Below, piece by piece: positions 1 to 64,000 of a stretch of 64,000 nt of DNA (position 1 is its first letter; each line of letters starts with the position of its first letter). Under the pieces are notes generated by a model, which saw nothing but the letters and a program-made list of their open reading frames with translations, made no database searches and was not told the DNA's origin. This stretch comes from Desulfolithobacter dissulfuricans (GTDB lineage Bacteria; Desulfobacterota; Desulfobulbia; Desulfobulbales; Desulfobulbaceae), in the NCBI RefSeq assembly GCF_025998535.1, contig NZ_AP024233.1, positions 2,054,001 through 2,118,000 on the forward strand, read 5' to 3'. The position numbers were made by a program, and so were the translations under genes.

Positions 1-1234
1 GCGCATCTCCAGGATAGAGTCCTCGTCTTCAGACTGCTTCATGTTTGACACAACCAATTACTACACCTTTATGGCCACAGATACCGAGTCGGTACTGGCC
101 CAGAGGGGGAAAAGCAAGGAAGGGCGCAACTGGTTACGCCAGATAGGCGTTGCTCTTCTTGTCAGTCGGGATAAACGAATCCCGCTCTATTACAGGGAAT
201 ACGAAGGCAATCGGCACGACTCAAAAATGTTTCTTCAGACCATGGAGGATATGTTCAGGGTCATGCGCGACTCTGCTGGGGAAGATGGTGCCTTGACCGT
301 TGTCTTTGACAAGGGAATGAACAGTGAGGATAATATCGCCGCCATCGATGCCAGGGAAGGTGTCAACTTTATCACCACATATTCAACCCATTATGCTGAC
401 CATCTTGTCCATGTCGATCTGGACAGATTCAAGCCTGTTGATACTCGGAAAAACCGGAAACTTGCTCAAAAGGGCAGAGAAGATGACCGGTTGCTGGCCT
501 GGCGGACTCAAGGTGAATACTGGGGGCGGAAGCGCACAGTGGTGGTTACATACAATCCACTGACGGCCGCAAAACAGCGTTACGCCTTTGAAAAAAAGAT
601 GCTTCGCCTTCAGGATACCCTGTTTGAATTTCAATCCAGGGTCAACAGGCAGGCCCCGTACTGGCGTAAGCAATCAGTTGTTCTCAAGCGGTACATGGAC
701 ATCTGCTCGGAGTTGCACATCCCGTCAGACCTGTACAAGGTTGAATTTTATGTTACAGACAAGCGGCTCAGAATGAATTTTCGAAAGAACCATTACCGGA
801 TTGGGCGCTATATTGACCGGTTTGGCAAGAATATCATCATTACCAATATAACCGACTGGTCAACCGATGAAATCGTCCAGGCAAGCCTGGACCGCTGGAC
901 TGTTGAGGATGCTTTCCGGCTGACAAAAGATGAGTCACAGGTGGCGCTCAGGCCGGTACGTCATTGGACTGACAGCAAGATCAGGTGCCACATCTTCACC
1001 TGCATAGCAGCCCTGGCACTCCTGCGCATCATCGAATTAAGGCTCAGGAAGGCAGGTGTTAACATGACAGCCAAGGCAGCTATGCGCCATATGGGCAATT
1101 TGCACTCCTGCCTTCTGTGGTTACCCGGAAAAAGGAAAGCCGTACGTATGCTGGAAGAACCGGACGAGGCTCAGGCTGATATTATGCGGGCATTTGGATG
1201 GAAAATAGCCGGTGGGGTCTTACAGGAAATATAG
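1..1234 (+). CDS. IS1634-like transposase, 5' end outside the window
   Basis: The frame is open from base 2, so the true start lies before the window; the first internal ATG is at 41. The visible ~397 residues look like the catalytic half of an IS1634/IS4-group DDE transposase: a DTTNYYTF stretch near the front, and near the end the W-x2-E-x2-FR-x2-K arrangement (WTVEDAFRLTK) followed by RPVRHW, which carries the last catalytic acidic residue in this group. It is convergent with pepN, and the two stop codons are about 21 bases apart, so the element's right end must lie at or very near 1235-1258. I could not identify its terminal repeat because the left end is missing. Family assignment is from motifs, not from a search. 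Confidence 0.8.
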   Translation, partial: RISRIESSSSDCFMFDTTNYYTFMATDTESVLAQRGKSKEGRNWLRQIGVALLVSRDKRIPLYYREYEGNRHDSKMFLQTMEDMFRVMRDSAGEDGALTVVFDKGMNSEDNIAAIDAREGVNFITTYSTHYADHLVHVDLDRFKPVDTRKNRKLAQKGREDDRLLAWRTQGEYWGRKRTVVVTYNPLTAAKQRYAFEKKMLRLQDTLFEFQSRVNRQAPYWRKQSVVLKRYMDICSELHIPSDLYKVEFYVTDKRLRMNFRKNHYRIGRYIDRFGKNIIITNITDWSTDEIVQASLDRWTVEDAFRLTKDESQVALRPVRHWTDSKIRCHIFTCIAALALLRIIELRLRKAGVNMTAKAAMRHMGNLHSCLLWLPGKRKAVRMLEEPDEAQADIMRAFGWKIAGGVLQEI

Positions 1235-1255
1235 ATTTATCACTCTGGAATACCG

Positions 1256-3954
1256 TCATTTTAATGAAAAAGTATGGAGGATTCTATAAACTCCTGTCAG
1301 ACTCTTTTCCACCATTTCCCGCACATCACGGGACAGCTTAGCCCTTTCAAGCCGTTTGAGCTCACCCTCCATGAGCTGCTGGCGCTCCTGGTCATAACGG
1401 CGCCACATGGTCAGCGGGGTCACGAGTCGGGCGGCGATCTGGGGGTTCAGCCGGTCGAGCCGCAGGATCCAGTCGGCGAGGAAGCGATATCCTCTGCCGT
1501 CCCGGGCGTGAAACTGGGCCTGGTTTCCCTGGCAGAAAGCCCCGATCAGGGCCCGGACCTTGTTGGGATTTTTCTCGCTGAATGCCGGATGCCGGGTCAA
1601 CTCCATTACCCGATCCAGGGTCCCGGGCAGGCTGCAGGTGGCCTGGAGCATGAGCCACTTGTCCACCACCAGGGGATCCCCGTGCCACTGACCATAAAAA
1701 TCATCCAGCAGGGCGTCACCACTGGCCCGATCAGCGTTGACCACCGCCCGCAGCGCCGCCATCACCTCGGTCATGTTATTGGAATTACGAAACTGCTGCA
1801 CACCCAGGGCCAGCAGTTCACGATCAACACGTCCATGGGAATCCACCACCAGCAGATATTCCAGGCAGCAGTTTCTCAGACTGCGGCGGCCGGCCTCCCG
1901 GGCGTTGTACCTGTAGGGCTCGCGGCTCTCCAGATTGAGCCAGGTGGTAAGCAGCTCGTCCTGCAGGGCCCGACTTATAGCGTGGCGGAACCGGAGGCGC
2001 ACCTGAAACACGGCCTCGGGATCGATTATCTCAAGCTGTTCGCTGATCCAGTTTTCCGTGGGCAGCTGCATGGCCAAGGCCACAAAGGCCTGGTCCGCCT
2101 CCCGGTCGCCGAGAATCCGGCCAACGGCCTCCAGCAGCGGTTCGGGCACAGACACCAGTCCATCCGGCCGCCAGGCATGGATCTCCTGGAGCAGGTATTT
2201 CATACTGAGCTGCTGGCCGGCATCCCAGCGGTTGAACGGGTCCCGGTCATGGGCCATACGGAAGGCCAGCTCCTCGTCCGTGGTCTGCATACGAACCCGG
2301 ACCGGGGCGGAAAAATTCCGCAGAATGGAAAGCACCGGCTTTTCATCCAACCCGGTAAAGGAAAAGCGCTGCTCCTCCCGGGACAGGACCAGGATGGCCG
2401 TGGTCCCCCGGACCTCCCCTTCTCCGTCCAGGACAAGGTTCATGTCCCGGCCCTGCCCATCGAGCAGGCCCACAGCCAGGGGCATGGTAAAGGGCTTTTT
2501 GACCGGCTGCCCGGGAGTGGGCGGGCAGGACTGACGCACGGTCAGCTCAAATATCCGGGCCGCCGGGTCATAGGCCTTTTCCACGTCCAGGACCGGAGTG
2601 CCGGCCTGGCTGTACCAGCGTTTAAACTCGGTCAGGTCCCGATCTGCGGCATCGGCCATGGCCTGGACAAAATCATCACAGGTCACTGCCTGGCCGTCAT
2701 AACGGTCAAAATAGAGATCCATCCCGCGCCGGAACCGCTCGGGGCCAAGAAGGGTATGAAGCATGCGGATGACCTCGGCCCCCTTGTTGTAGACCGTCAG
2801 GGTGTAGAAATTGTTGATCTCCTGGTAGGATTCCGGCCGGACCGGATGGGCCATGGGACCACCATCCTCACGGAACTGATAGGAACGGATCACGTTGACG
2901 TCCTGGATCCGCTTGACCGGCCGCGATGTCATGTCGGCGGAAAATTCCTGATCGCGGAAAACGGTCAGCCCCTCCTTGAGGCTGAGCTGGAACCAGTCCC
3001 GGCAGGTAATGCGGTTACCGGTCCAGTTATGGAAATATTCGTGGGCAATCACCCCTTCGATACCGTCGTAATCACTGTCCGTGGCAGTCTCGGGCCGGGC
3101 CAGGACATACTTGGAGTTGAAGATATTGAGCCCCTTGTTTTCCATGGCCCCCATGTTGAAATCGTCCACAGCCACGATCATGTACACATCGAGATCATAT
3201 TCCCGGCCATACTGCTCCTCGTCCCAGCGCATGGCCTTCTTGAGCGAGGCCATGGCATGGCCGCATTTTTCCCGGTTGCGCTCTTCCACATAGATCCGCA
3301 GGATCACCTCGCGGCCGGACATGGTGGTGAAGGAGTCCTCGAGACAGATCAGGCGGCCGGCCACCAGGGCAAAAAGGTAACTGGGCTTGGGAAAGGGATC
3401 GTGCCAGGTGGCAAACCGGCGTCCGTCTTCCAACTCGCCCTCGACCACCAGGTTGCCGTTGGAGAGCAGCACCACCTCCTCGCCGGCCCCTTTTCCGCCA
3501 CCACCGTGGTGGTATAGACCGCCATCACGTCGGGCCGGTCCGGAAAGCATGTGATGCGGCGGAATCCCTCGGCCTCGCACTGGGTGCAGTAGTTGCCCCT
3601 GGAGAGATAAAGTCCCTCCAGGGCTGTGTTGGCCGCAGGATTGATCCGGGTCTCCAGTTCCAGTATAAAGGGTTCGTCCGGTACCTGGAATATATGCAGC
3701 TTTCCCTGATCGAACCGGTACTGGTCGGCTGAAAGCGGTTCCCGATCGAGTTTAACCCCGACCAGTTCCAGGTGTTCGCCGTCGAGAATACATTGCCGCG
3801 AACCGGTAAAGGCCGGGTTGGGCCGCATGGCCAGCCGGGAGCGCACCAGGGTCGAGGCAGGATCAAGCTCCACCCGCAGGTCAACGCTGTCCACCAGGTA
3901 CGGTGGCGGGGTATAGTCCTTGAGATAAATGGTTTTCTGCGTATTTTCAGTCAT
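1256..3954 (-). pseudogene. pepN: Aminopeptidase N (M1 family), frameshifted
   Basis: Zinc aminopeptidase that trims N-terminal residues from peptides in the cytoplasm. The N-terminal part is read from 3954 to about 3490 and the rest in another frame to the stop at 1256. The second frame carries GAMEN (about 3137-3151) and the zinc motif HEYFH (about 3029-3043), and the four-domain M1 length is present. The frame breaks at a C4 run on the plus strand (3487-3490, G4 on the coding strand); adding one G gives K-G-A-G-E-E-V-V and an 899-residue protein, close to the usual ~870-900 of the PepN branch. Sequence on both sides of the break is fully conserved in style, so a sequencing or assembly indel is more likely than decay. 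Naming a shorter 774-residue gene starting at 3580 would be wrong because its first ~30 residues are out of frame. Confidence 0.9.
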
Positions 3955-4041
3955 ATTGTATCAATACCATGGGGTTGTCATAAAGAATTGGTCGCCCGTT
4001 GCCTTGGGGTACGGGGCGTCTGAAACAGGGGCATGCCCGAC

Positions 4042-4950
4042 TCAGTCGGTGATGTCCGGTTCAAAAAAGAGCCAGACCACCTGGGAAAAACGGTCTTTAA
4101 ACATTGCCTCGCATTGGTTGATGTCCCGGACCATTTCCCTGGCAGAGCCACTATCCCGCATCCTGGCCTTGACCGCAACCATAACGTCAGGGCCCAGCTG
4201 CAGGGTGAGCAGGTTGTAGACCTCCTCTATCTCCGGCCGCCCGGCAAGGAAGTCGTGCATTTCCCGCCGCACATCGGGCGCCACCCCCTGACCGATGAGG
4301 AGATTATGGACCTCGTAACCGATCGCCAGGGCAATACCGACCAGCAGAACCCCGATGGTGATGCTGCCCATGGCATCATAGACCGGGTTGCCGGTGATCA
4401 TGGTCAGGATCACCGCGACCAGGGCCAGGAAAAGGCCCAGTAGTGCGGCGCTGTCCTCGCCAAAGACGACCAGGAGCTCGCTCTGTCTGGTTTCCCGGAA
4501 CCAGCGGCTCAGGCTGCGCCCCCGCCGGACCCGGTTGACCTCGCGCATGCAGCCCCACAGCGACACCCCCTCGGCCACCAGCGAAAAAACCAGGACCCCG
4601 ATGGCGACCAGGGGCGTGGTCACCTCTTCCGGATGGTGCAGTTTGTGGATCCCTTCGTAAATGGAGAAGAGCCCGCCCATTGAAAAGAGAATAACTGCGA
4701 CGATGAAGGACCAGAAGTACACGGCCTTGCCATGGCCAAGCGGATAGTCCGGCGATGGCGGTTTCCGGGCTGCCCGCAACCCGAGAAGCAGCAGGAGCTG
4801 GTTACCGCTGTCGGCCAGGGAGTGCACGGCCTCGGCCATCAGGGCTCCGGAGCCGGTGATCAGGGCTGCAACCAGTTTGGCCCCGAAAATGGCCAGGTTG
4901 GCGCCCAGGGCGAAAAATATGGATCTCAGCGAATTGGCACCGTGGGACAT
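4042..4950 (-). CDS. Cation diffusion facilitator (CDF) metal exporter
   Basis: A 302-residue inner-membrane transporter of the CDF family, which exchanges divalent metals (Zn, Fe, Mn, Co) for protons. Six hydrophobic segments are visible. The metal-site motif of the second helix is present as HSLAD at residues 43-47, followed by SGNQ, and the fifth helix has a GEDSAALLG stretch. A short cytoplasmic C-terminal domain follows (about residues 215-302), as in other CDF exporters. The HxxxD pair fits zinc- or cobalt-type CDFs, but substrate cannot be fixed. It stands alone, 88 bases from pepN and divergent from the flavoprotein at 5072. Confidence 0.88.
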   Translation of the reverse strand: MSHGANSLRSIFFALGANLAIFGAKLVAALITGSGALMAEAVHSLADSGNQLLLLLGLRAARKPPSPDYPLGHGKAVYFWSFIVAVILFSMGGLFSIYEGIHKLHHPEEVTTPLVAIGVLVFSLVAEGVSLWGCMREVNRVRRGRSLSRWFRETRQSELLVVFGEDSAALLGLFLALVAVILTMITGNPVYDAMGSITIGVLLVGIALAIGYEVHNLLIGQGVAPDVRREMHDFLAGRPEIEEVYNLLTLQLGPDVMVAVKARMRDSGSAREMVRDINQCEAMFKDRFSQVVWLFFEPDITD

Positions 4951-4980
4951 GTTTCCATCCTTTTCTATTCCAGTCTCAGT

Positions 4981-5043
4981 CCTGTCAACCGGTGATTAAC
5001 GGTTGACAGGACAACTTGGCCTGATAACTATCAACCGTTAATC
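4981..5043. promoter_or_regulatory. Two mutually exclusive inverted repeats between divergent genes
   Basis: Positions 4981-4991 and 5000-5010 form a perfect 11-bp stem with an 8-base loop. Positions 4994-5006 and 5031-5043 form a perfect 13-bp inverted repeat with a 24-base spacer. They share 5000-5006, so in RNA or extruded DNA only one can form at a time. The site sits between the divergent CDF exporter and the flavoprotein gene. No T run follows either stem. It could be an operator, an RNA switch, or a remnant repeat. Confidence 0.5.
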
Positions 5044-5071
5044 GCTAATCGTCAACTTTATTTGGCCCCAC

Positions 5072-6103
5072 ATGCAGGATCATTACGACACCATAATCAT
5101 CGGCGCCGGCCCCGGCGGTCTGGCCTGTGCCAGGGAGCTGGCCACTACCGGCTGCAGGGTCCTTGTCCTGGAACAGAAAAAGACCATCGGACCCAAGGTC
5201 TGCGCCGGCGGAATCACCTGGGACGGGTTGATCCGGCGGGTCCCGGAGGAGCTCATAGAACGAAGTTTCCGGAAGCAGCTGGTGTTTTCCAACCTGCAGC
5301 GGGCCCGGGTCCGGAGCAGGACTCCCATGATTGCCACGGTCAACCGGGAGACCCTGGGGCAGTGGATGGCCAGGGATGCCCGGAATGCCGGGGCGACCAT
5401 TCTCACCGGGATTCGGGTCGACGCCGTGGGCGACCATGGGATCGAGGCCAGAAAAGATAGTCGCCGCCTCCGATTTCGCTGCGATCACCTGGTGGGGGCG
5501 GACGGGGCCACCTCGCTTGTCCGCAGAACCCTGGACCTGCCGCTGGAACGGGTCGGTATCGGCATCAACTACCAGATCCCGGGCCACCACCGGGACATGG
5601 AATGGCACCTCAACAGCCACCTGTTTCATTGCGGCTACGGCTGGATATTTCCTCACCTCGAGACCATCTCGGTCGGCGCCTACGTGGTCAGGAACAAGCT
5701 GGCCCCATCCCGGCTCAAGGCCGCCCTGATCCAGTGGGCCGCCAGCCGTGGCCTGGATCTGCACTCCCACCAGGCCCGGGCCGCGCTCATCAGTTTTGAT
5801 TACCGCGGCTTCCAGTTCGACCGTACCTGGCTGGTGGGTGAGGCCGCCGGGTTGACCTCCGGGCTGACCGGAGAGGGGATCTATCCGGCCATCGTCTCCG
5901 GTGAGGCGGTGGCCCGGAGAATTATCGACCCGGCCTACCCTGCCGCCGAGATCGCCGCCATTGTCAGGAAACAGCGCCGGCACCAGGCAATCATCCACCT
6001 CGCCACCGCTTCCGATACGCTCAATTTTCTTCTTATGGAGCTGTCGATAGCCCTGCTGCGCATGAAACTACTTGATTTTAAGTCCCTGGAGATGGCAGAG
6101 TAG
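5072..6103 (+). CDS. Geranylgeranyl reductase family FAD-dependent oxidoreductase
   Basis: A 343-residue flavoprotein. The N-terminal Rossmann motif GAGPGG is at residues 11-16, an E around residue 33 ends the second strand as expected for FAD, and LVGADGATS followed later by LVGEAAGLTSGLTGEGIYPA are the second and third FAD contacts seen in the geranylgeranyl reductase / digeranylgeranylglycerophospholipid reductase family. Members reduce isoprenoid chains, for example on quinones or lipids. A role in saturating a menaquinone side chain is possible, given the menaquinone operon elsewhere in the window, but that is inference. No strong ribosome binding site is visible before the ATG. Confidence 0.8.
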   Translation: MQDHYDTIIIGAGPGGLACARELATTGCRVLVLEQKKTIGPKVCAGGITWDGLIRRVPEELIERSFRKQLVFSNLQRARVRSRTPMIATVNRETLGQWMARDARNAGATILTGIRVDAVGDHGIEARKDSRRLRFRCDHLVGADGATSLVRRTLDLPLERVGIGINYQIPGHHRDMEWHLNSHLFHCGYGWIFPHLETISVGAYVVRNKLAPSRLKAALIQWAASRGLDLHSHQARAALISFDYRGFQFDRTWLVGEAAGLTSGLTGEGIYPAIVSGEAVARRIIDPAYPAAEIAAIVRKQRRHQAIIHLATASDTLNFLLMELSIALLRMKLLDFKSLEMAE

Positions 6104-6205
6104 ATTTTTTATGATACTATTGCCCACCGTCGCCGCGGACCACCAGGCATGGCGGACAACGGTTCTCTGGCAAGATACTCCCTGCAAAAGGTCCACAAGC
6201 GCCTC

Positions 6206-6341
6206 TTAACATGCTGTTGAAAAACGTAGCGAGCGAAGATGAGACAAGGAAAAATGAGGCGAAAAAGCGCAGTGTACATGGAGTACATGAGCATTTTGAC
6301 GCAGTATCATCAAGCGCAGTAGTTTTTCAACGGACTGTTAA
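6206..6341. repeat. Intergenic repeat with inverted gttgaaaaac termini
   Basis: Most of the gap between 6103 and 6411. The left end (6206-6225) and right end (6322-6341) are imperfect inverted copies, with perfect gttgaaaaac / gtttttcaac cores at 6216-6225 and 6322-6331. The interior is rich in gcgaaaaagcgcag-type sequence and has no credible gene. Similar TTGAAAAAC-ended intergenic repeats are common in Desulfobacterota and related genomes, as far as I recall. A much shortened version seems to occur at 58672-58706. Confidence 0.6.
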
Positions 6342-6410
6342 TCATCTCTATCCTTTGGACGAAAATACAATTTCTCAAGCTGGCCTTACAATATTTTCGA
6401 AAGATACCCC

Positions 6411-6674
6411 ATGAAAAAAAATCGCAATAAGACCATACTCTACAACATCCTTTTTCTTGCGGTCTGCGGAGGAGTTTTTCTCTTTCTCTGGAGCGCTCCG
6501 CCTGAAACCACCGCCCATCTGCCCCATGATGAGAACCACGAAAAGTTCATGCAGATGGATAAAAAGGAAGCAGAGAAATACTGCGGCGAGTGTCATGCCA
6601 AAGACAAAATCGCCCCGCTGCCCAAGGACCATCCGCCCAAGTACCGTTGTCTTTTCTGTCATAAGCGCAAATAG
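6411..6674 (+). CDS. Small membrane-anchored c-type cytochrome (two CXXCH)
   Basis: An 87-residue protein with an N-terminal positively charged stretch and one hydrophobic segment (about residues 9-27), probably an uncleaved anchor placing the rest in the periplasm. Two heme c attachment motifs are present: CGECH at 58-62 and CLFCH at 80-84. Several histidines (35-43 and 74) could serve as distal ligands. The layout resembles small diheme electron carriers of anaerobic respirers. No redox partner is adjacent, so its pathway is unknown. Confidence 0.8.
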   Translation: MKKNRNKTILYNILFLAVCGGVFLFLWSAPPETTAHLPHDENHEKFMQMDKKEAEKYCGECHAKDKIAPLPKDHPPKYRCLFCHKRK

Positions 6675-6830
6675 GGACGGAATACCACTTTTTTCAGAGC
6701 ACAGATGCCAGGCTTACCCATCCATGCCAGGCGCAGCCCGCGAAAAAACGTCGGATACCACCAGTCCTGCCAATGAGCCGGACAGCCAGACAGCGGAAGG
6801 AACGACCATTTAACAGGCCAGGAACCAGAC

Positions 6831-7654
6831 ATGTGGCGCGTTAAAGATGTATATTATGTCTCCGACTCGGCGGCCATACTCACCGAGGAACTGGGTCGCT
6901 CCCTGCTCTGCCAGTTCCACGAGATAGGATTCAACGAGGAGAAGATCCCGTTTATCCGTAATGTCAAAGACGCCCGCAAGGCCCTGGATCATATCATCGA
7001 GCAGTCCGGGGCATGCTGCCGCTGGTCTTCTGCACCATCATGGATGACACGGTCCGCGAGGTCTTCCATGTGCCCGAGGTGGAATTTTTTGATATCTACG
7101 GCGGGTTCCTCGACAAGCTGGAACGATGTCTGGAAACCAAGGCCCTGCGGGAGCCGGGCGCCTACCGGCAGATAGACGACCAGGACATGGGCCGCCGGGT
7201 GGAGGCCATCCACTACACCCTGGCCCATGACGACGGGACCAGGACCAGGGAATATGATGATGCCGACATCATCCTGCTGGGTGTCTCGCGCAGCGGCAAA
7301 ACCCCGGTCAGTGTCTACCTGGCCACCCATATGGGACTCAAGGTGGCCAACTTTCCCCTGACCGAAGAACACCTGTCATCCTATCAGCTGCCCGAAGACG
7401 TGATCCGGAACCGGAAAAAGGTGGTGGGGCTGAGCACCTCACCCCAGCTCCTGCACCGGGTGCGTGAAAAAAGGTACAGCGGCAGCCGCTACGCCAGCAT
7501 TGCCACCTGCAGCCGGGAACTGCAGCAGGCGGAACAGATGTACCAGCGCTATGGTATCCCGGTGGTGCACACCGATGGTAAATCCATTGAGGAAATTTCG
7601 GTCCAGGTAACGCAGCTGGTGGGTATTTCCCGGAAAAAATGGCGCCGGATATAG
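6831..7654 (+). pseudogene. ppsR: PEP synthase / PPDK regulatory protein (DUF299), frameshifted
   Basis: Bifunctional kinase/phosphorylase that inactivates and reactivates phosphoenolpyruvate synthase or pyruvate phosphate dikinase. The first ~60 residues (VKDVYYVSDSAAILTEELG) are read from 6831; after the G4 run at 7008-7011 the protein continues in another frame, with the P-loop-like GVSRSGKTP at about 7279-7305 and the conserved C-terminal half. Inserting one G gives S-G-G-M-L-P-L-V-F and a 274-residue protein, the normal family length. As with pepN, both halves are intact, so an under-called G run is the likely explanation. An annotation starting at ATG 7013 would lose the N-terminal domain. 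Confidence 0.88.
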
Positions 7655-7718
7655 CAGGCAACTTCAGCTGTGCTCTATCCCCTTTTTTTCTATAACAAAC
7701 ATCACATACAGTACCACC

Positions 7719-8666
7719 ATGCCCACTCTGCACGATATCCTTAGCGCCCGTCCCCATGTCTACCGGTTTCTCCAGCCCACCCCGCTCCACCACTATCCGA
7801 CCCTTGGCCGGCTACTGGGAGCCGAGGTGTGGGTGAAACATGAAAATCATCAACCGGTGGGCGCCTTCAAGGTCCGGGGCGGCCTGAATCTGGTCGCCAA
7901 TCTCAGCGACGGGGAGAGAAGAGGCGGCATCTACACCGCCTCCACCGGAAACCACGGGCAGTCCATAGCCTTTGCCGCCCGGGCCTATGGTCTGCAGGCC
8001 ACCATTGCGGTTCCCGAAGGAGCTAATCCCTCCAAAGTGGCGGCCATGGAAGGGCTTGGCGCCAGGGTAGTTTTCCATGGCCGGGATTTTGACACTGCCC
8101 GGGAATGGATCATGGAGGTTGCCCGGGAAAAGGGTGGCCGTTTCGTCGGCCCGACCGAGGAACTGCTGATCCACGGGGTAGGTACCTATGGTCTGGAAAT
8201 CATGGAGACATTGCCCGAGGTGGAGGTCATCATCGTCCCGGTGGGGGCTGGCAGCGGTGCCTGCGGCACAGCCATTGCCGCCAAGACCATCAATCCCGGG
8301 GTCCAGGTGATCGGTGTCCAGTCGGCCCAGGCCCCGGCCATGCAGAAGAGTTGGACCACCGGCACGCTGACCACCGCGCCGATGAAAACCGTGGCCGAAG
8401 GGCTGGCCACCCGGGTTCCCTTTGAAAACACCCAGCGAATCATGCGCGAACTCCTCGATGACTTCATCCTGGTGGACGATTCGGCCATCGAGGAGGCCAT
8501 CCGGTTGCTGCTGGAGCACACCCATAACCTGGCCGAAGAAGCCGGGGCCGCCTCCCTGGCTGGAGCCCTGCAGCTTGGTGGCAGGGTGGCTGGCAGAAAA
8601 ATCGTCCTGGTGCTGAGTGGCGGCAACATCTCCCCTGCCCGGCTGGCATCCCTGCTCAACTCATAG
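7719..8666 (+). CDS. Threonine/serine dehydratase-like PLP enzyme
   Basis: A 315-residue fold-type II PLP enzyme. The Schiff-base lysine is in GAFKVRGG (K51); the STGNHGQS loop at about 75-82 and the glycine-rich phosphate-binding VPVGAGSGACG stretch are in the expected order, and LVLSGGN closes the active site. It lacks the C-terminal ACT regulatory domain of biosynthetic IlvA, so it resembles catabolic threonine dehydratase, serine racemase-like or threo-hydroxyaspartate dehydratase enzymes. It would convert threonine or serine to 2-oxoacids and ammonia. No amino-acid operon surrounds it. Confidence 0.85.
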   Translation: MPTLHDILSARPHVYRFLQPTPLHHYPTLGRLLGAEVWVKHENHQPVGAFKVRGGLNLVANLSDGERRGGIYTASTGNHGQSIAFAARAYGLQATIAVPEGANPSKVAAMEGLGARVVFHGRDFDTAREWIMEVAREKGGRFVGPTEELLIHGVGTYGLEIMETLPEVEVIIVPVGAGSGACGTAIAAKTINPGVQVIGVQSAQAPAMQKSWTTGTLTTAPMKTVAEGLATRVPFENTQRIMRELLDDFILVDDSAIEEAIRLLLEHTHNLAEEAGAASLAGALQLGGRVAGRKIVLVLSGGNISPARLASLLNS

Positions 8667-8721
8667 ATTCCTGGCGCGTCCGGACCGTGCCGGCCGCGCC
8701 ACAAAAAAGGAGAAAGTCACT

Positions 8722-8943
8722 ATGAAATGGCTTGATCCCATCCCGCTGCCCTTTATTATCATCGCCTGTATTCTCCTCGGGCTGGCTCCTTTTTTTCCTG
8801 AACCACATATACTTGAAAAACTGCGCATGCTGCGAGACGGCACCCTCAAACGTCCCCTGGACATATTTGATCTATTTTACCACGGTGTACCCTTCATCCT
8901 GCTGACGCTCAAAATCGTTCGTATTCTGCTGCTGAAGAAATAA
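8722..8943 (+). CDS. Small conserved-looking inner-membrane protein
   Basis: A 73-residue protein; the start is set by the Shine-Dalgarno AAAGGAG about 8 bases before ATG 8722, so an upstream extension in the same frame is not used. It has two hydrophobic segments (about residues 10-24 and 52-70) around a polar linker (LEKLRMLRDGTLKRPLDIFD). I recall similar short proteins in proteobacteria of unknown function; I assign none. It lies 55 bases after the dehydratase and may share its transcript. Confidence 0.7.
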   Translation: MKWLDPIPLPFIIIACILLGLAPFFPEPHILEKLRMLRDGTLKRPLDIFDLFYHGVPFILLTLKIVRILLLKK

Positions 8944-9069
8944 TTTCTTTTATCGGTTGAGAGACGTTATTTATAATTGCTTTGTATTTTCCTTTGTGCC
9001 ACAATGCATCCTGTTGATCGGCAACTGTACTTTTTCCGCAATAAAATTTGTATCACAGGGTAGCATGGC

Positions 9070-10704
9070 ATGAGCATTAAGAAAAAAATTACACTTCTCT
9101 CCGCAGGGCTTATCCTGCTCCTTATCGTCCTTGGTACCCTGCAAATGGGTTCAATAATGAAACTCAACGCGGTCTGGCAGAATTTCCGTAACGAGGCCAT
9201 GAACCGCCAGATGCTGCTGACCAGGATCAAATCGGAATTTGGCTATGGCGGCTTTATCCACAACTTTAAAAATCATGTCCTGCGCGGGCAGCAGAAATAT
9301 GTCGATCGTTTCCGCAAAAATGAAGCCGCCATGCTCGACGCCATCCGCCTGTACGAAAACCTTGATCTCTCACCCAAGGAACGCCAGGCTATCCAGGACA
9401 TCAAGGCCACGGCCATGAAATATATCCGCGCCATCGAAACATCGGTGGCCATGCACAAGCAGGGCAAGCCCCCCGTTGAAATAGACAGAGCGGTGAAGAT
9501 CAATGACTCGCCCGCCTTTGCCGGCTTCCAGATGATCTCGGACCGGGTCAAGGAACTGGAATACAGGAGCCGGGACGCCATGCAGCAGACCATCCGCTCC
9601 CTTTACAGTCTCCTGACCATTGCCGGGGTGCTGCTCCTGCTCTTCTTCGGGCTCTTCTTCAAGATTCTCTTCGGAGTCAGCAGCCGGCTGCAGGCCGTGC
9701 ACAACTTTGCCGAAAAGGTGGGCCGGGGCGACCTGTCAACGGTCTCCGGGATCCAGGGGAGCGACGAGCTGGGACGTATCGCCGCCAGCCTGGACGCCAT
9801 GGTCCAGAACCTGCGCAATATCATCGGCAAGATCTCAGGCAATGCCGAGAAACTCAACCGTTCCTCCAAGCACCTCGGCTCCACCTCGGAGGCCATGGAT
9901 GCCCAGGTTACTCATGTATCGGAAAAATCCAACACCGTGGCTGCGGCAGCCGAGGAGATGAGCGTCAACATGCAAAATGTCGCCGATACCGTGGACCAGG
10001 CCTCCACTTCGGTACTGACAGTGGCCGAGGCCCTTGAGGAGCTGACCGACAATATCACCTCCATTGCCCGCCACAGCGACGAGGCCAACGAGATCACCGA
10101 ACAGGCGGTCAGCCAGTCCCGCGAGGCGTCGGAGAAGGTTAATCTTCTCGGCCAGGCAGCGAAAAAAATCGGTTCGGTCACCGAAAGCATCATCGAAATT
10201 TCCGAGCAGACCAACCTCCTGGCTCTTAACGCCACCATCGAGGCGGCCCGGGCCGGGGAAGCAGGCAAGGGTTTTGCCGTCGTGGCCAATGAAATCAAGG
10301 AGCTGGCCTCCCAGACCAGTAACGCCTCCATAGACATCAAGGATTCTGTCCAGCTGATCCAGAACTCCACCGAGGATACGGTGCAGCAGATCACCACCAT
10401 CACCGACATCATCAACCGGATCAACGAAATCGTCCAGCGCATCACCATCTCTGTTGATGAACAGGCCAGCACCACCCGGGAAATCACTGACAATATCAAT
10501 CAGACCAAGCACGGCATCACCGAGATGAGTGAAAACGTGAGCCAGAGCTCGGTGGTGGCCGGTGAAGTGGCCAGTGATATCGCCGAGGTCAACCAGGCCT
10601 CGTCCGAGCTCTCCGGAAGTTCTGAAAATATCCGCAACAACGCCCAGGAACTCACGGTCCTCGCCCGGGAACTGCGCACCCTGATCAGCTCCTTCCAGGT
10701 CTAA
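9070..10704 (+). CDS. Methyl-accepting chemotaxis protein
   Basis: A 544-residue transmembrane chemoreceptor. An N-terminal helix (about 9-28), a periplasmic helical sensor of ~150 residues rich in charged residues, a second membrane helix (about 180-200), a HAMP domain (about 200-255) and a cytoplasmic signalling domain are seen in order. The hairpin tip [19 protein letters not shown], the CheA/CheW contact region of all MCPs, is exact. The sensor is helical-bundle-like, so the ligand cannot be guessed. No che genes are adjacent, so this is an orphan receptor. Confidence 0.93.
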
Positions 10705-10750
10705 GGAAAGATCTAGCACCCGCAGCCCGTCCACGGACATTGTCCCCTGA

Positions 10751-10788
10751 AACGTCCCGCCTCTATCATGGAGACGGGACGTTTTTTT
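10751..10788 (+). terminator. Rho-independent terminator of the chemoreceptor gene
   Basis: Stem 10751-10763 / 10771-10783 (13 bp, one mismatch) with a 7-base loop, followed by seven T from 10782. Confidence 0.88.
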
Positions 10789-10915
10789 GTTTACCGGGAC
10801 GGCCTCACATTTGACCAGCACGCCTGATTCGGCTACTATGGCATTCCATCTGATACGGCCTGCATGAAAAATCCAGGCCCTTTACTCCACACCGAAGAAC
10901 ACCCTGGAGCGATCC

Positions 10916-11746
10916 ATGACTGCAAATCCCCTGGACAGTCCGGAAATACAAAATATACTGTTTCATCCCCGGACCTGTGAAAAGACCCCGATCCCGCCCG
11001 GAGCCACCGATATTACGGTCAAGATGGATGATGAGGCCACCATTGGCTGTCGGCTCTTCTCTGCCGGGTTGGAGGCACCGACAATTCTGTTCTTCCACGG
11101 CAACGGTGAAATCGTGGCCGATTACGACGAGATCGGTCCCCGGTACGTGGAAGCGGGTATGAACTTCCTGATCACCGATTACCGCGGTTATGGCTGGAGC
11201 ACCGGCACCCCGACGGCCTCCACCCTGCTGGATGACGCCCACACCCTGTACCACTTCCTCCGGGCATGGCTGAAGGACCAAGGCTACACGGACCAGCTCT
11301 TCATCATGGGACGCTCCCTTGGTTCGGCCTGCGCCATCGAGCTGGCTTCAAGCTATAACGACGAGATCAAGGGACTGATCATCGATTCGGGCTTTGCCGA
11401 AACCCTGCCGCTCGCCAAGAGCCTGGGCCTGGACCTGGAGGCCATGGGTATCAGCGAAGAGGAGACCTTCAACAATGGCGGGAAAATCGAGTCAGTGACC
11501 AGGCCGACCTTTATCCTCCACGGCCAGCAGGACGACCTTATTCCCCTGTGGCAGGCCCAGAAGCTGCATGCCAACTGCGGGGCCCGGTCCAAGGAACTGC
11601 AGATCGTTCCCGGTGCCGATCACAATTCCCTGATCGCAGTGGGCGGAATCTATTACTTCAATGCCATCAAGACCTTTGTCGAGAAGGTCACCGGCGCTTC
11701 GGACTGGCGCCGCCGCAGAAAAGCGTACAAGGAGCAGCAGAGATAG
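10916..11746 (+). CDS. Alpha/beta hydrolase
   Basis: A 276-residue serine hydrolase of the alpha/beta fold. The oxyanion-hole segment FFHGNGE (59-65), the [10 protein letters not shown] stretch (88-97) and the nucleophile elbow GRSLGS (nucleophile S134) are present; the acid and histidine fall in GQQDDLIP and GADHNSL. It resembles the YfhR / BEM46-like group of unknown physiological substrate. The dCMP deaminase gene starts two bases after its stop, and that gene's ribosome site (AAGGAG) is inside this coding region, so the two are co-translated. Confidence 0.87.
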
Positions 11747-11748
11747 AC

Positions 11749-12240
11749 ATGGTCGGCAAACGAACAGATTATCTTTCCTGGGATGAGTATTTCATGGCCG
11801 TGGCTCTGCTGTCGGGCCTGCGCTCCAAGGACCCCAACACCCAGGTCGGCGCCTGCGTGGCCAACTCACAGAACAAAATCGTCGGTGTCGGGTATAATGG
11901 TTTCCCCTGGGGTTGCTCAGATGATGAGCTGCCCTGGTCCAGGGAAGGCAATTACCTGGACACGAAATACCCTTACGTCTGTCACGCGGAACTCAATGCC
12001 GTGCTGAACTCTATTTCCTACGACCTGCGTGACTGCCGCATCTATGTTGCCCTGTTCCCGTGCAACGAGTGCACCAAGGTCATTATCCAGGCCGGCATCC
12101 GGGAGATTATCTATCTCTCCGACAAGTATGCCGATACCGACTCGGTCCGGGCTTCCAAGATCATGCTCGACAAATCCAACACCAGCTATCGCCAGTTCAC
12201 ACCCGATCGGGAATCCATCCTGCTGCATTTTTCACAGTAA
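11749..12240 (+). CDS. Deoxycytidylate (dCMP) deaminase
   Basis: A 163-residue zinc deaminase converting dCMP to dUMP for thymidylate synthesis. The zinc site is complete: HAE at 79-81 and PCNEC at 104-108, plus the early DPNTQVG substrate loop. Length fits the ComEB/dCMP deaminase family. The start at 11749 is chosen because of the AAGGAG site a few bases upstream and because the longer frame runs back through the hydrolase gene. It is convergent with the GT39 gene, 78 bases apart, with no obvious terminator between. Confidence 0.92.
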
Positions 12241-12318
12241 TCCATGAAGGAAGCAGACCAAGTCCGAAAGATTACTCATCGCTCTGACTGGCACAATGTA
12301 TCAAAGGGCAGACGACAA

Positions 12319-13971
12319 CTAGCGACGACTTTGCACGGAGACATCGAGTGCCAGCAGCTTCTCTCCTTTTTTCCATTGCTGATAAGCACCACTGAATTGG
12401 GCTGCTTGGCAGAGAATCAGCCAGCCATGCTTGAACTGCTGTTTCATAGCTCCATCCTGGAAAAGCCAGTGTCCCCTGTCGCTGGTGAATATCAGGCAGA
12501 ACTGTTCCGGATTCCTGAGAGACCAGGCAACCTGTTCTCTGAGGGTGCGCATCGGTTTGAGAGGTCTGGTCAAGCGGCCTGCGAACTGGAACTGATCAGA
12601 TAATTCTGCCGGATACACAGCCACCATCCTGCCCTGCTCCTGCACTTTGCTTATTTTCACAGCCAGGGCTGTCTCGTCGTACAGGGTATGCAGAGGTCTA
12701 TATAACGCCAGATGAAAAAAAATCATCAGCAGGAGTATTCCCCAGGAAATAGATTGAAGATGTTGCCTGGTTCCGGATGGACGAAAGAAAAGAAAACAGA
12801 TCGCCACAATAACGGGACCGATGCCGATCCAGGGAGGAAGAAACTTGAGCATGACTGCATCCCTGCCCTGCAGAGGTAGCCAGGGAATGACAGACAGGAC
12901 CAGGCCAAGAATACCGAGCAAAAAGACCATCGGCCACCGGTCACGGAAGAATTGCACGCCCCGGTCTGTTACGCCTCGGGCTGCCAGCAAGGCCACCGGC
13001 GGCAGCAGGGGCAGGCTATAATGAAGCTGCTTGCCACTGATAGCAGAGAGCAGAAAAAAGGAGGGCACCACCGCACTCAGGCAGAAACGTACAGATCTAT
13101 CAAGACTGAGTCGCCTGCACCCTGTCCAGAAAGAGAGACAGAAAAACCAGGGGAAGAGGATGACCGGAAGCAAAACCCCATACCAGTAGAAAGGCCGCTG
13201 GTGCGCAAAGGAATGGACCACACGACCGGCTGTCTGGCCAAAGAGGATGGCTTGCCCGTATTCCACTCCACCGGCCCTGGCCGCCGGAAGAGCCCAGCAG
13301 AGAGCAAGGACAGTGCCCCCGGTAACAGCGGCAAGAAGCCCGCCGTACCAGCTTAGCCAGAAACGGTTTCCCTCTCTGCTACTCCACCAGGGTGCAAAGA
13401 GGGCCGGCGGCAGAACATACACCAGAATTACCGGTCCCTTGGCAAGCAGGCCCAGCCCTGTTGCAAGCCCAAACAAAGCCCAGCCCATGGCTTTCTGCCC
13501 CCTCTCCACCCGCACAAGAGCAAGCCAGGCCAGCAGAGAAAAAAAGACGAGGAGCATGTCAAACATGGTGAGTGTTCCATACAGGCTCCAGATGAACATA
13601 CCCGTGAGAATATAGGGAACGGCGCTCCTGACTTCTTTATTTTCAGGCCATAACATGGCTGCCAGCCGCATGGTTAGAATTATGCCTGCAAAGCCAAAAA
13701 GCGGAGCAGTCAGCCGGGCCGACCAGGCATTGACCCCGAAGAGAAACCAGCCCAGGTGAATAAGCCAGAACAGCAACGGTGGCTTGTGACTGTAAGGCAG
13801 GCCGTTGATATGGGGGACCAGAAACTGGTTGCTCTGCCACATTTCCCAGGCAACGGAAAGATAGCGGGTTTCATCTATCGGCACCGGCGGCCTGGCAACG
13901 AGGGCCGAAGCCAATAAGAGCGCCCAGATGAGAATCCACTGCCAATCGGTATACGACCTACGCCCTGGCAT
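12319..13971 (-). CDS. ArnT-like GT39 glycosyltransferase
   Basis: A 550-residue integral-membrane glycosyltransferase of the GT39/ArnT/PMT group, which uses polyprenyl-phosphate sugars to modify lipid A or glycans on the periplasmic face. About 11-12 hydrophobic segments follow the PIDETRY motif, which matches the catalytic DE-x-RY loop of ArnT, and a soluble C-terminal domain follows as in ArnT. The start at 13971 is chosen because the reading frame upstream lies inside the LABN gene in a different frame; the two genes overlap by 14 bases, suggesting coupled translation. Together with LABN and the divergent two-component system it looks like a lipid A modification unit. The sugar donor cannot be told. 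Confidence 0.85.
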   Translation of the reverse strand: MPGRRSYTDWQWILIWALLLASALVARPPVPIDETRYLSVAWEMWQSNQFLVPHINGLPYSHKPPLLFWLIHLGWFLFGVNAWSARLTAPLFGFAGIILTMRLAAMLWPENKEVRSAVPYILTGMFIWSLYGTLTMFDMLLVFFSLLAWLALVRVERGQKAMGWALFGLATGLGLLAKGPVILVYVLPPALFAPWWSSREGNRFWLSWYGGLLAAVTGGTVLALCWALPAARAGGVEYGQAILFGQTAGRVVHSFAHQRPFYWYGVLLPVILFPWFFCLSFWTGCRRLSLDRSVRFCLSAVVPSFFLLSAISGKQLHYSLPLLPPVALLAARGVTDRGVQFFRDRWPMVFLLGILGLVLSVIPWLPLQGRDAVMLKFLPPWIGIGPVIVAICFLFFRPSGTRQHLQSISWGILLLMIFFHLALYRPLHTLYDETALAVKISKVQEQGRMVAVYPAELSDQFQFAGRLTRPLKPMRTLREQVAWSLRNPEQFCLIFTSDRGHWLFQDGAMKQQFKHGWLILCQAAQFSGAYQQWKKGEKLLALDVSVQSRR

Positions 13972-14242
13972 ACGCCTTGACCCTTTGATCTTTTTTGATG
14001 AAATGAAGATTGCGGAAATAGATGAGCAAACCGGTGGACTGGCCCAGAATAAACACCGGATCCCTCCGGTACACGGCATAGGAGAACAGAATTGCTCCGC
14101 CGACGATGCTGAAATACCAGAATGCCAGGGGAATGATACTTTTCTTCTGCCGCTCACTTGCCAGCCACTGCACAAGAAAGCGGCAGGTAAAGCATGCCTG
14201 TCCCAGAAAACCGATGACAAGCCAGATTGTTTCCTTATCCAT
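13958..14242 (-). CDS. Lipid-A-disaccharide synthase N-terminal domain (LABN) membrane protein
   Basis: A 94-residue protein with three hydrophobic helices. It matches the small LABN proteins, related to the extra N-terminal part of some LpxB proteins and to small membrane proteins next to glycosyltransferases (WLVIGFLGQACFTCRFLVQW, then SIIPLAFWYFSIVGG). The ATG at 14242 is preferred over the GTG at 14245 because AGGTGA lies 9 bases before it. Its end overlaps the GT39 gene. Such proteins often accompany ArnT- or GT2-type enzymes and may act in lipid-linked sugar transport; that is inference. Confidence 0.82.
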   Translation of the reverse strand: MDKETIWLVIGFLGQACFTCRFLVQWLASERQKKSIIPLAFWYFSIVGGAILFSYAVYRRDPVFILGQSTGLLIYFRNLHFIKKDQRVKAYARA

Positions 14243-14256
14243 CACGTATGGTCACC

Positions 14257-14343
14257 TTTATATGAAAGTCTCATCCCACCATCCGGAGAACAACAGCTTT
14301 CATGTTTCGTTGTGCAGGCCGTGCGAGCCTGCATGGGTGTTAG
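14257..14343. repeat. Dispersed structured repeat, copy 1
   Basis: 87 bases, nearly identical (about seven differences plus one indel) to 58417-58504. It contains a 7-bp stem atgaaag/ctttcat (14262-14268 / 14297-14303) and a perfect 7-bp stem tgcaggc/gcctgca (14313-14319 / 14327-14333). In both places it lies just upstream of a minus-strand gene, here LABN. Function unknown. Confidence 0.65.
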
Positions 14344-14738
14344 TCATTTCCAGTGAGATCGCCCTGATCAAAAAACTCTGCTCAGGGCTGCTCCCATACA
14401 TCGTCATCAGATCCTGGTCAGCCAGTCGTGAGAAAAGCACCAGGACAGAAAATCAGTCGCCACCTGTCATGCCGTGAGCTTTACCATGGGAAGATGAAGA
14501 AATGATGAAGAGAGGAACCGAAAAAAACAGCGGACCATGGGCCTTTCATCATTTCTTCATGAAAGACTGGTATGGTGGCAATCACACAGGAAAAGAGCGC
14601 TTTTTCTCTATCTTGACCAGGGAAACAGGAACATGTTGTATTATCTTCCCAGTTCCATTACGAAAAAGTGATTCTTTTCTGCTATGGCTCCACCCTGCCG
14701 CCCCGGTGCGTGACAATGGAGTGGTCTCAGGAGAAACC
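14344..14738. promoter_or_regulatory. Divergent regulatory region with a 16-bp inverted repeat
   Basis: No gene is seen here. It separates the LABN-GT39 pair from the response regulator. Positions 14494-14509 and 14545-14560 form a perfect 16-bp inverted repeat (atgaagaaatgatgaa and its complement) with a 35-base spacer. Placement upstream of a regulator gene suggests an autoregulatory operator or an mRNA leader hairpin. The frame that runs back to 14502 before the regulator is not credible protein. Confidence 0.5.
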
Positions 14739-15416
14739 ATGCGAATTCTGATAGTTGACGACGAACCGGAACTGCTGGAACAGATCAGGCAGGCCCTTAA
14801 CCGGCAGCAGTACACAACAGATACGGCCATGGATGGGGAAGAAGCCCTGGACCGTGCCTTCTCCGATCCCTATGACTTGATCATCCTTGATGTCATGTTG
14901 CCGAAAAAAGACGGATTCGGGGTACTTCTGGAGTTGCGAAACGAAAAGATAACCACTCCGATACTGATGCTCACCGCCAGAGGAGAGATTGAAGACCGGA
15001 TCAAGGGACTTGACCTGGGAGCTGACGATTACCTGGCCAAACCCTTTTCCATGGCTGAACTGCTGGCCAGAATTCGTGCCCTGCTCAGGAGAGGGAACGA
15101 GCTCGTTACATCGGTACTGGAAACCGGGAATCTCCGCCTGAACACGGCAACCAGGGAAGTTACACTCAATGACCGGCCGCTCAAGCTTACCCCGAAAGAA
15201 TTTTCTGTTCTGGAATTTCTCCTGTACAACAGAAATCGGGCTGTATCGCGTTTCAGCATGGCCGAACATGTATGGGGCGATGCCTTTGATCCCTTTACCA
15301 TGTCCAACAACATCGATGTCCACATTAAAAATCTGCGCCGCAAAATCGGGGATACCGGGGGTGAGGTCATCAGGACGGTACGCGGAGTGGGCTATATAAT
15401 CAGGGATGATGATTAA
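14739..15416 (+). CDS. OmpR/PmrA-type response regulator
   Basis: A 225-residue regulator: receiver domain with D7/D8, phosphoacceptor D51 (LIILDVMLP) and the K of YLAKPF, then a winged-helix DNA-binding domain ending in RTVRGVGYIIRDDD. ATG 14739 follows CAGGAG by 6 bases and begins with the standard MRILIVDDE; the longer frame upstream is not used. The stop overlaps the next gene's ATG by one base. The neighbourhood of lipid A-type genes suggests a PmrA/BasR-like role. Confidence 0.92.
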   Translation: MRILIVDDEPELLEQIRQALNRQQYTTDTAMDGEEALDRAFSDPYDLIILDVMLPKKDGFGVLLELRNEKITTPILMLTARGEIEDRIKGLDLGADDYLAKPFSMAELLARIRALLRRGNELVTSVLETGNLRLNTATREVTLNDRPLKLTPKEFSVLEFLLYNRNRAVSRFSMAEHVWGDAFDPFTMSNNIDVHIKNLRRKIGDTGGEVIRTVRGVGYIIRDDD

Positions 15417-16852
15417 TGAAGATACGTAACCGAATCACCCTGTGGATTACTGCCAGCGGCCTGGTGGCAAGTCTGCTTTTTTCTCTGGTCGTCTCCTACG
15501 AAATGATTGAACAGCCCTACGACTTACTTGACGAGGAGCTGGACATCCAGGCCCATACCCTGATCTCAGGCCTTGAACCGCAATCCGGCAAACTGCAAAG
15601 AGACCTCACAGAGAACACCATGCTGTCGTCTCTTACCAGGCCATACTGGATCAAGATTTTCAATGAACAACAGGAACTCATCTATGCCTCGGACATGGTG
15701 CGCTTTACCGATCTGCCTCTGGACCCAAAACGCTCCAGATATACTGTCAGCACCACCATGCCCGCGAAAACCATCAACCTGGAACAGGATGACAATGACG
15801 AGGTGGCGTTCCGGGTTCGAATTTTCACTATTCCTGTTGCAGGCCATTCCTATCTTGTTCAGATAGCCCGGCCGATAGAAAAGCTGGACGAAGAGATTTT
15901 CGACCTGCTGATCTCCCTGCTTATCGGATTGGCTTGTTCAGCCGCTGTTATGGTTGGGCTTGGGTATTATGTTTCCGGACGCATCCTGAAACCGATCAGC
16001 GCTATTAACAGTCTGGCCCGGGAGATCACCGACAAGACCCTGGACAAACGAATCCCGCTCGGCAAAAACCGTGATGAACTCTATGAGCTGTCTTCTTCCC
16101 TGAACCACATGTTTGACCGTCTGCAGTATTCTTTCCAGCACCAGAAAGAATTTCTTGCCAATGCTTCTCACGAGCTGAAAACACCCATTGCCATGCAACG
16201 GTTATTTTTTGATGAAGCGCTGCAGCTCAGTGAGCTGCCCGACAATTTCAGAAAACAGCTTGTGCAGCAAAGCAGGATTCTTTGTCGTATGGATCGGCTG
16301 GTGAAAAATCTGCTCGACCTGTCAGCGCTGGAGTTACAGGCAGCCTGTGATCCCGAAGAACTTGATTTAGTGGAACTCACCGCCACGGTTTTCACTGAAT
16401 TTGAAGATATTATCAGGGCAAACAACATAGAACTCTCCCTCGAGCTGCCAGGGAGCGCTTTCATAAGGGCAGACGGTGAAAAAATCAAACGGGTGCTGAT
16501 CAATCTCATCGATAACGCCATCAAATACAACCATCCCGAAGAAGGCCGGATAGAATGTCGTATCACAACGGAAAACAAGGGAATATGGTTGGAAATATAT
16601 AATAGCGGTCCCGGCATGCCGGCTGATCAGTTAGAGCGGGTCTTTGATCAGTTTTACCGGGTTGAAAAATCCCGCTCAACCGCTCTTGGCGGCGCAGGTT
16701 TGGGATTGACCATCGTGAAACGGATCATTGAAATGCATGGCGGCACCATCACGATGGAAAGTGAGGCCGGGTCCTGGACCCGTGTCCGTGTTTTTTTCCC
16801 AACCCTGCAAACAGACAAAAAACGGAGCGATTCAGCGCCGCTGAACGCGTAG
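15416..16852 (+). CDS. Sensor histidine kinase (PmrB/QseC-like)
   Basis: A 478-residue inner-membrane sensor. Transmembrane helices at about 8-27 and 163-185 bracket a ~135-residue periplasmic domain; HAMP follows (about 186-240), then the H box with H252 in ASHELKTP, the N box LINLIDNAIKYN, and G boxes ending GGAGLGLTIVKRI. The start overlaps the regulator's stop by one base, so the pair is coupled. Its 3' end overlaps the convergent MFS gene by 21 bases. The signal is unknown. Confidence 0.93.
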   Translation: MKIRNRITLWITASGLVASLLFSLVVSYEMIEQPYDLLDEELDIQAHTLISGLEPQSGKLQRDLTENTMLSSLTRPYWIKIFNEQQELIYASDMVRFTDLPLDPKRSRYTVSTTMPAKTINLEQDDNDEVAFRVRIFTIPVAGHSYLVQIARPIEKLDEEIFDLLISLLIGLACSAAVMVGLGYYVSGRILKPISAINSLAREITDKTLDKRIPLGKNRDELYELSSSLNHMFDRLQYSFQHQKEFLANASHELKTPIAMQRLFFDEALQLSELPDNFRKQLVQQSRILCRMDRLVKNLLDLSALELQAACDPEELDLVELTATVFTEFEDIIRANNIELSLELPGSAFIRADGEKIKRVLINLIDNAIKYNHPEEGRIECRITTENKGIWLEIYNSGPGMPADQLERVFDQFYRVEKSRSTALGGAGLGLTIVKRIIEMHGGTITMESEAGSWTRVRVFFPTLQTDKKRSDSAPLNA

Positions 16853-18019
16853 CCTCTGCTCTTTCTGCACTGCGACGAGAAGAACGATCGATCCGGCCGC
16901 TATGAGTGCGTCCAGCAGAAACGCCTGCGCTGATCCGAAGATCTGCCAGACAGTGCCAAAGAGCAGGGCCCCGGGAAGTGCGGCCAGGCCGACAACCATG
17001 TGATAGAGGCCAAAGGCCGTTGCCCGTTCCCGGCTTCGTGCGAAATCGCCGACCAGGGCGCGTTCCGCACCTTCTGTTGACGCAAGCGCGGCAGCATATC
17101 CCAGAAACAGCATCCACACGATAATCTGGTTGGTCAGGCCACAGGACCAGGCAAGGGCCAGAAGAAGAACAATACGCAATGACCAGCCGACCAGCAGAAC
17201 CGCCAGTCTGCCGAAACGATCCGACAGACACCCTGCCGGTCCGGCGACCACGGCCTTGACCGCACTGGCGGCTGCCCATAACAGAGGAACCCAGGCAACC
17301 TGCAGGCCCTGATCGCTGGCCCAGAGAACAAGAAAGGCCTCTGGTGCACTGGCCAGGGCAAGCCCGCCGGCAGCAAGGATCATGCCACGCAGACGTTGAT
17401 CCAGAACAGACCATCGCAGTGGCGGAAGCCGGGTAGGTCTGCCGGCTGCCGGTGTATCCTCCAGGCCAAAATACAGCAGCGCAATAACAAGGATTCCCGG
17501 TACGAGAGACCAGAAAAAGACATGTTGCATGCCCATGCCGCTGCGCAGCAGCAACCAGGCACAAAGAGGACCCAGCATGGATCCAGCATTATCCAGGGCC
17601 CGATGAAAACCAAAGGCACGACCGCGCCGGGCCGCATCGATTGACCCGGCAATAAGCGCATCCCTCGGAGAAGTCCGCAACCCTTTACCGACCCGGTCCA
17701 GAAACCGCAGAACCAGTACCCAGCCCCAACCAAGCGCCAGGCCGATCAGAGGACGGGCCGTGTTGGAGACGGAGTATCCCCCCAGCACCAGACGCTTATG
17801 GTTCCAGCCCCTGTCCGCCATCCGGCCGGAATAGAGCTTGAGCAGACTGGCCGTGGCCTCGGCGACACCTTCCACAAGGCCCACCACCGCGGGTCCTGCC
17901 CCAAGCGTGGCGGTCAGGAACAGGGGTAACAGAGGCGTGATCATTTCACTGGCCGTGTCATTTAAAAAGGACACAAGCCCGAATATGATCACCGTGCGCG
18001 GCAGGAAACCTGTTTTCAT
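16832..18019 (-). CDS. Major facilitator superfamily transporter
   Basis: A 395-residue protein with about 12 hydrophobic segments and the MFS loop motif GRMADRGWNHKR between helices 2 and 3, repeated in weaker form as CLSDRFGR in the second half. Its ATG overlaps the stop of the DedA-PAP2-LssY gene (18016-18019), so the two are translated together. The early FLNDTASEMITPLLPLFL segment is like MFS proteins of unknown substrate. An export role in envelope stress is possible but not shown. Confidence 0.85.
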   Translation of the reverse strand: MKTGFLPRTVIIFGLVSFLNDTASEMITPLLPLFLTATLGAGPAVVGLVEGVAEATASLLKLYSGRMADRGWNHKRLVLGGYSVSNTARPLIGLALGWGWVLVLRFLDRVGKGLRTSPRDALIAGSIDAARRGRAFGFHRALDNAGSMLGPLCAWLLLRSGMGMQHVFFWSLVPGILVIALLYFGLEDTPAAGRPTRLPPLRWSVLDQRLRGMILAAGGLALASAPEAFLVLWASDQGLQVAWVPLLWAAASAVKAVVAGPAGCLSDRFGRLAVLLVGWSLRIVLLLALAWSCGLTNQIIVWMLFLGYAAALASTEGAERALVGDFARSRERATAFGLYHMVVGLAALPGALLFGTVWQIFGSAQAFLLDALIAAGSIVLLVAVQKEQRLRVQRR

Positions 18020-20019
18020 GGTTGCCTCTTCACCGCGCTGTAGAGCAGAAGCACCTTGTCTCCCCCGGGTCGCCGGACCAGTTTCCGGCCAAGATCGAGA
18101 TGCTGTGCCAACACGTCCGGCGAAACATTTTCAACTGTTCGCGGCAGGTTGATAATGTACATGTAGTTTCGCACCGTCATCCGGCTCAGCGTTCCGACCC
18201 AGAGCGGTGTTGTATTATCAAGACGTATATCTGCCGGCCATAAACGCAGCACCAGTAAATCATGGGGACTGGTGGAAAGTGCATGTATGAGCAGCAGTTG
18301 TTCATGCCGGCCGTCATGCACCTGGGGCAGGATGGGCAAACTGAACGGATCAGGATCGGCAAGCAGCCAGCGCAGGCCTGTCACCACGGTCAGGGGAACA
18401 GGTTGCCGCCAATCCCGGGCAAGAAGCATTTTTTTCAGTTTGTCGAGATCCCCTGCATACTGCAGATTAAACACCTGCTCTTTTTCTCCCTCCAGATCCA
18501 GCCGGGCCACGGGTAACTGCTGCCAGCCCTCTGTCTGCCACACAGATGTCGGCATGGTGCGCACATCGTGACGCAAGGCATAGCGAAGTTTATTCCTGTT
18601 AAATCCACTTGACCAGTGTACGGTGGCAGCCAAAACAAGAACCGTCAGGCAGAGAGCCCACAGTCCCCGGTAGGCACAGGAACGGGTGGGGACATGGTTG
18701 AAATAGGCAACCGAGAGCAAAATAAGCCAGGCTGTGCCGAGGCAGAAGCCACCGACCACATCAGAAAGCCAGTGCGCTCCAAGATAGAGGCGTGACGCGC
18801 CTATCCCGGTAATCAACACCAGAGCGAAACTCACCGGCAGCCAGCGCCTGTCCGGGCGCAGTTCCCGGCTGCAAAGCAGGGCAAGAAAGCCGAAGATGAT
18901 CACGCTGATGGTGGCGTGATTACTGGGATAAGCCCAGCGGACCGCACCCTGGTACATATCCACTGGTCGTGGAATGTGGGTAAGAGTTTTCACAGCGGTA
19001 ACAAGGAAAAATCCTCCCGCCACGGTGATAGCGAGATAAAGCGCCGAATAGCGGTCTTTTCGCCAGAGCAGCCAGACCAGGGCGGCCAGGGTCAGCGATC
19101 CAGTGACAGCGGCGTCACCGAGCATGGTTATGGCGACCATGATGGTATCGCCCCAGGGCGTACGCAGGCCCTGGAGCAGGTGATAGACCGATTGATTGAC
19201 CTGCACCAGAGGATCGCCGGTGACCACATCTTCAGTTATGCCGAAAAAGAGCCAGAGTGAACCGACAAAGACCATGGCCAGCAACACCAGCAGCCGCAAC
19301 ATGGATTGATCCCGGTCAAGGACACCGCCCTTCAGCCAGCGCTGCAACAGGGGCAAACGCTGCAGCAGCACCAGCAGTTTTTTCTCCCAGGCCGGAAAAC
19401 GGTTCAGAGCAAAACGAAGGAGTCTCCGGGAGAGAAAAAAGACCATCCATCCGCCAACAACACTGACACCGATCAAGATGGCGAGACGTTTGGCCACTTC
19501 GCCTGCCAGAGCCAGTGAGGCTCCAAAAGCCATACCTGGCAGCAGATAGGCAGGCGCCCAGCCAAGGGCAGAAAGCACGTTGTAGAAAGTGAAGTGGACC
19601 GGATCCATGCCAAGCATTCCGGCAACCAGGGGGATAACGGGCCTGATTGGCCCGATAAAACGGCCAAAAAAGACGGACTTGCCTCCATGGCGGTGAAAAA
19701 ACGATTCTCCCCTGGCGAGCATATCCTGGTGTTTCGCAAAAATACGTAACGAGCGAATATTGTCTTTATAATAATGACCCAGCCAGTAACTCAGACCGTC
19801 GGCGAGCACTGCTCCAAAGACCGCCCAGGCCATGGTTGGCCAGAAGGACAAGGCCCCGGTGGCAATCAGGGCGCCTGCCGTCAGCATTAAAGCCGCACCG
19901 GGGACCAGCAGGCCGATGACCGCCAATGATTCGGCAAAGGATGTCAAAAAAATGACCAGCCCGGCCAGATTTGGATGCTTGGCTATCCCTGTGGTGACAG
20001 TGGTGAGCAGTTCAGTCAT
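18016..20019 (-). CDS. DedA - PAP2 phosphatase - LssY C-terminal fusion
   Basis: A 667-residue membrane protein with three parts. Residues about 1-200 are a DedA/SNARE-associated domain (FAESLAVIGLLVPG, then GRFIGPIRPVIPLVAG), linked to polyprenyl-phosphate or lipid flipping. About 240-465 is a PAP2 lipid phosphatase with all three catalytic motifs: K-x6-RP (KTLTHIPRP), PSNHA, and SRLYLGAHWLSD. About 490-667 matches the LssY C-terminal domain of unknown role. The fusion would couple movement of a polyprenyl (pyro)phosphate with its dephosphorylation. It precedes the MFS gene with a 4-base overlap. The domain call is by motif. Confidence 0.88.
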   Translation of the reverse strand: MTELLTTVTTGIAKHPNLAGLVIFLTSFAESLAVIGLLVPGAALMLTAGALIATGALSFWPTMAWAVFGAVLADGLSYWLGHYYKDNIRSLRIFAKHQDMLARGESFFHRHGGKSVFFGRFIGPIRPVIPLVAGMLGMDPVHFTFYNVLSALGWAPAYLLPGMAFGASLALAGEVAKRLAILIGVSVVGGWMVFFLSRRLLRFALNRFPAWEKKLLVLLQRLPLLQRWLKGGVLDRDQSMLRLLVLLAMVFVGSLWLFFGITEDVVTGDPLVQVNQSVYHLLQGLRTPWGDTIMVAITMLGDAAVTGSLTLAALVWLLWRKDRYSALYLAITVAGGFFLVTAVKTLTHIPRPVDMYQGAVRWAYPSNHATISVIIFGFLALLCSRELRPDRRWLPVSFALVLITGIGASRLYLGAHWLSDVVGGFCLGTAWLILLSVAYFNHVPTRSCAYRGLWALCLTVLVLAATVHWSSGFNRNKLRYALRHDVRTMPTSVWQTEGWQQLPVARLDLEGEKEQVFNLQYAGDLDKLKKMLLARDWRQPVPLTVVTGLRWLLADPDPFSLPILPQVHDGRHEQLLLIHALSTSPHDLLVLRLWPADIRLDNTTPLWVGTLSRMTVRNYMYIINLPRTVENVSPDVLAQHLDLGRKLVRRPGGDKVLLLYSAVKRQP

Positions 20020-20102
20020 GGTTGCAATTTTTTCTCAGCCCGGATGTATCTGCAAATCGAGTTGTGGGTTGTGAGCTAGCTGAGCTTCAGTGGTCATCAA
20101 AT

Positions 20103-21167
20103 TTATTTTTCCGCCCCAGCGGGTCTGCGATGTTTCCGGTGGTAGAGAAACTCCAGCATCCCGTCAACGGCAAGCGTCAGGATAAAAAATCCCATGAGTA
20201 CATATTTCATATAGATCCTGCCAAAGGTCAAAAGGTAGAGTCCGGCAAGATGCATATATTTTTTCATACCGGAGTAGGTAATATTCCTGTCTATTTTGAC
20301 CAGCTCGGAGGTAACCTTCTGCTCCCCGACAGTGACCCGGACATAATGATAGAATGTATGCTCCGGGTCCTTGCCCACCAGCTCGGCTCCTGCACCGCCA
20401 CTGACGATGGTATGCAGCCCGTGGATTGTCTCGTCATACCAGGCATGAATATGCGAGGTAAAAAGTGTGGTAACCCTGTAGCGCAGAAACAGGTCCTCAA
20501 GTCGGCGGGCCACATCCGCGTCTTTCAGGGCATGGGCATAGCGGACAAGCGCCCCGGGTTTATCCCTGGGATCCCAGAGCGGCACATGCATGAAGACGAA
20601 CCGGTATTTGTACCGAAGTCCGTCTTTAAGCTCTTTTTCAAGCCAGGCCTCCTGTTCATCGCCAAGACTCGTCTCATTGCTGTTATCAAGGAGGATAAAT
20701 TTAGCGTCACCAAGGACAAAGGAATAGTACATCCGCCCGAAGATGTGATAGTACATATCCATGTTATGAAAGGCCACATCATGGTTTCCGGGCAGGGTCA
20801 GGTTGGGGATCTGCAGTTCACGACGCTGATCAAGGTATTGACGGAAGGTATCACGGTCCGGATAGAGCACCAGATCGCCGCCGATAATGGCAAACTGTAA
20901 CGTCTGGTCATTATTGAGCTTGCGGACAACATCGCTGAAGACCGGACTGTTCTTGGCATCAGCGAGAAAGGCAAAGGTGAGGGGTCCTTTCTCATACCGC
21001 TGCTCTATCCTCTGCAGGGCCTGAAAATTCAGGTCATGATCTTCAATAGGAAAAAGATCGGCTATTTCAATATATGCCCAGAAACAGAGGATAAGAACAA
21101 TCAAGAGCAGCCGAAACCAGGTCCGGCGACGAAAATAGATCGTAGTCAGTCGGGTAAGTTTTTCCAT
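20103..21167 (-). CDS. Membrane-anchored calcineurin-like metallophosphatase
   Basis: A 354-residue protein with an N-terminal helix (about 17-35) and a C-terminal hydrophobic segment (about 308-333) around a metallophosphoesterase domain. GGDLV, LPGNHDV, MHVP and TSHIHAW supply motifs II-V. The usual first motif D-x-H reads D-A-K (FLADAKNS), so one metal ligand appears replaced. Possible substrates include pyrophosphate groups of envelope precursors, as for LpxH/YbbF-like enzymes; this is inference. It lies between two membrane-protein genes on the same strand. Confidence 0.78.
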   Translation of the reverse strand: MEKLTRLTTIYFRRRTWFRLLLIVLILCFWAYIEIADLFPIEDHDLNFQALQRIEQRYEKGPLTFAFLADAKNSPVFSDVVRKLNNDQTLQFAIIGGDLVLYPDRDTFRQYLDQRRELQIPNLTLPGNHDVAFHNMDMYYHIFGRMYYSFVLGDAKFILLDNSNETSLGDEQEAWLEKELKDGLRYKYRFVFMHVPLWDPRDKPGALVRYAHALKDADVARRLEDLFLRYRVTTLFTSHIHAWYDETIHGLHTIVSGGAGAELVGKDPEHTFYHYVRVTVGEQKVTSELVKIDRNITYSGMKKYMHLAGLYLLTFGRIYMKYVLMGFFILTLAVDGMLEFLYHRKHRRPAGAEK

Positions 21168-21252
21168 AGTATCAAGTTGTAATTGCTGAAATTATAGTCC
21201 TGCAGATTGAAGGAATCAGCTGTCTTCTCTGAAGGTGGCTGGCTTTTATGCA

Positions 21253-22026
21253 TCAGGAAAGCTTGATCCCGGGCTGTTCTCCATTCTGTACGGCTATAAA
21301 ATTCAACGTTGTGTGGATGGTAAACAATGGAAAAAGCAGGGCCATACAGAAGATATTGATCACCGGAATCATGCTGATGAAGGCAGGGAAAATCCCGAGC
21401 CGGAAGGAGTGGATGCGGTACGTTCGCACCCAGTCAATTTTCTTTCCCAGGGTCCAGCGATGATTGGAAGCGGGATAATCGATGAACATCAGGGCAGAAT
21501 AAAAAACATAGATCAGAAAGACCAGAGCCTGACCGACAACCGGGATGCAGTTTACCGCCAGGGCAACCATGGTGACCAGGATACCAATCGCGCCGATCTT
21601 GCATCCTTCCCACAGGTCGATGAGTACACCGGCCGGTGTGAATCCGTCCGTTTGCTTAACCTGACGGCCCAGATAGATCTTTTCTGCTGCTCCGCTTAAA
21701 AAGACGTATCCGGGCGTGGTAAGGCAGTAGGCGGTCAGAAAGGCGAGATAGAAGGCAGCAATGCGGGTGATAATAAGAAAAAGATATTTGACCACCAGCC
21801 AGCCCTTGCCGACCAGCCAGCCCCAGATACCGGTGATATCCGGAGGCTGCTGGAAAAAATGACCGGTCAGACCATCGATGAGGTGTATCGCCTCAAGGTA
21901 GCCGATCCAGGTCAACGCCACGGTGATTGCCACGAGCAATATGCTCCATCCCAGAAGACGGAGATGACGAAAAAGAAACCCCATGGAATAGGTCAGGGGA
22001 ATCCATTGCCTCTTATGGTTAATCAC
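21253..22026 (-). CDS. EI24/CysZ-like multi-span membrane protein
   Basis: A 257-residue protein with four or more long hydrophobic segments and the pattern of the EI24/CysZ family: an early amphipathic start (GFLFRHLRLLGWSILLV), a central charged loop (EKIYLGRQVKQTDGF), and a P-rich last part (FISMIPVINIFCMALLFPLF). CysZ members import sulfate; many others have no known role. Nothing in the neighbourhood points to sulfate uptake. Function left open. Confidence 0.7.
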   Translation of the reverse strand: MINHKRQWIPLTYSMGFLFRHLRLLGWSILLVAITVALTWIGYLEAIHLIDGLTGHFFQQPPDITGIWGWLVGKGWLVVKYLFLIITRIAAFYLAFLTAYCLTTPGYVFLSGAAEKIYLGRQVKQTDGFTPAGVLIDLWEGCKIGAIGILVTMVALAVNCIPVVGQALVFLIYVFYSALMFIDYPASNHRWTLGKKIDWVRTYRIHSFRLGIFPAFISMIPVINIFCMALLFPLFTIHTTLNFIAVQNGEQPGIKLS

Positions 22027-22269
22027 CCTGCTCCTCCTTTTCTCGCTCTCCGGATTGATGTGTCAACGTATCTTCCTCCATATAACGTACGGTTATGGAA
22101 ACAATTCTTTGTATCCAAATTCTGTATCCATCAGTTAATGGGGCAGAACCTGTTCCGGAACGTGTGCAGGCAATGCCGGAACCAGATCTCTAGCTTGTTT
22201 TACAAGGAGTTGTAATCCCCAGAAGCACAGGCATACTGCCGGCTCAAAAAAGGGGCTTCTGCCCGGGAC

Positions 22270-22563
22270 CTATGAGCCAAAATTAATAATTTCTATTGCA
22301 ACATCTCTTCCAATGTATGTTTGACAGGCCAGCCGCATGTTCTCATCTGCGCCAATCGCCTCAAGTCTTTTCGCTTCCCGAGAGTTTACAGGACTCAAAA
22401 ACTGCTGCCCTTCCAGGACACGGACTACGCATTTTCCACACATGGCTTTGCCACCGCATACTGTTTCAATCGGAATACCATGTGATTGCAGTGTGACCAG
22501 GATGGAGCGAACCATGGTTGTTTCAATGCGCTGTCCAGTGTTCTTAATAAAGATCGATGGCAT
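22270..22563 (-). CDS. [2Fe-2S] ferredoxin
   Basis: A 97-residue plant/adrenodoxin-type ferredoxin. Cysteines at 36, 42 and 45 (VCGGKAMCGKC) and at 80 (RLACQ) give the C-x5-C-x2-C...C pattern. A free-standing electron carrier; the partner is not evident. It sits among envelope genes, with a 244-base gap before it that holds no gene. Confidence 0.87.
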   Translation of the reverse strand: MPSIFIKNTGQRIETTMVRSILVTLQSHGIPIETVCGGKAMCGKCVVRVLEGQQFLSPVNSREAKRLEAIGADENMRLACQTYIGRDVAIEIINFGS

Positions 22564-22745
22564 GTCATTCCTTTATTTTTCAGGTAACAGGAGTTGAGTG
22601 CGCGTTGGTACTCCATCATGGGATACCAGTGCGTGGTGTTTAAGGTGCTGAACCACTCAAGTCTCTCCTCCCCTGGCGCCTCAGTGCCTTTGCGCCTTAT
22701 CGCTTAATTCGGGCTGGGTTTCAGTGGTGATCAAAAATAATACAG

Positions 22746-23357
22746 TCATGCAGCTGACCGTTTTCTCCTGTACAGCATGACAAAGGCAAAAACAAGGAGC
22801 AGAACCGCTGCCACGTACTTCTGCGCCAGATGCATGACTGTTTCGTAATTCCTGCCAAAAAGGTAGCCTACCAGAATAAACTCGCCTATTCCCACAAATA
22901 CGCCTGGTACATTGAACAGGATGAATCGTTTAAATTCCATCTGAAAGACGCCTGCCAGGGCCGGGGTAATCCAGGAAAAGGGGCCGCTCAAACGGGCCAG
23001 AAACACGGACCAGGGGCCATTGCGCCGGAAAAAGGCCTCACCCCTTTTATAATTCTCTTGGGTAAACACCCTTCTCAGCAGAGGTTTTTCACTGAAATGC
23101 GCAAAGAACGACTTGCCGTAGCGCCGACCCAGAAAATAGCTGGTGGTGTCACCCAGGATGCCTCCGGTATAAAATAATGCGGCGACAATCCAGATGTTGA
23201 GTATGCCCATACCCGCCAGAATGGGGCCGGCCAGAAAGATAATTTCCCCATAAACAAAGAGTGAACAGGGAAACACCGTCTCGATATAGGCACCTGCCAG
23301 GAGAACAGCATAGGCAACATGCTGGTGCTGTTCCAGAAAGAGAAGAAAAGATTCCAC
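22746..23357 (-). CDS. DedA family membrane protein
   Basis: A 203-residue protein of the DedA/SNARE-associated family with the E-x3-P early acidic motif (YIETVFPCSLFVYG) and the downstream FLARLSGPFSWITPALAG region that matches the conserved R-x3-G/P-x4-P segment. The family is implicated in recycling undecaprenyl phosphate and moving phospholipids across the membrane. The next gene, a glycosyltransferase fusion, ends 3 bases away and is read in the same direction just before it, so the two are co-transcribed. Confidence 0.85.
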   Translation of the reverse strand: MESFLLFLEQHQHVAYAVLLAGAYIETVFPCSLFVYGEIIFLAGPILAGMGILNIWIVAALFYTGGILGDTTSYFLGRRYGKSFFAHFSEKPLLRRVFTQENYKRGEAFFRRNGPWSVFLARLSGPFSWITPALAGVFQMEFKRFILFNVPGVFVGIGEFILVGYLFGRNYETVMHLAQKYVAAVLLLVFAFVMLYRRKRSAA

Positions 23358-23360
23358 GTT

Positions 23361-25163
23361 TCACCTGATGACCAGGTAACTTTTGCCTTTTTTCATAGAG
23401 ACAGGCTGCATGGCCTGATACCACCAGATGAGCGTCTGTTTGAGGTAACCCTGTTTTTCGAAGCGCCGGGCAGAGGTTGCGGCCTTGTCTGTCTGCAGAA
23501 AGAAAAAATCCCCATACCGGCGGGCCTGCCTGATATAATCCAGATCTTCGGCATAACTGAGCTGCTCGTCATAGGCTACCTGCGAAGCCACCTCGGCCCG
23601 GACTATCTGCAGCCCATAGGAGGTACGGCTCAGCCGGTGGCCCAGATCGTACAGGCTAAACCAGAACCGTGCCTTGGCAGAAGAGGTATCCGATGGTTTA
23701 AGCGCGGTAGTGCCGATCGCCAGGTTATCGGCAGCGTGTTTGCCAAGATACCTGTCCAGCTCACGAAGAAAACCCGGTTCAAGACGGGTATCGGCATCGA
23801 GAAAAACAATCCAGTCACTGTCAGGACTGGCCTGGGCAAAACCCGTATTTCTGGCCCGGGAAACGCCTTTTTCACAGGTCAGAACAGATAGATTTTCATG
23901 TATTGCCGCATAACTGCTGGCTATCTCCCTGGTGCTGTCAGTGGAGCCGTTTTCCACCACAATGATTTCATAACAGTCTACCGGATAGTCCTGGCTGACA
24001 AGGTGGTTCAGGGTTCCTTCCAGGTAGTGTTCCTCATTATGTGCAGGAATTATGAGAGAAAAGCGATTGCCACCGAGATGTTTCTTCACCTCGTCATGGA
24101 CTATTTCCAGACTTTTTTCCGTTTTCCAGGGAGGGATGAAACGGTCAGTCTGCTGGATTTCTTCCACCATGGCGGGGAGATCAACATGTTTTTGCTCCCT
24201 GCCGGTGACATACCACTGTTTTTCACCCAGGAAATCCGCCAGATATTCCTGCTCGGTCTGTTTCGGCGTGGCAAAGAGCACGGCCTGTTTATCCATTTCT
24301 GCCAGATCCATGACCGTGGTGTAGCCTGAGCGGGAAACAATCAGCCGGGCCTGATTAAAGAGCGTGTTACGCTGGCTGCCCGTAACCACCGGATAGATGG
24401 TGATATTATAGTCGGGCAGACAGGTCACCTCCTCGGTGCTGGTGTCTCCCAGGACAAAGACCTTGGTGCCTGCCAACCTTTTTGCCTGCTCGAGCAGTTT
24501 ACCGATAAACGACTCCCTCTGATGCTCAAGATACCCGCTGATGATGAAGAGGTAGTCAATCTCTTCTCTGTCCTGTTCACGGGTATAGGCGGAAAGGACA
24601 CCGATCCAGTTATGTTTCAGTTTATCGGTAACCCTGTTATGGGACAGTCTGCCGGACAGACAGGTTTCCATCTCAGGAAAATCAGGGATGAAAACCATGT
24701 CAAACCGGCGCAGATACCTGCTGTTTATCCAGTCAACGATCGGACGGAACAGTCCCAGTCCCCTGGGCATGATGAAAGAAATCTGGTGGGAAATGAGAAA
24801 GCTGGGTATCTGGGTCGAACAGATTCCATAGCGGCCATCGGAAATAATGCAGGCATACTGATGCTGCCGCTCTCTGATGAAGTTCCTTTCACGGCGGATA
24901 AGGCGGGCGGTGGTGAACAGATCGACAACAAGATAATAAAAATAGGCAAGCCCCGAGCCCCGCTCGAGCTTTGGATAATCCTGCAGTTCAATGAAACTGA
25001 CGTGGTGCTCCCGAAGTTCCTGCCTGAGGAAACGCAGGCCATTGCCATGGGAAAGCACGCTGACGTGCCAGCCTTTTACGAGAAACGATCTGATAATTGG
25101 CAAAGATCTGGTCGCGTGGCCCAGCCCCAGCGAGCTGACAGCAAAGAGAACGTGATTTGGCAT
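23361..25163 (-). CDS. Two-domain glycosyltransferase (MurG-like plus GT2)
   Basis: About 600 residues. The first half resembles GT28/GT1-type transferases: SSLGLGHATRSLP at the start, then SRSGYTTVMDLAEMDK, a nucleotide-sugar-binding pattern. The second half (from about residue 370) is a GT2 transferase: SLIIPAHNEE, the ENGSTDST loop, and DADTRLEPGF with the D-x-D metal motif. It may add two sugars to a lipid acceptor. The frame is open to an ATG at 25193, but M11 at 25163 begins directly with the conserved fold; the true start is uncertain. It precedes a dedA gene in the same direction. Confidence 0.82.
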   Translation of the reverse strand: MPNHVLFAVSSLGLGHATRSLPIIRSFLVKGWHVSVLSHGNGLRFLRQELREHHVSFIELQDYPKLERGSGLAYFYYLVVDLFTTARLIRRERNFIRERQHQYACIISDGRYGICSTQIPSFLISHQISFIMPRGLGLFRPIVDWINSRYLRRFDMVFIPDFPEMETCLSGRLSHNRVTDKLKHNWIGVLSAYTREQDREEIDYLFIISGYLEHQRESFIGKLLEQAKRLAGTKVFVLGDTSTEEVTCLPDYNITIYPVVTGSQRNTLFNQARLIVSRSGYTTVMDLAEMDKQAVLFATPKQTEQEYLADFLGEKQWYVTGREQKHVDLPAMVEEIQQTDRFIPPWKTEKSLEIVHDEVKKHLGGNRFSLIIPAHNEEHYLEGTLNHLVSQDYPVDCYEIIVVENGSTDSTREIASSYAAIHENLSVLTCEKGVSRARNTGFAQASPDSDWIVFLDADTRLEPGFLRELDRYLGKHAADNLAIGTTALKPSDTSSAKARFWFSLYDLGHRLSRTSYGLQIVRAEVASQVAYDEQLSYAEDLDYIRQARRYGDFFFLQTDKAATSARRFEKQGYLKQTLIWWYQAMQPVSMKKGKSYLVIR

Positions 25164-25235
25164 TGTTATTTTTTTCGTGTTACCCTCGAGCATTGAGAGC
25201 AGACATATAATAAAATTTCCAGCAATCTATGCTCA

Positions 25236-25850
25236 CTATTCTACACGACCGGATTTTCCTGTATTGCACCAAAAAATATAAACCGACACAACCACCAGGC
25301 AGATAGCCAGTACTCCGAGCATGATCTGGTGCAGATACCGGCTGATCAGTTCCTGATTGTTACCTATCCAGTATCCGACCATGGCGAGAATGAGTACCCA
25401 GATGCCAGCGCCGAGTGCAGTGAAGATGGCAAAGATTGACAGATTCATGCGCGCCAGACCGGCAGGCAGGCTGATATACTGTCGAATGCCGGGTAACAGG
25501 CGGCCGACGAAGGTGGATATATGCCCGTGCCGGGAAAAAAAATAATCTGCCTTGTCCAGGTTTTTTTCACTGACGAGAACATAGCGGCCATACTTCTCAA
25601 AGAGCGGCCGCCCCCACCTGCTTGCCAACCAATAGTTGAACAGGGCCCCCAGCAGACTGCCGCCAATACCGGCAAAAATGACCAGGCCCAGTGACATCTC
25701 TCCCCGCGCTGCCAAATAACCGGCCGGCGGCATAACGACTTCACTGGGAAAAGGAAAAAAGGACGATTCCAGAAACATCAGAATAACGATGCCGGAATAT
25801 CCCCATTGGCCGACCGTCTGTACAATCCAGTTGATAATATCGTGCAACAT
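25236..25850 (-). CDS. DedA family membrane protein, with an IS immediately upstream
   Basis: A 204-residue DedA protein: early [13 protein letters not shown] acidic motif, [11 protein letters not shown], and [16 protein letters not shown], all family hallmarks. The native start is ATG 25850. The 9-bp target duplication of the insertion sequence begins at 25853, two bases beyond the start codon, so the natural promoter and ribosome site are now 1.86 kb away. The IS end is open in the same frame for 44 codons back to an ATG at 25982, so a fusion starting inside the IS is possible. Confidence 0.85.
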
Positions 25851-25861
25851 GATGTGGCGTG

Positions 25862-27716
25862 CAGCAATTCCCGGACAAGCCTGAAACGTAGGTATAGCGT
25901 GAAATCTTACGACATTTTTCGTAAACTTTTTATCCAATCCAGAGGATCGGACCCAACATGCAAATATCGACGGTGTCATCATAACCTACTGGAATAACGA
26001 CGATAAAAAACAAGATCCCGGTTATTTTTTTCTTGACAAGGCCTTGAAAGGGCGGTTCGCGTTTTTCTATGTGATTTCAATTAGTTGCATAGGAGAACGC
26101 CATGGACCAAATCAAACTCTACAACGTGGAACGTATTGTCAGCCTCATCACGGATCAGACCAAAACGGTGCGAAAGCATTGCAATGCTGATAACTTTATC
26201 CGAGTATTGCGCCGATGTTTTCAGGCGATCCCTGATCACCGCCAAGTCAGCAAAACGAGCATCTCCCTCGATGATGCTCTCATGTCAGCATACGCCATGT
26301 TCTCCCTCAAGGATCCCTCGTTGCTGGCTTTTGAAAATCGACGTCTCAACGAGGCCGAAAATCTGCGTGCCGTATTCGGTATCGAAAACATCGCCTCCGA
26401 CACCCAGATGCGGGAAATCCTCGATCCTCTTTCGCCGCGTGAATTCAGATCAGGTTTTACCGCGGTATTCCGCATCCTCCAGCGCGGCAAAGACCTCGAA
26501 GCCATGACCTGTCTGGATGGACACTACCTGATCAGCGGTGACGGTACCGGTTTCTACTATTCGACAAAAGTCGGCAATGATTTCTGCCTCAGAAAGAAAC
26601 AGGAAAACGGTAAACATGCCTACTACCAGCAGATGTATGGAGCAGCCATTGTCCATCCTGACAAACGGGAAGTCATTCCCTTCTGTCCCGAAATGATCAG
26701 CAACCAGGACGGCACCAGCAAGCAGGACTGTGAGCGGGCTGCTGCCCAGCGTTTCTGGCGAGAGTTCCGTCGCGAACACCCTCATCTTCCAGTCATCGTC
26801 ACTGAAGACGCTCTGAGCAGCAATGCACCGCATATACGGGAGCTCAAGGCCTTGAACCTGCGTTTCATTCTTGGTGTCAAACCAGGTGACCATCAGTTTC
26901 TGTTCGAGCAGTTCGATGCCTCTGTCGAGACGGGTAAAGTGACGGAATTCAACATGGATGATCCCAGGGATCCAAAGAAATATCATGTCTTCCGCTACGT
27001 CAATGGCCTGTCCCTGAACAAGTCCAACCAGGATCTGAAGGTCAACCTGCTCGAGTACTGGCAAGCTGACGACAAGGGCAATGAACTGCGGTTTGCCTGG
27101 GTGACCGACCTGGAGATCACCAGGGAGAACGCCTATGAGATCATGCGGGCGGGCCGGGCCCGGTGGCGTATCGAAAATGAGACGTTCAATACCTTGAAGA
27201 ACCAAGGGTATCATCTGGGACACAACTATGGCCTGGGGGCACAACATCTTTCAATGGTATTCACCACTCTGATGGTGCTGGCGTTTCTGGTTGACCAGGC
27301 TCAGCAGCTGGGATGCTGGCTTTTCCGCAAGGCCTGGGAAGAGTCCAGAAGCAAACGTCAGCTCTGGGAGAATGTCCGTAGTCGATTCAGGGAACTTCCT
27401 GTAGACTCGATGGAAACACTCTACCGGAGCATTGCTTTTGGCATCAAGGGGTACGTCGTCGAGGTGATCGAACCTGACGATGTGATGACCTGACCCGCCG
27501 TCAATCGGTGGGCTATATCAAAGAGCACGACCTGCCGCAAACAGGAGCGGCAAGGTAAGGGTGCAACTATGCTTAATTGTCAGGATATATCCCTTTTTTG
27601 GTTAACAACTTGGCGCATGATGGCGTGATCAAAGCGAAATAGCTTTACCGTCCCCCTTGGGTGAACATAAATCTGCGCCTACCATGGCTCAGAATGCCCT
27701 TCACCGGGAATAGCTG
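25862..27716 (+). mobile_element. Insertion sequence (1855 bp), copy 1, complete
   Basis: Ends were fixed by comparison with the second copy at 50358-52212. Terminal inverted repeats cagcaattcccgg / ccgggaatagctg match at 12 of 13 positions. A 9-bp target duplication tgtggcgtg lies at 25853-25861 and 27717-27725. One transposase gene fills most of the element; the 27494-27716 tail has no gene. IS4-like DDE element; subgroup not determined. Confidence 0.95.
26102..27493 (+). CDS. IS4-like DDE transposase (copy 1)
   Basis: A 463-residue transposase, cut-and-paste type. Likely catalytic residues: D in ISGDGTGFYYS, D in VTEDALSSNAPH, and E in the YREK-like segment RWRIENETFNTLK, which is followed by NQGYHLGHNYG. 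AGGAG lies 8 bases before the ATG. A second ATG-started frame at 26085 is a shadow. The protein is the same as that at 50598. Confidence 0.93.
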   Translation: MDQIKLYNVERIVSLITDQTKTVRKHCNADNFIRVLRRCFQAIPDHRQVSKTSISLDDALMSAYAMFSLKDPSLLAFENRRLNEAENLRAVFGIENIASDTQMREILDPLSPREFRSGFTAVFRILQRGKDLEAMTCLDGHYLISGDGTGFYYSTKVGNDFCLRKKQENGKHAYYQQMYGAAIVHPDKREVIPFCPEMISNQDGTSKQDCERAAAQRFWREFRREHPHLPVIVTEDALSSNAPHIRELKALNLRFILGVKPGDHQFLFEQFDASVETGKVTEFNMDDPRDPKKYHVFRYVNGLSLNKSNQDLKVNLLEYWQADDKGNELRFAWVTDLEITRENAYEIMRAGRARWRIENETFNTLKNQGYHLGHNYGLGAQHLSMVFTTLMVLAFLVDQAQQLGCWLFRKAWEESRSKRQLWENVRSRFRELPVDSMETLYRSIAFGIKGYVVEVIEPDDVMT

Positions 27717-27780
27717 TGTGGCGTGTATCAGAACTCTGTTTTATCTCGGAACAATCCCGAGAATAACTGCCCCGGAGTAA

Positions 27781-28395
27781 TCATTTCAGCTTCTCCTTAA
27801 AATTATTTTTTGTTTTTTTGATGGGCAGCGCGGACTCAATCAGGGAAATTATGCGAATGAGCCGGTCGTACAGTGGTGTCAGAACCTCCCGCAGCAACGC
27901 GATCAGGACAGTGCAAAGCAGAGCCACCACCAAAGATCCCATGATGTCAAAGGGGAAATGGAGGCCCGTATAAATACGACCCCAGGATCCGATGACAGCA
28001 AGGATAAGAAAGAGAAGCCCCTGTTTCCACCACCCCCGCCGAAACAGAAGCGCAAAAGAAGCTCCGAAAAGAAGAGTGGCGTGATCACTTGGGAACGAGG
28101 TTTCCGGTGCATGGGGAATCAATGGCTGGCAGAGATGCAGCATATATGGCCGGGGATGGTAGTAAAACACTGTGATAAGCTGGTTGAGAAGCAGCCCGAG
28201 AGTCACCACGGCGGCTCCCTCAAGCAGTACCCGCTTTCCCTGCCGGTCCGTGCTGAACCAGAAGACTGCCATGCAAACGATAACCAGATACGGGGTAATC
28301 TCGGCACCGATCACGGAAAGAAAATCCGGGACCGGTCGATTGCCGGCCCCGGCATGCAGCCAGTTAAAGAGTTGAATATTTAATCCGTCATCCAT
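27781..28395 (-). CDS. PAP2 family phosphatase
   Basis: A 204-residue membrane phosphatase with about six helices and the three PAP2 motifs: YYHPRP, FPSDHATLLF and GRIYTGLHFPFDI. The arrangement resembles BcrC-type undecaprenyl-pyrophosphate phosphatases, though substrate is not proven. It was next to the dedA gene at 25236 before the IS insertion. Its downstream flank 27736-27754 has a small tctcgg/ccgaga hairpin that may act as a weak terminator. Confidence 0.87.
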   Translation of the reverse strand: MDDGLNIQLFNWLHAGAGNRPVPDFLSVIGAEITPYLVIVCMAVFWFSTDRQGKRVLLEGAAVVTLGLLLNQLITVFYYHPRPYMLHLCQPLIPHAPETSFPSDHATLLFGASFALLFRRGWWKQGLLFLILAVIGSWGRIYTGLHFPFDIMGSLVVALLCTVLIALLREVLTPLYDRLIRIISLIESALPIKKTKNNFKEKLK

Positions 28396-28697
28396 GGGTA
28401 CGTATCCGTATTGTCTGATTCCAACTGATCCTTTTGCACTGTACGAAAATACTCTACACCATGAACCTTACCAAAAGATTATCCAAACATTATCATTTGG
28501 TAATCCTGGCTGATTTTTTCGCTTAACCGAGCCGGCAACAGGCTCCGCCATTGCTGCGGATCCATAACCGGTACCGGCGGCTGCTATGACCTGCTTTGCA
28601 ATACGCCTCTTTCCGCGCCCCCGGGAAATGACCTGTCCCTGCACTCTCCGGCGGAAAATTATTACCCGCCGGAGAAACAAAGCGTTATTTGCCAGAG
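28396..28697 (-). terminator. Intergenic gap with a strong hairpin
   Basis: No gene is seen. Positions 28646-28654 and 28666-28674 form a perfect 9-bp GC-rich stem with an 11-base AT loop, 23 bases after the PepSY stop on the minus strand. There is no long T run, so termination is likely but not certain. A 70-residue minus frame across this gap is arginine-rich noise. Confidence 0.5.
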
Positions 28698-29078
28698 TTA
28701 ATCGCGGTCGTCATCTTCACGCCCCCCGTCCCGGTGTTCGTTATCGTCCTGCTCCCGGTAACCTCCATGGTCATAATCAACAGTATCGGTTTCCATGAGC
28801 AGGACCTCTCCGGAACCGGCGTCAATTTTGACATCAATGATGGTCTTTTCCGGTGTCACCACTTCAACGCCATAGACCAGAAATCCGTTTTCATTTTCAA
28901 GTTCCATCTTCAACACCTGCCCCTGCACTGTTGCCAGAGCGATATTTTTAGCCTGTTCCATGGTGATCACGGCCAGAGATGGATACTCGGACTCGTCCTG
29001 CTGAATTCGGATGGTACCGTTTTGGACCTCGGTATCCGCGTCTCCGGCAATGGAAAAACCGGTATAAAGCATACCTGC
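28698..29078 (-). pseudogene. PepSY-domain exported protein, 3' part (split by IS21)
   Basis: Carries the mature part of a PepSY protein: TMEQAKNIALATVQGQVLKMELENENG followed by VYGVEVVT and a DIKIDAGSGEVL-like strand, typical of PepSY, then an acidic, histidine-containing tail (HGGYREQDDNEHRDGG). Its signal peptide start is at 31661-31717 across the IS. Joining the halves through one copy of the 6-bp target duplication gives an intact frame: MKMKKKIIAGCVVGAALAG then MLYTGFSIAGDADTE. PepSY proteins of this kind often sit beside QseBC-like systems, as here (34.2-36.3 kb). Confidence 0.87.
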
Positions 29079-29264
29079 TGTCAATAGCCAAAAAAACTGA
29101 CCCACTACCGGACGACAAAATTGACCCACCCGGACAAAAAAATTGACCCACCCGAGGCCCCTGGCCAAGAGCCTGTCCGGTGCCCGCAAGGAGAGCGGGC
29201 TGGGAGAGTTCCAGGTCGAGACCACGGAGGCGATATGCGTTGTCGTGACGCTCCTGCATGGCGG

Positions 29265-30005
29265 TCACCCTGTCAGCTTCTGGCGCAGCCTGTAGCTCTC
29301 GCCGCCGAGCATGAAGACGCGGGAGTGGTGGACCAGGCGGTCGATGATGGGCACCGCCACGTTGTCGTCGTGGAAGAAGTCGCCCCAGGCGGTGAACTCC
29401 TTGTTGGTGGTGACGACGATGGAGCGGTACTCGTACAGGCTGTTGACGAGTTGGAAGAGGTTGTAGAGCGCGGTTTTGTTCATGGGCAGGTAGCCGAGCT
29501 CGTCGATGATCAGGAGGTCGTTCTTGGCCAGGGCCGTTATCCTGGCCTTGAGCTCGCCCTTGGCCAGGGCCAGGTCGAGCGACTCCACCAGTTCGGCGGC
29601 CCGGGTGAAGAGGACCTTGTAGCCGGCCTCGACGGCCTTGTGGCCGATGCCGATGGCCAGGTGGGTCTTGCCCACGCCCGGGGGGCCGATGAAGATCAGG
29701 TTCTCGCGGTTGTCGATGAAGGAGAAATCGAGCAGGGCGTTGACCTGGCGCTTGGTGATGGTGGTCTGGTATCTGTAGTCGAACTCCTCCAGCCGCTTGA
29801 TTGTGGGGAAGCCCGCCGCCTTGCGGTTGCGGAGGATGCGCTTGTGGTTGCGCTGCCGGCGCTCGTGCTCCACCAGCATGTCGGCGAACTCCAGGTATGA
29901 GACCTCGTTGGTCTCGGCGGCGGCGAGCAGGTCCGGGAGGCCGGCGGCGATGCTGGTACAGCGCAGGCCGCGGAACTTGGCAACGGTGGTCTCAATGGAC
30001 GGCAT
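29265..30005 (-). CDS. istB: IS21 helper ATPase IstB
   Basis: A 246-residue AAA+ ATPase that activates IstA. Walker A GPPGVGKT and Walker B LLIIDELGY are intact; the ATTNKEFTAWGDFF-like sensor region follows. Start overlaps the istA stop (29992-30005), the standard IS21 arrangement. Confidence 0.95.
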   Translation of the reverse strand: MPSIETTVAKFRGLRCTSIAAGLPDLLAAAETNEVSYLEFADMLVEHERRQRNHKRILRNRKAAGFPTIKRLEEFDYRYQTTITKRQVNALLDFSFIDNRENLIFIGPPGVGKTHLAIGIGHKAVEAGYKVLFTRAAELVESLDLALAKGELKARITALAKNDLLIIDELGYLPMNKTALYNLFQLVNSLYEYRSIVVTTNKEFTAWGDFFHDDNVAVPIIDRLVHHSRVFMLGGESYRLRQKLTG

Positions 30006-31518
30006 CGCTCACCTCCCCTGTCTCGCAGATAGCGGCGTATGGGCGCAGCATGGCCCTGGTGGCGCTGTCGGCCGCGGCTGCCGGCCGCTCCCGGGGCTCC
30101 TGGCCTGTCCGCAGTTCGTCGAGCAGGTCCGGGCGCTTCCGGTACGCCTCCAGGTAGTCCTCGATGCGGGAGGTGGTCAGGCGCGGCTGGTCGAGGAGAT
30201 GCGCCAGCAGGGGGGCCGGGATCCCGTGGCGGTCCAGCAGGCGGATCAGGCCGGTCAGCTGGTCCTTGTAGATGTCCGGCGCGCCCTTCTTGAGCAGGGC
30301 GCTCATGCGGATGCCGTCGTCGCCCAGGCGGCGCTGGATCTCCGCCTCGCAGTCGGCGATCCGCCGGGCCTTGTCCCGGTAGTGGGACTTCTTCTTGATC
30401 ACCTGGCCCCGGCCGTGACACAGGGCGTGCCGCGTGATCTCCTCGCCGGTCTCCAGGTCCAGGAACACCAGGAAGTCCTGCTCCTCGCGCACCCCCACCG
30501 TGGCGCGCTGGTAACGCATGGGCACCGAGTAACGGTTGCTCTTCCAGGAGACGAGCCCGGTCTTGTCCGCCTTGCGGGTCTCCCGGCAGGCGGGGGTGAA
30601 GTCGATGCTCGGGGTGAGGTAGGGCCGCATGTGGCGCCGTTCGTCCCGCTCGTAGCGCTGCCGCGGTGACTCGCCAGTGCTGCCGTGCTTTCTGGCGTTG
30701 GCCGTGGCGTCGAGCCATTCGGCCATATAGGCTTCCAGGTCGGCCCAGGAGTCGAAATGCTCCCCGGCCAGTCCATTACCCTTTACGTACCGGACCCCGG
30801 CTTCCACCTTGCCCTTGCTCTCGGGGTCGTATCCCTCGCAGGCCCGGATCCGGAAACCGGCTACGGTGGCATAGCCATGGAACTGCTCGTTGAGGGTCAG
30901 CTCCCGGTAGCGTTCCTTGATCACCACCAGCCTGGTCTGGTCGTAGACGCACTCCTCGGGCCGACCGCCGAAGTACCGAAACGCTGCGTCGTGCATGCGG
31001 ATGAACGTGCCGGTGTCGATAGGCCGGGGAGAAAGCCCCACGTACATCAGCCTCGAATAGGAGAGGACAAAGACCACGAAGTAGACGGTCGTCGGCTGGC
31101 AGGCCACCAGGACTCCCCGCAACTCCCCGGGGTCCACCTGGCATTGGACCCCGGGGACCATGTCCAGAACCGGCTCGTAATAGCGCTCCTGCTTGAGCGT
31201 GGAGGTCTGCTTGAGCCGGGCCACGTATCTTCGCACCGTCCGGATCGACACCGGCAGGTCAGGGTGTTTCTCCTTAAGTTTGCGGTGGATCTTCACCGCG
31301 CTCAAGCCGGGAAACGACTCCATGAGATGCCGGATGTAGGCCCGGTGGGGATCGAGGAGCTTGCGCCTCTCACGGTTGCTCTGCCGGGCCTGGATCTCCT
31401 CTTCGGACATGGCCAGGTACTTCCGGACCGTGTTGCGGGAGATCCCCAGCCGTCGCGCAATGCCACGGATGGACATCCCCGACCCATTGCTATGTAACGC
31501 TTTGATTTTGTGTATCAT
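29992..31518 (-). CDS. istA: IS21 transposase IstA
   Basis: About 508 residues: N-terminal helix-turn-helix (SIRGIARRLGISRNTVRKYL), DDE core with D in CQVDPGE, D in VYDQTR and E in SKGKVEAGVRY, and the C-terminal Mu-like region. ATG 31518 is preferred to an upstream TTG at 31533 because AAGGGG is 6-11 bases before it. Very GC-rich relative to its surroundings, which marks it as acquired. Confidence 0.95.
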   Translation of the reverse strand: MIHKIKALHSNGSGMSIRGIARRLGISRNTVRKYLAMSEEEIQARQSNRERRKLLDPHRAYIRHLMESFPGLSAVKIHRKLKEKHPDLPVSIRTVRRYVARLKQTSTLKQERYYEPVLDMVPGVQCQVDPGELRGVLVACQPTTVYFVVFVLSYSRLMYVGLSPRPIDTGTFIRMHDAAFRYFGGRPEECVYDQTRLVVIKERYRELTLNEQFHGYATVAGFRIRACEGYDPESKGKVEAGVRYVKGNGLAGEHFDSWADLEAYMAEWLDATANARKHGSTGESPRQRYERDERRHMRPYLTPSIDFTPACRETRKADKTGLVSWKSNRYSVPMRYQRATVGVREEQDFLVFLDLETGEEITRHALCHGRGQVIKKKSHYRDKARRIADCEAEIQRRLGDDGIRMSALLKKGAPDIYKDQLTGLIRLLDRHGIPAPLLAHLLDQPRLTTSRIEDYLEAYRKRPDLLDELRTGQEPRERPAAAADSATRAMLRPYAAICETGEVSDAVH

Positions 31519-31660
31519 GTTCCACCCCTTCAAGGTTGCCTCCTCCCGGTTTGTATGGTTGGGAAAAGGAGAGAGGATACAGCCAAACGGCTGCCGTTTC
31601 AGCCTCGAAATGGGTCAAAATTGTTGGCCTTATGTGGGTCAATATACTTGGCCATTGACA

Positions 31661-31717
31661 ACCTGCCAATGCTGCGCCGACAACACAACCAGCTATTATT
31701 TTTTTCTTCATCTTCAT
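31661..31717 (-). pseudogene. PepSY-domain exported protein, 5' part (split by IS21)
   Basis: ATG 31717, with GGAGG about 8 bases upstream, encodes MKMKKKIIAGCVVGAALAG, a lysine-rich start and hydrophobic core of a signal peptide. The IS21 element begins at 31660 directly after. It is the front of the gene whose remainder is at 28698-29078. Confidence 0.85.
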
Positions 31718-31742
31718 GATGTTTACCTCCATAGGGTTTTGT

Positions 31743-31869
31743 GATTACCACTGAAATTCAGCCTTCGATGGATGAAGGTGTCGGCCTCACTTGTTTCACG
31801 GGTGTCTGTGGCCTGGATGGCCACAGTCAAGCCCCCAGGGACGGGTTTATGGCGTCCCGTGAAACGGGT
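31743..31869. repeat. Palindromic dispersed element, copy B (right part)
   Basis: Inverted copy of the element at 38617-38784, interrupted by the group II intron; its other arm is at 33896-33936. It holds the inner ctgtggcc/ggccacag-type hairpin and the tgtttcacggg / cccgtgaaac pair. Confidence 0.85.
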
Positions 31870-31972
31870 GTAGAGTAGAGCGCTGTCAACAATGATCTTC
31901 AACGACTATGCCCTGCCGCACGCGGCTACTACATATCAGAGGAGGTCTCATTGCGGACAGCGCCCCCTCGTC

Positions 31973-32005
31973 GAACCGGACGTGCGGTTTTACCGCATCC
32001 GGCTC
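31973..32005 (-). ncRNA. Group II intron domain V
   Basis: 33 nt with the canonical shape: GAGCCGGATGCGG, a GTAAAA-type tip, and CCGCACGTCCGGTTC; the lower and upper helices pair with a two-base bulge. This is the catalytic hairpin and fixes the intron's strand. Confidence 0.93.
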
Positions 32006-32031
32006 TCCGATGATCTCTCGCCTCAAGGCAT

Positions 32032-33390
32032 TCACAGGGAGTTGACGGCTCTTTTATGCAGATAGACCAGCCCCTTAGACATGAGCGCCCTGTACAACGA
32101 CGCTCCATCAAGGTGCCGGCAGTGCCGGTGACTCCGTGTCCTCATAAAGCGACTGAACCGGGTCTGCACGTACCAGTCAAGCGTCTTGAACGATACCTTC
32201 GGGTATCCGAAGGAAAAGTAGTTGCCCCAGCCAATCAGAAATCGATTGACGTGGTCAATTACTTCTTCTACCGGCTTTTGAATCCTGCGAATCGTCAGAG
32301 CATGTATCCTTTCTCGCGCCCGTTTCAAGCTCTTGGCAGAAGGGACAATGTTCAGGTACCGGCCCGCTCCGTACAGACTGCGATCAAAGCGGAACGTAAA
32401 TCCAAGGAAATCAAAACTACTGCCGGGATCTTTCAAGTTAACTATGGTTGTCTTGTTCCGATTCAGGATCAGGTCGAGTTCCCCCAGCGTCTTGTCAACA
32501 AAGGCGTGAATGCGAGGTCCGATGTACCGAGCCATGATAACCCAGTCGTCGGCATATCGTACCAGCCTTGCGTTGGCAAAATTGCGGGGACCTTCCGAGC
32601 TGTGAAAGCGTTGGTCGAATTCATGGAGAAAGATGTTGGCCAGCAGAGGCGAGATGACTCCACCCTGTGGCGTACCCTTGCGGGAGCGAGTGATCTTGCG
32701 ACCGCCCTGCCCATCCTCTTCAACGATATCGCTTTTCAACCACATCCTGATCAGCTTCAAAACGGATCGGTCAGCTATTCGACGCTCCAGGCATTGCATC
32801 AGTTTGCCATGGTCAATCGTGTCAAAGTAGCTGCTCAGATCCGCATCCAGGACTTCAGTAAATCCCGCCTTGAGCGCCTGCCGAATCGCGGCGAGAGCAT
32901 CATGGGCCTTAAGGCCCGGGCGGAATCCGTACGAGCAGTCCTCAAAGTCTGCCTCGAAAATCGGCTCCAGGATCAACAGGACCGCCATCTGTACAACCCG
33001 ATCCTTGACGGTCGGGATACCCAGCGGACGCATCTTTCCATTCGCCTTTGGGATATAGACCCGTTTTACCGGCATGGGCCGGTAGGTCTTACCCTTCAAT
33101 TCCTGCTGTATTGTTTGCAGCAGGCCTGCTACACCTTCCGAACTCTCCTTGATGGACGCAAGGCTTACTCCATCCACCCCGGCAGCGCCTCGATTGGCGT
33201 AAACCCGGTTCCAGGCACTTTGCAGTACATCCAGGCGATACACCCGGTCGTACAGGGCATAGAATCGGAACTCCGGTTCCTGCTTGGCCTTGTGGCCCAG
33301 TTTCTTTCGCAAGAGGGAGACTTTCGGGCTCAGGCCGAACTCCTGCCCTGCCCGTTTATCCGTAGTGGGAGACAAACATGTGTACTCCAA
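32032..33390 (-). CDS. ltrA: Group II intron reverse transcriptase/maturase
   Basis: A 452-residue RT. The finger/palm motifs are complete: GVDG at 71-74, [11 protein letters not shown] at 121-131, the YGFRPG block, [24 protein letters not shown] and the active-site YADD at 279-282. A maturase (X) region follows. No HNH endonuclease domain is present, so the intron belongs to an endonuclease-less lineage that uses replication forks or structured sites. The gene appears intact. Confidence 0.95.
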
Positions 33391-33895
33391 GCGGGACTTC
33401 CTCCATTGTCAGAAACACGATCAAAGTCCTGCCCCTTCGCTCCACGGGAGTTACCCCGCTTCAACACTACTATGGGCAGGTCCGACTCCCGGCCGGGACC
33501 GCACAGAGGGTTATGCATTCCCCTCCAGCGTTTGGACTCGGGCTATCTGCTGCCCTGCCCGTCCCGCCGGGTCTCCCAGGTTCCCTGGCGCTCCCTTGAG
33601 TACATGCCATCTCCAAACACCCCGGGCGGCCCAACGCAACGCTCCTGTTGTCTCATCGCGTCAATGACTGGCTTCCCCATGACCTCGGAGGGTCGCCGCC
33701 GCCAAATGTGTAACGAGGCCGAATCGAGTTCACAGATGTTACGGCCTATACTCTATCTGACCTTACGGCCTTTTCCGACCCTGCTTGACGATTCGGGTTA
33801 CCCCTACACGCCGGGTCGGCGATTTCGCGGTGAACAGGCAATTACCGCGGGTGGCATCGCAGCCACCAGGTTCGCCAGAGCTTCGCCTGGCACAC

Positions 33896-34201
33896 GAGGT
33901 CGACACCGGTTTCAATGCTGAAGATTGATGGTAATCAGATAGGATTTTGTTAGTAGCCCTGACATGTCAAATGAGCAGGTACAGCACAGTCATCTTTGTG
34001 ATGTGCTGTTTTACTTACCTGCCAATGTAATCACCCCACATGAAGGCTTGATGAAGATCGGGACAAAAGAAGAAGAAAAGTCTGGCTGGTCCCGCACGGT
34101 TCGTGCACGGGAGGGGCAGCCGGGACAGCTGCAGTGGCAAGGAAACGGGCAGGTCAAACGTACATTCAGAGCCGGTTTCGAAAATGGTTATCGCCAATTT
34201 T
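33896..34201. other. Intergenic region: repeat arm and a hairpin
   Basis: 33896-33936 is the 5' exon arm of the interrupted palindromic element. 33981-33988 and 34002-34009 form a perfect 8-bp acagcaca/tgtgctgt stem with outer aggt/acct pairing and a TTTT after it on the plus strand. The rest shows nothing gene-like; short frames here lack codon bias. Confidence 0.5.
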
Positions 34202-35574
34202 TCAGTTGTTTCGTGGCAGCGTTACCACAAAACAGCTGCCAGCACCGGCCTGACTCCTGACGGTTATTGTACCATGATGGGCCTTGACTATCGTTTTGAC
34301 CAGGGCCAGACCAAGACCGTTGCCCGGGGTGGAACGGCTGGTGTCTGCACGATAAAAACGGTCAAAAATCCTCTCAAGGTCCCCACTGCTGATACCTGGA
34401 CCGCTGTCAGAGACAGACAACAGGGCTTTATCGGCCTCTGTTGTGAGAGAAATTGTAATCTTTCCGCCGGCAGGAGTAAATTTAATGGCATTATCGAGCA
34501 GGTTTGCCAGCAATCGTTGCAGAGCGTGCAGGTTGCCGGAAACTGTAATGGTTTCCGAGGGTGCATGCAGGATGAGCTGGATACCGTTTTCTTCTGCTGC
34601 CGGCTGGTACAGATCCGCTGCAAGACCGACAACTTGAGCAAGATCGATATCATCCATAGGTAGTTCGGTTACCCCGGCATCTATCTCGGCCAGTTCGAGG
34701 ATGGTGTTGATCTGGCCCACAAGTCGGTCACTTTCTTCAATAACGGTGACCGCCATGTCCTGGTAGGCAACCGTATCCGAATCTCTGGTCAGGGTAGTCT
34801 CGGCCACGCCCCGTATGCGGGTAATGGGCAGGCGCAGGTCATGGGCCACATTATTAATGACCATTCTCAGCTCACCGATGAGAGAGGCGATTTGTTCCTG
34901 CATGGTGTTGAACATCGCGGCCAGGGCCTCGATCTCCTCGCCCCTGTTACCGCTCTGGATGGGCTGATCTAGATCGCCCCGCGCAATACGGGCAGCGGCC
35001 TCGGTCACCTGGCGCACCCCGCCCATGGCTTTTCGCGCGATAAGCCAGGCGCCAATACCGCCGGCACCAAGGATGAGCAGGAAGGCTGTGGAAAAGGTCT
35101 CCCGGCAGGTTTCCAGAACCCGATCATTATCATCCAGGGCAAGGCCTGTCTGGAGCAGGAAGCCATCGTCGAGGCGGGCAGTGATGATTTTCACCGAAAA
35201 CTGACGTCCCGGCAGCTGCAGCCGTTTGAGTTCTTCTCCTGTTTCAGGAACAACCGGAACAAAGGTGTCCAGCCCCTGCCAGCCAGTGAGGTCGGAAGCC
35301 GCCACCTGCTTACCGTCCGGATCCAGCAGGCGGTAAAAGACCCTTTCCCTGCCCGTGGCCTCGGCCTCCAGGGCAAACTCTTCCTGCAGGCCTGCCAGGC
35401 CCCTGTCTTTTCTGGTCTGGGCAAATTCACGTATCTTGGCATGGAGACGCGCCTCGGTCCGGTCTCTCAAACTGTTGGCTATCTGGGTGTAGACAAGGAG
35501 AAAGGCTGCCAGGGACAACACCCGAAAAGCAGGGTATAGCAGAGGGTAAAACGCTGGGTAACCGTGCGGAACAT
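34202..35574 (-). CDS. Sensor histidine kinase, N-terminal frameshift
   Basis: Membrane sensor with a periplasmic loop, second helix (about 35040-35100), HAMP, H box (NVAHDLRLPITRI), N box (LLANLLDNAIKFTP) and G boxes ending GNGLGLALVKTI. The first transmembrane helix is split between frames: MFRTVTQRFTLCYTLLFG is read from ATG 35574, then VLSLAAFLLVYTQIA in the next frame from 35521. One extra G at the C3 run 35521-35523 (plus strand) restores a 457-residue protein. Starting at GTG 35521 would leave only half of the helix and no positive N-terminus. Pairs with the regulator 59 bases upstream. Confidence 0.85.
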
Positions 35575-35633
35575 ACTAACCAGCGGCAGAAGAAAAAAAG
35601 ACAGGGAACCGGAGGTATTGCACCACTGAGTGA

Positions 35634-36314
35634 CTACGGCCTGGTTTCATCAAGAACATAGCCCACTCCCCGAACTGTGCGAATCAGCCGGTGGGCAGCA
35701 TCCTGATCGATCTTATCACGCAGGCGGCAGACACAGGCCTCAACCACATTGGTTTGCGGGTCAAAATCATACCCCCAGACATGTTCAAGAATCATCATCT
35801 TGGAAACGACCCTGCCCCGATTATGAAGAAGATACGCAAGGAGAGCAAATTCGCGCTGTTGCAGATTAATTTCCTGACCTGCCCGGCGCACTTTGTGGGC
35901 CAGAAGGTCTACCTCAAGATCAGCCACTGCCAGCAGGTTTGTCTCCTGCGCCGGCCTGCTGCGGCGTAAAAGAGCACGAAGACGGGCAACGAGTTCGGCA
36001 AAGGAAAACGGTTTGACCAGATAATCATCTCCGCCGGCCTTGAACCCCTTTAGCCGGTCTTCCACAGTCTTACGGGCACTCAGAAAAAGTACAGGCATGG
36101 TCGAACCAGAGGCACGCAGCCGTTCCACCACACTGAGCCCGTCGAGACCGGGCAGCATGATGTCAATGACAGCAGCGTCAAATTGCTCCTCCCTGCCCAG
36201 ATCCATCCCCGTGGACCCGTCTGCGGCATGACGGACAGTAAAGCCCTCGGCCGCAAGACCTGTCACGATAAAGTCCGCAGTGCGGGCATCATCTTCAACG
36301 AGTAAGATTTTCAT
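35634..36314 (-). CDS. OmpR/QseB-type response regulator
   Basis: A 226-residue regulator: receiver with D8/D9, phosphoacceptor D51 (AVIDIMLPGLDG) and K in YLVKPF; winged helix with RTVRGVGYVLDETRP. The start MKILLVEDD at 36314 is chosen over the frame opening at 36374. Together with the kinase and the PepSY gene on the same strand it likely formed one operon before the intron and IS21 entered. Confidence 0.92.
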   Translation of the reverse strand: MKILLVEDDARTADFIVTGLAAEGFTVRHAADGSTGMDLGREEQFDAAVIDIMLPGLDGLSVVERLRASGSTMPVLFLSARKTVEDRLKGFKAGGDDYLVKPFSFAELVARLRALLRRSRPAQETNLLAVADLEVDLLAHKVRRAGQEINLQQREFALLAYLLHNRGRVVSKMMILEHVWGYDFDPQTNVVEACVCRLRDKIDQDAAHRLIRTVRGVGYVLDETRP

Positions 36315-36414
36315 GGAGTCAGCGCATTCGCACCACAGCTTCTGCAGCTCCTGTTTTCCATCCTCCAGCCCCATGCAACCGCAGTGTTGCCGGTAACCAC
36401 ATTGGTCCTGTCAA

Positions 36415-37308
36415 TCAACCGGTAATGCGGGCCAGGGCTTCCTCGTAGCGGGCCCTGGTTTTATCCAGAATTTCCTGGGGCAGGGGCGGAGGCGGAGGCT
36501 GTTTGTTCCAGTCAAGCGAAGAAAGATAATCGCGCAGAAACTGTTTATCAAAACTTGGCTGACTCCTGCCCGGTTCGTACTGATCCGCGGGCCAGAACCG
36601 GGATGAATCCGGCGTGAGTACCTCGTCGATGAGAATCAGGCTGCCGTTCTCGTCCTGACCCATCTCAAACTTGGTGTCTGCGATGATAATGCCCTTTGTA
36701 CGGGCATAATCGGCTGCCTTTTCATAGAGCCGGATACTGATATCCGCGACCTTCTGCGCCAGTTCCGGTCCGATGATCTCCTCCATCTGCCGGGTGGAGA
36801 TATTTTCATCATGCAGTCCCTGCTCGGCCTTGGTGGAAGGAGTGAAAAGCGGCGTCTCAAACTTGTCGGACTCCCGCATACCTTCGGGCAGCTTGAAGCC
36901 ACAGACCGTGGTGTCCTTCTGATAGGCTTTCCAGAAAGAGCCTGACAGATAGCCGCGGACAATGCATTCAATGGGCAGGACCTTTGTCCGGCGTACCAGC
37001 ATGGACCGGCCTTCCAGCTGGTCCCGGTACTGGTGGCAGATCTCAGGGTACTCGTCGACCTCGGCGGAAATCAAGTGATTGTCGACGATATCGCCCAGGA
37101 GATCGAACCAGAACAGGGAGAGCTGGGTCAGCACCCTGCCCTTGCCCGGAATCGGGTCGTCCATGACCACGTCATAGGCGGAGATGCGGTCGGTGGCGAC
37201 CATCAGGAGCTTGTCCCCGTGACCGGGGATTTCATACATGTCCCGGACCTTGCCCCGGTGCAACAGATTCAGATTGGAAAAGTCAGTGGTAATAACGGCG
37301 TCAGCCAT
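36415..37308 (-). CDS. purC: Phosphoribosylaminoimidazole-succinocarboxamide synthase
   Basis: A 297-residue SAICAR synthase, step of purine synthesis that joins aspartate to CAIR using ATP. It begins [11 protein letters not shown], the SAICAR synthase signature, then [24 protein letters not shown] and [15 protein letters not shown]. Length fits the longer (yeast-like) branch. It stands alone, 100 bases from the regulator gene. Confidence 0.96.
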
Positions 37309-37566
37309 GATGTGCCCCTTGTATTCCTGATAGAGAAGTATCCTGCCACCATCACGGGGTGGTTCCAGGACTGTTTACGCTAACCGGGAGCTATTGTACA
37401 CGATTCTCGAGTTTGCGAATAGTCAAAAAACTGTTTCCCCTCCCCTTGACAACCCCTTTTTGAGGATTATCGTTTCAGGCGAAAAAGGGTGAAATATCAG
37501 CGAGGTAAACACAAAAAAAGACCTCGTATACCCACTGGATTACAACCACTGAAAGGAGGAAGAATC

Positions 37567-38028
37567 ATGGCACTGATACGTTTTGCAGATCAACCGCAGT
37601 TCAGGAATCCCTGGGCGGAGTTTGAGCGTATCCGTCAGGGCCTTGATGAAATTTCCCGCAGTTTTTTAAGCGGCGCTGTCAATCGCCCCATAAACCCCAC
37701 GGTGTATCCGCCGCTCAATATCTTTGAAGATGAGGAACACCTTATCATCAAGGCCGAGCTGCCCGGGTTCAAGGCAGAGGATATCGATATCTCCCTGGAA
37801 GGCGATACATTGACCCTGCAGGGTAAACGGGATCTGCGGCCGGAAGAGGAGAAGATCTCCTACCACCGGCGTGAAATCGCCACCGGCAGTTTCAGCCGGG
37901 CCATCACCCTGCCGACCAAGATTGACCCGGATTCCATTTCCGCAACGCTGAAAAACGGTATTCTCACTGTGACGCTCAGCAAGGCGCCTGAAGTTCGGCC
38001 AAGGAAGATCAGCGTGGTCACCGAATAA
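37567..38028 (+). CDS. Hsp20/alpha-crystallin small heat-shock protein (first)
   Basis: A 153-residue chaperone that holds unfolding proteins. The alpha-crystallin domain spans about residues 45-140 (ELPGFKAEDIDISLEGDTL ... LKNGILTVTL), with a C-terminal PRKISVV tail of the I-x-V type. AAAGGAGGA lies 7 bases before ATG 37567; the longer frame upstream is not used. A TTGACA is at 37446 but no convincing -10 partner is seen. It is followed by a second Hsp20 gene. Confidence 0.93.
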   Translation: MALIRFADQPQFRNPWAEFERIRQGLDEISRSFLSGAVNRPINPTVYPPLNIFEDEEHLIIKAELPGFKAEDIDISLEGDTLTLQGKRDLRPEEEKISYHRREIATGSFSRAITLPTKIDPDSISATLKNGILTVTLSKAPEVRPRKISVVTE

Positions 38029-38138
38029 GGGAAACACTACTTGATCCGCTTTCATGAGCTGACGCAGTACGGAAAGGAAAAATACAGCCTGGAGCCGGCA
38101 GGTTCCCGGTTGATTCTCTGGTATACAGGAGGTACGCC

Positions 38139-38540
38139 ATGGGAGAGAATGAACTGACCATCCAGCAGAAGCAGGAAGTGCAACACGCCGGGGAAACCAC
38201 CAAACCGGAAAAATACTTTGTCCCGGCAGTGGATATATTTGAGACCGACAAAGATGTCACCGTGATCGCCGAGATGCCGGGAGTCCCCAGAGACGGGGTC
38301 GACATCTCGCTGGAGGATGATGTCCTGACCATCAAGGGTACCAAGGAGCCTGAAAACATGGGCAATGTCCGTATCCTGCTGCAAGAGTACGAGACCGGCC
38401 ACTACCTCCGCCGTTTCACCGTGGCGGAAACCATTGATCAGGATAAAATAGAAGCCTCCATGTCCGACGGCCTCCTGAAGGTCGTCCTGCCCAAAACCGC
38501 GCCGGCTCAGCCCCGAAAGATCGAAGTCAAGGTCGGTTAA
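38139..38540 (+). CDS. Hsp20/alpha-crystallin small heat-shock protein (second)
   Basis: A 133-residue Hsp20 with EMPGVPRDGVDISLEDDVL and MSDGLLKVVLPK in the alpha-crystallin domain, ending PRKIEVKVG. Preceded by AGGAGG. The two proteins probably assemble as partners. A terminator follows. Confidence 0.93.
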   Translation: MGENELTIQQKQEVQHAGETTKPEKYFVPAVDIFETDKDVTVIAEMPGVPRDGVDISLEDDVLTIKGTKEPENMGNVRILLQEYETGHYLRRFTVAETIDQDKIEASMSDGLLKVVLPKTAPAQPRKIEVKVG

Positions 38541-38575
38541 CGGGGTCTGAGATACCGACTGCAGCAGATACAGCG

Positions 38576-38606
38576 GCCGCTGCCAGTTTCTGGCAGCGGC
38601 TTTTTT
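38576..38606 (+). terminator. Rho-independent terminator of the Hsp20 pair
   Basis: Stem 38576-38586 / 38590-38600 (11 bp, 3-base loop), then TTTTTT from 38601. Confidence 0.9.
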
Positions 38607-38616
38607 CTTTTTTTCT

Positions 38617-38784
38617 GATTACCATCAATCTTTGGCATTGAAACCGATGTCGACCTCACTTGTTTCACGGGACGCCATAAACCCGTCCCTGGGGGCTTGA
38701 CTGTGGCCATCCAGGCCACAGACACCCGTGAAACAAGTAAGGCCGACATCTTCATCCATCGGTGGCTGAATTTCAGTGGTAATC
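38617..38784. repeat. Palindromic dispersed element, copy A (uninterrupted)
   Basis: About 168 bases with gattacc / ggtaatc ends. A perfect 14-bp pair (38658-38671 / 38725-38738) encloses two inner hairpins, one of them ctgtggcc/ggccacag at 38701-38708 / 38714-38721. Copy B at 31743-33936 is the same element with the group II intron inside. The arm end tttcagtggtnatca also occurs at 20085-20100 and 22719-22733. Confidence 0.87.
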
Positions 38785-38856
38785 ACATTTTTTTCTTCTT
38801 TTTTTATCCCCTGCCCGCGGCCGATGGTGGAGCGGAGCTAAAAAACCGGGTGAAGA

Positions 38857-39693
38857 TCAATCCCCCTCGATCCGCGGGCCCTGCACCACGACCCGGGCCT
38901 CGGGGCAGGCAGGATTGGAGTATTCCACCAGGCTGGCGCTCAGCGATCCGATCCGGATCCGGGAACGGATAAAGACCGGAATCCGGCAGACATCGTCGGT
39001 GAGCCAGATTACCGTATCTCCTTCCTTGTCATAAAGCCCCTTGAAGGTGAGCCGGGGCAGGAACCTGAGGGTCTGCCTGGGCCCGAAAATGGTCCGGCGC
39101 TGCTCACGCCCCTCCAGGACCACCTCCACCGGATTCCTCTTTTTATCGGCAAAGGTGGGCACCACCACCCTGGTTCCGGGGCGAAAGGCCAGAGTCCGGG
39201 TGATGACAAAGGCGGAAAACTCGTTGTAGACCGGTCCACTGACCTGGAACTCCTGCACCTTTTCATCGTTGCGACGATAGAGAACCCGACCCTTTTCCTG
39301 GTCATAGAGGGTCAACCGCCTGGTCTCCCGGCCGCGGCCCTCCCTCTGAAGAACCTCGTAGCGCTGCGGCAGCCTGTCCGGTCCGCAGACATAGGTAACA
39401 AAGCTGTCATCCACTGGATAGAAGAGCCGGAACAGACCGTAATCGCTCACCCGGGCCCGGATGGCAAAGCAGTCCTGTTGCCGTTTATCGGGCTCCGCGG
39501 AAATATAGAGATCGCCGATCTTGATGCCGCCGCTCCAGGAGATCTCGTAGTGCATGGACTCCTGGCCGGAAAAGACAATGGCCGCGGTGTCGGGCCGGAT
39601 CGGCAGCGCCCCGTCTTCGGCCCGGCCAGCGCCCGGCAGCAGCAGCCCCCACAGGAGCAGCAGCAACAGGTATGGCTCAATTGCCAAGCGCAA
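38857..39693 (-). CDS. DUF3108 exported protein
   Basis: A 278-residue protein with a cleavable signal peptide (about 1-25, ending GAGRAEDG) and the DUF3108 pattern: SMHYEISWSGGIKIGDLYI near the start and LTDDVCRIPVFIRSRIRIGSLSASLVEY at the end. Function unknown; possibly periplasmic or lipid-associated. It overlaps the UbiA-like gene by 17 bases and closes the menaquinone operon. Confidence 0.85.
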   Translation of the reverse strand: MRLAIEPYLLLLLLWGLLLPGAGRAEDGALPIRPDTAAIVFSGQESMHYEISWSGGIKIGDLYISAEPDKRQQDCFAIRARVSDYGLFRLFYPVDDSFVTYVCGPDRLPQRYEVLQREGRGRETRRLTLYDQEKGRVLYRRNDEKVQEFQVSGPVYNEFSAFVITRTLAFRPGTRVVVPTFADKKRNPVEVVLEGREQRRTIFGPRQTLRFLPRLTFKGLYDKEGDTVIWLTDDVCRIPVFIRSRIRIGSLSASLVEYSNPACPEARVVVQGPRIEGD

Positions 39694-40534
39694 GGGAAAG
39701 CCAGGTGGCGACGAACAGGGTCAGGGCAATGAACCCGTTCATGGAGAAAAAAGAGACCTGGATCCGGGAAAGATCCCGGGGGTTGACCACGATATGCTGG
39801 TAAAAAAGCGCGCCGCCTGTGAGGACAATACCGATGTAATAGACCAGCCCCAACCCCATCTGGTAGCCGGTGAGGGTGAACAGGATAAAGGCCAGAACGT
39901 GGAAAAAAACCGCCAGCCTGAAGGCCCGCCGGCGGCCGAAAAAGGCCGGCATGGAGTAGAGTCCGGCCTTGCGGTCGAATTCGGCGTCCAGGCAGGCATA
40001 GATGGTATCGAAGCCGGCGACCCAGAACAGCACTCCAAGGGACAGGACCCAGGGGTAGCCCTCCAGGGTGGCCCGTACCGCCACCCAGCCGCCCAGCGGT
40101 GAAAAGGCCAGCGCCAGCCCCAGCACCACGTGACAGAGCCAGGTAAAACGCTTGGTCAGAGAATAGATCAGGGTCAGGGCCAGGGCAAAGGGCGCGATCA
40201 TAAAGGCCGTGGTGTTGAGCATGTAGCAGGCAAAGAAGAAGAGCGCCCCCGAAAAGAGCATCATGGCCCACGACTGGCCCAGGGTAACCTCGCCGGCAGG
40301 CAGGGCCCGGGCGGCGGTCCTGGGATTGGCCGCGTCAAAATGACGATCAGCGATCCGGTTAAAGGTCATGGCGCAGGTACGGGCCCCGACCATGGCCACC
40401 ACAACCCAGAAAAAGATCCGGAACCGCGGCACACCGTCCGCTGCCAGAAAGGCCCCGATCAGCGCAAACGGCATGGCGAACACCGTGTGCTTGAACTTGA
40501 TCATCTCAAGGAGAATTTTTATTTTTTCCAGCAT
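39677..40534 (-). CDS. UbiA-family prenyltransferase (menaquinone, MqnP-like)
   Basis: A 285-residue membrane enzyme that attaches a polyprenyl chain to an aromatic acid. The two Asp-rich motifs are NRIADRHFDAANPRTAARALP (from residue 59) and DAEFDRKAGLYS, with about nine helices. In a futalosine operon its substrate should be the 6-carboxy-naphthoquinol (MqnP role) and not 4-hydroxybenzoate; that is inferred from context. Confidence 0.88.
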   Translation of the reverse strand: MLEKIKILLEMIKFKHTVFAMPFALIGAFLAADGVPRFRIFFWVVVAMVGARTCAMTFNRIADRHFDAANPRTAARALPAGEVTLGQSWAMMLFSGALFFFACYMLNTTAFMIAPFALALTLIYSLTKRFTWLCHVVLGLALAFSPLGGWVAVRATLEGYPWVLSLGVLFWVAGFDTIYACLDAEFDRKAGLYSMPAFFGRRRAFRLAVFFHVLAFILFTLTGYQMGLGLVYYIGIVLTGGALFYQHIVVNPRDLSRIQVSFFSMNGFIALTLFVATWLSLALGN

Positions 40535-40636
40535 GGATCAACGTCTGGCAGTTTGAATTCATGATTCGGGCAACATGTTGTTCACCCGTTCACAGCAGGA
40601 CCGGTCCGTCAACGTCCCGCCGCAGAGATCCGACTT

Positions 40637-41194
40637 TCAGTCCGCACCTTCCCAGCGCGACAGACCGGGTACGGCGATGCCGAGCTGATCGCAGAGCCGG
40701 CCGCCGAAATGGAGGGCCATGGCCTGGAAATCATCCGGCTTCTGGTAAAACGAGGGCATGAGCGGGCAGATGGTCGCCCCGGCATCATGGAGTGTCAGCA
40801 TGTTGCGGATATGGGTGCGGTTCAGCGGGGTTTCCCGGAAACAGAGCAGCAGCGGCCGGCGTTCCTTGAGGGTGACGTCCGCGGCCCGGTGGATGAGGTT
40901 TCCCGAATAGCCACCGGCAATGGCTCCCAGGGTGCCGGCGGTACACGGCAGGATCACCATGGCCTGGTAGGGACTGGAGCCGGAGGCCATGGGAGCGGTG
41001 AAATCCTTGATCGAATACCAGCGGTCAACCCCGGCAAGCTCTTCCGGCGCCATCCCCTGCTCCAGCTCGAGCACCTTGCGGCCGGCCTCGGAGACAATCC
41101 CGTGCACCTCCACGCCCAGCTCCCCGAGAAGCCTGGCAAACTCGACCACGTAGAGCATGCCGGTGGCTCCGGTGATGGCCAGAATAAGTCGCAT
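40637..41194 (-). CDS. UbiX-type flavin prenyltransferase
   Basis: A 185-residue flavoprotein making prenylated FMN for UbiD-type decarboxylases. ITGATGMLY at the start, LPCTAGTLGAIAGG for FMN phosphate, and CFRETPLNRTHI are family marks. The start MRLILAITG at 41194 is preferred to 41212. The partner decarboxylase (UbiD/MqnL-like) is not in the window, so it must be encoded elsewhere. Confidence 0.9.
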   Translation of the reverse strand: MRLILAITGATGMLYVVEFARLLGELGVEVHGIVSEAGRKVLELEQGMAPEELAGVDRWYSIKDFTAPMASGSSPYQAMVILPCTAGTLGAIAGGYSGNLIHRAADVTLKERRPLLLCFRETPLNRTHIRNMLTLHDAGATICPLMPSFYQKPDDFQAMALHFGGRLCDQLGIAVPGLSRWEGAD

Positions 41195-41232
41195 GTTGCC
41201 TCTTCCTGTCATACCCTGTTCCCGGCCCTGCC

Positions 41233-41937
41233 CTACTTGATCCCGATATAGATGGAGACGATACCAAACGTCAGCGGAATACGGTCCACTTTGGCAAATC
41301 CGGCCTGGCGCATCATGGCGAGCAGTTCCTCGGGTTCGTAGAAGGCGGCGATGGACGAGGCCAGGTACTCATAGGCCTCCTTGTCGCCGGATACCATGCC
41401 GGCCACGGCAGGCAGCACCTTGTTGAGATAAAAATTATACAAAGGTTTGATCAGCACGTTGGTGGGCCTGGAAAACTCCAGGATCAGCAGCTTGCCGGTG
41501 GGGCGCAGGATCCTGTACATCTCACCCAGCCCCTGCTGGGTCCGGGACAGGTTACGGACCCCGAAGGCTACGGTGCAGCCCCAGAAAGTATTGTCCGGGG
41601 CCGGTATCTCCTCGCCGTCGCCGCAGACGGGCAAGATCCGCCCGCGTCGGTCATCGTCGGGCAGGGACCGGACACCCTGGCGGAGCATGTCCTCGCAGAA
41701 GTCCACCGCCAGAACCTGGCGTTCCCGGGCCTGCCTGGTGAGTTCCAGGGACAGCGGCAGGGTACCGGCACAGAGGTCAAGCACCGGGCCCCGGGGAAAC
41801 TCCCGCAGCAGCCTGGTGGTCTTCCAGCGCCAGTAGCGGTCCACCTGCATGGAGAGCAGAGAGTTGAGCAGGTCGTATTTACCGCTGATGGCAGCAAATT
41901 TGTCCCGGACAAAGACTTTTTTTTCTTCCGGTTTCAT
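41233..41937 (-). CDS. menG: Demethylmenaquinone methyltransferase (UbiE/MenG)
   Basis: A 234-residue SAM methyltransferase for the last ring-methylation step. VLDLCAGTLPLSLEL is the SAM loop (from 52), FGVRNLSRTQQGLGEMYRILRPTGKLLILEFS is the UbiE/MenG hallmark and LYNFYLNKVLPAVAGM its second signature. Placed between mqnA and ubiX in the operon. Confidence 0.93.
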   Translation of the reverse strand: MKPEEKKVFVRDKFAAISGKYDLLNSLLSMQVDRYWRWKTTRLLREFPRGPVLDLCAGTLPLSLELTRQARERQVLAVDFCEDMLRQGVRSLPDDDRRGRILPVCGDGEEIPAPDNTFWGCTVAFGVRNLSRTQQGLGEMYRILRPTGKLLILEFSRPTNVLIKPLYNFYLNKVLPAVAGMVSGDKEAYEYLASSIAAFYEPEELLAMMRQAGFAKVDRIPLTFGIVSIYIGIK

Positions 41938-41968
41938 ATAGTTACAGCTTGAATTTTGAAGTTTGAGC

Positions 41969-42793
41969 TCATGAAAAAATTTTCAGCGGCAGGGCACCGG
42001 GATCCGCCTCGCCCCGGGCGATAAGCAGGGAAAAGAAACGTTTGAGTGCCTCCTGCTTGCTCTCATCCAGGTCATATTCCATGGCCCCAAGATAGCGCGA
42101 ACAGGCCTCGCAATCCATGGGAATCCGCCGGGCCACCCGCTCGCAGATCTCGGGCAGCCGGACAAGCCCCCGGTCGCGGCAGGTGAGGAAACTGTGATGA
42201 ATCTCCCGGGCGGTCTGCTCGGACTCCTGCAAGAACGACTCCCGGATGGCGCAGACGGCAAAGACAAAGGGAAGCCCGGTCTGGTTGTTCCAGAACTCGG
42301 CCAGGTCGGTCTGGTACGGATAGCGATTTTCCAGCCGCAGCCGCAGGGCCTCGTCACCGATGGCCAGCACCCCGTGAATCCCGGCCTCGTCCCGGCGCGA
42401 GCCATAGACCTCTCCCACCGTGTACTCGGGCGTCACACCGATGAACTCTTCAAGGATGATCCGGACCAGGGAGACCGAGGTATCCGACTGGCCGGTGAGC
42501 AGCACCAGCTGCCCGCCCAGCTCCCCTGGCGGCACAGTGGAAAACAGAAAGACCGACCCCACCGGCCCGGTGGCGCTGATGGAGAGATCGGCCAGGATCC
42601 GGTATCGGTCCGGCCGGGCCGCATACTCAAACGACGACACAAAACCAAGATCCAGCTCGCCGGCGGCCAGCAGCCGGTTGAGGGTGGAGGGCGGCGCCTC
42701 GGTGACGATCCAGTCGCTCCGGGGCACCTCTTCTTTCCACACCTCGTAGATGGGTGCGGTGTTTATGTAGTTCACCATGCCGATACGGGCCAT
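41969..42793 (-). CDS. mqnA: Chorismate dehydratase
   Basis: A 274-residue periplasmic-binding-protein-like enzyme converting chorismate to 3-enolpyruvylbenzoate, the first step of the futalosine route. Begins ARIGMVNYINTAPIY, then LDLGFVSSFEYA and AIGDEALRL, all typical of MqnA. It starts 3 bases after the deaminase stop. Confidence 0.93.
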   Translation of the reverse strand: MARIGMVNYINTAPIYEVWKEEVPRSDWIVTEAPPSTLNRLLAAGELDLGFVSSFEYAARPDRYRILADLSISATGPVGSVFLFSTVPPGELGGQLVLLTGQSDTSVSLVRIILEEFIGVTPEYTVGEVYGSRRDEAGIHGVLAIGDEALRLRLENRYPYQTDLAEFWNNQTGLPFVFAVCAIRESFLQESEQTAREIHHSFLTCRDRGLVRLPEICERVARRIPMDCEACSRYLGAMEYDLDESKQEALKRFFSLLIARGEADPGALPLKIFS

Positions 42794-42796
42794 CGG

Positions 42797-44014
42797 TCAC
42801 ATCCAGGTTATCTGTTTTTGCCGGCCATCGGTCAGAAACGGGTAGACCTGATCGCCATCATGCACTTCCCCGGCCGCAATGGCGAGCACCGCGGCTCTGC
42901 GGCCCGGCTCCAGGGTTCCATAGTCCTGTTCCAGGCCCAGCGCCCTGGCACCTCCCAGGGTGGCCATGGCGACAATGTTCCTGTCGGATATGGCCGGATG
43001 GTCCTGTCGCAGGATATGCATCTCCCGCCAGAGCGACACTTCGGGATTGGAGGTCAGACTGTCCGTGCCCAGGGCCGGCAGCAGACCGGCAGCAAGAAAG
43101 TCCGCCACCGGCGCCTTCCCCACCCCGAGAAAGCGGTTAGAACCGGGGCAGAGACAGATCCTGACCTGTTGTCGGGCCATGATTTGAATCGCCTCTTCCC
43201 GGACATGCACACAGTGGACGCACAGGGTATCGGAGTCCAGGACACCAAGTTGATCTAAGTACTGCACAGACCCTGCATTGTCAATCCCGGCAGGTTGAAA
43301 AGAACCGTCCCAGAAGCCGCGCCGACGCAGAAAATCAGCGATCTCTCCGCGCCCGTGGCAGACCAGCTCCTCTTCCACCGCTGGTTCGGCTACATGGATG
43401 GGAAACCGGTGGCCAAGGCGCCGGGCCCGCTCCTTCAGGGCCACGATCAGCTGCCGGTGGGTGGAATAGGGCGCATGGGCCGTGCACATGCGGCTGTCAT
43501 CCTGCCCGGCCAGCACGGCCAGGCTGCGCTCGGCCGCCGCCCGGCTCAGGCCGAGCAGCTCGAGATAGGACTGGACAACACCGGGAAACCCGGGCTGGAT
43601 CTCCAAACAGGTATCGGTGTTGCCGATATCGGCAAGAGCAATCACCCCATCCCGGTGCTGGCGGGCCAGGACCTCCCGGGCTGCGGCCGTAACCTGTGAC
43701 CCTGTGGCGCCGTGACGCTCGCGCTCACGGAGCATCTCTTCGATCCAGCCGGTAAAGGTGGCAGGTCGTTGCTGCCTCCGGGCAAGAAAACCAAGATGGG
43801 AAAGCTCCAGGTGGATATGGGCGTTGATCAGGCCGGGAAGGAGAAGGGTATCGGGATGGGTCTGGACCGCTGCCCCGGAAAAACGGGCCTGCATAACCTC
43901 AAAGGGTCCGAGGTCGAGGATGATACCTTCCTGCACCACCAGTCCGCCATCCCTGATGACAGGACGGCTGACAGGTACCAGCCAGGAGGCACGGTGAAGA
44001 ACAGGAGAAGGCAT
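42797..44014 (-). CDS. Amidohydrolase, probable aminodeoxyfutalosine deaminase
   Basis: A 405-residue metal-dependent amidohydrolase of the TRZ/ATZ group. Metal ligands: HIH at 66-68, H in IHVAEP, H in HCVHV and D in GTDSLTSN. Within an mqn operon the likely reaction is deamination of 6-amino-6-deoxyfutalosine to futalosine. If correct, the organism uses the futalosine-hydrolase (MqnB) branch. Substrate is inferred from context. Confidence 0.83.
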   Translation of the reverse strand: MPSPVLHRASWLVPVSRPVIRDGGLVVQEGIILDLGPFEVMQARFSGAAVQTHPDTLLLPGLINAHIHLELSHLGFLARRQQRPATFTGWIEEMLRERERHGATGSQVTAAAREVLARQHRDGVIALADIGNTDTCLEIQPGFPGVVQSYLELLGLSRAAAERSLAVLAGQDDSRMCTAHAPYSTHRQLIVALKERARRLGHRFPIHVAEPAVEEELVCHGRGEIADFLRRRGFWDGSFQPAGIDNAGSVQYLDQLGVLDSDTLCVHCVHVREEAIQIMARQQVRICLCPGSNRFLGVGKAPVADFLAAGLLPALGTDSLTSNPEVSLWREMHILRQDHPAISDRNIVAMATLGGARALGLEQDYGTLEPGRRAAVLAIAAGEVHDGDQVYPFLTDGRQKQITWM

Positions 44015-44115
44015 CAGTCAACCAGAAAATGGCTGAACCATACCCGGGACCGGAGAAAAACAAAAAACAAAAAACAGCCCGATCCCTGGATACGGAACGC
44101 AGAAGCCCTGCCGTT

Positions 44116-45174
44116 TCAGACAGGTGTATAATCCATCCGCCGCTGCCTGGGCTCGAACCCGGCATCACGGACCAGCCGCTGGATCTCTTGTTCCGAGAGC
44201 CGGAAGTGCACCCCGGCGGCTGCAACCACGTTTTCCTCGATCATGGTGGACCCGAAATCGTTGGCACCAAAGAAAAGCGACAGCTGGGCTATCTTGGGCC
44301 CCTGGGTCACCCAGGAGGCCTGGATATTATCGAAATTATCCAGAAATATCCGGCTGAGCGCCAGCATCCTGAGATAGTTGAACCCACTGGTTTTTTCGAT
44401 CTCCATGGCCTGGGCCAGCGGGGTGTTGTCCGGCTGGAACGGCCAAGGAATAAAGGCCGTGAATCCGCCGGTCCGGTCCTGGAGATCGCGCAGACGCTGG
44501 AGGTGCTCCAGCCGCTCTTCCATGGTCTCCACATGGCCAAACATCATGGTGGCCGTGGTCCGCATCCCCAGGTTGTGGGCCTCTTCCATGACCTGGATCC
44601 AGCGATCGGCGGAACATTTCCGCGGGGCCAGAGTCTGGCGTACCCGGTCGGAGAGGATCTCCGCCCCGCCGCCTGGCATGGAATCCAGGCCGGCGGCCAT
44701 GAGCCGCTCGAGCACCTCCCGGGTGGAGAGGCCGGACAACTCGGCAAAATGGCAGATCTCAGGCGGCGAGAAACCGTGGACGTGGATACCGGTCTTCTTC
44801 ATGAACCGGAGCATCTCCTCGTAATACTCCAGCGGCTTGTCCGGATGGAGCCCGCCCTGGAGGAGGATCTGGGTCCCGCCCAGTGCCATGGTCTCGCGGA
44901 TCTTCTGCGCAAGCTCCTCAAAGCTCAGCAGAGAGCCGGTTCCGTCCTCGGGCGCCTTGAAAAACGCGCAGAACTTGCAGGCCGAAATACAGATATCGGT
45001 GTAGTTGATATTCCGGTCGATCACATAGGTGACCACCGGTTCCGGATGGAGCCGTTTTCTGATGGCATTGGCCATGAAACCAAGCTCGTGGAGACTCGCC
45101 TCCCGGGCCAGCGTAAGAAACTCCCTGCCATCGATCCGGTCGCCTTCCACGACCCGCTGCATCAACTCGTTCAT
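44116..45174 (-). CDS. mqnC: Cyclic dehypoxanthine futalosine synthase
   Basis: A 352-residue radical SAM enzyme. The cluster cysteines are C62, C66 and C69 (DICISACKFC), with the MqnC-type DRNINYTD before and ILLQGGLHPDKPLEYYEEML after. It closes the spiro ring from dehypoxanthine futalosine. It follows mqnE by 5 bases. Distinguished from MqnE by the LLQGGLHP segment. Confidence 0.92.
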   Translation of the reverse strand: MNELMQRVVEGDRIDGREFLTLAREASLHELGFMANAIRKRLHPEPVVTYVIDRNINYTDICISACKFCAFFKAPEDGTGSLLSFEELAQKIRETMALGGTQILLQGGLHPDKPLEYYEEMLRFMKKTGIHVHGFSPPEICHFAELSGLSTREVLERLMAAGLDSMPGGGAEILSDRVRQTLAPRKCSADRWIQVMEEAHNLGMRTTATMMFGHVETMEERLEHLQRLRDLQDRTGGFTAFIPWPFQPDNTPLAQAMEIEKTSGFNYLRMLALSRIFLDNFDNIQASWVTQGPKIAQLSLFFGANDFGSTMIEENVVAAAGVHFRLSEQEIQRLVRDAGFEPRQRRMDYTPV

Positions 45175-45179
45175 GACCC

Positions 45180-46274
45180 TTAGAATGTCTGGAGAATATT
45201 GTAGAGAGTGTCGCGCTCCACCGGTTCCCGACCCGCCTCCCGGATCAGCTTGATCAGGGTGCGATGGCCCAGGGCCTGCTCGGTCTCGGCTCCGGCCATG
45301 TGGGTGATGATCTCTTCCTTGACCGTGCCGTCCATGTCATCAGCCCCGAACGACAGGGCCACCTGGGCCAGCTTGGGGCCGATCATGACCCAGTAGGCCT
45401 TGATATGGGGAAAGTTGTCGAGCATCAGCCTGGCTACGGCGATGTTTTTCAGGTCATCCACCCCGGTGGTCCGGGAAAGCTGGGACAGCTCGGTGTTTTT
45501 GGGATGAAAGGAGAGCGGGATAAAGGCCAGGAATCCACCGGTCTCGTCCTGGGTCCGGCGCAGAGCATCCAGGTGTTCGAGCCGCTCGTCAATGGTCTCG
45601 ATGTGGCCGTAAAGCATGGTGGCGTTGGTATTGAGGCCGTGACGGTGTGCGGTTCTGGTGACTTCGAGCCAGCCCTCGCCGGAGAGCTTCTTCTCACAGG
45701 TAAGCTCCCGAATCCGCGGGGAGAAGACCTCGGCCCCGCCTCCGGGAATGGAGCCGAGCCCGGCCTCCTTCAGTTCCTCCAGGGTGTCGCCCACCGACTT
45801 GCCGGCCAGTTCGGCCAGGTGATGGATCTCCACACAGGTAAAAGCCTGGATATGCACGTCCGGACGGATCTCCTTGATACCTCGAAGCAGATCAAGATAA
45901 TAGGAATACGGCAGGTCCGGATGAATGCCGCCCACCATGTGAATCTCGGTGATCGGTTCCTCCAGCCGCTCCCGAACCTTTTCCTTCACATCCTCCAGGC
46001 TCATCTCATAGGCCTGATCATGACCCTTTTCCTTGCCGAAAGCGCAGAACTTACAAAGATTGGTACAGACGTTGGAGTAATTGATGTGCTGATTGTAGAT
46101 GAAGTAGGCGCGGTTACCGTTCTTGCGTTCGCGGACGATATTGGCAAGATACCCAAGGGCTAGGATATCCGGACATTCGTACAGCCGCCGGCCGTCCTCC
46201 AGGGAGAGCCGTTCTTCGTTGCGGACCTTGGCAAGGATATCGCCAAGTCCGGCCTGTTCAATAAATGAGTCCAT
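45180..46274 (-). CDS. mqnE: Aminofutalosine synthase
   Basis: A 364-residue radical SAM enzyme joining 3-enolpyruvylbenzoate and SAM-derived adenosine. Cysteines C70, C74 and C77 (NVCTNLCKFC), with NQHINYSN before and EIHMVGGIHPDLPYSYY after, are MqnE-like. The frame opens at 46331, but MDSFIEQAG at 46274 matches the normal start. First gene of the menaquinone operon. Confidence 0.92.
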   Translation of the reverse strand: MDSFIEQAGLGDILAKVRNEERLSLEDGRRLYECPDILALGYLANIVRERKNGNRAYFIYNQHINYSNVCTNLCKFCAFGKEKGHDQAYEMSLEDVKEKVRERLEEPITEIHMVGGIHPDLPYSYYLDLLRGIKEIRPDVHIQAFTCVEIHHLAELAGKSVGDTLEELKEAGLGSIPGGGAEVFSPRIRELTCEKKLSGEGWLEVTRTAHRHGLNTNATMLYGHIETIDERLEHLDALRRTQDETGGFLAFIPLSFHPKNTELSQLSRTTGVDDLKNIAVARLMLDNFPHIKAYWVMIGPKLAQVALSFGADDMDGTVKEEIITHMAGAETEQALGHRTLIKLIREAGREPVERDTLYNILQTF

Positions 46275-46337
46275 GAGATAGATACCTGACCTGCATGACT
46301 GACCCAGGGTTGCCTGCCCAGCCATAATCACAGAAAT

Positions 46338-46369
46338 GAAAAAACCGTACCGTCCAGACCGGTACGGCC
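46338..46369 (-). terminator. Second of two tandem terminators after the sigma factor
   Basis: On the minus strand, a ccgtacc/ggtacgg stem (46345-46369) is followed by TTTTTT (complement of 46338-46344). It stands 16 bases downstream of the first. Confidence 0.8.
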
Positions 46370-46376
46370 TTCAAGA

Positions 46377-46417
46377 CAAAAAAAAGCGCCTGCCACGACG
46401 ATCCCGTGACAGGCGCT
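46377..46417 (-). terminator. Rho-independent terminator of the sigma factor gene
   Basis: Stem agcgcctg-cacg / cgtg-caggcgct (46385-46417, one internal mismatch), then eight or nine T on the minus strand (46377-46385). Confidence 0.9.
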
Positions 46418-46432
46418 CCAATCCCTTTCCTC

Positions 46433-47758
46433 TCAGTCAAGGAAGTAACGCAGTTTCTCCCGGCGGCTGGAATGACGCAGCCGGTTGAGCGCTTTTTTCT
46501 CGATCTGGCGGATCCGCTCCCTGGAGACATTGAACCGCTTGCCGATCTCCTCCAGGGTGTACTCGGCCTTTTCACCGATACCGAAGCGCAGACGGATGAT
46601 CTTTTCCTCCCGCTCGGTCAGGGTGGACAGCACCTCGGTTACCCGGTTGGCCAGTTCCCTGTTCTGGACCGCATCATAGGGTGATTCGGATTCCTGGTTT
46701 TCCAGGAAATCGCCCAGAGTGGAGTCATCGTCACCCACCGGGGTCTCAAGGGAGATCGGTTCGCGCGAGGCCTCCAGGATGGCGAGGATCTTGTCCATGG
46801 GCAGATCCGTCATCTTGGAGATTTCCTGCGGCGTGGGTTCGCGGCCCAGTTCTTTCAGAAGCGAGTAAAAGGCCTTGAAGAACTGGCTGCGCAACTCGAG
46901 AAAATGCACCGGCAGCCGGATGGTTCTGGTCTTGTCCAGGATGGCCCGGGTGATGGCCTGCCGGATCCACCAGGAGGCATAGGTGGAGAACTTGTTGCCT
47001 TTCTTGTAGTCAAAGCGGAACACGGCCCGCATCAGGCCCAGGTTGCCTTCCTGGATCAGGTCCGCCAGAGTCAGCCCCTGATGCATGTAGCGTTTGGCAA
47101 TGGAGACCACCAGCCGCAGGTTGGCGCGAATCATGGCGTCCTTGGCGATCTCGATGGAGCGGTTATAGGCCTCGAGTTTGGCATGCAGCTCAAGCAGCTC
47201 CCTCTTTTCCGGGTACTTCTTCACCGCCAGCTTGACGCAGTGACGCATGTAGTTGAGCTGCTGCTTCTTGGGCTTGAGCGAAGGATCCCGCCGTTGCCAC
47301 AGGTCAATGCGCTCCACCAGCATCTTGATTTCCTGGGTTCCGGAGGTATCCTCGCGGATGGCATTGATTATTGAGCTGAACCCTTCGCGTATGGTCTTGG
47401 AGTACTTGGCCTCCTCCTCGGGTGTCAGCAGATCAAACTGCCCCATCTCCCGAAGATAGGTGGTGGTCGTCTCCTCGCTGTCATGTTCTTCACTGTCAGG
47501 AAGACTCTCGGCGTCAACCAACGCCTCAGCATCAGGGTCTTTCTTGCCTGTCCATTCTTCACCGGACAGGGTCTTTTTCTTGCCGGATTTTTCCTGGGTA
47601 ACGATCTCGATATTGTGTTCGCCCAGGAAGTCAAAGATTTCCTCAATGGCGCCGGGATCCTTGATATCCTCGGGAAGCAGCTCATTGAGGTGCTGGAATG
47701 TTATACAGCCTTCGCTTTTACCAGCCTCGAGAAGGTCATCCTTGATACTTGCAAGCAC
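46433..47758 (-). CDS. rpoD: RNA polymerase sigma-70 factor, RpoD-like
   Basis: A 441-residue sigma factor. Region 1.1 (about 1-55), 1.2 (TYLREMGQFDLLTPEEE), region 2 (NLRLVVSIAKRYMHQGLTLADLIQEGNLGLMRAV ... FSTYASWWIRQAITRAI), region 3 and region 4 (LEEIGKRFNVSRERIRQIEKKAL) are all present. It lacks the long non-conserved insert of E. coli RpoD, so it is shorter than that protein. Presence of region 1.1 favours the primary sigma factor, though a second one cannot be excluded. Confidence 0.88.
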   Translation of the reverse strand: MLASIKDDLLEAGKSEGCITFQHLNELLPEDIKDPGAIEEIFDFLGEHNIEIVTQEKSGKKKTLSGEEWTGKKDPDAEALVDAESLPDSEEHDSEETTTTYLREMGQFDLLTPEEEAKYSKTIREGFSSIINAIREDTSGTQEIKMLVERIDLWQRRDPSLKPKKQQLNYMRHCVKLAVKKYPEKRELLELHAKLEAYNRSIEIAKDAMIRANLRLVVSIAKRYMHQGLTLADLIQEGNLGLMRAVFRFDYKKGNKFSTYASWWIRQAITRAILDKTRTIRLPVHFLELRSQFFKAFYSLLKELGREPTPQEISKMTDLPMDKILAILEASREPISLETPVGDDDSTLGDFLENQESESPYDAVQNRELANRVTEVLSTLTEREEKIIRLRFGIGEKAEYTLEEIGKRFNVSRERIRQIEKKALNRLRHSSRREKLRYFLD

Positions 47759-47981
47759 CTGCCTTCAACCCCCACACTTGTTATATGTTACGCACCAATA
47801 CAAACGCAAAAAAGCGCTCTGCGCGCCAATATACCCATAAACTGTTTCAATCTAATACAAAACGTCCAAAAAAGCAAATAAAGATTTCCTAAATCGTAGT
47901 GAATCGGGTAAAAATAGAGATAATATCCACACAGATACGCATGATCCCACTATACACGAAACAAGAACACGGGGTAAGCAT

Positions 47982-49535
47982 TTGATACCTTTTCTCAAAA
48001 AACGCAGCTCAGGAATCCTGCTCCACATATCCTCCCTGCCCTCGCCCTGCGGTATCGGCGATCTCGGCCCGGGAGCCTGGACCTTTCTGGATTTTCTCTC
48101 AGCGGCCGGACAGTCCTTCTGGCAGATCCTGCCGCTGGGACCAACCAGCCCTGTTTTCGGCAACTCGCCCTACATGAGCTCTTCGGCCTTTGCCGGCAAC
48201 CCGCTCTTCATCAGCCCGGAACTCCTTGCCAAAGAGGGTCTCCTGACCAACACCCAGCTTTCCAGGTGCCCCTCATGCTCTGAATATTTCGTCGCCTTTG
48301 ACAGCGCTATCCCCTGGAAGAACCAGGTCCTCCAGGAGGCCTGGACCACGTTCCTGCAGCAGGGCCGTCGGGACGAACTCGACGAGATAAGCGAGCGCTA
48401 TCCCTGGCTCAAAGACCATGCCCTGTTCATGGCCCTGAAGGAGCAGCACAACCAGCTACCGTGGTGGCAGTGGCCCACCCCGCTCAGGAAGCGCGATCCA
48501 GTTGCGCTGCAATCAATTCAAACGCAACTGCATCATAGCATAGATTACTTCCGTTTTGAACAATATGTCTTTTTCCGCCAATGGCAAGAGCTGCGACGCC
48601 GGGCAGCGAAAAAAAACATCCGCCTCATCGGCGACCTGCCCATCTACGTGGCCCTGGACAGCGTGGACGTCTGGGCCCACCAGGAAATCTTTGACCTGGA
48701 CCCGAAGACCAGTCTCCCCACCCATGTCGCCGGGGTACCGCCGGACTACTTCAGCCGCACCGGCCAGCTCTGGGGCAACCCGCTCTACCGCTGGAACAGC
48801 CGAAAAAAAGAGGTCCGAGCCGCTCTGTACGACTGGTGGACCAGGAGACTTGAGACCATCTTCTCCCAGGTGGACATCATCCGCATCGATCATTTCCGCG
48901 GCTTTGACTCCTACTGGTCTGTTCCGGCCCGGGAAAAGACCGCCATCCACGGCAACTGGAAAAAAGGCCCTGGCCTCTCTTTTTTCCGCGAGATGGAAAA
49001 ACGGCTCGGCCCCCTGCCGGTTATCGCCGAAGACCTGGGCCTCATCACCCCGGCGGTGGAGAAGCTGCGCGACACCCTGGGCTTTCCGGGCATGAAGATC
49101 CTTCTCTTTGCCTTTGACGGCAACCCGCAAAACAGCTACCTGCCTTATAACCACCCGAGAAACAGCGTGGTCTACACCGGTACCCACGACAACGACACCG
49201 CGGTGGGCTGGTTCCTAAGCCCCGCGGTTCCACCGGAGGCCAAACGCCAGGCCAAGCAGTTTGCCAACAGGACCGACACCGATGCCTCCACCTTCCACCA
49301 GGACATGATCCACCTGGCCCTGGGGTCTCCGGCATCCCTGGCCCTGATTCCCATGCAGGACGTGCTCGGTTTTGGCAACGACTGCCGCATGAACACCCCG
49401 GGCACCTCCAGGGATAACTGGCGCTGGCGCTGCGCCCCCCGCTTCATGACCACGGAGCTGGCCCTCTGGATGCGTGAAAAAACAGCCCTGTTCGGCCGCC
49501 TGCCCGAGAACCAGGAGCATCAGGACAATGACTGA
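47982..49535 (+). CDS. malQ: 4-alpha-glucanotransferase
   Basis: A 517-residue GH77 amylomaltase that rearranges alpha-1,4-glucans. SSGILLHISSLPSPCGIGDLG opens it, IRIDHFRGFDSYW holds the nucleophile Asp, IAEDLG the general acid region, and GTHDNDT the third catalytic residue. TTG 47982 is the likely start, with GGGGT before it. It runs divergent from the sigma gene, and the 223-base gap between them must hold both promoters, though I cannot place them. Confidence 0.93.
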   Translation: MIPFLKKRSSGILLHISSLPSPCGIGDLGPGAWTFLDFLSAAGQSFWQILPLGPTSPVFGNSPYMSSSAFAGNPLFISPELLAKEGLLTNTQLSRCPSCSEYFVAFDSAIPWKNQVLQEAWTTFLQQGRRDELDEISERYPWLKDHALFMALKEQHNQLPWWQWPTPLRKRDPVALQSIQTQLHHSIDYFRFEQYVFFRQWQELRRRAAKKNIRLIGDLPIYVALDSVDVWAHQEIFDLDPKTSLPTHVAGVPPDYFSRTGQLWGNPLYRWNSRKKEVRAALYDWWTRRLETIFSQVDIIRIDHFRGFDSYWSVPAREKTAIHGNWKKGPGLSFFREMEKRLGPLPVIAEDLGLITPAVEKLRDTLGFPGMKILLFAFDGNPQNSYLPYNHPRNSVVYTGTHDNDTAVGWFLSPAVPPEAKRQAKQFANRTDTDASTFHQDMIHLALGSPASLALIPMQDVLGFGNDCRMNTPGTSRDNWRWRCAPRFMTTELALWMREKTALFGRLPENQEHQDND

Positions 49536-50142
49536 ACCCAACACTCCAACCCTGCTCTTTCTCGGCAGCCCGCGCCGAAACGGCAACACCGAAACCCTCC
49601 TGCGCCACGTGGGCCAGGGCATCGAAGAGGCCGGAGGAACATGGGAGCTGATCCGGTTACCCGAGCTGGACATTCACCCCTGCATTGGCTGTGGCAACTG
49701 CGAGAAAAAAGGAACCTGCATCCTGGATGATGCCATGCCCTCCCTCTACCCCAGAATCATGGCCGCCGACCGGATCGTGATCGGCTCCCCCATCTATTTC
49801 TATGGCCTCACCGCCCAGACAAAACTCTTCATCGACCGGTGCCAGACCCTGTGGAGCAGGAAATATATCCTCAAGGAGCGCCGGAACAACCCGGAAGCCC
49901 TTGGCTACCTGGTCTCCACCGCCGCCTCCCGCGGCGACCGGCTGTTCGAAGGCGCCATCCTCACAGCCCGCTACGGCTTCGACGCCATGGATCTCAGCTA
50001 TGGCGGCGAACTGCTCGCCCGCGGCCTGGAACACCGGAAAGCAGCCCGGGAAAACCCGGACCTGCTCGACCAGGCAAGATCGTTTGGCCGAAAAATCCAA
50101 TCCAGGGACCAGGGAATGAAAAAAGGCAGCAAAGCGTCTTGA
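49528..50142 (+). CDS. Flavodoxin-like NAD(P)H-dependent FMN reductase
   Basis: A 204-residue flavoprotein: LGSPRRNGNTETLL is the FMN-phosphate loop and a Cys-rich CIGCGNCEKKGTC follows (from about residue 46), as in iron-sulfur flavoproteins and related reductases. GSPIYFYGLTAQTKLFIDR is a family mark. Its ATG lies just before malQ's stop, with AGGAG upstream inside malQ, so the genes are coupled. Cluster binding is possible but not assured. Confidence 0.87.
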   Translation: MTEPNTPTLLFLGSPRRNGNTETLLRHVGQGIEEAGGTWELIRLPELDIHPCIGCGNCEKKGTCILDDAMPSLYPRIMAADRIVIGSPIYFYGLTAQTKLFIDRCQTLWSRKYILKERRNNPEALGYLVSTAASRGDRLFEGAILTARYGFDAMDLSYGGELLARGLEHRKAARENPDLLDQARSFGRKIQSRDQGMKKGSKAS

Positions 50143-50181
50143 CAAAGCCAGCCAGATATTATACAAACTCACCCACCACAA

Positions 50182-50257
50182 GGCCCCATCGTCTAGCGGT
50201 CTAGGACGTCGGCCTCTCACGCCGAAAACAGGGGTTCGATTCCCCTTGGGGTCACCA
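50182..50257 (+). tRNA. tRNA-Glu (CTC anticodon)
   Basis: 76 nt including encoded CCA. Acceptor GGCCCCA pairs with TGGGGTC (one G-T), the anticodon stem TCGGC/GCCGA encloses loop CTCTCAC with CTC in the middle, and GGTTCGATTCC is the T arm. Confidence 0.96.
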
Positions 50258-50266
50258 ACAAGATCA

Positions 50267-50299
50267 GGGACTTAGCCAATTGGTTAAGTCCCTTTTTTT
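50267..50299 (+). terminator. Terminator after tRNA-Glu
   Basis: Stem 50267-50277 / 50282-50292 (11 bp, one G-T), 4-base loop, then seven T. Confidence 0.9.
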
Positions 50300-50357
50300 A
50301 TGCCCGCTGTACCTCGAACACACTTCAACACAACAATCCAACGGTTCAGCACCATGG

Positions 50358-52212
50358 CAGCAATTCCCGGACAAGCCTGAAACGTAGGTATAGCGTGAAA
50401 TCTTACGACATTTTTCGTAAACTTTTTATCCAATCCAGAGGATCGGACCCAACATGCAAATATCGACGGTGTCATCATAACCTACTGGAATAACGACGAT
50501 AAAAAACAAGATCCCGGTTATTTTTTTCTTGACAAGGCCTTGAAAGGGCGGTTCGCGTTTTTCTATGTGATTTCAATTAGTTGCATAGGAGAACGCCATG
50601 GACCAAATCAAACTCTACAACGTGGAACGTATTGTCAGCCTCATCACGGATCAGACCAAAACGGTGCGAAAGCATTGCAATGCTGATAACTTTATCCGAG
50701 TATTGCGCCGATGTTTTCAGGCGATCCCTGATCACCGCCAAGTCAGCAAAACGAGCATCTCCCTCGATGATGCTCTCATGTCAGCATACGCCATGTTCTC
50801 CCTCAAGGATCCCTCGTTGCTGGCTTTTGAAAATCGACGTCTCAACGAGGCCGAAAATCTGCGTGCCGTATTCGGTATCGAAAACATCGCCTCCGACACC
50901 CAGATGCGGGAAATCCTCGATCCTCTTTCGCCGCGTGAATTCAGATCAGGTTTTACCGCGGTATTCCGCATCCTCCAGCGCGGCAAAGACCTCGAAGCCA
51001 TGACCTGTCTGGATGGACACTACCTGATCAGCGGTGACGGTACCGGTTTCTACTATTCGACAAAAGTCGGCAATGATTTCTGCCTCAGAAAGAAACAGGA
51101 AAACGGTAAACATGCCTACTACCAGCAGATGTATGGAGCAGCCATTGTCCATCCTGACAAACGGGAAGTCATTCCCTTCTGTCCCGAAATGATCAGCAAC
51201 CAGGACGGCACCAGCAAGCAGGACTGTGAGCGGGCTGCTGCCCAGCGTTTCTGGCGAGAGTTCCGTCGCGAACACCCTCATCTTCCAGTCATCGTCACTG
51301 AAGACGCTCTGAGCAGCAATGCACCGCATATACGGGAGCTCAAGGCCTTGAACCTGCGTTTCATTCTTGGTGTCAAACCAGGTGACCATCAGTTTCTGTT
51401 CGAGCAGTTCGATGCCTCTGTCGAGACGGGTAAAGTGACGGAATTCAACATGGATGATCCCAGGGATCCAAAGAAATATCATGTCTTCCGCTACGTCAAT
51501 GGCCTGTCCCTGAACAAGTCCAACCAGGATCTGAAGGTCAACCTGCTCGAGTACTGGCAAGCTGACGACAAGGGCAATGAACTGCGGTTTGCCTGGGTGA
51601 CCGACCTGGAGATCACCAGGGAGAACGCCTATGAGATCATGCGGGCGGGCCGGGCCCGGTGGCGTATCGAAAATGAGACGTTCAATACCTTGAAGAACCA
51701 AGGGTATCATCTGGGACACAACTATGGCCTGGGGGCACAACATCTTTCAATGGTATTCACCACTCTGATGGTGCTGGCGTTTCTGGTTGACCAGGCTCAG
51801 CAGCTGGGATGCTGGCTTTTCCGCAAGGCCTGGGAAGAGTCCAGAAGCAAACGTCAGCTCTGGGAGAATGTCCGTAGTCGATTCAGGGAACTTCCTGTAG
51901 ACTCGATGGAAACACTCTACCGGAGCATTGCTTTTGGCATCAAGGGGTACGTCGTCGAGGTGATCGAACCTGACGATGTGATGACCTGACCCGCCGTCAA
52001 TCGGTGGGCTATATCAAAGAGCACGACCTGCCGCAAACAGGAGCGGCAAGGTAAGGGTGCAACTATGCTTAATTGTCAGGATATATCCCTTTTTTGGTTA
52101 ACAACTTGGCGCATGATGGCGTGATCAAAGCGAAATAGCTTTACCGTCCCCCTTGGGTGAACATAAATCTGCGCCTACCATGGCTCAGAATGCCCTTCAC
52201 CGGGAATAGCTG
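50358..52212 (+). mobile_element. Insertion sequence (1855 bp), copy 2, complete
   Basis: Same element as 25862-27716, same orientation, no difference seen wherever I compared the two copies. Target duplication gcaccatgg at 50349-50357 and 52213-52221. Inserted 100 bases after tRNA-Glu. Confidence 0.95.
50598..51989 (+). CDS. IS4-like DDE transposase (copy 2)
   Basis: The 463-residue protein is the same as at 26102, with the same catalytic segments and upstream AGGAG. Intact, so the element should be mobile. Confidence 0.93.
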   Translation: MDQIKLYNVERIVSLITDQTKTVRKHCNADNFIRVLRRCFQAIPDHRQVSKTSISLDDALMSAYAMFSLKDPSLLAFENRRLNEAENLRAVFGIENIASDTQMREILDPLSPREFRSGFTAVFRILQRGKDLEAMTCLDGHYLISGDGTGFYYSTKVGNDFCLRKKQENGKHAYYQQMYGAAIVHPDKREVIPFCPEMISNQDGTSKQDCERAAAQRFWREFRREHPHLPVIVTEDALSSNAPHIRELKALNLRFILGVKPGDHQFLFEQFDASVETGKVTEFNMDDPRDPKKYHVFRYVNGLSLNKSNQDLKVNLLEYWQADDKGNELRFAWVTDLEITRENAYEIMRAGRARWRIENETFNTLKNQGYHLGHNYGLGAQHLSMVFTTLMVLAFLVDQAQQLGCWLFRKAWEESRSKRQLWENVRSRFRELPVDSMETLYRSIAFGIKGYVVEVIEPDDVMT

Positions 52213-52511
52213 GCACCATGGTATTTTCCAGCACCAGACACGCAGTTTCGATTATTGCGATATCAAAAAAAATATTCCAAACAATGATCAAACTGATCAC
52301 AGAAAATCATCAAAAAAAACTTATCGTCACAAAAAACATAATAAGATATCCTTAATGCATGTAGCTAAAACTCAGAAAACAATATGTTATCAGATGATAA
52401 TGCAACACAAAAAAACACTCTAACAGGACCATTTTGCCAAAAAAACATCGTTAACATAGAATTGTAATTGAATTTTTCCCTGACAACAAACTGCTAGCAT
52501 GTAAATAAAAT
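52213..52511. other. AT-rich segment without a clear gene
   Basis: Starts with the IS target duplication. Strikingly A-rich against the GC-rich neighbours. An 88-residue frame that opens inside the IS end (52157) is lysine-rich noise. The tail before 52512 should hold the hemerythrin promoter, but no standard -35/-10 pair or Shine-Dalgarno stands out. Confidence 0.5.
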
Positions 52512-52931
52512 ATGAACAACATCCTATATATAGTTTGGAGCGACAACAACAATATTGGAATCCCAATAATCGACGAACAACATAGAGGGATTATCTCTAC
52601 CATCAATTCGTTACACTATTTTATCCAAACTGGACACGGTGACGAAATAATAAAACCTACCATGATAATATTAGAACAATATGTTGATATACATTTTAAA
52701 ACAGAAGAAGCATTAATGAAAAAGGCAAACTATCCTGACATCAAAGATCACATTGTAATGCATAAAAAACTTGTAGAGAAAACAAAAAACCTTTCTATTT
52801 ATGCCAGCAGCAATAATGATTCAAATATCATATTGAAATTCTTAAAAGAATGGTGGCTAGGCCATATTAACAAAGAAGACGTGAAATATGCCCCTTTTCT
52901 AAAAAAATTATTAGATTCAAAATCCTTCTAA
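52512..52931 (+). CDS. Bacteriohemerythrin
   Basis: A 139-residue four-helix oxygen-binding diiron protein. Ligands are all there: H24 (DEQHRG), H61 and E65 (HFKTEE), H80 and H84 (HIVMH), H118 and D123 (HINKED). Codon use is very AT-rich, unlike anything nearby, which suggests recent transfer. It could bind O2 for protection or sensing in an anaerobe. No neighbour shares its composition. Confidence 0.93.
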   Translation: MNNILYIVWSDNNNIGIPIIDEQHRGIISTINSLHYFIQTGHGDEIIKPTMIILEQYVDIHFKTEEALMKKANYPDIKDHIVMHKKLVEKTKNLSIYASSNNDSNIILKFLKEWWLGHINKEDVKYAPFLKKLLDSKSF

Positions 52932-53274
52932 CACTTAGAAGTCCACAGGTTGCCAAGAGATAAGACCAGCCGGGAGTGACAAATATTCCACTCTCCAGCC
53001 CTTTGAATGGACATAGTTCTTTGAAAAGTCCTGACTTGTGTTTCATCTTCGGTGGCAGCGATTCTGCAGAGGAATGGGGCATAGATCACGTTTTTTAGGT
53101 GCTTCCGGAAATTCAGAGAACTGCATATCTGATTTCAGTCCCTCAACCATCCCTTTCAGGGGCGGGAGCGAGGGAATGGCATGGTTCTTCACCATTTCCT
53201 GACAGGACATAAAATACCACTTCTTTCAACCAACCTGGGACCGTTCCTGTCTCAATCTTTTTTATTTCCTTATC
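52932..53274. other. Gap with one possible 55-residue frame
   Basis: Composition returns to normal by about 53100. On the minus strand 53210-53043 can encode 55 residues starting MSCQEMVKNHAIPSLPPLKG; I do not recognise it and no clear ribosome site precedes it. It may be a gene remnant. Confidence 0.3.
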
Positions 53275-54057
53275 TCAAATCGCAACCCTTTGGGGACAGA
53301 ACCAGAGGGCCAGGTTTCTGGCCAGGTCCAGGTTGCCGTCGCTGAGGAAGCCGTTCTGGAAGATGGCGTCGTCGGCGAAGACCACAAAGCTGCCCCGGCC
53401 CAGGCGGCCGGCGACAATGACCGGGAAGGATTGGACGGCGTCATGAAGGCTGACCTTCCCGTTTTTATCCATATCGATCCAGGCCTGGCTGCTGGTATGG
53501 GCCACTATTTCTGTATTTTTTTCCTTGTTGAGCAGAGCCCAGCCACCATAGATATTGAACCCCTTGAGACCACGGGTCAGGGGATGTCTGGCAAATTCCC
53601 TGACTGTGAAATCACGGGGATTTCTGGCCAGTATATGCTGCTGTTCGTAGACCGGGGCCACGGAGATACCGACCCCCAGCCGTTCGAGCAGGCCATGGAA
53701 CGGCTTGCCGATATGGATCATCACGGCCAGTTTGCCGCCCCTTTCCAGAAACTCCGCGATGGCTTCGATCTCTGCCTTGCGGATCGGGGCAAAGGCCCCG
53801 GCGATGATCAGGACATCCACATCCCGCAGGGTCTTGCCGGTCAGCGGGGCCCGGGAGACCTTGACGGTCGCCCCCTGGTCGACAAACAGCACGGCCAGGC
53901 CGGAGAGGTCCAGCGGCCGGTTCTTTTCAATAAAAAATCGCTGGCCATGGCTCTGATCAAAGAGCACCAGCGGCCCGGCGAAACCATGGACAGGGGCAAG
54001 AAAAAGGCAAAAGAGAGCAACAACAGAAAAAAGAGTAAAAAACGATTTGTTACGCAT
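53275..54057 (-). CDS. DUF4350-like exported protein
   Basis: A 260-residue protein with a signal peptide (about 1-27). The rest resembles DUF4350 / class I amidotransferase-like folds: VLIIAGAFAPIRKAEIEAIAEFLERGGKLAVM is the core, GGWALLNKEKNTEIVA and GSFVVFADDAIFQNGFL follow. No catalytic triad is obvious. It probably works in the periplasm in an unknown role. Confidence 0.72.
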   Translation of the reverse strand: MRNKSFFTLFSVVALFCLFLAPVHGFAGPLVLFDQSHGQRFFIEKNRPLDLSGLAVLFVDQGATVKVSRAPLTGKTLRDVDVLIIAGAFAPIRKAEIEAIAEFLERGGKLAVMIHIGKPFHGLLERLGVGISVAPVYEQQHILARNPRDFTVREFARHPLTRGLKGFNIYGGWALLNKEKNTEIVAHTSSQAWIDMDKNGKVSLHDAVQSFPVIVAGRLGRGSFVVFADDAIFQNGFLSDGNLDLARNLALWFCPQRVAI

Positions 54058-54176
54058 GATAACTCAGCACCTGGGGAATGGGTCTGGAACCTGTACCGGT
54101 TCCCTGCAAAAGAAAATAGAAAAGTCCAGCTGCCGTCAGGGCAGCAGCCTGGACCAGGTAACAATGGTTGCCCGGT

Positions 54177-55249
54177 TCAATCGTGATATGTCTGGGCGAC
54201 ACGGTAGAATTCGGTCTCGATTTCCAGGAAGACATCGAGGATATAAGGATCGAAATGGTTGCCGCGGCTCTGTTTCATGATCTCCAGGGCTTCCTCGTGG
54301 GTCATGGAGTCCTTATAGACCCGTTTGGAGATCAGGGCGTCATAGACATCGGCGATGGCCATGATTCTCCCGGCCAGGGGAATGGCCTCACCCTTGAGTC
54401 CCCGGGATATCCGCCGCCATCCCACCGCTCATGGTGACTACCGGCGATCTCCTTGGCACACTTGAGAAACGAGGTCGGCTGCCCGGCCATCTGCTCCAGG
54501 TTGGCTATAACCTCCTCGCCAAAGATCGCGTGCTGTTTCATATCTTCAAACTCCTCCTTCGTCAGCTTGCCGGGCTTGAGAAGGATGGAGTCCCGGATGG
54601 CCACCTTACCGATATCATGCAGCGGCGCTGACTTGTATAACAGGTCGATATATTCCGGTGTCAGCTGGTCCAGAAAAAGGCCTTGCCGGACCAGGGCCTG
54701 GGCCAGCAGCTTGACGTATTCCTTGGTTCGATGAATATGGCTGCCCGTTTCCGGATCGCGATGCTCGGCAAGCTCACCCATGGCCTCGATGATGACGTCC
54801 TTCAGGAGGACCGTTTCCCTGGTTCGGGCCTCGACCTCCTGTTCCAGCTGGGTGCGGTACAGGTGGAGTTCTAGATGGTTCCGTACTCTCGAACGCAACT
54901 CGATTCCGTTAAACGGCTTGGTGATATAATCCACGCCGCCGAGCTCGAATCCCCGGACCACGTCATCGGGCTCGGCCCGGGCGGTAAGAAAGATGACAGG
55001 AATGGAGGCGGTTTCCGAACGGCGGAGCAGGGCCCGGGCGGTCTCGAACCCGCTCATACCCGGCATCATAACGTCCATGAGAATCAAGTCCGGACGGCTG
55101 GCTCTGATCCGTTCAAGGGCCTGTTCACCGCTGGTGGCATAGGCAAAGTCACAGTCCAGTTCCTTGAGGTGCGACAGGGCGATCTGAATGTTTTCCGGCA
55201 CATCGTCCACAATAAAAATAAGCGGACGCCGTCTGGTTACTGTTTCCAT
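54177..55249 (-). pseudogene. Response regulator with HD-GYP domain, frameshifted
   Basis: Receiver (phosphoacceptor D in LILMDVMMPG, K in ITKPFNG) followed by an HD-GYP domain, a c-di-GMP phosphodiesterase: HDIGK, SHHERWDGGGYPG, then in another frame LKGEAIPLAGRIMAIADVYDAL. The frame breaks at the C4 run 54400-54403 (plus strand); one more G gives GYPGGLKGE, the exact family consensus, and a 357-residue protein. Overlaps the hybrid kinase gene by 13 bases. A sequencing indel is likely. Confidence 0.9.
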
Positions 55250-56742
55250 TGCAAGGTGTACTGTTTCAGTTTCATAATCATCTGATCCACGGCAATGATA
55301 TCGGGTTCCCGGGCATACTCTATCAACTGCTGGCCAAGGGCGTGCAGAGCACCGGTCCCGTTACGGTACCGGTCTCTTTGCTGCATCATCCGGCCCAGCT
55401 CTTCGGCGGTGCGCAGATTGCCGCTCGCCTGCAGCTGCTCGAAAATTTCTTCGAGATCCCGGTCCCAGCCGCGCAGTACCTCGGCCTGTTCGGACTGATC
55501 GGGAACTTCCTGGGGCCCGGTGCCGGATGGCTCCGGAGACGGAGATGTCACATCTATATAGGAGGCAACGAGCTTCTCCAAGCCGTCGATACTGAACGGC
55601 TTTGTCAGCTGGTCGGCAAACAGGTCCCGATATTCCGCCATGTCCAAGGCAACCCCGGACATGAGAACAATGGGAATATCAGCTGTTTCGGAATCGTCAC
55701 GCAATTGCTGCGCGATGTCGCGGCCATCGATCCCGGCCAGGTCAAGATCGAGCAGAATCAGGCCAGGCCGCTGCTGCCTGGCCAGATGCAGCCCCTGGTC
55801 GGCAGAGTTGGCAACCAGCACCTCCACCGGCGAATCCAGGTAGACGTCTTCGATGACATCAGTGATCATGGCCATGTCGTCCACAACCAGTAACTTCTGG
55901 TTCAGCGCCGGTGGCCTACTCTTCGCCTCACCAGGAGCAGGCGTATATTCATTAAGATAATCGACCACCGGCTCGACTCCCGAGAGCCTGAGGGTAAAGA
56001 TACTGCCCTGCCCGGGACTGCTGACCAGACTTATCTGGCCTCCCATGAGGGCGGCCAACCGACCGCTGAGCGTCAGGCCGAAACCGGATCCGACATACTT
56101 GGGGCCGGTTCCGGAACGATCGGGCTGCAACAGTTCCAGGATGCGCTGCTGCTCCTCTGGCGGGATACCGACGCCGCTGTCCGAGACCGAGAGGAGAATA
56201 TCCCAGTCCTGGTCGGAATTTTTTGCCGGCACTCCCTCCACCAGAATCACCACCTGTCCTTCAGGGGTGAAGGCGATGGCGTTACTGACCAGGTTCAGCA
56301 GAATATGCTTGAGATGAACACCGTCGAGGAGAAAGACCGGCGGCAGATTATCAACGATGCGACAGGAGAGTTCAATATTCTTCTCCCGTATTCTTTCCTG
56401 GTAGAAGTCCTTTATCTCCTCGAGGAGAGCGCCCAGGTGAGTCGGGGTTCTGGTTATCTGCAGGCTGCCGGAATCGATCTTGGACAGCATGATGATATCA
56501 TTGAGCATGGATACCAGGATGGCACCGCTCTTGAGGATGGCCGAGACATACCGCTGTTCCCGCTCCGGGAGGTCGGCAGCGGCCAGCATCTCGGCATACC
56601 CGAGTATGGCGTTCATTGGCGTACGAATCTCATGGTTCATATTCGCAATGAACTCGCTTTTCATGCGACTCGCTGCCTCTGCGACCTCTTTATCCTGGAG
56701 CAGCCTCCTGGTCCTGGTATCAATCAAATTTTCCATGCTCAT
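55237..56742 (-). CDS. Hybrid histidine kinase with C-terminal receiver
   Basis: About 501 residues, no membrane helix. H box ANMNHEIRTPMNAI, N box LLNLVSNAIAFTPEG, G boxes SGVGIPPEEQ and GSGFGLTLSGRL, then a receiver (LLVVDDMAMI, LILLDLDLAG, LTKPFS) and a helical tail of ~90 residues that may be an Hpt-like module without a visible catalytic His. The start near MSMENLID (56742) is chosen over 56832 because the extension is not protein-like. Its overlap with the HD-GYP gene suggests a phosphorelay that lowers c-di-GMP. Confidence 0.85.
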   Translation of the reverse strand: MSMENLIDTRTRRLLQDKEVAEAASRMKSEFIANMNHEIRTPMNAILGYAEMLAAADLPEREQRYVSAILKSGAILVSMLNDIIMLSKIDSGSLQITRTPTHLGALLEEIKDFYQERIREKNIELSCRIVDNLPPVFLLDGVHLKHILLNLVSNAIAFTPEGQVVILVEGVPAKNSDQDWDILLSVSDSGVGIPPEEQQRILELLQPDRSGTGPKYVGSGFGLTLSGRLAALMGGQISLVSSPGQGSIFTLRLSGVEPVVDYLNEYTPAPGEAKSRPPALNQKLLVVDDMAMITDVIEDVYLDSPVEVLVANSADQGLHLARQQRPGLILLDLDLAGIDGRDIAQQLRDDSETADIPIVLMSGVALDMAEYRDLFADQLTKPFSIDGLEKLVASYIDVTSPSPEPSGTGPQEVPDQSEQAEVLRGWDRDLEEIFEQLQASGNLRTAEELGRMMQQRDRYRNGTGALHALGQQLIEYAREPDIIAVDQMIMKLKQYTLQWKQ

Positions 56743-56843
56743 TATCTGACAACATCCTGTCCCGGAAACAGCCCTTCGCAGGCCACTGTTTATCAGCAGC
56801 CCGCTGACCTGTAAAACCGATGCCGGGCACACCCTGTCTGCTC

Positions 56844-56875
56844 AAAAAAATCCGGGGCCACGACATCCGGCCCCG
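56844..56875 (-). terminator. Terminator downstream of the cobyrinate synthase gene
   Basis: Stem cggggcc/ggccccg (56853-56859 / 56869-56875) followed by seven T on the minus strand. Confidence 0.88.
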
Positions 56876-56999
56876 AAACAGAGATATCAACTGTCCATCG
56901 CCCCCTGCCCTGCCATGTACCAGATGGTGCGGAGTGCGTCATTCTTGTGACATTATAGCAGTAAACGTGGGCGAGAGCAAAAAAGTGTTGGCCAAAACA

Positions 57000-58394
57000 T
57001 CAGCGATTGACCACGTTTTTATACTGTAATGCCTGACGGACAAGCCCTTCGGCCCAGAGCGGGGTACCGGGCGCCAGGACATGAGTGTATAATGCCATAA
57101 CATTTTTCTTCACCAGCCCGTCGCGCCTGTCCATGAATCCGACCCCGCGTTCAATGCGCAGGGCCAGTTCCGCGCTGGTCCCGTTCCACTCCATGATGGT
57201 GGAATAGCGGAATTCATGGCCCTTGACCCGGGTTCCCACCGGATAGAAGGGATTTTCCCGGTCCACGGTGAAGATGGAGTAACCATGGGCCTGGGGCTTG
57301 CCCGACAGACCGAAGGTGACCGGAAAGACCCCAGCCAGGGGATATTCCCGGCCATCGAGGATGATGGAGCGGCCAAGAAATATAAGCCCGCCGCATTCCG
57401 CGTACATCGGCAGCCCCTTTTCAGCCATGGTCCGCACCGATTCCCGGAACGAGACGTTGTCGGCCAGCTGCCGGGCACTGGTTTCGGGAAACCCGCCCCC
57501 GATGTAGAGGCCGTCCAGGCCATCGGGCAGTTTCCCGGCCTCCAGAGCATTGATCATCACCAGCCTGGCCCCGGCCCGGCGCAGGGCCTCCAGGTTTTCC
57601 TCGTAATAGAACTGGAAGGCCGCGTCCCTGAGGATGCCGATGGTCACCCTTTCCCCTGAGACCACCTTTGACTCTCCCGTGACCGGAGACACCCCGGTTT
57701 CCCCCATCAGGGAGGTGATGGCCTCCAGATCAAAATGTTTTCGGGCTATCCTGGCCAGCTGATCCACGGCTTCATCGGCGGTGCCATATTCCTGGTGGGG
57801 GGTCACCCCGAGATGACGCATGGGAAAGATATCACGTTTCATCCGCGGGACAATGCCCAGAACCGGGACATCGGTGTATCGCTCCATGGATTCACGGATA
57901 ATGCGTTCATGGCGGGCAGTGGCAATCTGGTTGAGGATCACCCCGGCGATCCGGACCCGTCTGTCCAGTTCCCGGCAGCCGAGAACCAGGGCGGCAACGG
58001 TCCGGGTTGTCTTGGAGCAGTTCACCACCAGCAGTACCGGCAGGTCCAGGTGCAGGGCAAGCTCGGCGGTAGAGAAGCCGCCCTCGGCATTGACCCCGTC
58101 ATACAGCCCCCGGTTACCCTCGACAATGGCGTACTCGGCGCCGACGCCATGGGTCCGGTAGGAGTGGGTTATGGTTTCGGGATCCATGAGAAAGGGATCC
58201 AGGTTATAGCACGGCCGCCCGGCAGCCGTGGTCAGCCAGCCGGCATCGATATAATCAGGCCCTTTCTTGAAGGGTACCACGCTCCGTCCGGCTTCCCGCA
58301 GGGCTGCGACCAGGCCCACCGAAACCACGGATTTTCCTGAGCCACCGCTCATCCCGGCCACCACCAGCCCTTGTACCTTGTTGGTTTTCTGCAT
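57000..58394 (-). CDS. Cobyrinate a,c-diamide synthase-like (CobB/CbiA/DsrN)
   Basis: A 464-residue ATP-dependent amidase. N-terminal P-loop GMSGGSGKS (14-22), KKGPDYID, EGNRGLYDG, and a class I glutamine amidotransferase domain with the nucleophile Cys in YAECGGLIFLG. It amidates a and c side chains of cobyrinate. In sulfate reducers a very similar protein, DsrN, makes siroamide for dissimilatory sulfite reductase, so both roles are open; no dsr or cob gene is adjacent. The start MQKTNK at 58394 is chosen over 58454, whose extension lies in the repeat. Confidence 0.88.
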   Translation of the reverse strand: MQKTNKVQGLVVAGMSGGSGKSVVSVGLVAALREAGRSVVPFKKGPDYIDAGWLTTAAGRPCYNLDPFLMDPETITHSYRTHGVGAEYAIVEGNRGLYDGVNAEGGFSTAELALHLDLPVLLVVNCSKTTRTVAALVLGCRELDRRVRIAGVILNQIATARHERIIRESMERYTDVPVLGIVPRMKRDIFPMRHLGVTPHQEYGTADEAVDQLARIARKHFDLEAITSLMGETGVSPVTGESKVVSGERVTIGILRDAAFQFYYEENLEALRRAGARLVMINALEAGKLPDGLDGLYIGGGFPETSARQLADNVSFRESVRTMAEKGLPMYAECGGLIFLGRSIILDGREYPLAGVFPVTFGLSGKPQAHGYSIFTVDRENPFYPVGTRVKGHEFRYSTIMEWNGTSAELALRIERGVGFMDRRDGLVKKNVMALYTHVLAPGTPLWAEGLVRQALQYKNVVNR

Positions 58395-58416
58395 GATAAT
58401 TGTTTGATAAATAAAA

Positions 58417-58504
58417 TTTATATGAAAGTCTCGTCCCACCCTCCAGGGGGACAACAGCTTTCATGTTACGTTGTGCAGGCCGTGGGAGCCTGCATGGGTG
58501 TTAG
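58417..58504. repeat. Dispersed structured repeat, copy 2
   Basis: 88 bases, matching 14257-14343. It lies 22 bases before the cobyrinate synthase start. The central part can fold as gtccc/gggac in addition to the two stems seen in copy 1. It does not look like a cobalamin riboswitch. Confidence 0.65.
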
Positions 58505-58671
58505 AATAGATGTCCGCCCCTCAAAGGAGCCGGTAATAGCTTTAGCCCGCAGGACGTGTACGTGCACGAACACGATATTTTATGGCAAAGATGTTTCTCC
58601 CTTACCCTGCCCCGGGAACCAGCTTTTCCCTTTTTGATAAAACAGTCGGCAAAGTCTGGCTATTCACCTTT

Positions 58672-58706
58672 CAGGCCGTTAAAAAACGCAGTTTTTCAAC
58701 GGCCTG
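58672..58706. repeat. 16-bp hairpin adjoining the trkA stop codon
   Basis: 58672-58687 and 58691-58706 pair over 16 bp with one mismatch and a 3-base loop. The gttgaaaaac core matches the ends of the 6206-6341 repeat, as if only its termini remain. On the minus strand a T run lies within the stem and not after it. The rest of 58505-58671 shows no gene. Confidence 0.6.
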
Positions 58707-59357
58707 CTATGAGCGTATCTCCCGGCTGTCCGTGGTCTTGCGGATGACGATCAGCCGGTCGCCCTTTTTCAGTTCATAGTCGGCCCGGGGAAGAAACTGA
58801 AAATGGGGCTCGTCCTCCCGCCGGGTGGCGATTACCTGGACCCCGTACCGGTTGGTCAGGTCCAGGTCCTTCAGGGTCTTGCCGGCCCAGCGGTCCACCA
58901 CCAACTCCTGAAACGACATTTCAGTATCAAAACTGGCGTACTGGATAAATCCCGGGATGGCGACCTTGGAGGCCAGGTGCACGGCGGCCAGCTGTTCCGG
59001 GATGATCACCGTATCCACCCCGACCTTGTAGAGCAGTCTCTGGTGATCAGGGTTCACCGCCTTGACCCAGACCTCCTCAACCCCAAGCTCTTTCAGGTAC
59101 ATGGAGATCATGGTGGAGGCGGCAATGGAATCGCCCACGCTGACCAGCACATGGGTCATCTCCCGGATACCCAGCTGTTCCAGGGCATCCTTGTTGGTGG
59201 CATCGGTCCGGTACACCTGGGCGAGCACGTCCCGGGCCTTCTGCACCTTGGCCGACTGGTTGTCGATCCCCACAACCTTGTACCCCAGCTCGGCCAGGGT
59301 CTGGGCAAAATAGAAGCCGAACTTGCCAAGACCAATGACTGCGATTTCCTTTTTCAT
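58707..59357 (-). CDS. Potassium uptake regulatory subunit (TrkA/KtrA)
   Basis: A 216-residue RCK protein: Rossmann start VIGLGKFGFYFAQTLAELG, D at the end of the second strand, and a C-terminal TrkA-C domain (LVVDRWAGKTLKDLDLTNRY ... LKKGDRLIVI). It gates TrkH by nucleotide binding. Start at 59357 follows GAGGGTG; the frame from 59384 is less likely. It follows the channel gene, 145 bases downstream. Confidence 0.92.
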   Translation of the reverse strand: MKKEIAVIGLGKFGFYFAQTLAELGYKVVGIDNQSAKVQKARDVLAQVYRTDATNKDALEQLGIREMTHVLVSVGDSIAASTMISMYLKELGVEEVWVKAVNPDHQRLLYKVGVDTVIIPEQLAAVHLASKVAIPGFIQYASFDTEMSFQELVVDRWAGKTLKDLDLTNRYGVQVIATRREDEPHFQFLPRADYELKKGDRLIVIRKTTDSREIRS

Positions 59358-59502
59358 GACACCCTCACCACTCCCCCGCACCACCGACCCGACAAGATCG
59401 GGACGGCGCCGGCAGGAGTATCATTGTAGTACATGAAAGGCGCCACCGGGCCATGCCGGGGGACACCTTCCGATCTCCTGTAGAGGCTGGCCAGGATGGC
59501 CC

Positions 59503-60873
59503 TTAACCGATTAACAGATCTCCCTCCGGACGAAAATAACTTTCCCGGCGCTGGATATTCTGCAGGACCGCGATAAAGAGCAGGGGTCCCAGCCTGCCGA
59601 TAAACATAAGCGCGATGATAATACATTTGCCGGGGAGCGACAGGGTCGGTGTCAAGCCGGTGGACAGCCCGGTGGTGGCAAAGGCGGAGACCACCTCGAA
59701 GACGATCTCCAGCAGCTGTCCCCGGGACTGGATATGGGGCACCTCGCCGCCCTCGGTGACACTTAGCAAAAGCACGGCCACGCAGATGATGGAAACCGAG
59801 AACAGGGTCAGGACCAGGGCCCGGTTCAGTGTTTCCCGGCTGGTGGCGATGCTGCCGACCACCACCTGTTCCCTGCCCCGGATCTGGGCCACGAAAAAGG
59901 CAACCATGACCCGAAAGGTGGTCACCTTGATGCCACCGCCGCACGAACCCGGGGCCGCGCCGATCAGCATGAGAAAGATAATAACCAGCAGAGAGACATT
60001 GGTCATGTGCTCGATGCCCACGGTGTTGAAACCGGCGGTCCGGCTGGTCACCGACTGAAAGAGGCTCACCAGGAGCGCCGTCGCCGTGGGCAGGCTGCGC
60101 TCATACAGGGCGTAGTCTGCCACATAGACCAGCAGCCAGCCAAAAACGATGAGAAAAAGCGTGGTCTGCAGCACCACCCGGGTATACCAGGTCAGGCGGA
60201 CCGGCCTGCGGGTATGGGTAACCGCTTGCCTGGTCCGGGCCCCCAGCCAGGTGCCGGTTTCCACCAGCACGGAAAACCCAATGCCACCCAGCACGATCAG
60301 GGCGATAAAGACCAGGTTGACCGGCAGGCTGCTCTGCCAGCGCATCAGGCTGTCGGGGTAGAGGGAAAAACCGGCGTTACAGAAGGCGGAAACCGCGTGA
60401 AACACCGCCAAATAGCTGTCCATGCCGCCACCGGAAGCCAGGGGCAGCAACACGGCGCCCAAGGCCTCGATGCCCAGGGTGAGCAGAACGATACTGATCA
60501 GAAACCGGCCCAGGTGGAAGGAGGGATCATGGAGCAGATTCTGACCCACGGCGATGCGGTCGGTGAGCGAGACCCGCTGGCGCAGGAGATACATGGCCAG
60601 GGATGTCAGGGTCATGATCCCCAGCCCGCCCACCTGGATGAGGACGAGGATCACCGTCTGGCCGAACCGACTGTAGACGGTGCCGGTATCCACCACGGCA
60701 AGACCGGTGACACAGGTGGCCGAGGTGGCGGTAAAGAGCGCATCTATCCAGGAGATCGCTGATGTGCCCCGGCTGTAGTCCGAATGCAGCAGCACGGCGC
60801 CGATCAGGATGGTGAGGCCGAAGAACAGGATCGGAAAGAGAAGCGGGTGTATAGTTAAGCGAATTCTGCGCAT
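59503..60873 (-). CDS. Potassium uptake channel subunit (TrkH/KtrB)
   Basis: A 456-residue transporter with four M-P-M repeats; filter-like segments TSATCVTGLAVVDTG, AFCNAGFSLYPDSL, SRTAGFNTVGIEHM and FATTGLSTGLTP each carry the expected glycine, and GGGIKVTTFRV is the conserved gating loop. Inner membrane; works with the TrkA-type protein beside it. Confidence 0.94.
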   Translation of the reverse strand: MRRIRLTIHPLLFPILFFGLTILIGAVLLHSDYSRGTSAISWIDALFTATSATCVTGLAVVDTGTVYSRFGQTVILVLIQVGGLGIMTLTSLAMYLLRQRVSLTDRIAVGQNLLHDPSFHLGRFLISIVLLTLGIEALGAVLLPLASGGGMDSYLAVFHAVSAFCNAGFSLYPDSLMRWQSSLPVNLVFIALIVLGGIGFSVLVETGTWLGARTRQAVTHTRRPVRLTWYTRVVLQTTLFLIVFGWLLVYVADYALYERSLPTATALLVSLFQSVTSRTAGFNTVGIEHMTNVSLLVIIFLMLIGAAPGSCGGGIKVTTFRVMVAFFVAQIRGREQVVVGSIATSRETLNRALVLTLFSVSIICVAVLLLSVTEGGEVPHIQSRGQLLEIVFEVVSAFATTGLSTGLTPTLSLPGKCIIIALMFIGRLGPLLFIAVLQNIQRRESYFRPEGDLLIG

Positions 60874-60942
60874 GGCGGCAAATGTAGTCCAGGAGGACGG
60901 ACCTGTCCAGCACTGGTTGGGCGGCGGGGAGGAGAACTGTTC

Positions 60943-62085
60943 TCACAGCGGTATTGACAGCATGTCCAGGAGCCAGGCATGGTAGCGCGGGCCCAGCCTG
61001 ACCCAGGAAAAACGCTCGGTCAGCTCCAGCCGCTCTTCCCGCTCCATGGCCGGCCGGGTCCGGAGCAGCTCGCGCAGCCTGGCGACAAAGGAAGCATCCC
61101 TGTAGCGGTATCTGTCCGGAAAATTTTCCACGTAGGCCAGCCGGTCCGGCACCAGCGGCCAGCAGCCCGCCCGGACCGCTTCGAGCACCGCGATGCCGAA
61201 AAATTCATGCCGGGCCGTGGAGACAACAATATCACCCCGGCCAAGAAAGGCAGCATAGGCTTCCCTGTCCGGTGCGTAGCCGAAATGCAGAAGCTGGCGC
61301 TGAAACATCTCTTCCACCCGGGAAAAAATGGCTGGCCGGTTCCTGAAATGCTCACCCAGGACCAGGAGCCTGAAATCGACACCCCCGGCGGCCAGCCGTT
61401 CCAGGGCATGAAAGAAAAACTCCGGGTCCTTGTCGTGTTCCCAGCGATGGTTCCAGACAATGACCGGCAGATCTGCCCGATGTTTCTGTTTTGCTGCCCT
61501 GTCCATGGGACGGAAATCGATTCCCGGCGGCAGGACCCTGCTCTTGGCCAGGATCTGGTCGGCCAGGTCCACGACCTTCATATCGGTTGCCTTTTTAAGA
61601 AAAAACCGGACACCCTCGAGGAAGGTGTCCCGGTTATAGCAGGAGTTGAACGCCAAGGTATCGGCGGCCAGAGCCGAGGTGAAATTGATGGCAGTGAACT
61701 GGAACCGCTGCGGATCATCCACCTGGCCGGGATAGGCGAACTGGTTTTCATGGAAATACAGCGCGGCCGGCAAGCGGATACCTTCGCGTCCGAGCAGGGC
61801 CTGGAGCACGGAGAGATCCAGGAAGGTGGAGACCAGGAGGCCGTCGAACCGCGCCCCCTTTGCATACATATCCTTCACCTGCCGGGCCATCCACGGGGCA
61901 GCCAGCTGCATGCGCATCTTCCATTTCCGGGCCGGCAGTGAAACGAGGGTAAAATCCATGTCCACGTGCTGAAAAAGTCCCTGGAGGAAGGCCCGGTGGG
62001 AACCGCCGTAATAGGGTTCAAGGACACAGATCCGCGCCCTCTGCTTGCCATTAATGCGATTGAGTACTATTTTTTCTTCATTCAT
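60943..62085 (-). CDS. DUF3524 glycosyltransferase, QTMAN-like
   Basis: A 380-residue GT4-like enzyme. [16 protein letters not shown] at the start, [10 protein letters not shown], and [20 protein letters not shown] are marks of the DUF3524 / GTDC1 family. The animal member is the tRNA-queuosine mannosyltransferase QTMAN; bacterial members are largely untested. A role in mannosylating queuosine on tRNA-Asp is therefore possible but inferred. It runs divergent from the AIM24 gene and shares no operon. Confidence 0.83.
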
Positions 62086-62187
62086 GGTGGATTTTTATAT
62101 ACCATAGAGTACAGGGAAAAGAGTCTGCTTTATTCAGGGCCACTGGATAGCAGAAAACAACCCTCACCCAGACAAGAGGTACATACG

Positions 62188-63189
62188 ATGGCACGCTGGT
62201 ACGTCGCGGTCAATGGCACATCCACCGGTCCGTTTTCCCTGGACCAGATACGCAAATCCCTGGCCAGTGGGGAGTACACCGACACTACCCTGGTCTGGCG
62301 GGACGGTTTTTCCGACTGGCTGCCCATGGGCGAGGTGGAGGAGCTGAGCGGTCCGGCCCGGGAAGCGGCACCAGCGCCTCCGCCGGTCTCCGGACAGCGG
62401 GCCCATGAGATCGACTTCAAGATCTTCGGCCACGAGATGCAGTTTGTCGAGATCGAGCTCGACCCAGGCGAGAGCGCAGTCTCCGAGGCCGGGGCCATGA
62501 TGTACATGTCGGACCGGATCACCATGAAAACAGTCTTTGGCGACGGCTCGGACGAATCCCAGAGCGGCGGATTTTTCGACCGGATGCTGGGGGCGGGCAA
62601 GCGGCTGATCACCGGGGAAAGCCTATTTATCACCGTGTTCACCTTCGAAGGCCAGGGCAAGGGCCGGGTGGCCTTCGCCTCACCCTATCCGGGAAAAATC
62701 ATCCCCCTGGACCTGAAAAAGTATAACCAGCGGCTCATCTGCCAGAAAGACGCCTTTCTCTGCGCGGCCAAGGGCGTGTCCATCGGGGTGGCCTTTCAGA
62801 AAAAGATCGGCGTGGCCCTGTTTGGCGGGGAGGGCTTCATCATGCAGAAGCTGGAGGGCGATGGCCTGGTCTTTCTCCATGCCGGCGGGACCATTGTCGA
62901 AAAACAGCTGGAACCGGGCGAGATTCTCCGGGTCGATACCGGCTGCCTGGTAGGGCTGACCGAGACGGTTCAGTATGACATTGAATTTGTCGGTGATGTC
63001 AAGTCGGCCCTTTTCGGTGGCGAGGGATTTTTCTTTGCCACCCTGCGCGGCCCAGGCCATGTCTGGCTCCAGTCCCTGCCCTTCTCCCGCCTGGCGGGTC
63101 GCATCTGGAGAGCCGCGCCCCAGGCCGGCGGCCAGAGCCGGGGTGAAGGATCGGTCCTGGGCGGCATCGCCACCATGTTTGAACGATAA
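62188..63189 (+). CDS. GYF_2 domain plus AIM24/TIGR00266 protein
   Basis: A 333-residue protein. Residues 1-55 are a GYF_2 domain ([18 protein letters not shown] ... [10 protein letters not shown]). The rest is a TIGR00266/AIM24 beta-fold: [41 protein letters not shown], and a glycine-rich C-terminus. AAGAGG before ATG 62188 sets the start. Function in bacteria is unknown. It is followed 6 bases later by the HEQAH protein. Confidence 0.85.
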
Positions 63190-63195
63190 GATGTC

Positions 63196-63981
63196 ATGGC
63201 CATCTCCCCTGTGACATACAGCCCTTGGAGCGGCTTGCAGAACGCGGATGTCTCTGCCCGCGCAGGATCCCGTCTGCGCTCCGAACCGGTGCGCAGGGTC
63301 ATTATTCCTGCGGCCCCGGCAGACACGGGCCAGGAGCAGCCCCCGCAGGGAACCGACGACCGGGTGACCATCTCTGCCGAAGGCCGGAAACAGGCCCGGG
63401 CCAATGGCCGAAACGGTGAGCGCGACAGGGCGGGAGAACCGGGAAACAGCCGGGACACCGAGAGTGCCGGAACCGACCGGCAGGCCCCGAAAAAATCGGC
63501 CGACAGCGACAGCCGGCTTACCGCCGAAGAACAGCAGGCCCTGATGCAGCTCAAACAGCGGGACCGGGAAGTCCGCTCCCACGAGCAGGCCCACCTGGCC
63601 AATGCCGGCGGCTATGCCCGCGGCGGAGCCTCCTTTTCCTATCAGACCGGGCCCGACGGCCGGCGCTACGCCGTTGGCGGTGAAGTGCCCATCGATATAA
63701 GCAGGGAATCGACCCCGGAACAGACCATCCAGAAGATGCGGACTGTCCGGAGGGCTGCCATGGCCCCGGCCAACCCCTCGTCGGCGGACAGAAACATTGC
63801 CGCCACGGCGAGCAAGAAAGAGGGTGAGGCCCTGCGCGAGCTGCGTACCGAGCAGCAGGAGGGTGGCGAATCGCTGGCCGGAGGAACCGTGGAACCGGCC
63901 ACCGAGACCCCCGACAGCAGCGGGGCCGGCCCGATCAGCGATGAAACGGTGACCGGCGGGCGGATATCGGTCATTGCCTGA
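63196..63981 (+). CDS. SprA-related putative metalloprotease (HEQAH)
   Basis: A 261-residue protein: a disordered, charged N-terminal half, then VRSHEQAHLANAGGYARGGASFSYQTGPDGRRYAVGGEV, the SprA-related / CJM1_0395 family core with HEQAH at 129-133 as a zinc-like HExxH motif. EVPIDIS and a long Q/E-rich tail follow. The family is described as putative metalloproteases; activity is unproven. Confidence 0.83.
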   Translation: MAISPVTYSPWSGLQNADVSARAGSRLRSEPVRRVIIPAAPADTGQEQPPQGTDDRVTISAEGRKQARANGRNGERDRAGEPGNSRDTESAGTDRQAPKKSADSDSRLTAEEQQALMQLKQRDREVRSHEQAHLANAGGYARGGASFSYQTGPDGRRYAVGGEVPIDISRESTPEQTIQKMRTVRRAAMAPANPSSADRNIAATASKKEGEALRELRTEQQEGGESLAGGTVEPATETPDSSGAGPISDETVTGGRISVIA

Positions 63982-64000
63982 GGCCGGCCGGGAAGGTCAC

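Follow-up and report, generated by a model that had tools for sequence, protein, structure and literature searches.

The closest described systems to the locus analysed here are the PmrAB (BasRS) two-component system of Salmonella and E. coli, the DedA and DedA-PAP2 proteins of P. aeruginosa, the GT2-LABN-GT39 operons for polyprenyl-phosphate sugar transfer and the glycosyltransferase Agt of Desulfovibrio alaskensis G20 (Dde_3613). In Salmonella, the verified PmrA box is composed of the half-sites CTTAAG and XTTAAT with five bases between them (PMC3973317). DedA proteins flip undecaprenyl phosphate (C55-P) and are needed in Ara4N-based colistin resistance (PMC12893004; PMC7835334), for which a P. 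aeruginosa DedA is required as undecaprenyl-phosphate flippase (PMC12893004). Moreover, the emergence of colistin resistance drops when the DedA-PAP2 fusion PA4011 is lost, and a role in flipping C55-P back was judged unlikely by the authors for this protein, the nearest studied DedA-PAP2 protein (PMC12893004). Glycolipid synthesis in D. alaskensis at low phosphate relies on an Agt homolog (PMC5193443). No published account of a gene combination such as the one presented below was found in the open literature, including searches for DedA+PAP2+LssY, for arnT with names beginning in Desulfobulb and for PmrAB in Desulfovibrio.

The open reading frames and domains of the window, that is, the whole stretch of 64,000 nt from Desulfolithobacter dissulfuricans, were checked against Pfam and NCBIfam. 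All the families named in the initial annotation for 16 kb of it (GT39, LABN, response regulator, histidine kinase, DedA, PAP2, LssY, metallophosphatase and glycosyltransferases) were recovered in place, together with five elements absent from it: an MFS transporter, an EI24/CysZ-like protein, a Fer2 protein, a truncated PepSY protein and an insertion sequence with its transposase. The host genome, a single 3.6-Mb contig, harbours six DedA and three PAP2 domains in total, of which three and two, respectively, fall in this stretch, so that the crowding of these genes exceeds chance. The view of a single cluster thus stood as regards clustering, but not as regards unity, since the 16 kb are three units with their own transcription directions, the third being split by the insertion sequence, and not one system. 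Unit 1 is formed by LABN and the ArnT-like GT39 on the minus strand, and unit 2 by the response regulator and the kinase, divergently transcribed on the plus strand. Unit 3, on the minus strand, runs from PAP2b across the insertion sequence to DedA3, a GT28/GT2 glycosyltransferase, DedA2, Fer2, EI24, the metallophosphatase, the DedA/PAP2/LssY fusion and the MFS gene, which closes the block and meets the 3′ end of the kinase gene tail to tail. With a probability of about 0.55, these units represent two modules lying side by side, namely a PmrAB-type switch (module A, 14.7–16.9 kb plus 12.3–14.2 kb) and an operon for glycolipid synthesis and lipid-carrier recycling (module B, 16.8–28.4 kb). For the comparisons with relatives, draft contigs were used, open reading frames were called by a simple script and orthology was taken from BLAST similarity, in a sample of 194–258 genomes of the order.

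Module A contains a PmrA-like response regulator of the OmpR/PhoB family (14739–15416, plus strand) and a sensor histidine kinase with two transmembrane helices, a periplasmic domain and an E29xxE32 motif beside TM1 (15416–16852, plus strand). PmrA was the best-scoring NCBIfam model of the regulator, at 213.6 bits and under the curated cut-off of 330, and the kinase scored 120 bits against the PmrB model (cut-off 314), its top model being the heavy-metal kinase TIGR01386 (CusS-type) with 208 bits, also under the cut-off (292.6). Overall, no family model reached its equivalog cut-off in NCBIfam for the regulator, the kinase, GT39 or PAP2b. The pair is named PmrAB-like since the curated cut-offs were not reached. 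When 41 kinases were aligned, about 83% kept the ExxE motif near TM1, and a second ExxE was not conserved. Using a threshold of E ≤ 1e−90, kinase orthologs were found in 52 out of 194 genomes of the order, and 40 of those loci were read. A total of 13 of them carried arn genes; ArnT with a LABN and/or GT2 partner appeared at six, in many cases with an LpxF-like PAP2 gene coming next, and further loci presented EptA, LtaS-like or sulfatase-type transferases. BacA was present at three (L024, L028 and L030), and at L034 ArnB, ArnC, ArnA, ArnD and ArnT were all named by NCBIfam, with ArnA and ArnD exceeding the cut-off. Together with the PmrA-box-like operator described below, this neighbourhood (arnBCADT, LABN-ArnT, EptA and LtaS-like genes) bore out the earlier label of a PmrAB-like pair, which is predicted to work like PmrAB, with its own genes and LABN-GT39 as targets in this genome. 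The likeness to the Salmonella and E. coli system lies in an OmpR-type regulator and kinase adjoining arnBCADT, EptA and ArnT in relatives, in a direct-repeat operator with an 11-bp period and perhaps in the ExxE conserved near TM1. In contrast, the half-site is CTTCAT here instead of CTTAA(G/T), the regulator stays under the PmrA cut-off, the kinase is nearer to the CusS-type model, ArnA is missing and LABN-GT39 is the only operator-bearing target. PmrAB-type control of surface charge would thereby extend to an order of environmental anaerobes, and the neighbourhood, which ties DedA, PAP2, BacA, EptA and ArnT together, bears on how DedA and PAP2 proteins aid lipid A modification.

The operator CTTCAT-N5-CTTCAT was found between LABN and the regulator at 14494–14510 (CTTCATCATTTCTTCAT, minus strand, facing LABN-GT39, 0 mismatches, conserved in relatives) and at 14544–14560 (TTTCATCATTTCTTCAT, plus strand, facing the regulator and kinase genes, 1 mismatch). 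Apart from these two, one per direction, no site of the 3.6-Mb genome comes within one mismatch of the motif. An unbiased search for direct repeats spaced by 11 bp upstream of the regulators retrieved CTTCAT/ATGAAG in 10 out of 35 regions, compared to a maximum of 2–3 in shuffled ones, the complete operator being CTTCATC[AG]TTTCTTCAT. Furthermore, a weight matrix built from the regulator-upstream sites detected 53 sites at 31 loci, compared to zero in 6.0 Mb of shuffled DNA. The predicted sites preceded regulator genes (10 cases), arnB (eight), LtaS-like/sulfatase genes (six), EptA (five), GT2(-LABN)-ArnT (five) and PAP2 (three). Many of them were not at the regulator but before arnB, EptA, LtaS-like, PAP2 or ArnC-like genes, and these sites provide independent support, as the matrix was derived only from sites upstream of regulators. 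The half-site differs by one base from that of the PmrA box, and intermediate CTTAAT half-sites occur at three loci of relatives (L056–L058), e.g. CTTAATCAATTCTTAAT and CTTCATCATTTCTTAAT. Given this, and its position before arnB, EptA and ArnT operons in relatives and before LABN-GT39 here, the motif reads as a variant of the PmrA box. Such a sharp operator gives testable target predictions, genome by genome. The canonical enterobacterial PmrA box with TTAA half-sites, also considered, appeared neither upstream of the regulators nor in the window. A weaker operator-like match was seen at 34040–34056 on the minus strand (CTTCATCAAGCCTTCAT, 17.1 bits).

The predicted target of this operator comprises a LAB_N domain protein of 95 aa with two transmembrane helices (LABN; 13958–14245, minus strand; PF07578, E=2e−33) and a GT39 (PMT_2/ArnT-like) membrane glycosyltransferase (12319–13971, minus strand; PMT_2, E=1e−11). 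The latter showed 52% identity to a 539-aa ArnT of a relative (L020), beginning at residue 91 of the long open reading frame, and its likely start is the ATG at 13971, overlapping the LABN stop. Of the name ArnT-like, the GT39/PMT_2 family membership was retained, but not the transfer of Ara4N. GT39 scored 94.6 bits against the ArnT equivalog model (cut-off 567), and no match over the cut-off was found for ArnA or ArnC in the genome. On this basis, aminoarabinose synthesis is absent, and the transferred sugar is not aminoarabinose since ArnA is missing. As in known GT2-LABN-GT39 operons, LABN and GT39 overlap, both here and in relatives (L020, L025, L026 and L031). In these relatives a GT2 gene separates LABN from the regulator, whereas here this partner is lost; the carrier-linked sugar must therefore come from another GT2. 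A second, complete GT2-LABN-GT39 operon is located at about 1.04 Mb of the same genome (L073:7383–10080), and its GT2 could perhaps be the supplier for GT39. A GT2 remnant between LABN and the regulator was also sought, with no convincing match. According to the model for module A, the kinase would sense a periplasmic signal and phosphorylate the regulator, which would bind CTTCAT-N5-CTTCAT twice between the divergent units and activate both itself and LABN-GT39, after which GT39 would take a sugar off its polyprenyl-phosphate carrier and attach it to lipid A or to some other acceptor at the surface.

All the genes of module B are encoded on the minus strand. The MFS transporter (16832–18019; MFS_1, E=2e−35) overlaps by 4 bp the DedA-PAP2-LssY_C fusion (18016–20019), in which the catalytic PAP2 motif residues are present. 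Compared with PA4011 (DedA-PAP2) and PA4029 (DedA, C55-P flippase) of P. aeruginosa, the domain make-up of DedA and DedA-PAP2, with its link to colistin resistance, is shared, but the fusion adds an LssY_C domain and sits in an operon with a glycosyltransferase and a metallophosphatase. The metallophosphatase (20103–21167; PF00149, E=1e−6), whose sequence matches were purple acid phosphatases, has a transmembrane helix at both ends, with lysine/arginine counts of 5 and 1 around TM1 and of 1 and 4 around TM2, and its catalytic domain is predicted to be periplasmic. It retains the metal-site motifs D70, D98, N128-H129, H194 and H239xH241, with DxK instead of DxH as motif I. The EI24/CysZ-like membrane protein (21253–22026; PF07264, E=6e−21) adjoins the metallophosphatase at L012 and the LssY fusion at L059 and L060, all in relatives, and the 2Fe-2S ferredoxin-like protein (Fer2; 22270–22563) did not appear in the operon of relatives (L005, L011 and L100). 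DedA2 (22746–23357) directly follows the gene of a two-domain cytosolic glycosyltransferase of GT28/MJ1255-like plus GT2 (TIGR04283-like) composition, lacking transmembrane helices (23361–25193), whose start may be the ATG at 25163. Its assignment as the arsenosugar enzyme TIGR04283 was rejected (99 vs. a cut-off of 182), and the GT28 half had no match among PDB sequences. DedA3 (25236–25850, likely start ATG 25850) carries the canonical GRxxPxxR motif. This type of motif, expected of UptA-type C55-P flippases, is kept in DedA3 and the LssY fusion, both candidate flippases, but not in DedA2, where the RxxPxxR-type motif has lost its second Arg. PAP2b (27781–28395) is closest to the YbjG-type undecaprenyl-diphosphate phosphatase of E. 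coli, with the catalytic residues recognisable in its sequence and a score of 99 bits, under the cut-off of 229 of the curated YbjG model. AlphaFold models from two-row alignments had mean pLDDT values of 52 (metallophosphatase) and 43 (glycosyltransferase), too poor to be used.

Neighbourhood comparison showed that the DedA/PAP2/glycosyltransferase/phosphatase block, a grouping made by the initial annotation, was not scattered in all relatives; judging by gene order, unit 3 is a genuine but rare operon, conserved in four other genomes. The order of module B was kept at L005, L011 and L100, pieces of the operon were found in G571, and a contig scan returned a single relative (L011). The GT28/GT2 protein itself was present in eight out of 258 genomes of the order. 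In the closer relatives, the operon reads PAP2b-DedA3-patatin (or BacA-DedA3-patatin), GT28/GT2, DedA2, metallophosphatase, LssY fusion and MFS, so that BacA (UppP) and patatin share it. The adjacency of GT28/GT2 and DedA2 was also detected in two other families (L102 and L104), with 44–57% identity, being the most widely conserved pair of module B, and it singles out DedA2 as a specific candidate for a DedA protein that serves a lipid-linked substrate of its own. In G571, genes for PspA and a PspF-type sigma-54 activator lie beside the GT28/GT2-DedA2-metallophosphatase group (L013:836–2764), hinting at membrane-stress control in that genome.

Whether both modules answer to one regulator was assessed from the operators and the gene neighbourhood. 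In the initial annotation, the PmrAB-like pair governed the whole 16 kb, all parts of which would serve one polyprenyl-phosphate sugar modification. Such an integrated system would agree with the DedA-PAP2-LssY gene adjoining the kinase ortholog in four of the 11 genomes having both (the own genome, G030, G486 and G556), when about 0.5–1% would be expected for each (P about 2e−7 to 3e−6). It would also agree with operators of relatives facing BacA-LssY (L024) and a PAP2-flippase-MPP/GT4-LssY group (L007), and with an OmpR-type pair of another subfamily that adjoins PAP2b-DedA3-DedA/PAP2/LssY on the same strand (L061:257–5900; similarly at L069 and L074). However, operators with at most one mismatch face only LABN-ArnT and the pair, and the whole-genome scan found none before any gene of module B, including PAP2b, DedA3, the glycosyltransferase, the metallophosphatase and the LssY fusion, so that control of unit 3 by the pair is not supported here. 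Moreover, G027 and G571 have the block at another place than the orthologous kinase pairs, and the contact between the MFS and kinase genes is merely tail to tail. In G567, one orthologous pair is placed at a contig end, beyond which the neighbours are not visible. A single integrated system is therefore considered unlikely, and the adjacency of the two modules may reflect a shared functional sphere.

As judged from families and topology, module B most likely makes an envelope glycolipid and recycles the polyprenyl carrier. The cytosolic GT28/GT2 protein and its partner DedA2 would build a lipid-linked sugar, the periplasmic metallophosphatase and the two PAP2 phosphatases would strip phosphates from the carrier or the product, and DedA3 and DedA-PAP2 would bring the monophosphate carrier back to the cytosol. 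A polyprenyl-phosphate sugar route is plausible but unproven. The two-module reading is weakened by the lack of an operator at module B, the scores below the cut-offs, the kinase's better match to the CusS-type model than to PmrB, the loss of the Arg in DedA2 and the judgement made on PA4011. More tentatively, and with low confidence, GT28/GT2, DedA2 without its second Arg and the doubly anchored metallophosphatase might form an undescribed pathway in which a lipid-linked sugar is made inside, moved by this specialised DedA protein and trimmed outside. Elsewhere in the order, the phosphatase domain, linked through the membrane to GT4, would have turned into a sensor or binding domain free of metal.

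The enzymes of module B could also be read as lipid remodelling that saves phosphate, with a PlcP-like metallophosphatase acting on phospholipids and an Agt-like glycosyltransferase making glycolipids at phosphate limitation. The sulfate reducer D. alaskensis makes glycolipids with its Agt homolog under such limitation (PMC5193443), an MPP-like domain is fused to GT4 in related clusters and patatin belongs to the relatives' operon. Nevertheless, the glycosyltransferase would share with Dde_3613 a role in envelope lipids of a sulfate reducer but not the family (GT28 plus GT2 instead of group 1), the fused MPP domains are devoid of metal ligands, and this route needs neither undecaprenyl-diphosphate phosphatases nor DedA. 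Furthermore, no Pho-box-like repeat with up to three mismatches was found upstream of PAP2b or PepSY, at the operon start. PlcP is cytosolic, unlike the predicted periplasmic phosphatase domain here, and the whole proposal appears quite improbable. The up to two families of undecaprenyl-diphosphate phosphatases (BacA and PAP2b) found with DedA in the relatives' operon, and PspA/PspF adjoining the block at L013, would fit an operon for undecaprenyl-diphosphate recycling and antibiotic tolerance (bacitracin-like stress), with the glycosyltransferase as a passenger. This is hard to favour, as no other pair is so widely conserved as GT28/GT2-DedA2, which makes the transferase a core part of module B, and little probability is assigned to it. 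With regard to the fusions to GT4, they were observed at L015:9407–11623, L016:199–2415, L017:9520–11733, L018:9842–12067 and L007:8766–11318, adjoining an LPG_synthase_TM protein. The metal ligands are lost in the aligned phosphatase-like domains of L015–L018, which look like pseudo-phosphatases and are probably periplasmic.

Finally, module B is interrupted by an insertion sequence (25862–27716, plus strand) with a DDE transposase (26102–27493), flanked by a 9-bp target duplication (TGTGGCGTG). Another copy, with 100% identity to it, lies at 50357–52212 and is likewise flanked by a 9-bp duplication (GCACCATGG), the terminal inverted repeat being CAGCAATTCCCGG. The gap between PAP2b and DedA3 is about 15 bp in relatives (L011 and L100). 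From the identical copies, the duplications and this short gap, it follows that the element landed recently inside a former operon. It sits 11 bp upstream of dedA3, with the transposase antisense to the block, and the expression of module B in this strain is therefore probably abnormal. Beyond PAP2b, a PepSY protein (28698–29225, minus strand), which adjoins PAP2 also at L015 and L034, seems to have lost its 5′ part to an IS21-type element with istA/istB (29265–31533), after which a reverse transcriptase of the group II intron type comes at 32032–33390.
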